Source: Erodium maritimum
Lineage: Eukaryota > Streptophyta > Magnoliopsida > Geraniales > Geraniaceae
DNA: 64,000 bases
Assembly (NCBI GenBank): GCA_963921825.1
Contig: OY997592.1
Location: 25,771,730-25,835,729 of the forward strand
Reading direction: 5' to 3'
Shown piece after piece: positions 1 to 64,000 of this stretch (within the stretch, counting starts at the first letter, position 1; every line of letters begins with the position of its first letter). Below the pieces are notes generated by a model. That model did no database searches. It was not told the DNA's origin and worked only from the letters and a program-made list of their open reading frames with translations. A program made the position numbers and the translations under genes.

Positions 1-499
1 TCATCTCTGGTGACCGGTCGGACCGTTTACTGGTTTATGCTGCAGTCTTTCATTGCTCGTGTGTTCACTGCTGATAGTACTTGATGAACGCCTGCCGTCT
101 CATCAATCGGTTCTTAAAATTCGATCCGCACTATCGGAGAAGGAAAGGAACTTTCAGTACCACAAGGTCTGTTCCTCTACTTTCAAACCATGCTGACACT
201 AGTCAGTACTACAACACCTCTAGTCGGGTGTTAAGGTACGGGTGGGCTTAACAGTTCTAAATTCATTCCAACATAAAGTAACCACGAAACGATACAACCA
301 AGTGTAATACTCAAGTGTCAGCAGACACGAATCCAAAATGTAAATAGTAACAAGTACTCTATGCGATCTCAAGATCGGTATCAAGTCCCTCAGCTCGGGG
401 CCTGGCGATCGCGTACGCTCGGCCCTGCTAATTCGGAGGTCCTCCTCTCGGTGGGGGTGAAAGAATTTGCTGCTGTGACAGCATGTTCTCTTATCGGCT

Positions 500-1590
500 C
501 TCGTAGGCCTACCTGCGGAACGGTTTGTAGATCCATCACTCAACGGCCAGTCTCGGCCCAGATGTTCCAACTGTTTGCTCGAGGGCAAACATTGCCACCG
601 GGGCAGGTCCAACAGACGCTACTACCCCAACCCGTCGTGTCTCACCGGACTGGGCATGTGGCTGCAAGAATCCTGAGGTCCTCTGCCTCCACGGATTGCG
701 ACTCTCTGACGGCCTCAAGAAGCCATTCGGCCTCGGCCTGGTCTTCCGCGCCTTGGCGGTTTCTCAAAATGTCTCTCTAATGCTAGTGTCTGTTCCAATA
801 GTACAAAATAGTCCTCGGATCTGAATGCAATGACTCAATCCGTGATAGACGGAATGAGCCATTTCTCAACATGCCTGCGGCGGTTCTCCTCGGTCTGCAC
901 CATCTCGGCGCGAAGCGAGATGGGGACGTGAACCTCGTCTCATACTCAGAGACGGTCATCCCTTTCTACCGTAGATCCAAAAACTGCTGGTGTCAGTCAT
1001 CTCGAACAGATCGAGGGAAATATTGTCCCAGGGACAGTCTGCTGAACAGCTGAAAGCCATCTCCAATCATGGTCTGCACATGTTGCCACCAGTATCATGT
1101 TTCTCCCTCAGTTGAAAGGTCGCGAAAAATGTTCTCAAACGACTATCAGAATACTCTAAAAGTATTAAGGTTGCGGGTAATCCGCTCCAACCATACTACA
1201 ACTGCCTCAGGGTCTGAACCTCCGGAATAGATAGGTGTACCCAACCTACGAAAATTTATGAGGCCCTGGGCCGTGTAGCTATCCATCTGGCCTGGCATCT
1301 CGGTAGTGACTGCGTCGGTAGTAGGCACGGACTCTGGTGCCGGTGCTGTAGTCTCTTGCTGAGCGCTGCGAGTACTACGCGAACCACCTCATCAATAGGG
1401 GCCGCCTGAGTCGGCTCTGCGACTGGAGGAACTCTAGGTGGTGACCCTGTCAGTCTATTCTCAAAACTCTGGTGCTCTGTGGAAGCAGCACCCTGGGCGC
1501 TCGCTGCCCCTGCCAGACCAACAGCTGGTGTCTGGCTCTGCCCCATAGCTGGGCGGCTCCTGGTATCCCTCGGGATATAAACACGTGACA
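500..1590 (-). pseudogene. Degenerate Gypsy gag
   Basis: Scattered frames match the gag at 16,165-17,229. Near 1,560 there is an N-terminal stretch of the type YIPRDTRSRPA. At 1,146-1,328 there is a block containing YTAQGLINFRRLGTP and DPEAVVVWLERITRNL, the head of the capsid region. At 536-718 there is the basic linker before the nucleocapsid. The zinc-knuckle position (about 545-600) keeps only the first Cys and the His: the second Cys is Ser and the last is Trp, so it could not bind zinc. Frames change between blocks and the central capsid helices are not recognisable. It cannot make a working Gag. Confidence 0.7.
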
Positions 1591-1779
1591 TCTCGTATAC
1601 TCGCTGCATTTATAACATATAGGTTCATATCTCAGCTTAACACAATCGGTTCAATTCATCATGTCATGACGTTCTCATGCGTCTCATATGGATCCCACTT
1701 GGATCGATAGTAAGTAGTATAGTCATATATAATATTTATATAGACAAAGAATTCCGCACCTTGTGCATCTCACAACATC

Positions 1780-1855
1780 AATCAAGTATTGCAATCCAGC
1801 AAGTAGTTCAATCAAGCAAGTAGTGCAATCAAGCAAGTAGTGCAGTCAACTCCCA
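1780..1855. repeat. Short tandem repeat in the leader
   Basis: About four copies of an 18-bp unit of the form CAATCAAGCAAGTAGTG lie in the non-coding leader of the first Gypsy element. Confidence 0.7.
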
Positions 1856-2846
1856 CAGGAGGTATAACTTCAAACAATTGCACACTCAACATACCGGACC
1901 GGTGTCTACCTCGGTCGGATATCTTCCCATCACGTGGGGTTCAAATCATAACACCTCAGTTCCACAATTCATATCCTTAGTTCCTTTCTCACGAGTCTCA
2001 ACTCTTTCCATAATTCTCAACACCTTACTTTCTCTTATACACTCATGTCGATATCGCGTCGTTACAACCCGATTCAGGCGTCCCCGAATCCCGTTGTAAC
2101 CACTTGACATCCCTCTATCACGCTCGACTACAGTGGCGCCCCTGAGTCAGCCCGTGATAGTGCAAACACTTCACTTTCACAGAAATTTCGGCATGACCCG
2201 TTCGTATTTTCCACTAACCCTCCGCTTAAGCGGGACATCCAACCATCAATTTCACACAATACTTATCGCATCAGGTTCCCTCAATCATCAAAGTGCACTC
2301 CATAGTAAAATACCGCAATACCACTCGGGTTTCTACCCTTTATTCAATTGACATCCAACTGGATCATCATTCCAACTTTAATCCTTAAATAACGGTCAAC
2401 ATTTTAACCAAGTCAACACTTTAACAATTTAACACTTCAATAAGTCAAGAATTCAACACTTCAACAAGTCAATCATGGAACGAATCAACCAAGGCGGTAA
2501 CACACTCAACAAATGATTTACTCAACAACCAATTTGTAACGACTCGATCATTGCTCGTTAACCCAATACCGATCTCAACTGTTCGGCTTTACCGATCACT
2601 GTAACTCACAACCAATAGGGCAAGGATACCAATCAAGCAATGCAACCATCGTAGTATAAAAGTTTCAAACTCAAACAAACATTGAAACAATCAAGACTCG
2701 TGTCGTTCTAACTCTACGCCTCAACTGTTTTCAGCTTGCGTCACGGAGTATCACAAATAGACGACCTAACTCTACCCACCTAATTGACGTCGGTCCGAGG
2801 TTATGAAACCAAGTTCAAAATGAAAACCAGTTTCAAATGAAACCAG

Positions 2847-2858
2847 GCTCTGATACCA
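2847..2858 (-). other. Primer-binding site, initiator Met tRNA
   Basis: The reverse complement is TGGTATCAGAGC, the standard plant PBS complementary to the 3' end of initiator methionine tRNA. It lies three bases from the LTR end (2,862), in the usual place, and fixes the orientation of the element as minus. Confidence 0.95.
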
Positions 2859-3779
2859 AATTGTCACTCCCCAAATCCGGTTTTGGCCAGACTCGAGACG
2901 TGACTTGAGTTGACAATAAAGTAATAAAAAAAGGATAGTAAAATTGATTAAATACACAAGAGGTTCCGATAAAAGTACTCGAATAACATGTTCCAAATCA
3001 TAATTGGGAGTCAAGGCTCCATAAAGAGTACGTAAAAACAAAGGGTTCACTATAGTGACCAAAAGGACGTCTCTAAGATCATACTGCCCAGACTCTACAG
3101 AAGCTCCCGAGCCTCGGGTCCACTACTAAACAAGCACGCCTGTATAAACAGTAAATCAAACAGATAGGGGTGAGCTTACACTCAGTAGGGAAAATAGATA
3201 AACAGTTTAACCTCCAATTTAGTAATAAAGTAGCTTTAGCATGACAACACAGATTGCAATTAATACTTTTAATCAAAATGATGTTATAACATAGGCAAGA
3301 TAAGAACAATATCACATTCTTAAGGATAACGGTCTTTAAGTTTAACAAATAGAAATTCACAATTTCGTTCGGGCCTCAATGATACGGAGAACTAAGAAGA
3401 TGTTGAAATACGGGAATAAAACGGGTATTTAACGCTTTCAAAGATCCAGTAACAATCATAGAAAATAAAGTAAACAATGCATTTATTAACAATCAATAGA
3501 AGATAGAGCGTTTAAGTAATGCCGTGGGACATGAAGTCACCACCCTCCGATCCACAATACTCTTGTGTCATGTCGGATCCCATACTCTGATCCACCAGAG
3601 TGTTCGTGTCATATCAGATTTTCCCTCGGTCTAGAGGAGGCACATACATCGGGTTACCGGTAACAATCCCTGAGGGGCGCTTATCGTCGGGATTCTCGGA
3701 TGTGCCACCAAAGGACCATATGTCATAGGGAACCAAGGTAATGCTCCCGCAGGACGCATACACTCGGGTGAATCAATAA

Positions 3780-4260
3780 ATAAACTTTCCCCGCAGGGTA
3801 AACCATCCAATTGCCCCGTAGGGTCTAGTAATCAATTCCCCGCAAGGTCCAACAATACCCCACACCGGAATCCTCCACGGTGTAGGTCCGATAACCAATG
3901 CCCCGCAGTGTCCAACAATACCCCACACCGGAATCTTCCACGGTGTAGGTCCAACAAGCAATGCCCCGCAAGGTAAACCATTCCCCACACCGGAATCCTC
4001 AACGGTGTGGGTACCATACCAGATCACCAATAATCATGCCCGTAAACCATCCCCACACCGGAATCCTCAACGGTGTGGGTACCACAACCAATATCCCGCA
4101 GGATTAACGAATCAATGACCCGCAAGGTCCACAACCAATATCCCGCAGGATTAACCAATCAATGCCCCGTAGGGTCCACAACCAATATCCCGCAGGATCA
4201 ACCAATCAATGCCCCCTATGGTCCTCTAATCAATATCCCGTAGGATTAACCAAACACAAG
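3780..4260. repeat. Imperfect tandem array in the LTR
   Basis: Degenerate units of about 30-65 bp combine CCCGCA(G/A)GG(T/A) with CCCCACACCGGAATCCT and the hairpin arm CGGTGTAGG. The whole array lies inside the candidate LTR intron. The young element's LTR carries the same motif as CCCTGCGGGGCATTGG near 42,240. Confidence 0.75.
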
Positions 4261-4429
4261 AGACCAACAGGTCGACACATTGCACAATCAAACTTAGAAG
4301 TTCATGAATTCACCAATACACACCACAAGGGATTCATACCCACAATCACACTTACCATCATACTTACCAACCACGTTCCATCGGTCCATCGATCACCTGA
4401 TCGTACCATTTGGCACAATCAGTCATACT

Positions 4430-4556
4430 CGATAATCCGTTCAATCATTCAATCACTCAAGCATCCAATCATTCATTCAAGCATTCAATCAATCATTCAA
4501 GCATTCAATCAATCATTCGATCATTCAAGCATTCATTCAATCATGCAATTTATCTA
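4430..4556. repeat. Simple tandem repeat CATTCAAT / CATTCAAG
   Basis: A run of 8-12-bp units (AATCATTCAAGCATTC type) lies within the LTR. The corresponding place in the solo LTR (about 61,210-61,335) has similar but shorter ATCAATCATTC sequence. Confidence 0.8.
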
Positions 4557-6107
4557 GTTTCGTTAGACCCTTAATTCATCTTAAACTAAGCAAACAATGC
4601 ATGTGAGGCACACACAACTAATTCGAGGGCTCATCACGGCCTCTCTACCAGTAAAGCAATTTCCCAAGTATTGAAAGCGAGTTAACTAGTTGTTCACATC
4701 ATATGCATGCATACTAGACACGTCCGATTATTAGTAATTGAAAGACGATTATTCTAGTTATTCGCGTCCTATATGCAATTCTAGGACATTTTCGATTTTA
4801 TTAACCTAATAGGCATACTAAGTATTGAATTACACGAGGAGTTTAGTACTTTCCCTACCTTGTGGTCTTCCTCTAATAATCCTTTTAGTTGTTGACGACC
4901 GGGCCAACTCCGATTCTCGGGCGAAGTCCAAGTGTGGGTTTTTAAACAGGCAAACGGTCCAATCAGTTCTTAAGTGTCCAAAATCCTTGGAACGTCTCAA
5001 ACGTCTTTAAATTAACAATTTTAAGTCAATTTCATTAATTAATTAATTACTTAATTATGCGACCAGGATCCGACCCGGATCTGACCCGGATCCAGGCCCA
5101 AACCGGACCCAGACCCGAATCCAACTGACCCGGTCCCAGACCCGGACCCGGAACCAAGCCTGACCCGAGCCTGACCGGATCCAGGTCCATCCTGGGCCTG
5201 CTCGGTCTCAAGGCCCGCACTCACATTGGGCCAAGGCATGTTCTGTTTGCCGGCCCAAGCCCCAACCACAAGGCCCAAGGCCCGTCCCTTTCGCGTCTGA
5301 GCAGGATCCAACTCCGGCACGCTCACCTTTTCCGGCCACCGTCAACGGCGTCAGCTACGCTCGAAGAGGGGAAGAACCGGGCGGCGAAGGCGGTTGGCAT
5401 CACAACGAGGTCGTGGCTGTGACGGCGGGGCTCCAGCGTGCGTCCCGCTCGCCTCCGCCACAGATCTGACGAACCAGCCACTTGCCGACGGTGGTTCCGT
5501 CTGAAATAGCTCGAATCGAGCTCGGGCGAAGCGAATCTGGGTAAGAAGTTGTCGGGGAAGAAGGATGAGGGTGTGAGGGAGCTCGAACAGCTCGATTACG
5601 TTGCTGGAGCGCTCGATTTCAGCTCGGAGAGGACGGATCTGAGGGAAATTCCGGCGTCGTCTCTTCGTGTGCGTGGGCTTGGTGGTACTCTGAAGGGACG
5701 AAGAGGAGAGGTGAGGCGAGGTTTCAGGGTGGAGGAGGAAGGAGGAGAAGCAGAAGAAAGGTGGGGTGTGGCCTGAGGAAGGACGGCGGCGACCGTCCGG
5801 TTCGGCTGCACGCGAGAGAGAAGGGAGAGAGTGAGGGAGACGAGAGAAGACAGGAACCCTAGTTCCTGTAGTGAGTTCCGCGTGCGAGTCGCGCGTGCGA
5901 GGGAAGGGCTGACTACGTGTGGCTTTGGTCCTGCGACTGGGCCTGGTTCAGTTAAATTGGCCATGTCTGGTTGGCCCAAAAGTCTCTTTCCCTCTTTGTT
6001 TTTTTTTTATTTCTTTTTTTTTGTAATCGATCCAATAATCGACTCACTCCCCAACTCGACGATGTTCCCACCGATAAATTATCGAAATGAAAATTTAGGT
6101 CTTTACA

Positions 6108-7565
6108 CATAACATCGGTCCACATGAAGGCGACCACGACATCGGTCACATGAAGGCGGCCACAAACTTCCCTAGACGATATAGTAGTGTCAGTAGAAGG
6201 GCGACGACAGTGGCGACGGGGTAAAAAAGCATCGATACCATGGAGGTCTGAAAATCTAGAGTTAGTCGGAGAACTCCATCTTTGCCAGCGACATAGAGGG
6301 GGGACGAAAATCTTCTCGCCGAAAAGTCAAGGGGAGGGACCCTTGTCCTAACCGCCCATAAAGGAACTCGGGGGTTGAGACCACGAAGTGGTCCGACAGG
6401 GACTAGCGAGGACAGATCAAGATCCGAAGAATAATCACCAGAGGAGGAGGCAACTTGTCTTGCCAATGAGCAGACACGAGTCGAAGCAACCCTGGAGCAT
6501 AGAAGGGAGGAGGGCACTGTTGGAAAAGCGACATCGGCGGTGGTAGGCCATAAGAGGTGGGCAGCGGACAACGATAAGCGTATCCCAACTTCATTGGACA
6601 TATGGGACTGGTGAGATTTAAACAAAGAAGTTCAAACGATAAGGTAGATAGCTTGAGGGGAGGCAAGAGGAGAAGCCCACCGCAACCCCGTAGCCAGAGC
6701 CTGAATGGTTGCCGGTGACAACATCATTGTTTTGAAAAAATCATAGGATTTTCAACGCAGAAAAGGGGTACTTTTCCTGAAAGTTTTATTAGATGAAAGT
6801 CATGTCTTTTTCCACATAAACTTCTGTACACTGCCTTATATTAATTTATATATTAGGCCCTGTAGGCAACTGAATCAAGAATAATGTAAACGTAAAAGAA
6901 CGATAATATACTTACAACCAAGTCGATCGGTTGCTTGTGTTGTAGGAAGTCCAAGTCCAGCAGAAGGCCGTTTCCTTAAGACAAAATTTCCCTCTCTATG
7001 GCACTGAAGGTTGGAATGGGCAAATGTCTCCCAAGATAAAATGGACCTAAACCACTAGTGAGTGCTTCAACTAGTGGAGTTTGGCGACCTAAAAACGACT
7101 TGCACTATAACTGTAGACTGTCAGAGGAGAAGAAAGAATCGAAAGGAAATTGATTATTTATGTCCCCTCAACACCCTTTAAATAGTAGACAAGATGCCCT
7201 TACGAAAGATTGTGACTCTTTAACCAAAAGACATGACTGTTTAAAACTTGATCATACTCTTTTACTAAAGGTCATGTTGACCAGATGCAAGATAATGAAT
7301 CTTGACATAACGTTGGGAAGATTAATTTTTCTAACTCTTGCATACAAAAAGATAGGATTTTCTCAAACCTATGGCGCGCGTGTGGGCTCTCTCCATTACA
7401 CAATAGTGGTGACCCATGGCCACAACCTTTATTCCAATTGTCAAACTTTATAAAGTGTATGGAAAAGTGTAATGTGGGAAAAATGGGTTTGCATCAAATG
7501 TCATTTAATATGTCATTAATCCATGTTGTTCTTCAATTTTGCATGCTATTATCTCATTCAACATT
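6108..7565. other. Unassigned intergenic sequence
   Basis: I recognise no gene or structured repeat here. Open frames on both strands (the longest about 159 codons, minus, 6,146-6,625) have no domain I know and no sign of codon selection. Confidence 0.5.
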
Positions 7566-7658
7566 CAACGTATTTCCGAAAATATACATCTTACGTTGAA
7601 GTTCGCAATGATATAAACATGACTGATATATATATATATATATATATATAACCCTAAA

Positions 7659-7693
<35 letters not shown>

Positions 7694-8400
7694 TGGTATC
7701 AGGTACAAACCCCCCCTTATTGTGCAAACTACGAACCCACTAGAGCCATAGGATCCCCCCAAAGTGATGTCAGCAGAGCGCACCAGATGCTGACACGTGG
7801 ACAATAAATATATAAAACACCGCACCTTATTGTGAAAACTACGAACTCACCAGGGGCTGACACGTGGCACGCACAGTGCTGATAGTTTGCGCAACACGGT
7901 GCTAATAGTTTAGCACAAATGCAAACTATCAGCACTGTGCGCGCAAAATATTAGCACCGTGTTGCGCAAACTATCAGCACTGTGCGCGCCACGTGTCAGC
8001 ACCTGGTGAGTTCGTAGTTTGCATAATAAGGGTGGTTTTTACTGGATAGCTACCATATATATATATATGATAACAATCAGGTACAACTTTTACCTTTCGT
8101 CAGAATGTAGAACTATCAATCTGGGCCCTTGGATCGTAGAATTAATGGCCCAGATTTAATGCATATCTTTTAATATCTTTTTAATTAATGCATATCTTGT
8201 AATTGATTTCGTAATCAATCACCACCCCCCTGAATTTCGGTGGTCATTCGATCTGAGTAATCAATGGCCCAGATTAGTTATACGTTCTGACCCAAAATAA
8301 GGTTTGTACTTGATTGTTCCCTTATATATATATATCAGTTATGTTTATATCATTGCGCACTTCAACGTAAGATGTATATTTTCGGAATATATATACATAT
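7566..8400. mobile_element. Nested inverted-repeat transposon(s), MITE/Helitron-like
   Basis: Outer arms of about 65 bp (7,570-7,635 and 8,330-8,395) are near-perfect inverted copies containing CCGAAAATATACATCTTACG. Inside are (TA)n tracts and the motif GGGTTGGTATCAGGTACAA (7,681-7,705). A second copy of a GATAACAATCAGGTACAA type follows at about 8,070. This style of terminus is common in plant Helitrons and MITEs. A separate hairpin occupies 7,830-8,035. No clear target duplication was found, so the class is uncertain. Confidence 0.6.
7830..8035. repeat. Large palindrome
   Basis: The left half runs from CTTATTGTGAAAACTACGAAC through GCTGACACGTGG and CAGTGCTGATAGTTTGCGCA. The right half is its inverted copy, ending TTCGTAGTTTGCATAATAAG. 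The arms are about 90 bp with an imperfect centre, so a single strand could fold into one long hairpin. Both arms contain ACACGTGG/CCACGTGT, a G-box-like core. Confidence 0.85.
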
Positions 8401-9461
8401 ATATTGTCGAAATCAATGATCAGAATAAGACGGAATAGACGTCGAAAAGTAAACTGTCCAACAGACACTTAATAAGAAGCTGGCATTAAAGCTTTTGTTT
8501 GTTCATCCAAATAATTGTATCTATTACGAAACTGATTTCACTTCAAATTCGTTGAAACTATGTCAAAGGGTTAGTTAGATTGATAAGCACAGGGCATCAT
8601 CCCAGTGTATACACATGAATCATGATGTGAAATGTGGAGAAAAAAATGAAGTGATTGTTGAAAGGTGGAGTATAAAAATGATAATTGGTTGGTGGGTAAG
8701 GTGATTAGCATTGCCCAACTCACCTTAAATTTAATTGTTCCTTTGTTTTTGCTTCAAAACAAAGGCAACGATGCGCTCCCATTTCTTTTTACCTTATTTG
8801 TTCCAGAGCCTCCCTTGCAAGGATCAGCCACAAAAAACCAATGTTCTTTTTTATCGTCCTTGTTTTATCATTTTATTTTCTTTCTAAAAGTTCAACCAGA
8901 TATAAATACTATACTATAATTAAAGTTCATAGATCGTTCATTTAGAAGATTAACTTTCTAATTATTACACTATTAAATAAATTTGGTAGAAATCTGGGGA
9001 AAAAATTGAGCATATTTTCTAATTCTTACACTGTTAATTAAATTGGATAGAAGTCTGCAAAAAAAAAAATGAGCATGCGGTGATCGTCCGATGAGAATTG
9101 TATAGGATCAGAGACTATCATTAAATTTTAGTTCACAATGATGGTTGGAAGGTCGTTGTTTGCGTATCGTCACAGGTCCTACAACGACTCGCTCTCACGG
9201 TATGTCGACATAAGAGTCGTTGAAAGGCGTGTCGACACAGCAGGTCGCCTCAGGTCCCTGCAACGACTTGACTAGTCGGCGCAGACCCAACGACTACTCG
9301 GCGGACCAACCACACACCGACACATGGCATCGTAAAATAAAAATAAAAACTAAACTTCCCTATAATTACACTTTGACACCTATCCATAAAACACACCCCT
9401 TCTCTTCTACACTTCTTCCTTCACATTTTCTTCTTTGGAACCTCGTCGTTCATATATTTCC
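8401..9461. other. Unassigned, probably upstream flank of the Harbinger copy
   Basis: AT-rich sequence without recognisable genes. A run of GTCGACA/ACGACTCG-rich sequence at 9,165-9,310 just precedes the dead transposase and could be its subterminal region, but I could not find a matching right-hand end. Confidence 0.4.
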
Positions 9462-10619
9462 GATGGATCGTTTTCCAAAATTAGAGGAATTGCATCAATG
9501 ACTCCCAAAAAATAGAGCAAGCGGCGGAAAGGATGGCTGAAGTAACGGCTAACGAATTCACAATCGACTTTTGGCAAGGATACATCCAAGGGTAGAAGAT
9601 GAGGAGGCTGAGGGTTCATAGTCGTCGGCGCCACCAAAGCAGAGAGTGATAGAGCGCAATCGATACGAAGGAAACGAATACTTGATTGTTGACTACTTTG
9701 CGCCTACTCTGGTGTACACCGAGCAACAATTTCGACGACACTTCTGAATATCGAGGGAATTGTTCCAACGAATCATGAATGCATTGAGTGAGCGACACAC
9801 ATACTTTTGTCAACAAAGGGATGCTACAGGGAAGCATGGATTCTCTCCACACTAGAAGTGCACGACAACACTTCATCAGCTCTGTTATGGAAGTCCAGTC
9901 GATGTCGTTGATGAGTACTTACGAATGGCGGAGAGCACTGCTTTGGAGTGCGTTCAGAAATTTTGCTTGGGCGTAATCAAGATTTTTGGGCGGACATATC
10001 TACGACGCCCGAAAAAAGAAGATGTCCGCCATTTGCTGGAAATCAACGAAACTCACGACTTTCTGGGGATAATAGGGAGTCTCGACTACATGCACTAGGA
10101 TTGGAAGAACTGTCATGTGGCATGGGCTACACAATTCTCAAGCATGGACCACTGGAACGTCCCTGCAATCATGCTAGAAGTCGTTGCATCCCAAGACTTT
10201 TGGATTTGACACTCTTTTTTCGGAACATCGGGCTTCAACAACGACATCAACGTGCTCAATAGGTCTACATTGTTTCATCAGGAAGTTTGAGGCTTCGCTC
10301 CACTAGTTAAGTTTAAGGTCGACGGTAGAGAATACACAACCCCTTATTACTTGAAAATGGAATTTATCCTCCTGGAGCTATATTTGTGAAGACAATACCA
10401 GCTCCAAAAACGACGAAGTAAAGATATTCTTTTAAAAACCAAGAGGCATGTAGGAAGGATATCAAACGAGCATTTAGAGTTCTACAGGCTCGCTTTCACA
10501 TCGTCACTCATCCGAGCCGAATGTAGGATAAAAACTCACTCGTAATGATCATGACTACTTGAATTATCCTGTACAACATGATTATTAAGGATTAATGGAG
10601 GCCATACCCCACTGATCTG
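9462..10619 (+). pseudogene. PIF/Harbinger transposase (ALP1-like DDE_Tnp_4), dead
   Basis: Read in shifting frames, the plus strand follows the plant Harbinger transposase. There is a start-like ATG at 9,462, then RNRYEGNEYLIVDYF near 9,660, a YLRMAESTALECVQKFC segment near 9,915, LGIIGSLDYMH near 10,060 (GSLD holds the first catalytic Asp), WKNCHVAW, then a VASQDFWI segment and FNNDINVLNRS near 10,230, which is the second-Asp region of the family. At least five in-frame stops and at least one frameshift interrupt it. The 3' end is cut at about 10,619, where Gypsy pol sequence begins. It was originally a cut-and-paste transposase acting with a MYB-like partner and is now non-functional. Confidence 0.85.
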
Positions 10620-10808
10620 TCTGGATAGGCGAGAGAAGGCCTTACGTGGCAGGACTATGCCACTGGTACGTGTGCAGTGGAAGCATCACGGAGCAAAGTC
10701 GACCTGAGAGCGCGAGGATGAGGTTCGTGCAAAGTACCCCAGCCCGTTCAACCCTTGAGGTACGTATGTTTTAAATTTCGAGGACGAAATTATTTTAAGG
10801 GGGTATAT
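10620..10808 (+). pseudogene. Truncated chromodomain tail of Gypsy pol plus polypurine tract
   Basis: Nearly identical to 12,342-12,530, including the same nonsense TGA where related elements have the Trp of TWERED, and the same AAATTTCG-AGGA-CGAAATT palindrome and AAGGGGGTATAT polypurine tract. The 5' edge at about 10,620 abuts Harbinger sequence. Confidence 0.85.
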
Positions 10809-11696
10809 TGTAAGAATCGCCATCGGTCGATCCCGGTCGAACCCGAGGTTTTCGGTGAAAGTTGACTTTTTACCGGAAAAGTCAACCGATGACTCCAGGA
10901 GTCATTCAGGACCTTTCCGGGGCCCATAAAGCTTATTCGTCGTTACGGTTAGCTTAATTGGGCCGTTTCCTATCAATTGATTGTAATATTGAGAAAAGTC
11001 AACTCGGACCTTTTATCGGTCAAACGCAGTCCGATTAGGAACTAAACTCGATTATTTAATTGAGCTGGAATTATTTAAGCTGGTAGTGGTCCCCACATGG
11101 ACATGTGTCCATGCTTGCTTGGAAGGGAAGAAATGGGTGTGTTTTGACCCTTATACCCTTATTGGTTGCATTTGAGAAGAGAGAGGACAAAGGGGTAGTT
11201 TGGGGATCATTTCCTAAGGGTTTAAGACACCAATTTGGACCTTTTTCTCTCATTTTTGATAGCTGGCCGAAATTACCAAGAGAGAGAGAGAGGGTCTTCC
11301 ATGGAAGCCTGAGGAAGAAGTAAGGGAAAAAGAAGGGACTTTTGCTCATCTATACATCAAAGCTTCATAAAAACCATTTTTTCTTCATCTACTCTTCACT
11401 ACCAAGGTATCTATCTAATCCATTTTCGTTTTTGGTTGATGCTGATTCATGGGTTTGGGAGAGAAATGCTAAAAATGATGAAGTTGGAGGTTGATTGATG
11501 TTAGAAGATGATTTTGTGGATGGAAGTGTAGTTTGTTGATGAGAAATCAATTGATTTGAGTAGTTTTGATGAGACCCATTGAGGGTGTTGAAGGATTGGA
11601 GGTTATTGGGTCTGTTTTGAAGTTCTAAGAGTTCATCAATGGAGGTTGGATGTTGAAATTCGTAGAAAACGAGTTGGGGAAGAAGAAGATAGTCTG
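10809..11696 (+). repeat. Gypsy LTR, front part only (LTR copy 1)
   Basis: Starts TGTAAGAATCGCC and aligns without large gaps to 12,531-13,418. It ends at GTCTG, where the homologous LTR continues differently and integrase sequence (TCTGACAGAGATCC) takes over. The shared TCTG at the joint is a microhomology. Confidence 0.9.
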
Positions 11697-12480
11697 ACAG
11701 AGATCCGTGTTTCACCTCCAGATTTTGGGAGAGCTTGTAGAGAGAGTTGGGGACCAAGGTATTGCCTAGTACATCGTATCACCCACAGACCGACGGTCAG
11801 TCAAAGCACACTATTCAGGCCAGTTTGCTTACAACAACAGCTTCCATGCCAATATTGGGATGGCACCGTTCAAGGCGTTGTACGGTAGGCCGTGCAGATC
11901 GCCCGTGTGTTGGGCAGAGGTGTGGGACCGGAGTCTACTTGGTCCGGAGCTTGTCCAGGAGACGACCGAGAAGGTCGCACTGATTCGGGATCGGTTGGGG
12001 ACCGCGCACAGTCGTCAGAAAAGTTATGTAGATAGACGGCGCATGCCTCTTGTGTTTTTGGTTGGTGATCATATGTTTCTGAAGGTGAGCCCGAAGAAGG
12101 GCCTATTGCAGTTCAACCGTGGCAGATGCAAGTTGGAACGGTTTATCGGACCTTTCGAGATCTTGAGCAGAGTTGGAGCTGTTGCCTATCGCCTTGCATT
12201 GCCACCACAGCTCGGGAACGTTCATAACGTCTTCCATGTATCCCAGCTGCGAAAGTACACTACGGACCCCTCCCACGTGATTGAGTGGACGGACATCGAG
12301 GTGGCTGAGGATGTTTCGTATGAGGAGCAGCTAGTCAGGATTCTGGATAGGCGAGAGAAGGCCTTACGTGGCAGGACTATGCCACTGGTACGTGTGCAGT
12401 GGAAGCATCACGGAGCAAAGTCGACCTGAGAGCGCGAGGATGAGGTTCGTGCAAAGTACCCCAGCCCGTTCAACCCTTGA
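11697..12480 (+). pseudogene. Gypsy integrase C-terminal half and chromodomain, broken
   Basis: Begins at the second-Asp region of integrase (SDRDP, then SYHPQTDGQS near 11,775). About 75 bases are missing after TIQ, near 11,817, compared with the related element at 54,131-54,406, and the frame shifts there. The long frame 11,860-12,429 then carries FKALYGRPCRSPVCW, the SH3-like integrase tail and NVFHVSQLRKY. The chromodomain LVRVQWKHHG is cut by TGA at 12,427-12,429, followed by ERED-EVRAKYPSPFNP in the same frame. These are Tekay/Del-like chromovirus features. It has no RT or protease in this copy and is non-functional. Confidence 0.85.
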
Positions 12481-12494
12481 GGTACGTATGTTTT

Positions 12495-12530
12495 AAATTT
12501 CGAGGACGAAATTATTTTAAGGGGGTATAT
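12495..12530 (+). other. Pre-LTR palindrome and polypurine tract
   Basis: AAATTTCG-AGGA-CGAAATT (12,495-12,513) is followed by AAGGGGGTATAT directly before the LTR start at 12,531. This is the usual site for plus-strand DNA priming. Confidence 0.85.
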
Positions 12531-13429
12531 TGTAAGAATCGCCATCGGTCGATCCCGGTCGAACCCGAGGTTTTCGGTGAAAGTTGACTTTTTACCGGAA
12601 AAGTCAACCGATGACTCCAGGAGTCATTCGGGACCTTTCCGGGGCCCATAAAGCTTATTCGTCGTTACGGTTAGCTTAATTGGGCCGTTTCCTATCAATT
12701 GATTGTAATATTGAGAAAAGTCAACTCGGACCTTTTATCGGTCAAATGCAGTTCGATTAGGAACTAAACTCGATTATTTAATTGAGCTGGAATTATTTAA
12801 GCTGGTAGTGGTCCCCACATGGACATGTGTCCATGCTTGCTTGGAAGGGAAGAAATGGGTGTGTTTTGACCCTTATACCCTTATTGGTTGCATTTGAGAA
12901 GAGAGATGACAAAGGGGTAGTTTGGGGATCATTTCCTAAAGGTTTAAGACACAAATTTGGACCTTTTTATCTCATTTTTGATAGCTGGCCGAAATTACCA
13001 AGAGAGAGAGAGAGGGTCTTCCATGGAAGCTTGAGGAAGAAGAAAGGGAAAAAGAAGGGACTTTTGCTCATCTATACATCAAAGCTTCATAAAAACCACT
13101 TTTTCTTCATCTACTCTTCACTACCAATGTATCTATCTAATCCATTTTCGTTTTGGGTTGATGTTGATTCATGGGTTTGGGAGAGAAATGCTAGAAATGA
13201 TGAAGTTGGAGGTTGATTGATGTTAGAAGATGATTTTGTGGATGGAAGTGAAGTTTGTTGATGAGAAATCAATTGATTTGAGTAGTTTTGATGAGACCCA
13301 TTGAGGGTGTTGAAGGATTGGAGGTTATTGGGTCTGTTTTGAAGTTCTAAGAGTTCATCAATGGAGGTTGGATGTTGAAATTCGTAGAAAACGAGTTGGA
13401 GAAGAAGAAGATGGTCTGCCCATATCTGT

Positions 13430-13700
13430 TACGGAACGGGGCACGGAGAGGGCTGGATTCCGGCACGGAACGCCGCCCGGAACGGGCCAGGTTCCGGCAC
13501 GGGACGGGCCAGGCCCGGGCACGGAACGCTGCACGGACCGTGTCTGGTTCTGGCCGGTGCGCTGCGCGGACCGCGCCTAGTTCTGGGCCGATCTGTGGCA
13601 CGCGCCGGGTCTGGTTTAGGGCCGGTCTGTGGCACGGGTCGGTTTGGGTACCGGGCCGGTACGCTGCACGGGTCGGGTCAGATTCCGGGCCAGTGGGCCA
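13430..13700. repeat. GC-rich imperfect repeats in the LTR leader
   Basis: Repeated GGCACGG(A/G)ACG, GGGCC(A/G)G and CGCTGC(A/G)CGG motifs with units of roughly 45-60 bp. The place equals the ACCCGGATC zone of the first element and the CACGG palindromes of the solo LTR: just upstream of the donor-like motif in each case. Confidence 0.7.
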
Positions 13701-13938
13701 TCCGAGTTGGGCCTCGTTTCGGCCTAGTTTCCTTTCAGCCCATGTTTGGACTTTCGGGCTAGTTTAATTATCCCTCGTTAAGAACGTTATTGAACTAGTT
13801 TGATTCGAGTTTTATTTTGTGATCCAAGACTTTGGGCCCGAGCGTGACAGAGGAGGAGACACTTGGATTCCGGGAAGTGGAGGAGGAAGCTAGCCAGGTC
13901 GCCAGCAGCTAGGAGTTGAGAAGTTGATTACTTTTGAG

Positions 13939-15008
13939 GTAGGGAAAGTAGCGAATACCAGTTTAATTGCGGAAAGTTACTAGCATGCTTTTAGAATAAT
14001 AATAACCGAAAAAGCTCTAGTTCACATATAGAATGTGGTTCACTAGAATAACCGATTTCAATTACATTAATAACCGGATGAGTCCTAGTTGACATATAAG
14101 ATGTGATTCACTAATTTAACTGCTTTCAATTCTGGGAAATTGTCGTGCTGATAGAATGGCCATGCCGAGCCTTAGATTGTGTGCTGATTGAAATGCCATG
14201 ATCTTTGATTGAGATGCATGATGTGTGACTTAATGTCGATAAGATTAAGAATCATGTTATGATGTACTCGGTGTAACATGTTGTGACTATGTGTGGGCAA
14301 GTGTGACGTGTTTGATGTGATGTGAATCTTTGGTTGTGATATGATCGGGTGAGTGATAGACCGATTGGTGTGTTATGGTGAGTTGGCTCGGTTGGTATAC
14401 CGTGGTCGAACTATGGCATTGTGATGCGTGTTACGCTCTTGATGTGTGTTCCAAGAGAAGTTGTGTCCGGTATGATACCAACACTGAGAGAGTATGTCGG
14501 TGTAGAGTATCGAGGACGAGGACGGTTTAACCATTACCCCGATGCTATGTGGTCCGGGAAGGCGTACGACCGAGGTATGTTCCGGTCCGTTATGCTTGAG
14601 GCCTCGAGTGTACGTGACGGGAAGACGTCCGACTGAGGGATTTCCGGTCTGGGATGTTACCCCGAGTCTACGTGAAGGGAAGATGTCGGGACCGATGCTC
14701 AGTGTTCCGGTGCGATATAAATGGGACGGTCTGTGATAGCCGATGATGTTGGGAACGGTTGTACTAAGTTATGTGTTGTTCTACTGTGTGTTCTGTGCGT
14801 GCTGGTTGGCTTTGTGCGTTGTTTTATTTGTGATTGTGGTCTGCGAGAGTGATTGGTGGTTGGTACTTGTCCCGTGGGCGTTGTTGATAGTTATGTGTTG
14901 CTAGTATGCCTTAATTGGACGGTTACTCGTGGTGGTGAACTGATGTTCATAACCTTAACTACTTTTTCTACTAAGCGAAAGCTCACCCCTTACCTTGTTG
15001 TGTTTCAG
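13939..15008 (+). other. Candidate intron inside the LTR
   Basis: Donor TTTTGAG|GTAGGGAAAG. The acceptor comes after AAGCGAAAGCTCACCCC, a T-rich tract and TGTTTCAG|GT. Length 1,070 bp. The acceptor also survives in LTR copy 3 at about 17,546. Confidence 0.5.
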
Positions 15009-15270
15009 GTATTCAGCGGGATTTGTACTAGCTGGATGCTCGATGCTTGGGAGCTAGCGAGGGTCCTAGGCTAGCTTGTCTAGAGACGTACTGTTATTTT
15101 GAACTGAACGTTTATTTACAGTGTTTTATGAGCTGTTGACTCATTTTATTGGAGTTATGGATTTCAGAATAGTACTTTTAAAACTTATAACCGTTGAAAT
15201 TGCTTTATTCATTATTTCTTTAAGTTCACATCTCGAGTCCGGTCAAAACTGGATTTGGGGTATGACAATT

Positions 15271-15282
15271 TGATATCAGAGC
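15271..15282 (+). other. Primer-binding site, initiator Met tRNA (one mismatch)
   Basis: TGATATCAGAGC, the canonical TGGTATCAGAGC with G to A at the third base, four bases after the LTR end. Confidence 0.9.
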
Positions 15283-16164
15283 CTGGTTGCATTTTGAAAT
15301 CGTTTTTCAAAACCTCGAACCGTACGTCAATTAGGTGGGTAGAGTTGGGTCGTTAAGTTACCGTGTGTCGGTCACGCAAGTCGGAGATGTCCTACGCGTA
15401 GAAATGAGACGGAGAGAGTCTCGGGTTGGTCGTTGTCCGGTCTAAGTACTGTGTGACTTTGGTGAACCTGTGTGGTTGGTTTCATTGTTGAGTTAAACTG
15501 TTTTCCGAGTGTGAACTTGGTCGGGCGGTAAGAGTGAAATTACCGAGACCGAGTTGTATGGCTGAGATAACTTGCTGTGTGTTGTAATTGTGTTTGAGTG
15601 TTGTGTGCAGGTTGTGATTGGTTGTCCCGCATAAGCGGATGGTTAGTGTAAATTACGAATAGGTCATGCCCGATTTTCTGCAAAAAATTGAAGTGTATGT
15701 ACCATCACGATTCAGCTATAGGGGCCACTGTAGCTGGACGTGAATGGGGGGGATGCCAAGTGGGTACGACGTAATTTGGGGACGCCTGAACCAGGTTGTA
15801 ACGACGCGGTGTCAACATGAATGTTATGTTAGAAAGACGACGTGTTAAGAACGTGAAACTAAGGCTATGTTATACTTTGTGGAATTGCTTTGTGATATAA
15901 ACTGTAGTCTGTGTGACTTATGTGTGAAATTGTTGTTGAGTGTGAAACTATGTGTAACGTCGTTAATTGAGTGTATGATCTATGTGACGCACTAGTGTGC
16001 AGACTTCTCTGCTGAGTGCAATTGTGTGACGATACTATACTGAGTATATTATTACTATGAGTACTAGTGCGGTGGACTGTGTGTAACGTTAGTTAACTTA
16101 AGCGCGTCGTTCTTTAAGAGTAAGAAACTGAACATGTGCGTTATCCGTGCAGAGGATTTACGAC
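15283..16164 (+). other. Gypsy untranslated leader
   Basis: Non-coding. It contains a block (about 15,660-15,830) conserved in four Gypsy leaders of the window: GGCCACTGTAGCTGGACGTGA, then GGGGACGCCTGAACCAGGTT. Such leaders usually carry packaging and dimerisation signals; that role is inferred. Confidence 0.7.
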
Positions 16165-17229
16165 ATGACACTTACTTACGTTCCGCGAGGCACGAGGAGA
16201 CGGCCTGCTAGAGGCCGAGGATAGCCATCGACTGCTGAGTCGGCAGGGGTGACTAATGCCCAGGGTGCGCCCGCTGAGGGGCACGAGAGGGTTGAGACAG
16301 CCCAGGCGGCAGCTCTGGAGGAGCTGACTCGCACTGTTCAGGGATTGGCAGCAGCCTTTGCCCGGAGAGAGGCCACAACTCCGACAACGGAGACTGTGCC
16401 TGCTGCCACTACTGCCGCCACTGAGAGACCGAGTCAGGTCGACAATTATACTGCGCAGGCGTTGCGAGACTTCCGCAGGCTGGGCACGCCTGTGTTTTCT
16501 AGGGAGCCAGACCCCGAGGCAGCCAAGAGGTGGCTGTGGCGGATCACCCGCAACCTGGACACATCAGGGGTCCTGAGTGGTAGCATGAGAGTATCATTCA
16601 TGGCTTTCCATCTGGAGGGAGAGGCCTACAACTGGTGGCGGCGCGAGTGGGAGACGACTTTGTGCTGTTCGGCCAGCGATTTCTAGAGCAGTATTTCCCA
16701 CAATCGGTACTGGACGACAGGCGTCAGCATTTCCTAGAACTGCGACATGAGGGACTGTCAATGTCTGAGTACGAGGCGAGGTTCACCTCCTTGTCTCGTT
16801 TTTCCCAGGAGATGGTACAGACTGAGGCTCTCCGTTGCCGACGTTTTGAGGCAGGTCTCCGCACGACAATTGCAGATCGGGTCGCTGTTTTGAGGACCCA
16901 GGTATACTCTGACCTGGTGGATCATGCATTGGCTGTGGAGCGTCGTTTTCGTGAGTCAGCTAGAGTTCGAGAGGTCAGGCCGAGGCCGAGCAGCTTCTTG
17001 AGGCCATCTAAGTCTCGAGACCCGAGGAAGCAGAGGACCTCGGGATCGTTCCGGTCCCTGGTTCAGTTGAGAGGACCGCGACAGGTCAAGTCAGTGGCTT
17101 ATGTTGGACCTTCCATGTCAGGGCGCACGTACTACGGATGTGGGCAGCCGGGCCACATGGATCGAGACTGTCCGAGGAGCAGCGGACCAGTGGACCGTCC
17201 GGTGGGTAGACCTAAGGAGAGGTCGAGAG
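16165..17229 (+). pseudogene. Gypsy gag (capsid and nucleocapsid), broken
   Basis: Starts with ATG at 16,165, the first start after the leader. The frame is interrupted by TAG at 16,222 and resumes to about 16,680, where it shifts. The Retrotrans_gag region includes YTAQALRDFRRLGTP, the FMAFHLEGEAYNWW helix and, in the next frame, the FGQRFLEQYFP segment and GLSMSEYEARFTSLSRF. It is followed by a basic linker and a zinc knuckle GCGQPGHMDRDC near 17,140. In the knuckle the first Cys of C-x2-C-x4-H-x4-C is Tyr. Sequence passes into LTR at 17,230. This is the best-preserved gag here, but it is non-functional. Confidence 0.88.
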
Positions 17230-17805
17230 CCGATGCTCAGTGTTCCGGTACGATATAAATGGGACGGTCTGTGATAGCCGGTGATGTTGGGAACGGTTGT
17301 ACTAAGTTATGTGTTGTTCTACTGTGTGTTATGTGCGTGCTGGTTGGCTATGTGCGTTGTTTTATTTGTGATTGTGGTCTGCGCGAGTGATTGGTGGTTG
17401 GTACTTGTCCCGTGAGTGTTGTTGATAGTTATTCTTTGCTAGTATGCCCTAATTGGATGGTTACTCGTGGTGGTGAACTGATGTTCATAACCTTAACTAC
17501 TTTTTCTACTGAGCGAAAGCTCACCCCTTACCTTGTTGTGTTTCAGGTATTGAGCGGGATTTGTACTAGCTGGATGCTCGATGCTTGGGAGCTAGTGAGG
17601 GTCCTAGGCTAGCTTGTCCAGAGACGTGCTGTTATTTTGAACTGAACCTTTATTTACAGTGTTTTATGAGCTGTTGACTCATTTTATTGGAGTTATGGAT
17701 TTCAGAATAGTACTTTTAAAACTTATAACCGTTGAAATTGCTTTATTTATTATTTCTTTAAGTTCACGTCTCGAGTCCGGTCAAAACTGGATTTGGGGCG
17801 TGACA
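17230..17805 (+). repeat. Gypsy LTR, last 576 bp (LTR copy 3)
   Basis: Colinear with 14,692-15,267 with the same length and few substitutions, starting at CCGATGCTCAG, which is directly fused to gag. Ends GGGGCGTGACA. It includes the acceptor-like CAG|GT of the candidate LTR intron. Confidence 0.92.
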
Positions 17806-18450
17806 ACCACCATCGGTGAACTTGGATAATATCATGGGCCATAGAACAAGTATCTGAGATAGAGAATTTCATCACCGGCTCCATAATGACCTCATCGATC
17901 ACATTTGGGAAATATATGGAGATGCCGATCAGAATTAGAGTAATATAATGTATTTCATATTTGGTATAAATAAAATTAGTAGTTTGAAAAGTGGTTGTTT
18001 TTTCAAATATTAAAAAGTAGAAAACACCTAAACAACTATCTCCTGTAACTAACTGGTGGTTGTCACTGCATCGTTAAAGGTAGTAACTAGTGCTTATAAA
18101 GAAAAGAGTAGTAACTAGTGGTTTAGAAGAGAGATAGTGAAAATGTGCCCCTAAAACTCCTTCCTATCACTAAGATCTTCCATAGTGGGGTTAGACCCGA
18201 AACGGTCTAATCCTAGTCTAATTGGGTATATTTTGAAGGAAACGAACTGGGATTAGACCTAATTCGTGGGTCTAGTGATTTTGTTGTCGTAGTAGGAATA
18301 GACCGATTCGGTCTATTCCGAGTCTGTTGTGAAGATAAAAAATCGAAAAGTTGTTCAAATTGATGTGTTTAAAAACCACAAGACGACCCGACCCCGATCA
18401 AAATAAATTTATTAATATTTCTCAAAACATTTGAATAGAAGTACTACGCA
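17806..18450. other. Unassigned intergenic sequence
   Basis: No gene recognised. The stretch 18,190-18,340 repeats GACC(C/G)A..CGGTCTA motifs in both orientations (GGTCTAATCC, GGTCTATTCC) and may be a further decayed MITE. Confidence 0.4.
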
Positions 18451-18454
18451 ATAC

Positions 18455-18780
18455 CATCTGCATGCCATCCTCTTGGACGTTGAGTAATGGGTATGGGGGT
18501 GTAATATGACGACACAATGCTAAATTTATTCCTAGTAATCCGTAATCGAAGATGACAAGTATAATGGAAGCGGTAGTGGTAGTGTTGTTAGGAACATAGC
18601 AAATAATGTCAAGTAAGCGTGTGAAATATATGGTACATTGATAGGACTTGCTATGTTCCAGCTTTCACTACCACTATAGCTTTCACGTCACTTGCCTTCT
18701 TCGAATATGGGAAAATATGGTCAAATTTACGACTCATGTCATCACATTACACCTCCAAACGAATTACTAGTTCTTCGCTA
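18455..18780. mobile_element. Hairpin MITE, copy 1
   Basis: The left arm has GTAATGGGTATGGGGGTGTA and GGTAGTGGTAGTG followed by GGAACATAGCAA. The right arm is the inverted counterpart: TGCTATGTTCC, CACTACCACTATAG, then ATTACACCTCC. Arms are about 130 bp with a short centre and no coding. The superfamily is not certain (Harbinger-like termini are possible). Confidence 0.65.
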
Positions 18781-18789
18781 TCAAAAACC

Positions 18790-19105
18790 AGCTTCCAAGA
18801 CTTGAGTAATCGGTCTGGGTGTGTAATATGACAAACAACTTGAAATTGTTTTTCGATATTTCATAATAAAAAATGGCAAGTGACATGGATTCACTATTGT
18901 CATTTCTCTAGAAACATGGCAAGGAATGTCACGTGACCGTGTAGAAGATACAATCACCGGACAATACTTGCTATGTTCTAGGAACAATGACATTAAGGAA
19001 CCCACATCACTCGTCATTTTTTTATTATGGACAACTAAGATACAATTTCAATTCGTCTTGCACATTACATTACACCTACAAAAACAATTACAATTTCTTC
19101 GACAT
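18790..19105. mobile_element. Hairpin MITE, copy 2
   Basis: Same family as the preceding element, in direct orientation. It has GAGTAATCGGTCTGGGTGTG at the left, GAAACATGGCAAGGAATGTC in the left arm, TTGCTATGTTCTAGGAAC in the right arm and ATTACACCTAC near the right end. The two copies lie within about 30 bp of each other. Confidence 0.6.
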
Positions 19106-19199
19106 CGGATGTGGATCCTCATGTTTTGTCAAAGATGGCTATTTTTTCCAACCCATTTTCGGCTCACTTGCTATCTTTGATTACAGTTGTCTCTACGGC

Positions 19200-19760
19200 C
19201 CCCTCTAACATGGATGGTCCCGCTCGAGAATTTACTAATGCTGCCAGACGAACTTGTGTTCGTATCTCTCGGGATACACCTCATCTAAAATGTTCATGAC
19301 CTGAGCGTCGGACCAACCGAGTTGGTAAATGCGCTTCATCTCCAACTAGCAGTCATTGAAACACTTAACCTTCTGGTTGACGACGATCCAATGATAGTTG
19401 TAGTTCTCGGTGGACCGCTTAATCGTCGGGGTTTGACAAGTCACGTGGGCGAGCCCCCCCCCCCCCGTATACCATCCCAATAGGCGTCGCCATGTTGGTA
19501 AACCCCTTGCTCCGTCATTCTGAGGCGCACACACACCAACTTGACCTCCTCATACTGATTCTATGTCTGATACATGCGTAACATCCTCGACGGGTTAACG
19601 GTAAGTCGTGCGTACAAGACCATCGATGAGATTTGTGTTCCCGGTTCAGGCTGACCGTGATACGGGGGGATTGAGTTCGAGCCCATCACCGTGGAAGACC
19701 CTTCGATAGGGGTGTTGTCGCCCATTGGAGGAGAATCGGATGTCGAAGACACGAGAGGTG
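19200..19760 (-). pseudogene. Harbinger-type MYB/SANT-like protein fragment
   Basis: The minus strand reads, in broken frames: SNSIPPYHGQPEPG near 19,680, a short helical segment ending in an in-frame stop near 19,561, then KRSTENYNYHWIVVNQKVKC near 19,400 and LGWSDAQVMNILDEVYPE near 19,300. The order and spacing fit the DNA-binding MYB/SANT-like partner of PIF/Harbinger transposases (R-T/S-x-E-N-x-W-x2-I, then an I/V-L-x-x-Y helix). A run of 14 C (19,447-19,460) coincides with a frame change. Identification is from memory of the family pattern. Several stops; not functional. Confidence 0.5.
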
Positions 19761-20289
19761 GACAAGCAGTAGTGTCGACGTAATGCTGGTGGAGAAACGG
19801 TAGTGTCGCTCATGTGGTGGAGATACGACGTTGAAGAAACGGTGATGTCATCTGGTCGAGAAAACACTTCGGTGGAAATGGTGGGGGTTCTAAGTCGGAG
19901 GTCTGGGAATGTGAGGGATAAACGACGAGGGAGAATCGCCGGTGATGGAGGAAGTCGAAGAAATAGAGGAAGAAGAAGTGGCGAAGAAGAATCGTGAGGA
20001 AGATGAAACGTTGAAGCCATTTAACCACGAATCGTGCCATGTGGCACATCCAAGTTCGGCAGTCCAAGATTCGGGTGGACCTCGAATCCGCCGATTCGAC
20101 GGCTCGCTGAGTTTACTGAACCCTCAACGTCGAATCTTCGTTTTCACAGATTCGACGTACACCTGACTCTGCGCTACAGATTCGACGACCCTAATATGCG
20201 CCGTTTTGACGCTACTGTAAATAGCCTAATTAGTTGTATATTATTGAAGATGCTCTAATTAATATCGTGTATCAACAACTAGATTTATA

Positions 20290-20447
20290 TTTGGGCTAGT
20301 TAATAGCAATATGGTTAGGTCAGGGTTATCGTATGGGCTTGATGCAAAAGAGCTGACGGGCCAATGCACCCACACGAGAAAAGCCCACAAATTCTTTTTC
20401 CTAATCTCACAAATTTCGACAAAAAAGCTCTCTCTCTCGAGGAGACA
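20290..20447 (+). promoter_or_regulatory. Core promoter and 5' UTR of the ESP1-like gene
   Basis: Three TGGGCT-type site II motifs (20,292; 20,334; reverse at 20,382), typical of constitutively expressed plant genes, precede a CTCTCTCTCTC pyrimidine patch (20,429-20,439) just before the ATG. I see no convincing TATA box. The transcription start is unknown. Confidence 0.5.
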
Positions 20448-22168
20448 ATGGCGGGAAAGCAAATTGTCGGCGACGGGGTAACTTCGAACTTCGCCGAGAT
20501 GTCGAAGAGCCAACTCTACGACATCATGTACCAGATGAAGGTTCGTTCTCTCTCTCTCTCGCTCATTCTGTTCGAAATTTACATTACTTTGCATTCTATT
20601 TTCTCCCCAGTACTTCTTGTCTGTCGATAATGATTTAGAGTTAACGTATGTAATTCTCTCTGATTCTTTGCTCAATTTGATATACACAGACGCTAATTGA
20701 ACAGAACCATCATCAGGCCAGGCAGATTCTCATCCAGAACCCTCAATTGACCAAAGGCCTTTTCCAGGTCTTATTTTAGGGTTTTCAATGCTTCTTTTGT
20801 TTGATTTTTTTTCGCATGTAATGCTTTCTGGGTTCATAAATCTTAAGCCGTATATGTCTTGTTTATGTGATTCAAATGTATGGCTTTCCAAATAATTATC
20901 AACTTCTGTCTGGATCAGTGAATTTTTTTTTTATATAGTTTGCATCAATATTAGTAAGTGATTTTGGTTGATAATCTAATTTTGTGTTACTATGATGTCA
21001 TCAGGCACAGATTATGCTTGGAATGGTACAACCTCCACAAGTGGTATGGTCTTCTGAATTATAATTTCTTGTTGGTTAGCATTGTGGGCGTGGTAGAACA
21101 GTATACTGAGTTTCAAATTATCATGTAGATTCCAAGCATTCCCCTGTCCGCATCACAGCATAGCCAGCAGACAGTTCAGACATCCCAGCAATCAGGGAAG
21201 CAGTCTTCTCATGCATTTTCAAGTCTGCAGGACCAAACAAATCCATCTCAAAACCAATTTGCCTCCAGGAAGCAACAGCAGAACCAACCTCCGATGCCCA
21301 TATCCACTGCTTCTGTGCCTGCTTTAAACCTCTCCTCTCAGTCAATCCCTTCCCGTCCTAAACAGATGTCACAACAATCTATGGGGCAGCTAAATCCACT
21401 AATGGCTCCAATCAATCTTCCACAATCATCTCAGCCTCCTAACTTACCGTCACTTCCACATCATTCTTCATCTCAACCAGCACCACCACGCCATCAGCTC
21501 CAGGCGCCTGCAGTTTCCAGCCAATTGCAACAGCCACCGGGCGCATCAGGTGTTCAACATATTCCCCTGCAACCTCCTTTGCCTCCACAACCTAGACTTC
21601 CTGCAATGCCTCATCTTCATCAGTATCCCCCACAATTGGGGCACAATGCGGGTTATCAGCCCTCTGGTTCTCCCCAGCAATTTTCACAACCCATGTATCA
21701 TGTAAGTGGAAATTCCGCATGTCTCTCATAGTATAAACCTTAGCTTGAACTAATCCTATTCTCCTCTTTGCGATTATATTCAGCCTAGTACCAAACCTCC
21801 ACCAGGCATTGGGCCTTCATTTCCACCGGGACAGCTACCACTTCAAAGTCAGCTGCCTCCTCAATCATATTATCAGGTAAAGATTGTTGCACAGTTAGGT
21901 TTGTACAGAAATGTAAACCTTTCAAGTCGGTAGACAGTTTGAGAGGGATCGCTTGTCTCAATACTGCCCATGGTTCTTCACCTATTACAGTATACCAGAA
22001 ACAATTCTACATATCTAGGTTTGACTTACTAAAGAATATTTGAGTCCTTTTACTTTTAATCATGGTTCTAAATAATGGTCGCGGTGAGATAACGGCGAGG
22101 TCACCTTGAAGGTTATTTCAATTTAACGGGGAGATCTCGGAGAGATCTCGGCAAATCACGTTTTGTAT

Positions 22169-22232
<64 letters not shown>

Positions 22233-24529
22233 ATACATATATAATAAAAATATAACTAATACTCTATAAAAATATAATAATAATAACAATTAAATAACAA
22301 TTATATTATTTTCAAATTACTAATACACATATGTATCTATTAATATATTTTCAGATTTTTTATATTAAATTATTAATAATTAAAATATATAAAAACTAAT
22401 ATAATAATAAATTTACATTAACTCTAGTCTTTGCCCAATTAAATTAACCTAAATGACCAACAACTAATTTATATCAAGTCCAATTTGACTCAGCCCAATA
22501 ATTGATAAAACTCAACCCATTAACTAACTAAAGTAAAGTAACCTTAAACCTAAGAACCCTAACATACCCCACTCTAGTCGCATTTTTTATCGCGTTGAGC
22601 GAGTTGACCAACTGTGTTGAGCGAGTTGACCGCGATTTCAACCGATACCACATCGCGGTAACGGCCGGCCTATTTTACCGTGATCTCGCCGCGATCTCGG
22701 GGTGATCTCGGGTTATTTAGAACCTTGCTTTTAATATACAAGTCCATGCCTTGTATCTTATCTAAATTTAAATTCCCGATTGCTCACCATAGGGACTTGT
22801 GACTTTCCAGTGTTATTGACATGCCTCCAGAAGCATTCTATAACTCATATTTTTTACCTTAAAAAAAAAACTTATATTTTTTTAAGATGTATGATAAGAA
22901 GAGGATGGGTGGATTGTGGTAAATATTGCTCACATATTGTACTGAGCTATTGGAAGAGGTATAAAAATTTACAACTACACAATATGGAGAGGTTGTGGCC
23001 TGGCTAGCTGAAATCTTTTTGGTTGTGCTGGTCAATACATTTCCCTCGCTTGGACTACCAGATTGTGTTCTGATCTGATATTCAAAAAGTACAATGCCAG
23101 GGAAGGGTTTTGGCGGGTAATGTGGATGCATTTTAAGTTCCTTATGGCAATATCAACTAAATGTTGACCACTGATCATCACATGTATTCCTCAAGGATAT
23201 TAGCTTCCAAACATCTATTGGATCCTAGTTAAATTATGTACATCGTTGTGTAGTCTAAGTTAAGCGGTTTACACTCTAGACTCCTAGTAAGAAAAGAAAT
23301 GGGAGTGCTTGGGTTAACTGAGGAGATAAATTTAGATAGGATGAGTGAGGGGAAAAGGAAAATACGAACTGAGGCACCCATGGAGTTTTGCTAAACGGTT
23401 CATGTAGTTGATCCCAACATTGTTTGTGAAAATGGTGTGATTGGCTCTATTGTTTTTTTTAATATAATTTAAGGAATTTGAATCGTGAGATCAAGACAAT
23501 TTTTTGTACATCTCATTATGGTAAAGGGGATCCAAAACTGTTGGCAGTCAACTTATTTATTTTTATTTGGTGTGGATATATGAACAAATCTGGTACTTAT
23601 TGTTGGCATGTTGCCTGCCTTCCGGCCATAGTAAAGCCAGAGTACTATACAGCTTTACTACATAAGCTAAGGTTGTCTCACAGTTAGCTGTACTTGATTG
23701 AGTTACAGTATGTTCCATGTATTGCAGTTGAGAGTTGTCAACTTGACTGGGTTCCAACTGTTACGGGCAATATGTCGGTTCGAAAGTTCATATTATGCAG
23801 TTTCTTTAATGTTCTCATTATGAAGTTATATATGAATTAGGGGTGACATGCAATAAAAGAAAAGTAAATAAAGAATTATGTCATAGTATATGGAAAAACG
23901 AAGATGGTGCTATTTTTCGACATAAACTGTGAAGCTTTTAAATTCAAATAGAATCCTGTGATGGTTGAACTGAAATATAGGATTTGTATTGTAAGCCATG
24001 CTGTATCTTTTCATCGGTATTTATAATACTGATCTGACCTACTGCCCTTATTAACTGAAGTTACTACCAGATGGTGAATCCCTTGCGTGTCTAATTTGGT
24101 TATATTTTATGCTTGCACTTGTCTGATCTTATCTAGGGGGGTGGTTCACATTTAGGGGTTGATTTCAACAGCCAAGCTGGAAATTCGATGCAAATAGATA
24201 GAGGATCTTCCTGGATGGGTGGCCCAACAGAAAATCCGGCATCAGCGCAGCTTCAAGGACCATCGGCATTAAATCCTAGTCAGATGGACCCTGGAAATCA
24301 GCCTCCTCGCCCAGCAGGGGTAAAATGCCTATTTAGTATCTTCTCCCAACTAGATGTTTTATTATTTTGGTGTTCACAACAATTATTGTTCTGTCCTGTG
24401 TAGCTGAGCTCTGAGATGGAGAAGGCGCTACTTCAACAGGTCATGAGTCTAACTCCCGAACAAATTAATCTCTTGCCTGCGGAGCAAAGGAATCAAGTGC
24501 TTCAGCTGCAGCAGATGCTGCGCCAATGA
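20448..24529 (+). CDS. ESP1: ESP1-like CstF64-family 3'-end processing factor lacking an RRM
   Basis: Seven exons: 20,448-20,540; 20,690-20,767; 21,005-21,043; 21,129-21,701; 21,784-21,876; 24,137-24,319; 24,404-24,529. All introns are GT-AG and phase 0, giving 394 residues with no internal stop. Residues 1-70 match the CstF64 hinge (SKSQLYDIMYQMK, ARQILIQNPQLTKGLFQAQ, MLGMVQPPQV), which contacts CstF77/symplekin. Residues 75-340 are Pro/Gln/Ser-rich and probably disordered. Residues 354-394 are the C-terminal three-helix domain (MSLTPEQINLLPAEQRNQVL). The RNA-recognition motif of true CstF64 is absent, as in Arabidopsis ESP1 (ENHANCED SILENCING PHENOTYPE 1), which acts with symplekin and CPSF in nuclear cleavage and polyadenylation and affects RNA silencing. 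The ATG is the first after the pyrimidine patch and begins the hinge. Exon boundaries were placed by eye. Confidence 0.9.
22061..22727. mobile_element. Non-autonomous hAT element in intron 5
   Basis: Ends are inverted repeats: CATGGTTCTAAATAA on the left and, reverse-complemented, CAAGGTTCTAAATAA on the right. Both sides are flanked by the 8-bp direct repeat CTTTTAAT (22,053-22,060 and 22,728-22,735), the hallmark of hAT insertion. Subterminal GAGATCTCGG/GATCTCG repeats occur near both ends and no protein is encoded. Confidence 0.9.
22172..22229. repeat. (AT)n microsatellite inside the hAT element
   Basis: About 58 bp of uninterrupted AT dinucleotide. Length is likely to vary between individuals. 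Confidence 0.95.
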
Positions 24530-25470
24530 CACGCCGAAGATCAAATTTTCCTCACCATGTTGCTGATTGACCCACACCGAAGAATGTTCTGAAGACACAA
24601 GCCTAAATGAATCACCAATCAGCATGTTTTGATGTTTTCAGGCGAGTTAGATTATAGGTGTGCTGCATCTCTTTCAATCATCTTTTGAGCTTTGTTGTGA
24701 TCAATTTAGATATTGAACCAAATATGTTGAAAATGATTGGAAGACAAAACAGACTATTAGTTTTCAGAACCTGTACTCACCCTAACATGCTCTATTGAGA
24801 TGATATGTAGAAGGTGAAGGAGTTTTTGGTTTTCTATTTTAGGAACATTTGAATCTAGATTGTATTAGAGACATAATTCTAATTCCTATCAGAAAGTTCC
24901 AAGGAAGATGTAATAATTTAAGTCATTTAAGACATTAGATCCCGGGGTTAATTATCTTTTGTACCCCTATGAATTGATAATACATCTATAATACCTTTGT
25001 GTTTTGTAACGTAATAACCGTCCTCACGTTTTGGTACTGATTTATGTGAGGAAAAACGGATGGAATATACCATCTTGTCCGTCACGTGTTACTAGGGATG
25101 GGTATTGGCCGGTGACCGACCTTTTCACCCTTATCCGGTAATCGGACCGCGACTACCAATTTACGAAGATCCGTAACCGTCACCATCTCCATAACCGTCG
25201 GTTATTTGAGAATCCAGTCGGTAAAGGATCAGTTGGTTACAGTTTTTACCTAGTCTACCAGTCTCATTGGTTTTTTTTTGTTTCTTTATATGATAATTAA
25301 AGTTTAACTTTAAGTTATTTGCTCATTTACAAATTGATAAGGCCTTTTAATTGATTTGTTTAATTATTTGATTTTTATCATTTCCCAAGTAGATCTAAAT
25401 GTAACAATAATAAAATTCTGAGATCTGTAGACAGAAAATAAGACCGAACCAAATTATATTATTGTAATAT
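24530..25470. other. 3' UTR and downstream flank of the ESP1-like gene
   Basis: The 3' UTR begins after TGA at 24,527-24,529; I cannot place the poly(A) site. The later part (25,090-25,270) has GC-skewed CCGGTGACCG/CGGTAATCGG repeats resembling the end of a decayed DNA transposon, without a matching second end. Confidence 0.4.
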
Positions 25471-25482
25471 CAATATTTAAAC

Positions 25483-27130
25483 AAAATAACAATGTAAGGA
25501 AACTCTCTCGCAACTTGAGAGCAAACCCTGGCCCTAGCCGCCATACTCATGCGACTATGGTGCTTTCTAGCCCTATCCTTGTTGCCGACACTCTCGTTGA
25601 CGCTGCTGCCGCACTCCCTGCCAGCTCTGTCACAGCGTCTCCGATGCAGATTTCTCCTTCAAAGCCTCCGTCGTCTGCTCTTGTGAATCCGCCTTTGAAG
25701 GACCGGCGCAGAGGACGTCGAAGCAATCTCTACACGATATTCCTTCTGCGCCTCCTTCTCCTTCGGCGTCATCTCTGTAGCCGCCACTGAAGCAACCATC
25801 GTTGTCCCCACCTCCTTGGCCTCCACCGATGCATACGAACAATGTTCAGGTTCGGTGCACCCCTGTTTCCTATACCTCTTACATATTGATCTGGCACTGG
25901 ATCATATTGTATCGGATCGTCTCGCCTGAGCAACCCTTGCCATCTCTGAAGCCGTCACGTCCATGTCCCTGGCCTCAACCGACTCAATTTTCTCGACCCC
26001 CTAAACCGCCTCCTCCCTGGCTTCCACCACCGCCTATTGAAGTTCCCCCGCCCACCACTGGGGGGTACAGGCGGGATGGAATACTAGAGCAACCAGCAGC
26101 AGGGGAGTGGGGTGGCCAGCGAGTCACAGTCCCCAGGACTGGCCGGTGCATCTGGGTACATGGGTCAATGGGGACGCGAGATCAGTGGCATAGCCCAGTG
26201 GAGCCCGTGCCACATCGCGCACCTGCATGGACGCCTATAAAAGTTGGGGGGCACGCCCCGTCTACAGAATGTCTGGCTTGCAAGGGTTTGCTGTGGCGGT
26301 CTCCGGTGAAGGGTCCTAGACCCTGTCTGCGGCGACCAAGGGTGGCTCGTGCGCATGGAAGGGACCCAATGTCCTTGGATCCATTACCTAAGCCTGGGGG
26401 GTATCGCGGGTGGGGTACCGATGTATCCCTGGATCCGTTACCTAACTCGGGACCCCGTCCGGGATGGGGGATACGCCCCCTGGGGATGTTCTCTGCTGGT
26501 TCGATTGTTGCGGGCCCGGGGAATGATTTGGTTGGGTTTGTTGGAAGAGGTCGGGATCCCTTCGAATCTTGGCCTATTGGAATGCCATCATCCTCTGCAG
26601 GGGGGAGGGAGGGCAGAAGTTCTGGCGCTAGCAGCACTAGAGGAGAAGAGTGGCCAGCGAGTCACAGTTCAGGCGAGGGATGGGATCCAGCCCCGTCGGG
26701 CCCAGTGAGTACACTGGCAAGACTCAGGGACAAGAAGGAGCCCTTGAGGATACCCTGTCAACCCTTTGCAGCTGATGGACACAGGTTCAGTTTTACAACA
26801 TAAACAGAGCGTCGCCCTCGGGTGACCTAGTGGTATTCAGACCTCACTTTGAGCAGTGTTTCGTCAATCGTCTTTACTTTTATTGTTCTTAGGATTTGGC
26901 TGTTAGTTCAATACTGTTTTAGTTTGGTTTATCTTAGTTATCTCAATTTTATTCTAGTTCGTTTGTTTGGTTGTCAGTTGTAGGTCACCTTTATGACAGT
27001 TCAACAAACTGTTTTAGACGGTTCTCAATAGATAGGGTTATTATGTTTGCCCCGTCAGGGCTCTCAGGCATGTACTAACTCTCTTAAAGGAATATATTGC
27101 ACGATTACTAAAAAAAAAGAAACAAGAACA
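25483..27130 (+). mobile_element. LINE-like element lacking reverse transcriptase
   Basis: A 1.65-kb unit ends in an A-rich tail (A9 at 27,110-27,118, then A-rich) and is flanked by AATATTTAAAC at 25,472-25,482 and 27,131-27,141. The 5' part is Ser/Pro-rich and ORF1-like. The 3' part (from about 26,800) is T-rich and non-coding, like a plant LINE 3' UTR. No reverse transcriptase or endonuclease motif is present. The 11-bp duplication is AT-rich, so it is supportive rather than conclusive; a processed retrocopy is the alternative. Confidence 0.5.
25802..26803 (+). CDS. Unidentified 333-codon open frame
   Basis: The longest open frame in the window, Pro-rich at the start (PPKPPPPWLPPPPIEVPPP near residue 70) and Gly/Arg/Ser-rich later, with a partial internal repeat of SLDPLPKPG / SLDPLPNSG. 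No known domain. The track starts at ATG 25,802, but the same strand has related ORF1-like reading in another frame from 25,515, which suggests a frameshifted older gene. It lies in the LINE-like unit and may be an ORF1 remnant. Overlapping long frames on the minus strand show that base composition alone can keep frames open here. I doubt it is a functional host gene. Confidence 0.25.
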   Translation: MSPPPWPPPMHTNNVQVRCTPVSYTSYILIWHWIILYRIVSPEQPLPSLKPSRPCPWPQPTQFSRPPKPPPPWLPPPPIEVPPPTTGGYRRDGILEQPAAGEWGGQRVTVPRTGRCIWVHGSMGTRDQWHSPVEPVPHRAPAWTPIKVGGHAPSTECLACKGLLWRSPVKGPRPCLRRPRVARAHGRDPMSLDPLPKPGGYRGWGTDVSLDPLPNSGPRPGWGIRPLGMFSAGSIVAGPGNDLVGFVGRGRDPFESWPIGMPSSSAGGREGRSSGASSTRGEEWPASHSSGEGWDPAPSGPVSTLARLRDKKEPLRIPCQPFAADGHRFSFTT

Positions 27131-27377
27131 AATATTTAAACGGTAAGACGGGAAATCAAACATAAATAATTTAATAGACAATAATTATTCCATAAAACAA
27201 ATGAGTCGTTTCAGATCCAAAATAAAAACATCAGTAGAAACAATAAAGGAGAAGTTAAAATATGAAATAAGAACACAGATTCATGACAAAAATTGAAAAA
27301 AAAAACATATCCAATAGATCTAAAAATAAGGTAAAAGACGAAATGAACAAATCTAATTATCAATAGAAATCAAGAAT

Positions 27378-27549
27378 TTGCCCACATGGGTTAGCCTAGT
27401 GGTGAATACCTCTTCACATCTCACCTCTACTTGAGGTCACAAGTTCGAAACCCGGTGGATACACTTACTTGGGAGTAAGTGTGGGTGTTGGGTGGTGGGT
27501 TAGATTAGACTAAAATAGGATTTCCCTGTAATTATCTCTGATAGAAAAA
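27378..27549 (+). mobile_element. tRNA-derived SINE
   Basis: Has RNA polymerase III promoter boxes: A box TAGCCTAGTGG (27,392-27,402) and B box AGTTCGAAACC (27,442-27,452), about 40 bp apart. It is 172 bp long, ends in an A-rich stretch, and is flanked by a perfect 16-bp duplication AATAGAAATCAAGAAT (27,362-27,377 and 27,550-27,565). Such a long perfect duplication indicates a fairly recent LINE-assisted insertion. Confidence 0.92.
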
Positions 27550-27565
27550 AATAGAAATCAAGAAT

Positions 27566-29890
27566 CTCAGTTTGATATTACATCATAGGTAATTAGGGTT
27601 ATATAAAGTGTATGGGTCAGTTGAAAGTGATTGAGTTTAAGAGTTGAGGCTATATAATAGTATGTTAAAAACATGAGTTTATATAAACTAATGAGATTAG
27701 ATGGGCAACCTATTAAAAAAAATCAGAGTATTATGTAAATGATTGGTTAGTCTGTTTTTCTCGGTTTGGAGGATGAAAAAACGTGCCCAACCCAAAATAT
27801 CGTCGGGTTGGTACATTTTTAACCATAACCATCATCGGTGACACCGACATATGTGATTCCGGTGATAGACATGATCGGTTTTTGGTGACAGCCGAATATT
27901 TGCACAGCCATACGTGTTACCATGTGACTTTTAATGATTGTTTTTCTTCCGATTTTTCCCCTCCCTCAACCACTCATTCTATATGCTTCAATTTTCCATT
28001 CTACCTTTTCTATCTACACCACTAATTTGTTATCCCATCTAAATCTCACCCATCATTTTTATCTCATATAAGCCTCAAATTCCTCATCTATCTCACAACC
28101 CTCTCTTCTACTCTCGGCGACTTCACAAATATGGTGTCCTTTCTCGGTTCGACATCGATTTTTAGTTATCGTTGATGTTCGTGTCGTGCTCCGTGCAAAA
28201 GATGAAGAGAATCGTGTGTCTTGAAACTCGTTTCACATGCAGACTTGGGAGGAGAAGACTCAAGATACGAGGCAACATACACCTCGAGGCTCACCAGCGT
28301 AAGAGGCGAGGATGGAGAAGGTTCTGAGGCAAGTTTCGGTGGAGACCGCCCGTTCTGACAACGAGAATCAAAGGCGGTGAGGCGGGGCTATGAGGTCCAA
28401 AATGAAGGCACCGAACAACCATGAGCAAACCACTCTAAATCCGATGAGCTGGTAAGGGAGCACTGACCATCGACTCTCACTTCCCCTTCTTCTAGATCCT
28501 CTAGCCCTGGATCAGATGAAGCAAAGATTTTATGGACGCAAATGGGCTCAAGATCAGAGGCTAAGATTGGGTAGAGGGATCACTCGATCTTAAGCTCGAC
28601 TATTTGATCCTCTAGGATTAGACAACGTGAGAAGACAAGAATGAGACTAAGTCTTGACACTCGAAGGAGGAGAGCACGAGTAAACACAGATTGGAATCCC
28701 TGCATTGGCAACGAGATTGTTGGTCGTCACCGATGACTAGCCATAAAAGGGGACTCTAACTAAGGATATCCACCAAACAACCACCATTCAACATTAACTG
28801 GACCTTTGTGAAAAAATCGCAACACCACTCACGAAGAACAATCATGGTTCTACTGAGAAGAAAGTGATTATAAACGCTTTGCTACCAAGGTTCACCAAAC
28901 GAATTTGGTTGATCAATGAAGAAGGGAGGCCGGACATAATTTAGGAGGTAGAGTGGCAAGATGAAGACATTCTAATGATGGAAGAAAGGAGCAAGGACGT
29001 GCGGAGGGTGTTGGGGGAGCCTGAGCAGAAGAGAGCATCCTTGGAACCCAAAGGAAGAGGAGAATACGATGGCATTGCCATTGGTGAATTCAAAACGATC
29101 TCTTTGAAGGAACGAATGCTTGAGGGGGACCTGTGAGATGTCGGCTCGCACCATGAGCGGGACCAGGCGAGAAGTCCACTATCATGCGTTCAGAGCCTAA
29201 CCATGAGCGATTTTTGATAACGGTGAGCGACGTGGCATCCATAGAGTTGAGAAGAAGACGAAGCCAAAGCGCTTCCCAGACTTGGAATGCTTTGAGGGGA
29301 TAAAGTCACAGTTAACCGTCCCAAATATGAGTTTGTAAACTCAATTGAATTTTTAAAATAAAAAAATATTTTTCATAAATAAAAACTGAATTAATAAAAA
29401 TAAAAAAGGATTTTGTAAAATTTGAAAATTCTAAAGGATAATTTTCATTTTAACACCCTAACAATGAAGGATATTATTGTCATTTAACTTATTTTTCAAG
29501 TTCTGAATTCAATGGAATGAGTTTGAAAATTTGAGTAATAGTTAGGGGTATTATGAACATTTTACCTATTTTGGATGGAAAGTTAACATAATCTGACGAC
29601 TGGGTATGAAAGTGAAATTAAAAGTTTGGTTAGGGTATGAAAGTGTCAAAAATTTATGACAGGGTATCAAAATGAAATTAAAGGTTTGACAAGGTGTTAA
29701 AGTGAAATTTTCCCTTACTTTTATTAGTGGGTATGAGGGTTTAAGAGTAATGCTAGATTTGTGTAATTTTTAGTACTAATCAAGGGTATTTTCGTTATTT
29801 TATAAAAGAAGACTAATAAAGATGGAATGAGAAATAAATATTGTTATAAATAGATAATTCAAATGTATTTGTAATAGAGGAGAAATCAGC
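27566..29890. other. Unassigned intergenic sequence
   Basis: No gene recognised. 28,120-29,320 is more GC-rich and may be an old transposon body, but no frame on either strand gives a known motif. 29,560-29,715 holds about four imperfect repeats of GGTATGAAAGTGAAATTAAA. Confidence 0.4.
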
Positions 29891-30383
29891 TAGAAACTCC
29901 TCTTATTCTAAAAACTGTGTGAACTAATCCAAGCTCCCCACACACTTAAGATCTAACATTCACTATGATGCCACATCATCACCCCAATTCCACCCAAATT
30001 CACGCCACTTTCATCATTTCTCACACAAGCAAGGGCATAATTGTAATAGCATGGTGCCATGTGGACAAGTGTCCATTTTTTAAACCAATTCACTAATATA
30101 ATATTTCCAGATTCGTTTGAACTCCGATTAGCTTCAAACTTGCGCCAATATTTTTCTTTTTCCAAGTGATTTAAATCAGGATCAGTCATGAATATATTTT
30201 GAAGCACAAAAATAAAAATTTATATTGGGGTGATAAAAACAATGTTTAGTGTTGATAAATCTTCACTAATATTTTTTTTTATATCGGGGTATCAAACTAG
30301 TGCTAAATGTTGATAAAAAAACATGTACTGGGGTGATCAAAAACAAATATTGAGGTGATAAAAATCATGTTCAATTAAAAATA

Positions 30384-32345
30384 AGGGTGATAAACTAGAG
30401 TTTAGTGTTGATAAAAAAACATGTGATGTGATGATAAAAACACATGTAATTTAATGATAAACATAGTGTTTAGTGTTGATAAAACTAGTGTTTAGTGTTC
30501 ATAAAAAAACATGTGATGATGTGATAAAAATCATGTTCGATTTTGGAAAATGAGGTAATAAAACTAGTGTTCAGTGTTGATAAACCCAGTGTATAGTCAG
30601 GGCCGGCCCCACTCATTGGCAGATTAGGCGTTCGCCTAAGGCCACAAGGAGGGGGAAGGCCACATAATAATAAAAAAATCTTAATGATAGAAAGCCCATA
30701 ATATGTACACGGTTTATTAAAAAAAATTCTTCGGTAATAAAGCCCACACTCATCAATAAATAAAGCCCACGCATCACTGTTTGTACACATTCTGCAGACA
30801 TTTTTTTCCGGTTAAGTATGTTTCCAAAACATGTTTTCAAAACCAACTTCTCTTCTTTCTAACTCAATTATAGTGGTATTTTTTATCTCATTTTAAAATC
30901 ATATATATGAATAGGAGTGTAGTTTTAGATTTTATTCATCACCATTTTCAATTTTTTTTTATTAATTTTATTATTGTAGCATTTTTCTCTCTTCCAAATC
31001 ATATATATAAATATAAGTATAGTTTTAGATTTTATTCAATCACCACTTCCCATCTTTCTTTTCCAAATGCTCTATTATTTTATTATCAATTTCTTCTCAA
31101 TATCTAGTTTTTTTCTAAAAAAAAAAAATCAATTTTTATCACTATTTGATATTTCAATCTTAGTTGCAGAGAACAAAAACAGACACGAAGATGTAATAAA
31201 AGATTAATAATATTAATTGTTGATTAATTTTTATTTTTTTACTAATTAGTTTATAATTTATAACATTCTACAATGAAAGTTTAGAACTTAGCTTGAATCT
31301 ATTAGTGGTTTAGTTTGAAACTTTTTAATAACTATGTTAAGCAAGATCTTGAACACGCTTCGTAAATTTTTTTATATCAAGTTCTATCTTTTCATTTGTG
31401 CTAATTTTATTCTGTAATGTCAAATAGAAAACATGAATATGATTTTATTTTTTTTATTATAAAATTGAAGCTTTAATAAATTCATAAACGGGGGCTTTAG
31501 ATAAATTTGTTATTAGATATATTTAGACGAGTTGTTGGAGTGGATTTTTTTATATCACTTCCATATAAATATATAATTATTAATTATATTAACAAAATAT
31601 CAAAATATTTCTTCATTTTTATTGTTAAAAATCCCATTTTAAAATTTCCGCCTAAGGCCACTAAATATATAGAAATGGGCCTGTGTATAGTGTTGATAAA
31701 CCCAGTGTATAGTGTTGATAAAAATTACCCAGACTTAACTTTTTTATAAAATCAGCCCCGAAATAAGGGTGATAAACTAGAGTTTAGTGTTGATAAAAAA
31801 AACATGTGATGAGATGATAAAAACACATGTAATTTAATGATAAACGTAGTGTTTAGTGTTGATAAAACTAGTGCTTAGTGTTCATAAAAAAACATGTGAT
31901 GATGTGATAAAAATCATGTTCGATTTTGGAAAATGAGGTGATAAAACTAGTGTTCAGTGTTGATAAACCCAGTGTATAGTGTTGATAAACCTAGTGTATA
32001 GTGTTGATAAAAATTACCCAGACTTCACTTTTTTTATAAAAAAATCAGCCCCGAAATAAGGGTGATAAACTAGAGTTTAGTGTTGATAAAAAACATGTGA
32101 TGAGATGATAAAAATACATATAATTTAATGATAAACATAATGTTTAGTGTTGATAAAACTAGTGTTTAGTGTTCATAAAAAAACATGTGATGATGTGCTA
32201 AAAAAATCATGTTCGATTTTGGAAAATGAGGTGATAAAACTAGTGTTCAGTGTTGATAAACCCAGTGTATAGTGTTGATAAACCTAGTGTATAGTGTTGA
32301 TAAAAATTACTCAGACTTAACTTTTTTTATAAAAAAATCAGCCCC
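30384..32345. repeat. Three tandem units of about 290 bp, unit 1 split by a hAT element
   Basis: Each unit starts AAGGGTGATAAACTAGAG and repeats short GTGTTTAGTGTTGATAAA blocks internally. Units begin at about 30,384, 31,757 and 32,057. The last ends at CAGCCCCGAAATAA near 32,345. Unit 1 is interrupted at 30,598-31,683 by a DNA transposon. Confidence 0.85.
30598..31683. mobile_element. Non-autonomous hAT element
   Basis: Left end CAGGGCCGGCCCC; right end reads CAGGCCCATTTC in reverse complement. Flanked by the 8-bp duplication TGTATAGT (30,590-30,597 and 31,684-31,691). CGCCTAAGGCCAC occurs near both ends. The interior is AT-rich with no transposase. The interrupted tandem unit gives an empty-site control, because the neighbouring units read straight through CCCAGTGTATAGTGTTGATA. 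Confidence 0.92.
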
Positions 32346-32751
32346 GAAATAATTTTTTTTCATGCTTCAAAATATATTCATGACTGATCTTGCTAGAAAG
32401 CCCTTGAAAAAACAAAACTAGTGGTGCAAGTTTGAAGCCAAACAGAGTTCAAACGAAGCGGGAAAAATTAAATTAGTGAATTGATAAAAAACAATGATGG
32501 TTTTACTAAAAAGCCCTTACCACGTACTAAAAAGTACTGTTTTTTTGCAGTCAACTACTCAATTGCATCTCATCCATCCATTCTTAAAATGAATGGATTG
32601 GATTGGTTCACACGGTTTTTACGTTAAGGTGTGGTTTCTATTTGATTTTTCATCATTTGTTATAAAATAAGTTTGGAATAAGCATTCGTTCAACCTGTAC
32701 AATTTTGAATAGGTGTATGTGATTAACTAAAAAATCAAATTCACAAACTAA

Positions 32752-34762
32752 GTTCGAGAGACTTAAGGCTTTCTCCCAATAAACCTCTTTTTCTTCTTCT
32801 CATTCAGTGCCACCCACTATGACCCCTTCTCCATCATCAAAAACACCAGAGATAAACAAATCAATGACCATAAAATCGTCTACTTCATCACCTCCGGTAA
32901 TGGATATGCCTCCGTTCAGTCTCTCGTCGAAAACCACAACCCAATCCCCGCCTCCTCCAGTCGAAACTACACTGAGGGACTCTCATTCAGTGCTTGGCCT
33001 TCCGGGGAGATTTACCGATATCCTCCGGCCTCGTACCCCCAAGGAAAATCAAGCTCCGGCCTGGCCCGAGCTTCGTCTGTCGCATGTAGAAACGGGGAAC
33101 TCAACCTCAAGACCCCATCAGGAAAACTGGGCTATTTTTGCAGCAATATCGACCGTTTGATCTACTTTCATTGTGATCCGACCGCCAGCGGCCTAGATTT
33201 CCATCAGGACTACTTTGGGTTCCCGGACACCTATACCTAATTGGGAGGATGAAGACGAGATTCTGGAGATTTCTGTTGCAACTGTTCCTATGATGGCCGA
33301 CGGTCGATATCAGTTCTTGTTGGCGGGGAAGGTTGCAGGTGTAGGGAAACACAACATCACTGCTCTCTGTGGGGTAATAATATGTAACTGGAAGAGAGAA
33401 GCATTGGAGGTGGAGTGCCTCGCTAAAGAGGTGATAACGTTCCATTTTCCTTCAAGGGAAACATTGGAAGCAGCCAATCACCGAGGCCCATGGGGTTTCA
33501 GTGGGTATCCATTGCTACTAGTACCATTGCAGTCTAGTTCCATCACATTCGTCTATATGAAGATCAGAGTACATGCAATGAATGTTCCTAGATATGCTAA
33601 GAATGCTCTGGTCCGAGCCTTTCTCGCCTCGGCCCTTGGTACAGAGGTAACATCTGCTCTCATTCCGAAACTCCTACATTTGGATGATTTTGTGTTGTTG
33701 TGTGTTAGCATTGATGTAGACAAGCCTCCGTAAAGACGGTTTTGTCTTTGTTTCTCGGGACACCTAAATCCCTCTATAGTGGGGCTACAATGCAAGAGAT
33801 TATCGATTTTTTGTGCTCGGTGCGGCAGACTCAACCAATGCATGCACAACTTACTTTCCGAGAATAGGTCGGGAGGATATTTGGTATGATGACTCCATCC
33901 AAGTCCCGAAGGAATTAGATGTAGACCGTCTCCTCAAGATAGAATGGAGGGCACCCATAGCAACACATGTGACCTCGGTGGACGATCTTCTCAGCTCACT
34001 GTCCCTCGATCCATTTAAAGACTTTATGGGAGGAAGTAGTGCAGGTACCAATAGAGCCCCCATGATACCACCACCAGGATTTCTGGCTTTGAGGGGAGAG
34101 AATGACACAATTTCGGAGTCCGACGCGTTGGCTAACGACGCCCGTGAGTGGCAGTCCCAAAAATGCAGAGGGTGCATCCAATATCGTTAGTCAGGACACT
34201 GAGAATTACAAATCCCGATGATTTGGCTAACATATCGGAGGGTGAGGACCCTATTTTTCTTGATTTATTTGTAGGTGGGATACAAACCAGTGTGGGAAAG
34301 TAGAAGGAACCTCAGGACCAGATAAAAGGTGTTGGTCCCATCATGGTGAAAGTAATGAAGTCGAGAGGAAAAGGGAAAGTGGGACAATACTATACCCGTC
34401 CCACTAAGATGAAGAAGGCGCTGGAGCTTTCGGGCATGCTTTCAATCTCGTGCTAGTTGATGGACGAGGATGATAGCGAGGCTCAACAGGCTAGGGCTCA
34501 ACAGCCTCGCCAAGACAAATGAGAGGACTGGAAGTAGGGGGAAGGCTTGTGAGGGGCCTATCCTCGAAGACCCGAGACGACCGGTGTTGGGAAGTCTCGG
34601 GAAAGCATCAAGAGTAGCGCATGCACTTTATTTTTTCTATTGCTGGTTTGTCTTTAATATGCACTTTTACTGATATTTGGGTATTTGGACTTTTAGTTCT
34701 GTTTCTCTTATTTGAAATAGTGTTAAGAGAATGTCCTCAATTTGTGTCTATAATAAAAAAAT
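32752..34762 (+). pseudogene. LINE ORF1-like (DUF4283) unit without ORF2
   Basis: A CT-rich leader (about 32,765) is followed by a Ser/Pro-rich N-terminus (32,807-33,160). In another frame is a DUF4283-type RNA-binding domain (33,215-33,733; VITFHFPSRETLEAANHRGPW is the characteristic stretch). Next come a possible zinc-knuckle start, CARCG, near 33,810 and a further frame to 34,190. The sequence then runs via basic segments into a T-rich 3' region ending near ATAATAAAAAAATAAAC (34,752-34,766). There are frameshifts between blocks. No endonuclease or reverse transcriptase is present. DUF4283 proteins are the ORF1/gag-like proteins of many plant LINEs. Confidence 0.6.
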
Positions 34763-34979
34763 AAACTAATTTTATGGGTTCGAAGAAACTGAGTGAGTTA
34801 CAACAAACCCAAACAATATTTTGAAACCCAAAATCTTTAATCCTACTATATAATTTTTGATTGATGGTAAAGAACGTTGGTGTTAATCGCTTAGATAAGG
34901 TTCTCTGCTCCGCGTTTTCAAGGGTTCTAGAGATTGACAGTTCCTTTGTCGACGGTGGAGGATTCACTGCATGGCCGGT

Positions 34980-35430
34980 CTGTATGGAGCGGATTTAGGA
35001 TGATTTGGATGGCGTAGCCATTGATGCTGGCGTGGAAGAAGATGTTTCGATTGGGGAGGGAAAACTACTAGGAGGAAACGACTTCCGTTTTGCTCTCGCT
35101 AGTAAGGTATTGACAAATAAGCGATGCAATTTTCTGGCTCTACGGGATGTATTGTCGAGGGCTTGGCAAGTTAGGGAAATTGGTATTGAATCAATGGGTA
35201 ACAACAAATTGGGAATTTTTCCCCCAACACGGATGAGAAGAAGCGAATTCTGAGAATGGAACCTTGGTGTTTCAAAAAATCACTTATGGTGCTCTCTGAT
35301 TTGCTTGGCCACCATACTCCCGCTGATCTTCAGTTCACCCATACTTGATTTTGGATAAGGGTTCATGGTATCCCTTTTGATAAGATGATTGCTTCGGTTG
35401 GAGAGGATATTAGAGAACCAACTCAACTAA
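34980..35430 (+). pseudogene. Second DUF4283 (LINE ORF1) fragment
   Basis: Two frames together show the DUF4283 order: FRFALASKVLTNKRCNFLAL near 35,085, SRAWQVREIGIESMGNNKLG near 35,155, then (shifted) RILRMEPWCFKK near 35,250 and FWIRVHGIPFDKMI near 35,350. The last matches the F-W-x-(Q/R)-(V/I)-H-G-(L/I)-P motif. It is a different copy from the upstream unit, truncated on both sides. Confidence 0.65.
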
Positions 35431-35603
35431 AAGCTCAAGCTTATAGTTGAAGGCCCAATTATAGTTATATTCTAACACGCGCCCTCACGGACAAGCCCGT
35501 TTACGGGTTTGGAGGTGAATTATTTAGAAGAAAAGATGAGCTCATTGAGAAGAGTGATAAAGGCTGACCCATTTTGGGAAAATTTAATAAATAGAGAAAG
35601 AAA
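35405..35603 (-). repeat. Possible Copia LTR start fragment and spacer
   Basis: The reverse complement from 35,477 begins TGTTAGAATATAACTATAAT, like many plant Copia LTR starts, but only about 70 bp is present and no partner was found. The rest of the stretch is unassigned. Confidence 0.3.
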
Positions 35604-37459
35604 TTAGAAATTTTGTAGAGAGTGGGGTTTGAACACGGGTCCGTGAGGTGTTAAGCTCTCGGAAGGAGAATGAAGAAAATCATAAGATTCGGGTAGGTCA
35701 GGTGAGTGGTGAGAGGAATACGGGAATATGGATTCACCGAAAGTGATGTGACGGGAGATGATGATCTTGCCAGTAGAGAGATCAAGGCATCGATAACCAC
35801 GATGATTAGACGGATAACCAAGAAACACGCAAGCCCGAGATCGAGGAGAAAGTTTATGAGGGATTGTGGAAGAAAGATTTGGATAACATAAGCAGCCAAA
35901 AACACGGATATGAGTATAAGAAGGAAAGGTGTTGCAAAGAATCTCGAACGGGGTACGAAAAGAGAGTGCCTTAGTCGGGAGGAGATTCAGAATATGTACG
36001 GACATGTTCATACTTTTGACCCAGAATGAAGGTGGGAGATGGGCTTGAAAGAGAATAGTTCGAACTATGTTATTTGTAGTACGAATCATGCGTTCCACTT
36101 TACCATTTTGTTGAGATGTGTGTGGACAAGAGAATAGAAAAACGATACCATGAGAAAGAAAAAAATCACGGAAATGTGTTTTATCAAATTCCCGACCATT
36201 CTCACATTGAAAGCTTGAATGGGGAGGCCAAATTGTGTGCATACATAAGCGTGGAAGCTAAGAAAATGACGAAAACCTCAGACTTAGCACGGAGAGGAAA
36301 AACCCATAAGAAGTGAGAAAAATCATCCAATAACAATAAATAGTATTTAAAACCACTAGGATTAAGAATGGGTGAAGTCCAAAGATCAGAATGAACAATT
36401 TCAAACAAATGAGTAGTACGAGAAAAGGAAGGCGTAAATGTTTGCCCAATTGACATGCATCACAAATATGGTCCAAACTGTCCTTATTACATGAAATGAA
36501 ATTCCTAGAATAGAGAAATTTAAAAGTTTGATTGCCGGGGTGACCAAGTCGACGATACCAGTTGATAGGGGAGACGCTGGTGGAGAGTGAAAAGGAAATT
36601 GATGATGGAGAAGAGGAGGTGGAGATCAGGTAGAGCTCGCCACTGCTATCACATCGGAGAAAGGAAATCCTGGTTTGAAGATCCTTCACACAAAATCCGT
36701 AGGGATCAAATTCAACCGAACAATTATTATCACGGGTAAATTTACGAACAGAAATTAAATTTTTAACGATAGTAGGACTGACAAGAATATCATGCAGTTC
36801 TAAATTACTATGAGAGTTTGAAAATGAATATTGACCAGTACAATGAACCGGTAAAACAGCACCATTGCCAACAATTATCGAGCTAGAATTCATACATGGA
36901 GTGACGTTAGAAAGCATACCTGAATTTGAAGCCGTATGTGAAGTAGCCCCGGTGTCCATATACCATCCTTCATCAGGTTGTTGTAGGGTCTTAGTCAAAA
37001 AAGTTGGTTGAGATCAGTATGAGTGGCGGAAATAGGACCTGCATGTGTAGAAGGCATGTAAGGAGTTGCTGCTGCTGTTGGAGCGGGCTGTCCGAGTAGT
37101 CCTTGCTGGGCCTGATGAAGAGATTGGGTCGGTTGAACAATTTGGGCCGAGGCTGTTGATTGTGGGCCCGTGAGAAACGGCCCATTCTGATTGAAGTAAA
37201 GCTGCGACTGCTGCGTTTTGCGTGAACTGCGATTGATTTATTTCTGTAAAGACGTGATTTGGAGCTAGAGGTCCTAAAGTAGACGCTGCTGATGTTGTCG
37301 GAGTGAGCCGTTAGCCGGAGTCTGGCGTTGCTAGTGCTGGTGCGATAGAGGATGCTGGAAGCCGCGTGAAGGTGCTGACCTGAGAATTCCACCGTGTTGT
37401 TGCTGCTGCTATCCGTATTTGCGATGAAACCCACCGGTGCCACGACCAAAATTTCCGAT
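35604..37459 (-). pseudogene. Copia polyprotein fragment (gag tail, protease, integrase)
   Basis: Reading leftwards from 37,459: a Gln-rich gag tail, protease WYMDTGATSH near 36,965, GAG-pre-integrase with HPGNQTF and C-x2-C (CDACQLGKHLRLPF) near 36,490, and integrase core IVHSDLW near 36,400 (first Asp). The second catalytic site reads QCENGREF near 36,205, where the family has Asp-Asn-Gly. The last catalytic Glu is kept in QQNGKVERM near 36,110, followed by VFGCLCY and FLGYPSNHRGYRC. It has at least three frame changes. RT and RNase H are missing beyond 35,604. The 5' side is cut at 37,460 by insertion of a Gypsy element. Confidence 0.88.
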
Positions 37460-38336
37460 TGTCACGCCCCGAATTCAGTTGGACCGAACCCGGAACGCGA
37501 ACGGTGAAACAATAAAATAATTTTCAAACATTTTAATAAAACCGCTTAAAAACACCACTTTGAGTTAATCAAAATAATATTTTACAACTTAAAATACGTC
37601 CAAAACAAGCGGACAAAAACCGAAGCGTACGTCGCTAAACTCCCAAAAACCCGGACTCCCGCTCCCAGCTCTTCAAGCTTCGAGAGTTCCCCTAGTCCGC
37701 CTCGCGACCAGTACCTGTAGGAAAAGCAGCTAGGGGTGAGCGTTTCGCTCACCACCACGGATACCAGACTGACTACGACATACTAGCAGAAAGTGCCGGA
37801 AACACCAACAACAGACAAAACACCGAGGACTACTATCCCCAAACTCAAGTAACCCGACTGCCACACGAAAACTGCTACTTTCCCCAACCAACTCAAACCC
37901 GGACGCGTAATGTAGACCCGACACAGCGGTTACAACCTCAACCCAAAACGCAACTAATAACCACGCAACACCCAAGACCACAAAGGATCGCACATAACAA
38001 TCAAGATCGCAAAGGATCGCACTCCAGCTACTCAGTGCCGGTTGCTAACCGGCTGGGCTTGAGCCTGCCCCACACAACTTTACCCGACACTCAATCGGGC
38101 TAGGCGGTCGACCTGTTAGCGATATGTACAACAATACTTTTTCGATACCTAGTCGGAAGGGGAGCCGCCCTTCATCGCCGAAGAAATGCACAACTTTACC
38201 GATGGTTAGTCGGAAGGCTAGCCAACCCCCACGCCCGCGACCAGAAGATCCATTTTCTGTCAGGCGGGCCCCAACCTCCATGCAACCACAGTCATCACCC
38301 AAGGTTCAACAAATAGCGACAATAATACACGACTCA

Positions 38337-38565
38337 CCAGCAGTAAAATGCGGGTTCAACACCCCAAAGGCACTCATGGCCACCCACAACACACCAACAG
38401 TAAAATACGGGTTCAACACCCCAAAGGCACTCATGGCCACCCACGACACACCAATAGTAAAATACGGGTTCAACACCCCAAAGGCACTCATGGCCACCCA
38501 CGACACACCAACAGTAAAATACGGGTTCAACACCGCAAAGGCACTCATAGCCACCCTCATAAACA
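38337..38565. repeat. 57-bp tandem repeat in the LTR, about 4 units
   Basis: Unit includes AAATACGGGTTCAACACCCC and AAGGCACTCATGGCCACCCA. The unit length is a multiple of three, so frames stay open across the array on both strands. This explains the long but meaningless open frames there. Confidence 0.95.
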
Positions 38566-38604
38566 CAACAGGTTACTTAACCTACGGGCACAACCAAAAG
38601 CCAC

Positions 38605-38770
38605 CAGTATTTCTATTGTTCGATACGTTCACGTATCCTACGACACTACTAAGTGTCGCCTGCATTTCTATTGTTCGATACGTTCACGTATCCTACGACA
38701 CTACTAAGTGTCGCCTGCATTTCTACTGTTCGATAAATTTACTTATCCTACGACACCACTAGGTGTCACA
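38605..38770. repeat. About 63-bp tandem repeat with two hairpins per unit, 3 units
   Basis: Each unit has GATACGTTCACGTATC and GACACTACTAAGTGTC, both short perfect inverted repeats, separated by CTAC. The third unit has drifted in the first hairpin. Confidence 0.9.
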
Positions 38771-40377
38771 TGCATTTCTACTGTTAACTTTCCCTAGTCA
38801 AGACCGAGATCCGGCTACTTTTCCCTACCTCGTAATGCTTCCACAAAAGTCCACGCCCAAGCTCCGGCGTGCTCGCGATTACTCGCCTAGCTTGCCCTTT
38901 CCGTGGTCGGCGGCACGATCTAACAAGAACACAATTAAAGCACTTTTTAAGTTTGCAGGCAAAGCTGAATTTTAATAAACTTGACGCGCAAATGCAACCC
39001 CGACAATGTCGATCACTCCCAAACTTCCCAATTACTCGACATTGTCAATAACGGGCCCGGAAGGGCCCGATTCGCCCGGCTCGACGAATCTGCCCGGGAT
39101 TGGAAAACGCCCTTCCGGGGCTCCGAAAATTCCCGTTTTCGTTTCTACGATCTTAAAATAATTCAAGGGTTCCAATGCAATCGACGGAATAAATTTCCGA
39201 CTTCCGAGCGATTTAATTCGCGTTTCAAGTTTCTAAACCCGAAATTTCCAACTTTCACAATTTAATTCCATAATTCGATCCTGGTGTGAATTATCGATTC
39301 GGGGATCGTCCAAAACCACCCGAACACGAAAAACCCGAGACCCGACACGTGGGCCCCACCCGGCCACCACTAGCCGCGGGTGGCTGGACCGGTTCGCCAC
39401 AGTGGTGGCCGGTCCTAGCTCCGGCCAGCCACCACCCACGGTGGCCGGAGCTCCCCCGAGCCTCCGGTCACCGGAATCCGATCATTTTTACCCCAAAACG
39501 TTCCCAACGAATCCTACACCTCAACTCATTCATATTTAACCCGTTTAAACACAAACCCTAACTTTCAAACATACCAAAACGAGAATCAAATAGGTTCTCA
39601 GCGTAGGGAATGACGATGGGAGCTCGATTCTTCAACCGTTGAGACGATCCGTCGGTTGGATCGTCAGGAAATCGACAAACCTTAGACTTTTCTTCCTTTT
39701 TCTTTTTCCTTTTCTCTTTCTCTTCTTCTCTCTTCTTTCTCTCTCTATTTCTCCTTTTTTTTTGAATATGGCCGAACACCCATATGCTTCTTCCTTTTGT
39801 TTTGTTCAAAATTACCAACTACCATCACTTCTTCCTTTTGTTTTATTCAAAAATAACAACTACCACCACTTGTGTGACAAGTGGCAAGTGGGTCCCACCT
39901 TTTTAGAACATATCTTTGTAGATATTTTTCTGTCAGATTCGCGAAATTCGGCCGTTTCGGGTCCCGAACGGGCCCATTTTCCAAGAAATTACGAGATTTC
40001 ACGTGCTACAAGGAAACGGCTCAACTAAGACCGCTGTAACGACGACTAAGCTTTTTGGATACAAAACGGGCCTCAAACGGACCAAAACGTTGCTCGGTTG
40101 ACTTTTCCGGCAAAAAGTCAACCTCTCCCAAATTGGTCAAAAAGTTGCCCTGAGTCCCCCATGTAGAGCCCGCTTCTTTTAAGAGTGTAGTAAAGTGCAA
40201 TTTGGAAACGTCGAGGTGTGTTTTTGTAACAAATCATTTTTGAGAAGGAAAAATCAAATAAAAAAAAAGAAAAGAGGGGCAGCCGTTTGGGCCGAGCTTG
40301 GATCTGGGCCAGCTCTGGCCCATTCGCTTCAGCTGAGCAGCCCAGCTTACAAGCCCAACCCAGAACCGAAGCTCCTC

Positions 40378-40385
40378 TATAAATA
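40378..40385 (+). promoter_or_regulatory. TATA box of the young LTR
   Basis: TATAAATA, followed after 9 bp by AAACCCTA, a telo-box common near transcription starts of plant genes. The expected start is about 40,405-40,415, so U3 is only about 250 bp. The same sequence lies at 50,602 in the 3' LTR. Confidence 0.75.
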
Positions 40386-41434
40386 GGGGCCGAAACCCTA
40401 AAGAGGGTACTGTTCACGTCTGCGCCTCCGACCCTTCGTCTTCCTCTCGCTAGAATCCTCCCGAGCTCGCCGTCGAACATCTCCCAGCTCCGGCCGTTCG
40501 CCTCCGTCGAGCCCTCCACCACCGACCTCTTCTTCTTCTGCTTCGTCTCGGCAAAGCCCAAAACCCAGAGAACCCCTCTGCCCCGTCCTCCTTCTTCCTC
40601 GAGCCAAACGAACCGGCGCCGTCAACGGGAACCTCGGACTCGCCGTGAACGTCAGAAGCCATGGGTGTCCGTCTCGACCCTCCTCACGCCGCCCCTCTTC
40701 CTCCCTGCCCTCACCGCGCCTGAAATCGTCCTTCTCCGAGCCCGATTCGAACGAGTTCGGTCGGAACCCTCGCCGGCGACCTCGAACTCGCCAGATCTGA
40801 GACGAGGTCGGGTCTTGGGTCACGCCTGAGCCGTCGCCGAGAACCTGACGTTCATCCCCGCCCCTTCTTCCTCTCCGTTCGAACCTCTGCAGCGCCGTGG
40901 GTGGTGGCCGGAGAACGTTGGAGCTGCCGGAGCTGCCGAAGCTGGTTCCAGCCCAGAGACGAGACGGGACCAAGCCTCGGGCCAGCTCTGGTTTGGGCCA
41001 GACGAGTTTTGGGCCGAGTGGGCCTTGGGCCTGGGGAGAGATCTGGCCGGACAGAACAGAAAATGGGCTTTGGCCCATTGTGGACTCGGGCCTTGGGCCC
41101 ATTTGGACTTCAGGATCGGATCTGGACCGGGTTCGGGTTCGGATCCGAGTCTTTCGGACTGTTAACTGAAACCGTTTTAAAATCAGATTTAATTAATCGG
41201 TTTAACGAACTCAAGGTGAGACTTTGGACTGGGTAAATTGTGGCTAAATCAGAGAACCGTTGGACTGTTATCATTATTGATTTGGACATTTTATGTGTCA
41301 ACCTAGACGGGACTTCGCCCGAGAGCGAAGATGTTGGACCCGAGCTAGAAGAGCAAGGATCACGCCGGGACCCGAGTGAAGAACGGAGTAGTGACCACCG
41401 GGCCTCATCAAAGCGTTGAAAGCAAGACCTCGAG

Positions 41435-42987
41435 GTAGGGAAAGTCTTAATTACGTAATTAACACTTAGAATGCATGATTAGGATAATAAAATTGGAAAG
41501 GTCCTAGAATTGCCTATATGATGCGAATAACTAGAATAATCGTTTTTCAATTACTAACAATTGGATGAGTCTAGTATGCATGCTTAGGACGATGACAATT
41601 AGTGAAGTGTGCTTTCAATACTTGGAAACTTGATTTACTGGTAGAGAGGCGGTGAAGAGCTCTCGGATTAGTTGCTAGGTTCACATGCTTGATTGATTGT
41701 TGTCGGGTTAACTTAAGAGTCTAATGAAACTAGATTAGCTTGTCTTATCGAATGCCTATTTGTTCGTTCACATGATGATTGATTGGTTGAATGCATACTT
41801 GGTTGATTGAGTGTTTATGTTGATATAATTGTTGGTTGAACGGATGATCGAGTATGACTGGTTGTGCCAAAGGGGTACAATCAGGTGATCGATGTACCGA
41901 TGGTTGGTGACAGGTAAGTGTACGGTAAGTATGAAATGGTGTTGGTTGTCTGGGTTTTTAGATGAAAGTGTGTTCCGACGTGTGCTGCTTGATGGATGAA
42001 TGAAATGCTTGTTCCTTTATTCTTATTCTCGAATGTATGCTTGTTTATTGGTTTGTCTGTTTGTTTGCTTGGTTCGGTACTACAATGGGGGGGGGGGGGG
42101 GGGGGGGTAATCCGGTGCCGTTGTGGTGGTTGGAGTTGAACAGATACAGTGAGATTTGGACTGAGTTTAGAGCCTGAGTGTATTGGTTACTGGATATTAT
42201 GAGAGTTGAGTATTGGCAAATCCTGCGGGATATTCATTTGGTTATTGGACCCTGCGGGGCATTGGTTATTGGGCCTGCGGGCAATTGGACAGTTTACCCT
42301 ACGGGGAAATGATTACTTATGGTTTCACCCCAAGGAACTGCATCCCAGTGGGTGCACTACTTGGTTCCCTATGATATATGGTCCTTTGGAGGCATTTCTG
42401 GGAATCCCGATGATAAGCGCCCATTTGGGATTGTTTCCGGTGCCCCGACGCATGTGCTTCCTCTGGACCGAGGGAAAATCTGATATGATATGGGTAATCT
42501 GGTGGATCGGAATGTGGGAACCGAGGTGATCCCAGAATTTATCCATGGATCGGAGGCTTGAGAAAGCGAGTGGTTGGCAAGATATTGATTATTCCCATTT
42601 TTTTTACCATTATTGATCCGTTAAAGTATGTATTATGAACTTCTTTTAAGTTACTGTCAGCTTTGAAGAAGCGCTATTATTTCATCATAACGGATTCCAT
42701 AACATTTCTTTGCTTAATAGTATTTACTGGTTCCCAGTGTGATGGGTTTCTATTTTATTATAATGTCCTCCATCTATTCTCTGGGAAGTTATCGTTATCC
42801 TTGAGAATGCACTATTGATATTGTTACTTCTTATTTGTTTATTACATCCTTTGGTCTAAGGGTTTTAAATACTTTTGTGGCATCGAATCAAAACAGTTTT
42901 AATATTAAACTTGGAGACTAAGGTCATTTACGATTTTCCCTACTGAGCGTAAGCTCACCCCTATTTGTTTATTTATTGTGTGTACAG
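41435..42987 (+). other. Candidate intron inside the 5' LTR
   Basis: Donor CTCGAG|GTAGGGAAAG. The acceptor region is TGAGCGTAAGCTCACCCC, a T-rich tract and GTGTACAG|GT. Length 1,553 bp. It starts about 1 kb downstream of the TATA box and ends 262 bp before the LTR end, so it would be part of the transcribed leader. Confidence 0.55.
42087..42107 (+). repeat. G21 homopolymer
   Basis: An uninterrupted run of 21 G in the candidate LTR intron; 18 G in the 3' LTR (52,311-52,328). The solo LTR has an interrupted C-rich version at about 60,990-61,015. A sequencing-error source and a possible G-quadruplex. Confidence 0.9.
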
Positions 42988-43252
42988 GTATGCTTGAGAT
43001 TTGGGGGAATTCGAGGCTAGGGAGCTTCCGGATGTCTCGAAGATTGTATTAGAGATGTGTTGGTCCACATTGCTGAACTTTATTTACCTTTTGTTACTTA
43101 TCAAGTCTCGATATCTTTTTTTTATTTATTGAGAAATACTTTGGACTCGTTTTCAGTTGTAAAGGAAGTTATTTCAGTTTTACTACTTTTACCTCGTTTG
43201 TTCTAGGTCACGTCTCGAGTCCGGCCAAAACCGGATTTGGGGCGTGACAATT

Positions 43253-43264
43253 TGGTATCAGAGC
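43253..43264 (+). other. Primer-binding site, initiator Met tRNA
   Basis: TGGTATCAGAGC, perfect consensus, three bases after the 5' LTR end. Confidence 0.96.
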
Positions 43265-46200
43265 CTGGTTGCATTTGAAACAGGTGGTAATTTTCGAACC
43301 GTTTTCAAAAAAAAAAAACCTCGGACCAACGTCTTTTAGGTGGGTAGAGTTAGGAAGTCTAAGTCGAGTACTCAGTTATGCGGAGTCAAACACGTTGATG
43401 CATAAAGTAAGAACGACTCGATTTTTTACTGTTTATTTGGTTGCCCAATGTTGAACTCTTCTTGCTATAACGGTTGTGTCGCTTGAGTGATACCCCTACC
43501 TTATTAATTGTAAGATGCAGAGATCGGTGAAACCGATTGGTTGAGGTCGGTATTGGGTGAGCGAGCAATGACTGAACCGTTGTATGATACTTGTTGAGTA
43601 GATTGTTATTTGATTAAGTGCATTATCGATGTGATTGATTGTTTAGTGGTGTTAAAGCTGGAGGATTAATGGATGGGAATGTTGACGAAGTTAGGGATTG
43701 GATTTGTTAGGGTGGTACGGTCGAAAGGGATGTAATCGAAGAATGGAATTATGGAAGAATCGGATGGTTGTAATTTGGGAAATGGGTTGAGTGTTACATC
43801 AGTTATGGTAATTTGACTTATCTAAGATTTTGACCTTGGAGGGTGTGACCCAACTTGGGTGACTTTGAAAAGGAATCGAATTTGAGTAAGTGGGTACCCT
43901 CTGATTGCGTGTGTACTTGCGAAGCATGAAAGTCTCTGTGTTGATTGTGGTATGAACTGCAGAGCATGGGAACTCTTTGAGTATTATACTTCAGTAATTT
44001 TATTGATAATTGTCCCGTTTAAACAAGGGAGGGTTAGTGGAATATACGAATAGGTCATGCCGAATTTTCTGTAAAACTAAAATGTGGGTTCTATCACGGG
44101 TTGACTCAAGGGCGCCACTGTAGTCGAGCGTGATGTTTTGATGTCAAGTTGGTACAATGAGGTTCGGGGACGCCTGAATCAGATTGTAACAACATGAGGT
44201 CGACATGAAAATGTTGGGTCTCGAGGTAGGGTTGGAGATGAACCAACTCGCAGCGGAAAATCAATGAAAACCAAGAGACAATTAAAACCATGAAACAACT
44301 AACAAAGAATGGATTAACAAGAGAAAAATTCAGCACTAGTTCTTACCAAAACAAGAACACCGGTTAACGAATGATTGGCTTGAGTCTCCAAGACGCCTAC
44401 GTATCCACATGGGAATCAAAGCCACGTAGTTCTTCTCTTTGAGGACTCAAGAACACAAACATGGAGGTGGAAACTAGCCAAACCCGAAATGGCCATGGAA
44501 GAGGGAGAGAAAATGTGTTTCCTATTCTTGTCTTGTGTTTGTTATGTTGAAAAAAGATGACTTAAACATAACAAAACCCATACTTGTCCAACTAAAGGCA
44601 TGGGACAAGTATGGTGTCAAGTAAGGTGTAAATAGGACAAAGTATGGCAAGACAAGATTGGGTTAGGTGGTGAATCACCAACACCTTAATCCTTGTCTTG
44701 CTTACTTAGTACTAATTAATCAAGACTTGATTAATTAGTTCCATGGGCCTTGGTTGCATGGGCCTTTCATGGGCCTCTTGGAACATGGCCCGTGGCCATT
44801 TCCAACGAGGTCCCGTGATTCGCTCATCGCCTCCATGCCTTCCATACCGGAAATGTCCAACATTATCCGACGCGATCAATCCCAAGACTCCAAGCCTTGT
44901 CTCAATCTGTGAAGTCCTATTCACTTACGGGCACATGACCCAAAACCCAGTTTTGGTCATGTCCCGAGACAACTCCCTTTTGGCCATTCTCCATAAATGT
45001 GTCAATGAGTTTCATCCTCCGGTGTGACCCTTAGGTTTATGCATGTCAATAGATCAACGTAAAATCCCATTTTACTTGATCCTATTTAAGTGGCAACTAA
45101 CGAGACTTTAGTATTGCCTGACACTACATAACGAATCGACCCTGTCGATTCTAACCTTTCCGTCGTCCCTGTCATTATCCTTTTATCTCCGATATCCTGA
45201 TTGAGATAAGGCATAGAGCCGTCATCCTTATTATTCTCAATCACCGTTCCTTGATATGTGAGATGACTGAAGATATGATACCCAGTATCATGTGCATGGC
45301 CATGCTATTCTTCCAGTCACTCTCGATCAAGTGGCCGAGAACCGATATCTTTCCCATACCTTAGTATGAGGGATAAATCCCTTAGCCGTCTTTCGTGTCA
45401 CTCATGTAGCCCGTCCCCAAGCCAATCCTGGCCGTTATGGAAGCCCTGTTACGGACAACGTTAGGCTCAGGTCAAACTCAGTTGTTGACTACATAGCGAT
45501 CACAAAGACTCCTTGGTCTAAGGATACATGACAAGCTACAACACTGAATATGTTCATGACTTAATCTATGGCACATATTCAGGGCGGGTCGTCCAATATC
45601 ATGTCCCACATGATATCTATGATCAGACTCCGGAATCCCATTCCAATGACTAACAGAACGTAAGCCATAAAGAGCCATCTTTCATACTAGTCGCTTCTAG
45701 TGGAGCTTTGTTGACTAGGGACCCATCGAGTGTGATCTATCTCGATCTATGGTTCTATTCGCATGGTGGGCATAGATCAGAGCACACATCGATATATTAC
45801 TCCAACACATAAGTAATATAAAGCTGCTTTAATTTTATTGCTAACGATGATATATGCATTTGGACATTTAGGATTGAACTACGGGCACTAAGACTAACAG
45901 AAAATATTTGAGTAAAGGTTAAGAATTGGGAATTCATGGAAGGGAAGGACAGGTTAAGGGTGAGTTTTGGATTGAATGGTGTTAAGTACTAAACCTCTCT
46001 CTGTGAAAGGATACCCGAGCAAGGGGTATGCCTGTTGCGTGTGCTTTTGGGTAGTGTGCTTGAGTTTGAATCCTCCTGTAGGAGTGGATTTCTTTGACTT
46101 GGTTGAACCCTTCTGTGGGAGTTGATGGTTGATTGCTAAATCGCTGGTTGTTGATGTGTGACGCATAAGGATGCGAACTTGGATGCTATATTATATGAGT

Positions 46201-46480
46201 ATATATACATATCTACTAGTGTGAGGGGCGTATCTGTGGGTGACTTGTGAGATGCGCGTGTACGTTCTTGAACTTGATCGAACCTTTGTTTGGGGTGAGA
46301 CGCACGAGGTGCGGGTTCTCGTTTGTGTAAGTGTTACGTTTGACCTTACAACTTACTTTTGGTCCAAGTGGGACCCGGTGGAGACGCACGAGAATGTCAT
46401 GTTGTGGTGAACCGAACCGTTTGGGGTAAACTGATTTGTGAACCTATAGTTGCTAAAGGTAATGAGATGGCGAGTTGTCT
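43265..46480 (+). other. Leader of the young element (contains a solo LTR)
   Basis: Non-coding. At 44,040-44,205 it carries the conserved leader block (GGCGCCACTGTAGTCGAGCG, later GGGGACGCCTGAATCAGATT). It is interrupted at 44,212-45,899. The remainder to 46,480 is TG-rich without features. Confidence 0.7.
44212..45899 (-). mobile_element. Copia-type solo LTR
   Basis: 1,688 bp. On the minus strand it begins TGTTAGTCTTAGTGCCCGTA and ends TCGAGACCCAACA, with TTTTCCGCTGCGAGTTGG near its end. These are typical of plant Copia LTRs. It is flanked by the duplication GAAAA (44,207-44,211 and 45,900-45,904). No internal Copia sequence remains, so LTR-LTR recombination removed the rest. Confidence 0.88.
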
Positions 46481-47190
46481 CGTGTTGTATCCGAGAGAGT
46501 ACCAAGAGCCGTCCAGTGGTGGGGCAGAGCCAGATACCAGCTATCGTTCTGGCAGGGGCAGTGAGCGCCCAGGGAGCTACTCCCACAGAACACGAGCGTT
46601 TTGGGAATAGACCGGTAGGGTCATAATCTAAAGTTCCTCCAGCAGAGCCGACTCAAGTGGCTTGATTGAGGAGGTGGTTCGCGGGGTGTTAGATGCGCTC
46701 ATCATGAGAGTACAACGCCAGCACAAGAGTCTGTGCCTACCGCCGACGCAGTCACTACCGAGATGCCAAGCCAGATGGATGGTTACACGGCCCAGACACT
46801 CAGGAGTTTCCTTCAGTTGAGTGCACCAGTTTGATCCGGGAAGTTGGACCCCGAGACAGTTGTATTATGGTTGGAGTGGAGTACCCACAACCTTAGTACG
46901 TTTATAGTATTCGGTTATTCGTTGGAGATTTTGTTCCGCGACCCCCGACTGAGAGAGAAGCACAGTTTTAGTGGCAGTGTGTGCAGACCAGATTTGGAAA
47001 TGGCTTCCACCCGTTCAGCGGACTGTCCTTGGGACGGTATGTCCTTTGATCTAATCGAGATGACCGACACCAACAGTTTTGGATCTACATTGGGACGGGA
47101 TGACCGTCTTTGGGTATTAAACGAGGTTCATGTCCCCGTATCGCTTCGCACCCGGGATGGTACCGATCGAGAAGAGCCGTCGTAGGCATT
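46480..47190 (+). pseudogene. Gag remnant of the young element
   Basis: Broken frames recall gag. A YTAQTLRSF-like stretch lies near 46,785, and DPETVVLWLEWSTHNLSTF near 46,850 matches DPEA..WLxRITRNL of related gags. The capsid core and the zinc knuckle are not recognisable. Two stops and shifts lie in the first 400 bp, so no Gag can be made. Confidence 0.6.
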
Positions 47191-50100
47191 TGGGAAGGGA
47201 CTCAGCTCTCTTGACACAGATTGAGTTGTTGCTTCAGAACCGTGGACGATTCAGCACTAGTGGAGCAAACACTAGCGTTAGATAGACATGTTGGGAAACC
47301 GCCAAGGCGCGACAGACCAGGCCGAGCCCGAGTAAGGACTTGATACCGATCTTGAGATCGAGTAGAGTGCTTGTGACCATCTGCATTTTGGAGTTCGTGT
47401 CAGCTGACACTTGAGCATTGCACCGGGTGTATCGGTTCGTGGTGACGTATTGATCGGGTGAGTTTAACACTGGTAAGCCCACCGATACTTTAACCACGTC
47501 GACTAGAGTTATGGCAGTACCGACGAGCATCAGTAGGAGTTGGGAAGTGGAGTAACAAACTCAGTCAGATGTAAGGTCCTTTTCTTCTCCGATAGTGCGG
47601 ATCGAATTTTAAGGACCGAGAGTTGAAAGAGCAAGCGTTCATCGAGAGCCATCGGCGACGAACTCCAAACAGTGAAGGGCCGCAGCCTTGACCAGTAAAC
47701 GGTCCGACTGGTCACCGAAGATGACTGAGCAACGATAAGATCAGAGTAGCGCAGCGGAAGCGTGGTGGGCCCATACCCACAGTAGTCGTGATCGGCAGTT
47801 TCTTCTAACCCCGCTGCAGGACTTAAGTTCAAAGATTCGAACCGGGGAGGCGTTGTTGTTCAAAATCGTCGATTGGCGAGCGAAGGTGACACGAGGGTGT
47901 GCCGTACGTAAGGAACTAAATGAAGGTGTAATTCTTACGCTATCCCCAGGAGGACTAAGCTTAACCATGAGGTTATGTCCTAGAAGCGAGAGCACCTTGT
48001 GGTGAACACCAGCTACAGATAACTGAGGACGACTCCCACAAGCTTCAGGCCAGTAACAAGATGGCACCGAACGAGGAATGGTTTGATAGGTTGGATTTGG
48101 TACTGCGGGAGAGTCCGGGAAAGTTTAAGAGCTGACCGTGTGGGTTTTAAATGGTCGTTTAGCGAATGACGGAATCGCGCGAGTCTCTAAACTTTTCAAG
48201 GTTTCGGCGATCTCAGTACGTGTTGTTAACCCTTAAAGGGGCGACTTGGATGGATTTGACTATAAGTTGGTTGATTGATAGCTCGTGAACGGTATAAAGG
48301 TTACCGCCGGTCGGGATGACTTTTGACATTCGATCTGGGATCGTGTTTTGCCGTCGAGTGTAACTATCACACGTTCAAAGGTGGTATCTTGAAGGACACC
48401 TACTTTCGACCAAGTACCAGTAAGGGGTTCTATTGGTCCGTGTTGATTGTACGTTGTTGTCCAATGAATTGTTGGTGGAGTTCATGGTGGTACCGAACCA
48501 TGCACCGGTTTTGAGAACCATTATCTTGTGTTTTGAGGATTCAGGTGAGATGACTTGTGAAGTGGTTGATCAGATGTTGAAGACTAGTTCCGATGTCACG
48601 AGAGATATCGCAAGTTGGGTGACCTTTTCGATTGATCACAGTGATGTGGTTGGCTTACAGCGAGTTGTGTTTGGGGTACGTGATGTGTAACCACCCGTAC
48701 CAGGTTGAGGACCGTGTTCAGGTTTAACCGTTGTGACAGAGGTGCGTGATGTTGGCTGTGTGCGAGGCATGTTGTGGTTTACCGTTTACCCTGGATGTGT
48801 GATGACCTGTTATTTGCGATGACCGCAGTTGGGGTTATTTCGTTTGTTTATGCTTCATGAGTGTGGTGTGGTTTTGAGTTGAGGAGTTTGGTTACGAGCC
48901 CCATGAGGGTTAGTTGTGTGACGCACCCGTATGCCAGACTTAGCATGACGGGAGGTGTTGTGTAGGTTATGTTTAAGGCTTGCCGCTTTTCGACTTTGAC
49001 GGTACGCGGTACCCGTTGCTTAGCAGAAGTATTCTTACTTCTCTTGGGATGTGATGAAGCGAGCGACTGTTCCAAACACCGCAGTGACTCTGAGAACCTT
49101 TGTTTGGGAAATCACGTTTGTGTGGTGCTTACTCGTCTTGAGTATGTAAGGTCGTGACAAGACCTGTTTGGAGTTCGAGTGAGAACTATTTGGGAGACGG
49201 TTACTAAAGAGAAATTGAGGAGGCACACCTTCGGATAGCTCCATCCTTGTCCGATTTCCAGAGCTTTCCGATAAGACACCCCTATCGAAGGAAGGTCCCG
49301 GTAGGGCATGTCAAAACCGAAGTTGTTCTATACGATGTGATACCGGTACGGTTGAGGATCATGATAAGAGGTTTCTACATCAAAGTTATTAACGACGGTC
49401 CGCCGTCTGCGCTAAAATTGGAGTCTGGTAGAGGTTGCCAAGGTCGTTTCTGGCATTCCTCAGTATTGGAGGTGGGTACGATTTACCCCTTGAGTTGCGC
49501 GTTTTTGGTCCGTCGGATGTGGTAAACCGGATGTTTGTTTCGAACCGTGCAATGATCATGAGATCCCTTGTCTTGAGGAAATGGTGGTTGTATTACAGGA
49601 TCGTACGATCGTTTTGGTCGATCTTGATTTGATGAACATTGGATTTAGGGAAAGTTGTCCCTGTAACAGTTACTGAGAAGGAAACAGAGTGGTCATGTTT
49701 ACGTATGAACTCCTACTTCAGTTCGCCTTACGATATGTTTCGACACGAGGTCTATGACCGACGAGAGGTTACGGCATAGAATATCCAGACCGACGTAGAG
49801 TGCTTCAGTGCGACGTCTATACCAAGGTAGGATTCCGGTATAGAATGTCATACCGCCACCTGGTAATCCTTAACGATTCGAGTGTTAATTGACATGTTGG
49901 ATGCATCAGCAGTTCTTGAGTTAGGGCCACTTGTTGAAACTGCGAACTGTGGGGAAGGATGTTGCTCACAGCCAAGTGCGGCTTCTTGAGCAACTAGCGT
50001 GACCTAGTGAGGTACGATTCGGTAAAAGTCGCGTGTTTGTGGAAACGGTTAAAGACCGAGTAATGCCGACAGAAGAGTTACGCAGACGAACGGCACGGGC

Positions 50101-50349
50101 CTACTGAGTTTCATCGCGGAATCAGATATTTCTAAGAATGAGCCTGACGAAGGCCTAAGCGGATCGACAACGATAGAGGCAAGTTGGCCCCGCGAGTTTT
50201 GTACTTTTGAGATCTTCAGAGAGAGCCAGAACCGTTGCCTGACAACTCCTTCGTGTTCCCGAATTACGGAAGCACACCGCTGCTCCCTCACAGATGAGCC
50301 GTGATCGAATGTTCCTTGAGTTTTGGGCAAAGAGGAACACGAGCGAGTT
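47191..50349 (+). other. Non-coding interior of the young element
   Basis: I could not find protease, reverse transcriptase, RNase H or integrase motifs in any frame over 3.1 kb. Frames above 100 codons are rare and unrelated to pol. 47,550-47,750 is shared with the first element of the window (bases 1-200, inverted). Confidence 0.7.
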
Positions 50350-50386
50350 AAATTTCGAGGACGAAATTTCTTTAAGGGGGGTAGAT
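50350..50386 (+). other. Pre-LTR palindrome and polypurine tract of the young element
   Basis: AAATTTCGAGGACGAAATTT (50,350-50,369) is an 8-bp-arm inverted repeat, followed by AAGGGGGGTAGAT touching the 3' LTR. Confidence 0.92.
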
Positions 50387-53300
50387 TGTAGAGCCCGCTT
50401 CTTTTAAGAGTGTAGTAAAGTGCAATTTGGAAACGTCGAGGTGTGTTTTTGTAACAAATCATTTTTGAGAAGGAAAAATCAAATAAAAAAAAGAAAAGAG
50501 GGGCAGCCGTTTGGGCCGAGCTTGGATCTGGGCCAGCTCTGGCCCATTCGCTTCAGCTGAGCAGCCCAGCTTACAAGCCCAACCCAGAACCGAAGCTCCT
50601 CTATAAATAGGGGCCGAAACCCTAAAGAGGGTACTGTTCACGTCTGCGCCTCCGACCCTTCGTCTTCCTCTCGCTAGAATCCTCCCGAGCTCGCCGTCGA
50701 ACATCTCCCAGCTCCAGCCGTTCGCCTCCGTCGAGCCCTCCACCACCGGCCTCTTCTTCTTCTGCTTCGTCTCGGCAAAGCCCAAAACCCAGAGAACCCC
50801 TCTGCCCCGTCCTCCTTCTTCCTCGAGCCAAACGAACCGGCGCCGTCAACGGGAACCTCGGACTCGCCGTGAACGTCAGAAGCCATGGGTGTCCGTCTCG
50901 ACCCTCCTCACGCCGCCCCTCTTCCTCCCTGCCCTCACCGCGCCTGAAATCGTCCTTCTCCGAGCCCGATTCGAACGAGTTCGGTCGGAACCCTCGCCGG
51001 CGACCTCGAACTCGCCAGATCTGAGACGAGGTCGGGTCTTGGGTCACGCCTGAGCCGTCGCCGAGAACCTGACGTTCATCCCCGCCCCTTCTTCCTCTCC
51101 GTTCGAACCTCTGCAGCGCCGTGGGTGGTGGCCGGAGAACGTTGGAGCTGCCGGAGCTGCCGAAGCTGGTTCCAGCCCAGAGACGAGACGGGACCAAGCC
51201 TCGGGCCAGCTCTGGTTTGGGCCAGACGAGTTTTGGGCCGAGTGGGCCTTGGGCCTGGGGAGAGATCTGGCCGGACAGAACAGAAAATGGGCTTTGGCCC
51301 ATTGTGGACTCGGGCCTTGGGCCCATTTGGACTTCAGGATCGGATCTGGACCGGGTTCGGGTTCGGATCCGAGTCTTTCGGACTGTTAACTGAAACCGTT
51401 TTAAAATCAGATTTAATTAATCGGTTTAACGAACTCAAGGTGAGACTTTGGACTGGGTAAATTGTGGCTAAATCAGAGAACCGTTGGACTGTTATCATTA
51501 TTGATTTGGACATTTTATGTGTCAACCTAGACGAGACTTCGCCCGAGAGCGAAGATGTTGGACCCGAGCTAGAAGAGCAAGGATCACGCCGGGACCCGAG
51601 TGAAGAACGGAGTAGTGACCACCGGGCCTCATCAAAGCGTTGAAAGCAAGACCTCGAGGTAGGGAAAGTCTTAATTACGTAATTAACACTTAGAATGCAT
51701 GATTAGGATAATAAAATTGGAAAGGTCCTAGAATTGCCTATATGATGCGAATAACTAGAATAATCGTTTTTCAATTACTAACAATTGGATGAGTCTAGTA
51801 TGCATGCTTAGGACGATGACAATTAGTGAAGTGTGCTTTCAATACTTGGAAACTTGATTTACTGGTAGAGAGGCGGTGAAGAGCTCTCGGATTAGTTGCT
51901 AGGTTCACATGCTTGATTGATTGTTGTCGGGTTAACTTAAGAGTCTAATGAAACTAGATTAGCTTGTCTTATCGAATGCCTATTTGTTCGTTCACATGAT
52001 GATTGATTGGTTGAATGCATACTTGGTTGATTGAGTGTTTATGTTGATATAATTGTTGGTTGAACGGATGATCGAGTATGACTGGTTGTGCCAAAGGGGT
52101 ACAATCAGGTGATCGATGTACCGATGGTTGGTGACAGGTAAGTGTACGGTAAGTATGAAATGGTGTTGGTTGTCTGGGTTTTTAGATGAAAGTGTGTTCC
52201 GACGTGTGCTGCTTGATGGATGAATGAAATGCTTGTTCCTTTATTCTTATTCTCGAATGTATGCTTGTTTATTGGTTTGTCTGTTTGTTTGCTTGGTTCG
52301 GTACTACAATGGGGGGGGGGGGGGGGGGTAATCCGGTGCCGTTGTGGTGGTTGGAGTTGAACAGATACAGTGAGATTTGGACTGAGTTTAGAGCCTGAGT
52401 GTATTGGTTACTGGATATTATGAGAGTTGAGTATTGGCAAATCCTGCGGGATATTCATTTGGTTATTGGACCCTGCGGGGCATTGGTTATTGGGCCTGCG
52501 GGCAATTGGACAGTTTACCCTACGGGGAAATGATTACTTATGGTTTCACCCCAAGGAACTGCATCCCAGTGGGTGCACTACTTGGTTCCCTATGATATAT
52601 GGTCCTTTGGAGGCATTTCTGGGAATCCCGATGATAAGCGCCCATTTGGGATTGTTTCCGGTGCCCCGACGCATGTGCTTCCTCTGGACCGAGGGAAAAT
52701 CTGATATGATATGGGTAATCTGGTGGATCGGAATGTGGGAACCGAGGTGATCCCAGAATTTATCCATGGATCGGAGGCTTGAGAAAGCGAGTGGTTGGCA
52801 AGATATTGATTATTCCCATTTTTTTTACCATTATTGATCCGTTAAAGTATGTATTATGAACTTCTTTTAAGTTACTGTCAGCTTTGAAGAAGCGCTATTA
52901 TTTCATCATAACGGATTCCATAACATTTCTTTGCTTAATAGTATTTACTGGTTCCCAGTGTGATGGGTTTCTATTTTATTATAATGTCCTCCATCTATTC
53001 TCTGGGAAGTTATCGTTATCCTTGAGAATGCACTATTGATATTGTTACTTCTTATTTGTTTATTACATCCTTTGGTCTAAGGGTTTTAAATACTTTTGTG
53101 GCATCGAATCAAAACAGTTTTAATATTAAACTTGGAGACTAAGGTCATTTACGATTTTCCCTACTGAGCGTAAGCTCACCCCTATTTGTTTATTTATTGT
53201 GTGTACAGGTATGCTTGAGATTTGGGGGAATTCGAGGCTAGGGAGCTTCCGGATGTCTCGAAGATTGTATTAGAGATGTGTTGGTCCACATTGCTGAACT

Positions 53301-53470
53301 TTATTTACCTTTTGTTACTTATCAAGTCTCGATATCTTTTTTTTATTTATTGAGAAATACTTTGGACTCGTTTTCAGTTGTAAAGGAAGTTATTTCAGTT
53401 TTACTACTTTTACCTCGTTTGTTCTAGGTCACGTCTCGAGTCCGGCCAAAACCGGATTTGGGGCGTGACA
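50387..53470 (+). repeat. 3' LTR of the young element (3,084 bp)
   Basis: Colinear with the 5' LTR. Differences seen: 40,492 G versus 50,716 A; 40,525 A versus 50,749 G; 41,310 G versus 51,534 A; one A less in an A run; three G less in the G run. The candidate intron recurs at about 51,659-53,208. Confidence 0.96.
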
Positions 53471-53475
53471 CCCCA

Positions 53476-53624
53476 TAACTCACTTTGGTCGATTCCGGGG
53501 TCAACTGAAGTCCGATATGACCCTCGGGGTCAAATTTAGGTTCATTTAGGTGTCTGTCCCAAAATTTTAAATTTTTCCGTTTTTTCGCCGATTTGACCGG
53601 CGTTTACCGGGAGCGGTTCTTACA
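53476..53624 (-). repeat. 3' LTR of the outer Gypsy element, remaining 149 bp
   Basis: Begins (element sense, at 53,624) TGTAAGAACCGCTCCCGG and continues to the point interrupted by the young element. Its start resembles the LTR starts at 12,531 and 62,944. Confidence 0.9.
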
Positions 53625-53660
53625 ATCTACCCCCTTAAAGGAATTTCGTCCGCGAAATTT
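53625..53660 (-). other. Polypurine tract and palindrome of the outer element
   Basis: Reverse complement CCTTTAAGGGGGTAGAT touches the LTR. AAATTTCG-CGGA-CGAAATT (53,642-53,660) lies just upstream in element sense. Confidence 0.9.
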
Positions 53661-53689
53661 AAAACAAACGTACCTCCGGAGTCGAACAG

Positions 53690-56600
53690 ATCGGGGTACT
53701 TCGCGCGAACCTCGTCCTCGCGCTCCCAAGTCGACTCGGCCCCGTGGTGTCGCCACTACACCCGTACTAGGCGGATAACCTTGCCACGTAGGATCTGCTC
53801 TCGTGTGCCCATGATTCGAACCGGGTGCTCCTCATAAGAGACATCGTCGGCCACCTCGATATCTGCCCACTCAATGACGTGGGAGGGGTTCGCATTGCAC
53901 CTACGCAACTGGGACACGTGGAAGACGTTATGCACATTCCTGAGTTACGGTGGTAATGCTAGACGGTATGCCACTGCTCCTACTCTGCTTAAGATATCAA
54001 AAGGGCCGATGTACCGCGGGGCTAACTTGCCTCCGCCACGGCTGAACCGTACTTGTCCCTTCATCGGGCTTGCCTTCAGGAGCACGTGATCACCGACTGC
54101 GAACTCGAGAGGTCGGCGTCGTCTGTCAGATTAGCTCTTCTGTCGACTCTGTGCGGTCTTCAACCGCTCGCGTATCAGCGCGACCTTCTCTGTTGTCTCT
54201 CGGACGAGCTCTGGCCCCAGCAGGCTCTTGTCTCCCACCTCTGCCCAGCACACTGACGATCGACACGGCCAACCATACAACGCTTCGAACGGTGCCATCC
54301 CAATACTGACCTGCAAGCTGTTGTTGTAGGCGAACTCGACCAACGGTAGGTGGGTCTCCCACGACCCCCTAAAGTCTAGTACACATGCCCGCAACATGTC
54401 CTCCAAAATCTGAATCGTGCGCTCGGACTGACCGTCTGTCTAAGGATGGTGTGCTATACTGAGTAGAACCTCGGTCCACAACGCGGTCTGCAGACTCGGC
54501 CAAAATCTGGACGTGAAACAAGGATCCCTGTCAGACACTATCTACACAGGGACTCCATGGTGCCGCACTATCTCCTGAATGTACATGCTGCTCAACTTGT
54601 CGACCGGATCAGTCATCCTCATGGCCAAGAAATGGGCCGACTTGGTCAACCGATAGACTACCACCCATACCGCATCATGTCCCCTCAGCGATCTCGGCAA
54701 TCCACTCACGAAGTCCATCGTGACGTGCTCCCACTTCCACTGGGCAATCGGCAGTGGCTGCAATAATCCGGTAGGTCGCTGATGTTCGGCTTTCACCTGC
54801 TGACAGATGAGGCATCTCGATACAAATTCCGCGACCGCTCTCCGCATCCCGCTCCACCAGAAGTGCCGCCTGATGTCGCGGTACATCTTGGTGCTACCCG
54901 GGTGCACTGTAAGACGAAATGATGTGACTCTCGCAATACATCGTCTCTACAGTTGCGCGGCACGAATAACCCTCCTCATGTAACCCCCAATCAGCACTGA
55001 GTTCCCAGCCTTCCGCTGACAACCCTCTCTCGGATCTCTGACGTCTCGACATCCTCCGACTGCGCCTCTATCACTCGGGGAAGTAGTGAGGGCTGAGCCA
55101 CCAATAAGCACATGGTCACGCCAACAGTAACCTCCTCTAGCTCAAGCCCGAACGTGCCCAGTTCCCCCATCATGTCCCACTCTCGGACTGATATGCTAGC
55201 AAGACTCGGAACCGACTTCCTACTCAAGGCGTCGGCAACCACGTTCGCCTTACCCGGATGATAGTGTAGCTCGAAGTCGTACTCCTCAAGTAGCTCCATC
55301 CATCGCCGCTGGCGCATGTTCAGGTCTCGTTGGGAAAAGATGTACTTGAGGCTCTTGTGATCCGAGAAGACCTGAAATCGCTCGCCATACAGATAATACC
55401 GTCAGCCCTTTAGCGCGAACACGATTGTTGCTAGTTCCAAGTCATGGGTAGGATAGTTGCGCTCGTGTGTCTTCAACTGCCTGGAGCCATAAGCAACAAC
55501 TCCACCCAACTGCAATAGTACACAACCCAGTCCTTCCCCGGACGCGTCACAATAGACCTCATACCCGATCCCTCGCTCTGGCACTATCAATACTGGAGCA
55601 GTAGTGAGACGAGTCTTCAAATCCGTGAACGCACGTTCACAATCCTCTGTCCACACAAACCCGACTCCCTTGTGCGTCAACATAGTCATAGGCGCGGCTA
55701 GTCGCGCAAAGTCCTGGACAAATCGCCGATAATATCCTGCCAACCCCAAAAATTTGCGGATCTCGAAGACACTCGTGGGCCGTGCCCACTTCGAAACCGC
55801 GTCGATCTTCGATGGATCGACCAGTATACCATCACGGGAGACAATGTGAACGAGGAATTTCACCTCAGCGAGCCAAAACTCGCACTTCTCCAGGTTGGAT
55901 ATAGTTTATGTGTGCGCAGCAGGGTCAGAACAGCTCTCAGATGCTCCTCATGTGCCACCTCGTTCTGCGAGTATATCAAGATGTCGTCTACAAACACCAC
56001 CACAAATTGATCTAAGAACGGCCGGAATATACGGTTCATCAGATCCATGAACGCTGCAGGTGCTTTCGTTAGTCCAAATGGCATCACCAATAACTCGTAA
56101 TGCCCATAGCGTGTCCGGAATGCAGTCTTTGCGACGTCCCCCTATCGGACTCACAACTGGTAATATCCGGATCGCAGATCGATCTTCGAGAAACATGTCG
56201 ACCCTCTCAACTGGTCGAACAAGTTGTCAATCCTCGGCATCGGGTATCGGTTCTTCACCATAACCCGGTTCAGCTTCTGGTAGTCTATACACATCCGAAG
56301 CTCTCCACTCTTCTTCTTCACGAAGAGTGCTGGTGCTCCCCACGGCGATGTGCTCGGTCGGATAAACCCTTTCTCCCGAAGCTCCTCAAGCTGGCGCTTC
56401 AGCTCTGTCAACTCTGCTGGCGCGAACCTGTAAGGCGCCATCGATATCGCTGCCGTTCTCGGCATCAGGTTAATCCCGAACTCCACCTCACGAACTAGGG
56501 GCAACCCGCTCAACTCCTCAGGAAAGACATCAGGACACTCGCACGCCACTCGCGGTAACTCGCGGCTCTGCACGACCGATACTTCCTCCATTGCGGATAC

Positions 56601-57182
56601 TGCCGACAGGAGAACTTCTCTCTTATTGCCCAGAATACACGAAACCTTCGTGTTGCCTGCTGGCACCGACACTCGTCGCCTGTAACAGTCGATTATTGGC
56701 TCGGTACTTCGCCAGCCGATCCGTTCCCAGGATCACGTCAAAGGTGGTCATTTCGTAAGTATCCTTCCTGCGGATACACACACAAGCTCAGTCGTTGCCG
56801 AACCTCACAGACCCTCGCAGTCTCTCTAAGACCTCGCTCCACTACCGCCGTCGTGCCCACCAACACCGAAGATACCCGAATCCTCGGGGTGAGGACTCGA
56901 TCCAGCATCAGGGCTCTTGAGCCCTCTCTTGATCCTCCTGTATCAGTTTGCTTCTCTAACTTCGCAAGCACGATAGACCCTAGTCAACACCCCATCACCC
57001 CCAACCGGCGTGTCCAGACGCAGGGGTGGACTCAATGGCTCTAAACTCAGCCCCAACATCTCAACACAACTCGACGAAGCAAACGAATGTGACGCCCCGG
57101 TATCCAATAAAAATGACGCCCAAATCAGAGACCGAACAACCACTCCATTAGTCACACTGATAAGGTATAACACAACCCTCAC
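53690..57182 (-). pseudogene. Gypsy chromovirus pol (protease, RT, RNase H, integrase, chromodomain)
   Basis: Order from right to left: aspartic protease LLDTGASHSF (about 57,104), RT with [12 protein letters not shown] and [13 protein letters not shown] (56,400-56,151), [13 protein letters not shown] (56,085), FVDDILIYS (55,994, the catalytic pair), RNase H with DASGEGLG (about 55,535), [14 protein letters not shown] (55,260), integrase zinc region HPGSTKMYRDIRRHF...CLICQQVK (54,904-54,790), core MDFVSGLPR (about 54,715) and SDRDP (about 54,515), NVFHVSQLRR, then a chromodomain with WRHHGAESTWEREDE (about 53,740). This would have been copy-and-paste replication machinery. At least four in-frame stops (several TAG where the family has Gln, for example before TDGQS) and frameshifts near 56,150, 55,870 and 55,400 disable it. 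Confidence 0.93.
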
Positions 57183-58330
57183 ACGATCCTATATGCATTT
57201 ACTTATAACTTTCCGCCACCAAAACAGTACTCGCTACTCGTCCCCTGCGGGAAAAGTAGTAAAGGGGATGAGCGTTCAGCTCACCTCCACGGACACCCGT
57301 TCGATTATGGCATACTAGTAAAGCACTAACGACTTACCAATCTAACCAGGGAAAACCACTACCTCAAAACCTGATACCAAAACGTCACACTTCTCACGAT
57401 ATCAATACCTCAAATACTTGCTCACGTAGGGGAAACCTCGAAACGGGGATCATGTTCTCAACTCCGCAAGCCACTATTGCTCACAACCTCAATACCCCAA
57501 TTACCCGATCACGTAGGGAAACCTCAACAGGGATCATGTTCTCAACTCCGCAAGCCACTATTGCTCACAACCTCAATACCCTAATTACCCGATCACGTAG
57601 GGAAAACGTCAAATAACCCACTCACGTGAAGGAAACCTCAAACCACCCGTTCACGCGAGGGAAACCTCGAATAACCCACTCACGTGAAGGAAACCTCAAA
57701 CCACCTGTTCACGTGAGGGAAACCTCGAACACCCGTTCACATAGGGGAAACCTAGGTCGTATGGCGCCGCAGCGCATCAACCCTAACCCCTCTCCGTGGT
57801 GAGACTCTCACACCGAGGCGCTGTATCACTACCGTAGGTTATTGATGAGTCTCGAACCCAAGACCTCACCCTTTAACACCGAACTTATGACCTCTACAAC
57901 CAACACAATCGTGAACACAGCCACGCAAAACCAACACACAAACTGCAGAGTCAAGACGGTGGAACAAGGCAGGAATCACGGATCCGTGACAGACCCCGTC
58001 ACGGTTGGGGTCACGGAGCCGTGACGAAGGCCCAAAACTCGCCAAAACGCTCTGGTCCATCACGGATCCGTGACAGGGTCCGTGACGCTCGCGCAAGCCT
58101 GTTTTCCAAATTCGTTTCAGACTCGGTCTTTACCCTTTTTTAACCCTAAAAATAGTCTTAAGCGCCACACACGCTCGATCACCAATTTAACAACTCACGC
58201 ACAACGACTCACAGACAAATTCAAGTCACCCAACCTCAATCACAAGACGACAAGGCCAACCAATTTCAAAACACACCCACCGGGCCAACCACTTTAAACA
58301 CACGCCCACAGGGCCAACCAATTTCAAAAC
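57183..58330 (-). repeat. LTR-derived block where gag should be
   Basis: Contains the hairpin GTGAGCTGAACGCTCA with pyrimidine tract and CAG (57,243-57,290), the acceptor signature of LTRs here. It also has tandem CACGTGAGGGAAACCTC-type repeats (57,410-57,750) and CACGGATCCGTGA palindromes (57,976-58,090) like those of the solo LTR. No gag motif is found between the leader and protease. Gag has been replaced by, or recombined with, LTR sequence of a related element. Confidence 0.6.
57400..57755. repeat. Tandem repeats CACGTGA-GGGAAACCTC
   Basis: Two long units of about 105 bp (57,430-57,605, including CTCAACTCCGCAAGCCACTA) are followed by short units of about 30 bp (ACCCGTTCACGTGAGGGAAA), all imperfect. 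Confidence 0.8.
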
Positions 58331-58671
58331 TTTCTCCCTTCATCATAAAATCTCATTTTTGACATCACGTAGTTACAACCCGGTCCACGCGTCCCCGAAC
58401 TGCATTGTACCCACTTGATGTCAGCACCGTCGCGTTCGACCACAGGGGCGCCCCTTAGTCGAGTCACGACAGCTTAAAAACGTTTCACGCAGCAGCACAC
58501 AATCAGTATGCCAGTAATAGCAATACTGCACATACACACAACAACAAATAGACTCAAGTCACTACGAGTCTACACACGGTTTTCGACTTGTGCAACCATC
58601 GCACGACAGGACTTTTAAAGACTCAACTCTCCCCACCTAATTGACGTACAGTCCGAGGTGTGAAACCTCGA
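58331..58671 (-). other. Leader of the outer Gypsy element
   Basis: Holds the conserved leader block (58,370-58,470): GGGGACGCG, TGACATCAAGTGGG and GGGGCGCCCCTGTGGTCGAA in element sense. Confidence 0.7.
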
Positions 58672-58683
58672 GCTCCGATACCA
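58672..58683 (-). other. Primer-binding site, initiator Met tRNA (one mismatch)
   Basis: Reverse complement TGGTATCGGAGC; consensus has A at the eighth base. It is three bases from the LTR end at 58,687. Confidence 0.9.
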
Positions 58684-59589
58684 AACTGACACGCCCCGAA
58701 TTCAGTTGGACTGAACCCGGAACGTGAACCGTGAAACAATAAAATAATTTTCAAACATTTTAATAAAACCGCTTAAAAACACCACTTTGAGTTAATCAAA
58801 ATAATATTTTACAACTTAAAATACGTCCAAAACAAGCGGACAAAAACCAAAGCGTATGTCGCTAAACTCCCAAAACCCGGACTCCCGCTCCCAGCTCTTC
58901 AAGCTTCGAGAGTTCCCCTAGTCCGCCTCGCGACCAGTACCTGTAGGAAAAGCATCTAGGGGTGAGCGTTTCGCTCACCACCACGGATACCAGACTGACT
59001 ACGGCATACTAGCAGAAAGTGCCGGAAACACCAACAACAGACAAAACACCGGGGACTACTATCCCCAAACTTAAGTAACCCGACTGCCACACGAAAACTG
59101 TTACTTTCCCCAACAACCTCAAACCCGGACGCGTAATGTAGACCCGACACAACGGTTACGACCTCAACCCAAAACGCAACTAATAACCACGCAACACCCA
59201 AGACCACAAAGGATCGCACACAACAATCAAGATCGCAAAGGATCGCACTCCAGCTACTCAGTGCCGGTTGCTAACCGGCTGGGCTTGAGCCTGCCCCACG
59301 CAACTTTCCCCGACACTCAGTCGGGCCAGGCGGTCGACCTGTTAGCGATATATACAACAATACTTTTCCGATAGCTAGTCGGAAGGGGAGCCGCCCTTCA
59401 TCGCCGAAGAAATGCACAACTTTACCGATGGTTAGTCGGAAGTCTAGCCAACCCCCACGCGCGCGACCACAGGACCCCTTTTCTGTCAAGCGGGCCCCAA
59501 CCTCCATGCAACCACATTCATCGCCCAAGTTTCAACAAATAGCGACAATAATACACGACTCACTACCCCTCGGCAGGACAGTCAACAAC

Positions 59590-59905
59590 CATACAAGTTT
59601 AACACCCCACAGGCACACATGGCCACCCACGACACACCAACAGTAAAATACGGGTTCAACACCCCAAAGGCACTCATGGCCACCCACGACACACCAACAG
59701 TAAAATACGGGTTCAACACCCCAAAGGCACTCATGGCCACCCACGACACACCAACAGTAAAATACGGGTTCAACACCCCAAAGGCACTCATGGCCACCCA
59801 CGACACACTAATAGTAAAATACGGGTTCAACACCCCAAAGGCACTCATGGCCACCCACGACACACCAACAGTAAAATATGGTTCAACACCCCAAAGGCAC
59901 TCATG
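59590..59905. repeat. 57-bp tandem repeat in the 5' LTR, about 5-6 units
   Basis: Same unit as at 38,337-38,565 but with one or two more copies; the solo LTR is inserted just at its end. Confidence 0.95.
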
Positions 59906-60183
59906 GCCACTGTCATGCCCCAAATCCGGCTTTGACCGAACTCGAGACGTGACCGGAAATAAAAGTAGAAAATTAATAATTAAATACCAAAACCTTTATA
60001 ATATAAAGATAAACTCTCTCAATATCAACGGCTATCAATAGTTCCAAAACTTCATATGAGTCACAGCTCAACATAAATAGTCAAATAAATAATGTTTAAA
60101 ACACAAGACCAACACAACTCTAAGATAAATCCCAAGATGTCCAAAAGCTCCCGAGCCTCGAACTCACTAGACATCAGCTACAC

Positions 60184-61645
60184 CTGTAAAACAGTAAGAA
60201 AACTAAAGGGGATGAGCTTACGCTCAGTAAGAAATACCTTAACAATTTAACCCTTAGATCAATACTGTACCGTGCAACAGATAACTCAAATAACAACCAA
60301 AACGACCAACAATGAAATAATATGTAACAAGATAGAATAAGATAAGTACGATGAAATAATATATATAAACAAGATAGAATAAGATAAGCTCGTACTCTTG
60401 AAAATAATATTGACTTGAAGGTTCCATAACAGAATAAACATAAAGTACCATAACGATTAAATGGGAGTAATTGATATCGCGCCAACCACTTGCTTTCGCA
60501 AGCCTCCAATCCATGAATAGATTCTAGTGTCACCTCGGTTCCCATATTCCGATCTACTAGAGTATTCATATCACATCAGATTTTCCCTCGATCCAGAGGA
60601 GGCACATACATCGGAGCACCGGAAACCATCCCATAGGGATGTTCATCGTCGGGGTTCTCGAAAGTGTCTCCAAAGAACCATAAGTCATAGGGAACCAAGG
60701 TAGTGCTCCCGTAGGACGTCCACCCTTGGGTGAAACCTCAGTAACCAACTCTCATGAAGGAATCCACTCAATATCCCGCAGGATCTGCCGAGCTCTCAGG
60801 CTCCAATAATCACTCAATAATCACTCAATATCCCGTAGGATCTGCCGAGCTCTCAGGCTCCAATAATCACTCAATTATAACTCAATATCCCGTAGGATCT
60901 GCCGAGCTCTCAGGCTCCAATAATCACTCAATAACTACTCAATATCTCGCTGTCTCTGTCAAACTCCAACCACCACAACGGCACCGGATTACCCACCCCA
61001 CCCCCCCACCCCCCCGGTGTAGTACCGAACCAAACAAACAAGCATTCAAGAATAATAATAATAATGAAAATGAATTATAATCTAACCAACCATAAACACT
61101 CCTCAAGGCACACTTTCATCACAGCAAAAACATCCAATAACACTCCACACTTACCGTATACTTACCTGTCACGAACCAGCGGTACATCGATCACCTGATT
61201 GTACCCCTTTGGCACAATCAGTCATACTCGATCATCCGTTCAATCAACAATTATATCAACACAATCACTCAACCAATAAAGTAAGCATTCAATCCATCAA
61301 CAATCATGTGAACGATCAATTAAGCATTCAATCATACAAGCTAACTAGTTTCATTAGACTCTTAGTTTATCCTAATAACTAGCAACCAAGCATGTGAACC
61401 TAGCACACAACTAATCCGAGAGCTCTTCACAGCCTCTCTACCAGTAAATCAATTCCCAAGTATTGAAAGCGAGTTACACTAGTCATCTTCATCCTAAGCA
61501 TGCATCCTAGACTCATCCAATTATTAGTAATTGAAATACGATTATTCTAGTTATTCGCATCTTATAGTCAATTCTAGGACCTTTCCAATTTTATTAACCT
61601 AACATGCATACTAAGCGTTAAATAAGAAATTAAGACTTTCCCTAC
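60184..61645 (-). other. Candidate intron inside the solo LTR
   Basis: Minus strand CACAAG|GTAGGGAAAG starts at 61,645. TGAGCGTAAGCTCATCCCC, a pyrimidine-rich tract and GTTTTACAG|GT end at 60,184. Length 1,462 bp. Confidence 0.5.
60765..60950. repeat. About 62-bp tandem repeat in the solo LTR, 3 units
   Basis: Units contain CTCAATATCCCG(C/T)AGGATC and TGCCGAGCTCTCAGGCTCCA; the unit start corresponds to the CCCGCAGG arrays of the other LTRs. Confidence 0.9.
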
Positions 61646-61866
61646 CTTGTGGTCTTCCTCTAAACTCTGTTGTCAAGCTCGATAGTCGCAACTCCGTTCT
61701 TCACACGGGTCCCAACGTGGTCTTCGTTCTTCAAGTTCGGTCCCAAGGTCTTTAAATACCAAACAAACTCTAATTAGACTCCACTTAACAGTAAGTAAAG
61801 TCCCCAAAACCTTTCCAAAAGTTCAGATCCAAACAAGGATCGAAAACGGTGTAAAACCCTCAAAAT

Positions 61867-62012
61867 ACACCAGAACAGGTCTGCCACGGACACGGTCACG
61901 GTCACAGAGCCGTGACCCCAACCCTCACGGATGACGTCACGGAGCCGTGACGTGTGTCGTCACGGACTCCCTCACGGAGCCGTGACGTCGCCCGTCACGG
62001 ATCCGTGACGCT
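61867..62012. repeat. Cluster of CACGG palindromes
   Basis: TCACGGAGCCGTGAC recurs three times, with a perfect 14-bp palindrome TCACGGATCCGTGA near 61,996. All lie just upstream (element sense) of the donor-like motif. Confidence 0.9.
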
Positions 62013-62999
62013 CCAGGGCAGATTCGCCCTTCTTCAACCTCCAGCTCCTTTTCTCCGAAAATCCACTACCAAACTCCATTTTTAACCATCTCCAACTCTC
62101 AAAACAGTCAAATACCTCCAATACTCCTCTACCCATGGTAGGAATCAACAAATAAACAAGTTTTCAAGGATTCTCCAAACCAAAATCAAATCAAAAACTC
62201 CATTACATCCAAGGTCTTCCATCAAAAACCCATCAAGCTTCTTAGCAACATCATCTAACCTCATTTCAATCAAATCCAACAACTTCTAGCAAACCCAAAC
62301 CAAAACCCAAGAAATGAGATGAAGGGAAAAGAGATGTAGCTAGTTCCATTACCTTTAGGAGAGTGAGATGGAGAAGATGATGATGAAATGGAGAAGGAAG
62401 AGGTAGGAAATGGCACCAAGTTGCTCCTTTTTCCTTTGCTTCTTCTTCAAGACTCCATGGAGCTCCTCTCTCTCCCTTTGCTCTCAATTTTCGGCTACAC
62501 ACAACAAATGAGGTGTTTTTGGTCTTCCAATTCCATATAAGACCTAGAGATGGTTAATGACTAAAAGCCCTTTAGATATTTTCCCTTGTAAAGGCTTTTA
62601 GGAGGGTATAGTGGTCCAAGACCACTCCCTTTTCTCTCTTCTAACCAAATAAGGACAAGTGTCCAAGTAGGTCCTCTAACTTTCCAAAATAATTTCCAGC
62701 ACAATAATTAATGTTGTTTTAGTCGATAAAAGTCCAATTTTGACCAACTTTGACTTCCTTCAAAATTATACTCAAACGAAAGGAAACGGCCCAATTAAGC
62801 CAACCGTGATGACGACTAAGCATTTTGGGCCCCGGAAAAGCCCCGAATGACCTTCTAAGTCATCGGTTGACTTTTCCTAAAGAAAGTCAAACTTGTCTTA
62901 AAAGTCACCGGTTCGACCGGGATCGACCAGGAGCGGTTCTTACAGCCACCCTCATAAACAAACAGGTTACTTAACCTACGGGCACAACCAAAAGCCACC

Positions 63000-63165
63000 T
63001 GTATTTCTATTGTTCGATACATTCACGTATCCTAAGACACTACTAAGTGTCGCCTGCATTTCTATTGTTCGATACGTTCACGTATCCTACGACACTACTA
63101 AGTGTCGCCTGCATTTCTACTGTTCGATAAATTTACTTATCCTACGACACCACTAGGTGTCACAT
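63000..63165. repeat. About 63-bp tandem repeat with two hairpins per unit, 3 units (5' LTR copy)
   Basis: Counterpart of 38,605-38,770, with small changes (GATACATTCACGTATC in the first unit, breaking one hairpin pair). Confidence 0.9.
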
Positions 63166-64000
63166 GCATTTCTACTGTTAACTTTCCCTAGTCAAGACCG
63201 AGATCCGGCTACTTTTCCTTACCTCGTAACGCTTCCACAAAAGTCCACGCCCAAGCTCCGGCGTGCTCGCGATCACTCGCCTAGCTTGCCCTTTCCGCGG
63301 TCGGCGGCACGATCTAACAAGAACACAATTAAAGCACTTTTTAAGTTTGCAGGCAGAGCTGAATTTTAATAAACTTGACGCGCAAATGCAACCCCGACAA
63401 TGTCGATCACTCCCAAACTTCCCAATTACTCGACATTGTCAATAACGGGCCCGGAAGGGCCCGATTCGCTCGGCTCGGCGAATCTGCCCAGGATTGGAAA
63501 ACGCCCTTCCGGGGCTCTGAAAATTCCCGTTTTCGTTTCTACGATCTTAAAATAATTCAAGGGTTCCAATGCAATCGACGGAATAAATTTCCGACTTCCG
63601 AGCGATTTAATTCGCGTTTCAAGTTTCTAAACCCGAAATTTCCAACTTTCACAATTTAATTCCATAATTCGATCCTGGTGTGAATTATCGATTCGGGAAT
63701 CGTCCAAAACCATCCGAACACGAAAAACCCGAGACCCGACACGTGGGCCCCACCCGGCCACCACTAGTCGCGGGTGGCTGGACCGGTTTTGGACCGGTTC
63801 ACCACAGTGGTGGCCGGTCCTAGCTCCGGCCAGCCACCACCCACGGTGGCCGGAGCTCCCCCGAGCCTCCGGTCACCGGAATCCGATCATTTTTACCCCA
63901 AAACGTTCCCAACGAACCGTACACCTCAACTCATTCATATTTAACCCGTTTAAACACAAACCCTAACTTTCAAACATACCAAAATGAGAATCGAATAGGT

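Follow-up and report, generated by a model that had tools for sequence, protein, structure and literature searches.

Many copies of the Ty3/gypsy retrotransposons of the plant Erodium maritimum studied here appear to carry an intron within their end repeats (intron 1), and a second one (intron 2) probably lies between the primer-binding site (PBS) and gag. Judged from the sequence, we consider it quite probable that these elements have a two-intron, retrovirus-like leader, in which removal of both introns would give the mRNA, the unspliced RNA would be the genome, and a long-range helix between the ends of intron 1 would partly set the choice. This bears on the open question of how one LTR retrotransposon transcript can be both messenger and genome. 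For BARE, separate RNA pools for translation and replication have been described; according to its authors, distinct pools had not been demonstrated in any retrotransposon before their work. New here are the helix with its covariation, the second intron-like unit, the palindromic-loop hairpin and the finding of zero matches to intron-less junctions.

The window, i.e. the whole stretch of DNA analysed, comprises 64,000 nt of E. maritimum, and motifs were also searched in the 763-Mb host genome. Intron 1 was studied in 43 LTR copies; the 35 with the donor motif form 16 clusters of common sequence, some of them related. Membership in Ty3/gypsy follows from a Gypsy RT-RNaseH and an integrase with a Tf2-1-like SH3 domain: fragments of different window elements match Retrotrans_gag, RT_RNaseH and SH3_Tf2-1, RVT_1 fell just under the cut-off, and Chromo gave no match in the one integrase fragment scanned. 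The clade is presumably that of the Tekay/Del chromoviruses. The features of the elements A to E in window coordinates are as follows (a slash within a motif marks the splice boundary):

3140..4858, - strand: intron 1, LTR A; 1,719 nt, 49 ATG
1604..2779, - strand: putative intron 2, element A; 1,176 nt, 32 ATG; acceptor 12 nt upstream of gag ATG
2114..2161, - strand: palindromic-loop hairpin within intron 2, element A
1589..1591, - strand: gag start codon, element A
13939..15008, + strand: intron 1, LTR B; 1,070 nt, 40 ATG
15335..16152, + strand: putative intron 2, element B; 818 nt, 18 ATG; acceptor 12 nt upstream of gag ATG at 16,165
15704..15746, + strand: palindromic-loop (GGCC) hairpin within intron 2, element B
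17510..17546, + strand: hairpin and acceptor 1, partial 3' LTR of B
37715..38828, - strand: intron 1, LTR C; helix partner 37,717-37,730 between hairpin and AG
58625..58646, - strand: donor 2, element C
58427..58473, - strand: leader hairpin, element C, GGGGCGCCCC palindrome
40378..40385, + strand: TATA box of LTR D, 1,057 nt upstream of donor 1
41435..42987, + strand: intron 1, LTR D; donor AG/GTAGGGAAAG, acceptor TACAG/GT
41435..41452, + strand: helix donor strand, LTR D
42924..42943, + strand: helix partner strand, LTR D, directly 5' of hairpin
42944..42961, + strand: GTAA-loop hairpin TGAGC-GTAA-GCTCA, LTR D
43251..43264, + strand: PBS, element D
43338..43351, + strand: donor 2, element D, TTTTAG/GTGGGTAGAGTT, GT at 43,340
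44092..44136, + strand: leader hairpin, element D, GGCGCC palindromic loop
51659..53208, + strand: intron 1, 3' LTR of element D (donor 51,657; hairpin 53,165)
60184..61645, - strand: intron 1, LTR E

The term intron 2 is applied to element D by analogy, since no gag was found in it; gag was not found in element C either.

The motifs at both ends of intron 1, which a preliminary description of this DNA had noted in the LTRs of the window, recur far beyond chance. The donor motif AGGTARGGAAA occurs seven times in the window against 0.13 expected from dinucleotide shuffles, and the hairpin TGAGCGNAAGCTCAYCCC, with up to 3 mismatches, six times against 0.15, a count that leaves out the variant TGAGCGAAACGCTCACCCC of family C. 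Genome-wide we counted 5,635 exact copies of the hairpin 18-mer (reversed control 0), 4,642 of one donor-plus-exon-end pattern (control 0) and 2,864 of one acceptor-plus-exon-start pattern (control 4). The five junctions named in that description (41,434/42,988, 13,938/15,009, 4,859/3,139, 38,829/37,714 and 61,646/60,183) are all exactly those that the motif positions give. Its extension to every Gypsy LTR agrees with the presence of the hairpin in 55 of 57 LTR-end matches in the DNA examined, the other two not being LTR ends, but the figure is no unbiased rate because most of that DNA was picked via the hairpin and some stretches overlap.

Intron 1 measures 1.0-1.85 kb, lies wholly within the LTR and has the GT-AG ends of U2-type introns with an exonic AG before the donor. 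The donor consensus derives from 35 of the 43 copies, selected by the motif, which is absent in the other eight. A YAG/G follows the hairpin 18-mer after 19-27 nt in 33 of 43 copies and after 37 nt in two; it is displaced in two and absent from the searched stretch in six. Decay is the likely cause where either motif is missing. The consensus donor is GTAAGT; donor 1 reads GTAGGG and is hence not the best. CTCAC, in the 3' arm of the GTAA-loop hairpin and 24-43 nt upstream of exon 2 (median 30; n = 29, L020 included), presumably fits a branch site. Composition was compared in the 29 donor copies that also have YAG/G (displaced in L020), with 100 nt of exon 1 and 50 nt of exon 2 as flanks: in 29 of 29, U was higher inside the intron (by 12.7 points) and GC higher in the flanks (by 12.1 points). 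For plant introns a figure of about 15% is stated in the BARE paper, beside which the U difference may be set. ATG triplets number 9.2 per kb in exon 1 (267 seen, 339 expected), 29.8 in intron 1 and 12.6 in exon 2, where no depletion is found (88 seen, 95 expected); exon 1 of B retains 16. The intron reading is thus well supported at the level of sequence by the GT-AG ends, the U-rich interior and the ATG contrast, from which we infer splicing itself. That the donor lies in the transcribed leader, as also claimed before, is clear for D-like copies only, since a good TATA box about 1.06 kb upstream was found in just 3 of 35 copies (L011, L015 and D of the window); L018 has a weaker one, and in L035 a TATA lies 1,570 nt upstream of the donor.

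The view that the sequence between the two ends differs strongly does not hold as worded, for between families the first ~250 nt of intron 1 are conserved to a far higher degree than exon 1. Among 938 ordered pairs of divergent copies, collinear similarity was seen in 3-15% at -1000 to -100 of exon 1, climbing to 29-44% beside the donor, in 65-82% over the first 250 nt of the intron, in 5-8% more than 550 nt past the donor, and in 97-99% at the hairpin. These 250 nt have almost no local RNA structure. The block likely serves as a mark of genomic RNA, and could instead be a DNA enhancer.

The two ends of intron 1 can pair with each other. The donor strand is complementary, over about 11-18 bp, to the bases that immediately precede the hairpin. 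Family C has its partner on the 3' side of the hairpin, before the AG, and still keeps the pairing. When the 20 nt upstream of the hairpin served as query, which locates the donor without using its motif, the donor ranked first for complementarity in 31 of 35 copies, out of about 2,800 positions, and among the top five in 34. At positions +10 to +18 there were 116 pairs versus 81 with permuted partners, and 0 of 20,000 permutations, which ignore relatedness, reached as many (16 cluster representatives). Along the exon-2 tree, five double changes led from pair to pair, at positions 11-14, but of the single changes at positions 11-18, 28 broke a pair and 10 kept it, against 7 and 15 at positions 1-10. 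Duplex energy was -19.4 for matched strands and -15.7 when the partner came from a copy whose donor sequence differs; it was -8.3 with a shuffled partner and -7.3 for windows elsewhere in the intron, 1 of 1,050 being as low. There are 63 G-U cells and 11 A-C cells, a ratio that is about 2 to 1 in mismatched controls.

The putative intron 2, of about 0.8-1.2 kb, has a donor CGTCNWTTAG/GTGGG in four of four window leaders (0.00 expected) and in L038, and a recognisable one in all seven further leaders with a PBS. Its ends are likewise of U2 type (GT...AG, YAG/), the exonic AG being missing in L049 and L053. The acceptor lies 12 nt upstream of the gag ATG in A, B, L050, L053 and L054 and 10 nt upstream, as TGTAG, in L049, i.e. 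in all six leaders where the gag ATG could be placed; TGCAG/CGAG..ATG occurs 111 times genome-wide (control 0). In A and B, the two elements compared, GC is 41-44% inside the unit and 50-59% after it. Removing both putative introns would lower the ATGs upstream of gag from 90 to 9 in A and from 79 to 21 in B, counting 1 kb of exon 1; removing intron 1 alone would leave 41 and 39.

A hairpin with a palindromic loop is kept in all 11 leaders examined, as in DIS-type stem-loops, and lies within intron 2, by analogy in C, D, L051, L052 and L055 because the gag start is absent there or outside the piece read. Across the 11 sequences 94% of cells are paired, and at four pairs, in B or C each time, both bases have changed (covariation score matched by 0 of 500 shuffles). 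The number of pair types hardly exceeds that of shuffles (10 versus 9.0, a value reached by 67 of 500), and A and D fold weakly as single sequences (z about -2). The palindrome, of 4 to 10 bases, is GGCGCC in eight, extended (GGGGCGCCCC) in C, GGTACC in L053 and GGCC in B. By this resemblance the hairpin may be a counterpart of the retroviral dimerisation site.

In the proposed two-intron leader, removal of introns 1 and 2 would yield a gag-pol mRNA freed of most upstream ATGs, and unspliced RNA would retain the conserved block of intron 1 and the hairpin of intron 2 as likely genomic-RNA marks. Once paired with the bases next to the putative branch-site hairpin, donor 1 would be hidden from U1 snRNP, so that the helix may in part set which RNA is made. 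The intron-less junction patterns searched had no match in genomic DNA for intron 1 or intron 2, which suggests that spliced RNA, if splicing occurs, is kept from reverse transcription. The earlier idea that unspliced RNA is the genome fits this zero, which would equally fit no splicing at all. A structure-gated switch, with open RNA spliced twice into gag-pol mRNA and closed RNA left whole as genome with its kissing-loop hairpin, is a tentative proposal that we hold to be somewhat short of probable; if true, mRNA and genome would be different RNAs from one promoter.

Donor 1 might also be a real U1 site whose main task is to keep polyadenylation from occurring too early in the 5' LTR; in the 3' LTR the helix would hide it, and whole-intron removal would be minor. 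In foamy viruses the major donor lies within the LTR and precedes the poly(A) signal, and the donor here is likewise in the LTR and pairable; yet the YAG/G at 19-27 nt, the U-rich interior and the ATG contrast would be left unexplained, and donor and helix occur in both LTRs with no switching sequence difference seen, so we judge this unlikely. We give the same low rank to a reading without an intron, in which some conserved element of DNA or RNA (enhancer block, structured leader or packaging signal) has ends that are splice-like by accident. It would suit the well-conserved 250 nt after the donor, almost unstructured as expected of protein-binding sites, and the zero intron-less junctions, but not two units per leader, both with AG/GT and YAG ends and U-rich, ATG-dense interiors, the second ending 10-12 nt upstream of gag in six of six; without removal, gag would be preceded by 79 (B) and 90 (A) ATGs. 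Ribosome shunting, reported for caulimovirus leaders, requires a short ORF ending just before a stem. A long stem does close an ATG-rich loop of 1-1.85 kb here, but no such ORF is conserved (29 of 35 copies have none that ends between 80 nt upstream and 12 nt downstream of the donor) and the AG/G at the far end is unexplained, which makes shunting without splicing very improbable. Least credible is the idea that an old DNA transposon, trapped in an ancestral LTR, left its terminal inverted repeats as the pairing ends: GTAGGGAAA...TTTCCCTAC is an inverted repeat and TGAG flanks it on both sides in some copies, but the covariation between families, the G-U excess and the altered order of parts in family C point to pairing kept in sense RNA and to no relic.

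Foamy virus acceptors lie far downstream, whereas the acceptor proposed here shares the LTR with its donor, and the structure, a helix, spans more than 1 kb. HIV-1 and MLV carry a palindromic kissing-loop hairpin (DIS and psi) between PBS and gag, as do these leaders, but here the proposed acceptor parts the hairpin from gag, and spliced RNA would hold all of gag-pol without it. Donor 1, inside the LTR, resembles the major donor described for foamy viruses, access to which is linked to RNA structure. In the accounts of BARE1 and EVADE (Copia; subgenomic gag RNA) and of CRR and Bagy2 (Gypsy), splicing splits RNA pools between tasks, as is proposed here; there, however, the intron lies at the gag end, over protease or rt, or yields env RNA, and here the coding region is untouched. 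Ogre (Ty3/gypsy, Tat) is described as having a spliceosomal intron and RNA spliced in part, which is a likeness, but its intron lies between gag-pro and rt-rh-int. The units found here do not fit an intron of that type: one is inside the LTR and the other precedes the gag ATG, both in the leader.

The proposed leader, in which two introns, a donor able to pair and a dimerisation-like hairpin come together, offers exact junctions and helix positions for testing. Annotation could change as well if, as we speculate, such LTRs donate a first exon, a splice donor and an acceptor to nearby genes. The preliminary description had overlooked that the intron ends can pair, that the intron contains a conserved block and that a second intron-like unit lies upstream of gag. 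Missing from its list were two further copies in the window, namely the partial 3' LTR of B, with its hairpin at 17,510, and a donor of C at 63,224, parted from its acceptor by a nested insertion; the 3' copy of D had been named merely as a partner.

The leader of the Ty3/gypsy elements studied here is best read, from its sequence and with good probability, as holding two introns, one inside the LTR (intron 1, from donor 1 to acceptor 1, flanked by exons 1 and 2) and one between the primer-binding site and gag (intron 2, from donor 2 to a pre-gag acceptor). This reading rests on two adjacent units that have splice-like ends and the composition of plant introns and whose removal would take away most upstream ATGs, and on the fact that one of them stops 10-12 nt before gag. 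Among fragments of the window elements (families A to E) are matches to gag, to Gypsy RT-RNaseH and to a Tf2-1-like integrase SH3; the clade carrying these units is putatively Tekay/Del.

The five junctions proposed for intron 1 in the preliminary description (41,434/42,988, 13,938/15,009, 4,859/3,139, 38,829/37,714 and 61,646/60,183) all agree exactly with the motif positions in the window. The donor word AGGTARGGAAA occurs there seven times against 0.13 expected, and the hairpin near acceptor 1, an 18-mer with a GTAA loop, six times against 0.15. Genome-wide (763 Mb in 40 contigs; the window starts at C5:25,771,730), the hairpin 18-mer has 5,635 matches (reversed control 0), the donor-plus-exon-end pattern GACCNCNAG|GTAGGGAAA 4,642 (control 0) and the acceptor pattern TACAG|GN..GAGGCTNGGGA 2,864 (control 4). 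An Rfam search of the window returned nothing at gathering thresholds, and the hairpin word had no match in viral contigs; a protein scan of these contigs, likewise empty, used a Copia fragment as query and is uninformative on the Gypsy group studied.

Copies of the LTR were compared in a sample of 43, comprising window families A, D and E and 40 copies (20 + 20) retrieved with the hairpin 18-mer from the initial part of contig C1, drawn from 100 listed of the 5,635 places; for families B and C, only the window copies were read. Since the hairpin was used to pick the sample, its own conservation is not to be judged from it. A donor motif lies 600-2,600 nt upstream in 35 of the 43 copies, which form 16 shared-sequence clusters, some of them related, and 29 of these 35 have YAG|G no more than 42 nt from the hairpin (displaced in one, L020). 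The distance from the 18-mer to the YAG|G end is 19-27 nt in 33 of the 43 copies and 37 nt in L026 and L048, lengthened by long C-runs directly behind the hairpin; YAG|G is displaced in two of the 43 (in L038 the cause is a primer-binding site fused straight onto the hairpin) and was not found in the searched stretch behind the hairpin in six. At L038:3500-3560, where the primer-binding site abuts the hairpin, the remainder of the LTR is missing.

In the 29 copies with both ends, intron 1 measures 1,032-1,853 nt (median 1,410). The interior is richer in U by 12.7 points and the flanks richer in GC by 12.1 points, each in 29/29 copies, differences slightly below the 15% that the BARE paper quotes for plants. 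T jumps from 18% to 30% between the 100-nt bins adjoining donor 1 (35 copies), and ATG density in the 29 copies rises from 9.2 per kb before donor 1 to 29.8 within intron 1 and is 12.6 beyond it. In these respects intron 1 resembles the introns of plants; self-splicing introns of groups I and II, and U12 introns, were put aside on the basis of their consensus ends. The 3' arm of the hairpin contains CTCAC, whose A sits 24-43 nt before exon 2 and which, by consensus, is a fair candidate for the branch site; if so, folding of the hairpin would cover the branch site. Within intron 1 of family C there are 57-bp tandem repeats (38214-38628 and 59514-59985), with four and five copies of a 244-nt reference in register.

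At donor 2 of the second unit, the word CGTCNWTTAG|GTGGGKAGAGTT stands behind the primer-binding site in each of the four leaders of the window (A, B, C, D) and in L038. Donor 2 is recognisable in each of the seven fetched leaders that have a primer-binding site, two of which (L049, L053) are without the exonic AG; in L056, one of the eight fetched leaders, the primer-binding site was not found. At the other end, TGCAG| stands 12 nt before the gag ATG in A, B, L050, L053 and L054, and TGTAG| 10 nt before it in L049; no gag start turned up in the fetched pieces of L051, L052 and L055, or in C and D. The predicted junctions of the second unit are 2,780/1,603 in A and 15,334/16,153 in B. The pattern TGCAG|CGAG..ATG has 111 matches genome-wide (control 0). 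The unit holds 18-32 ATGs (A, B, L049, L050, L054), and none occurs between the primer-binding site and donor 2 in any of 11 leaders. With both units removed, and 1 kb of exon 1 counted, element A would have 9 upstream ATGs instead of 90, and element B 21 instead of 79.

Searches of the genome for the exon 1/exon 2 junction gave 0 matches with two patterns (reversed controls 0 and 1), and the donor 2/pre-gag exon junction was likewise absent (0; control 0). These patterns cover exact copies only, in which exon ends read GACCNYNAG and exon starts GAGGCTNGGGA or CGAG..ATG; the count of zero intron-less junctions in the fetched DNA carries little weight, that DNA being hairpin-chosen. The zeros suggest that spliced RNA, if made, rarely or never becomes new copies, but an absence of splicing would give the identical result.

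In the preliminary description the sequence between the ends of intron 1 was said to differ strongly, which does not hold as worded: the interior is not featureless, and its first 250 nt are well conserved. Among 938 divergent ordered pairs of copies, collinear similarity was found for exon 1 in 3-15% of pairs as far as -100 and in 29-44% nearer the donor, for the first 250 nt of intron 1 in 65-82%, beyond 550 nt in 5-8%, for the hairpin in 97-99% (in a sample chosen by hairpin) and for the LTR end in 66-78%. This conserved block (41470-41720 in D, with equivalents elsewhere) is built from repeats that contain TATGCATG and words resembling TAGGATGNGAATAACTAG, the former including TGCATG, the RY core, a seed-type element. 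Its local consensus energy is only -0.7 kcal/mol, with one of 60 shuffled-column sets as low, a gain so small that we do not take the block to be structured. The block may act either as an enhancer or as an RNA signal.

The two ends of intron 1 are complementary. When the 20 nt before the hairpin were compared with about 2,800 upstream positions, the donor ranked first as complement in 31 of 35 copies and among the best five in 34. The predicted helix comprises nine near-invariant pairs starting at the first intron base, with a family-specific extension to about 11-18 pairs. At +10 to +18, 116 pairs are matched among the 16 cluster representatives against a mean of 81 with permuted partners, a value that none of 20,000 permutations reached, relatedness among the representatives being ignored. 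Duplex energy is -19.4 kcal/mol for matched strands, -15.7 with the partner from a copy of different donor sequence, -8.3 with shuffled partners and -7.3 with other intron windows. Five replacements of one pair by another map to helix positions 11-14 on the exon-2 tree; single changes kept the pair 15 times and broke it 7 times at positions 1-10, against 10 and 28 at positions 11-18, so that the outer helix is loosely held or, in old copies, decaying. Non-Watson-Crick cells comprise 63 G-U, 11 A-C and 75 others; mismatched controls are also G-U-rich, at about 2 to 1 over A-C, and the excess therefore favours pairing in the sense RNA without proving it. In family C the partner strand sits between hairpin and AG, that is, the parts are reordered and the pairing kept. 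A search by eye for pairing between donor 2 and acceptor 2 revealed none. Under the two-intron reading, the helix would keep donor 1 in check, and the block and a second, leader hairpin would stay in unspliced RNA.

This leader hairpin, downstream of donor 2 in 11/11 leaders, has a two-part stem and a palindromic loop: GGCGCC in eight leaders, a ten-base extension of it in C, GGTACC in L053 and GGCC in B. It is paired in 94% of cells against 15-43% in slid versions, and four pairs have both bases changed (in B or C). None of 500 shuffles reaches its covariation score; the count of pair types is ordinary (67 of 500 as high). Folded singly, it gives z -6.7 in B and z -5.1 in C, and weaker values in A (z -2.2) and D (z -2.0). 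Retroviral dimerisation sites typically have loops that vary yet stay palindromic, and by its sequence the leader hairpin would be dimerisation-like.

Foamy viruses, with a structure-gated donor inside the LTR, offer a close precedent, and Ogre, EVADE and BARE are precedents for splicing in plant elements. Spliced sunflower elements are described in PMC7730604, the portions consulted of which do not mention an intron in the LTR, and the text of PMC3059260 contains none of the splicing terms sought. Among the open-access literature matches listed, none describes an intron within the LTR of a plant element or in the leader of a chromovirus.

Three further features concern elements D and C:

40162-53470: element D, with LTRs 99.8% identical and an interior touched by no reading frame longer than 167 aa; a young copy that lacks proteins of its own and was probably mobilised by others.
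57200-57290, minus strand: family-C-like hairpin and acceptor (57,244) that lie inside element C some 140 nt ahead of a protease fragment; this acceptor-like unit was read in three frames, and no gag was seen between it and the primer-binding site.
35604-37461, minus strand: Copia-type gag-pre-integrase and SH3 fragments adjoining LTR C.
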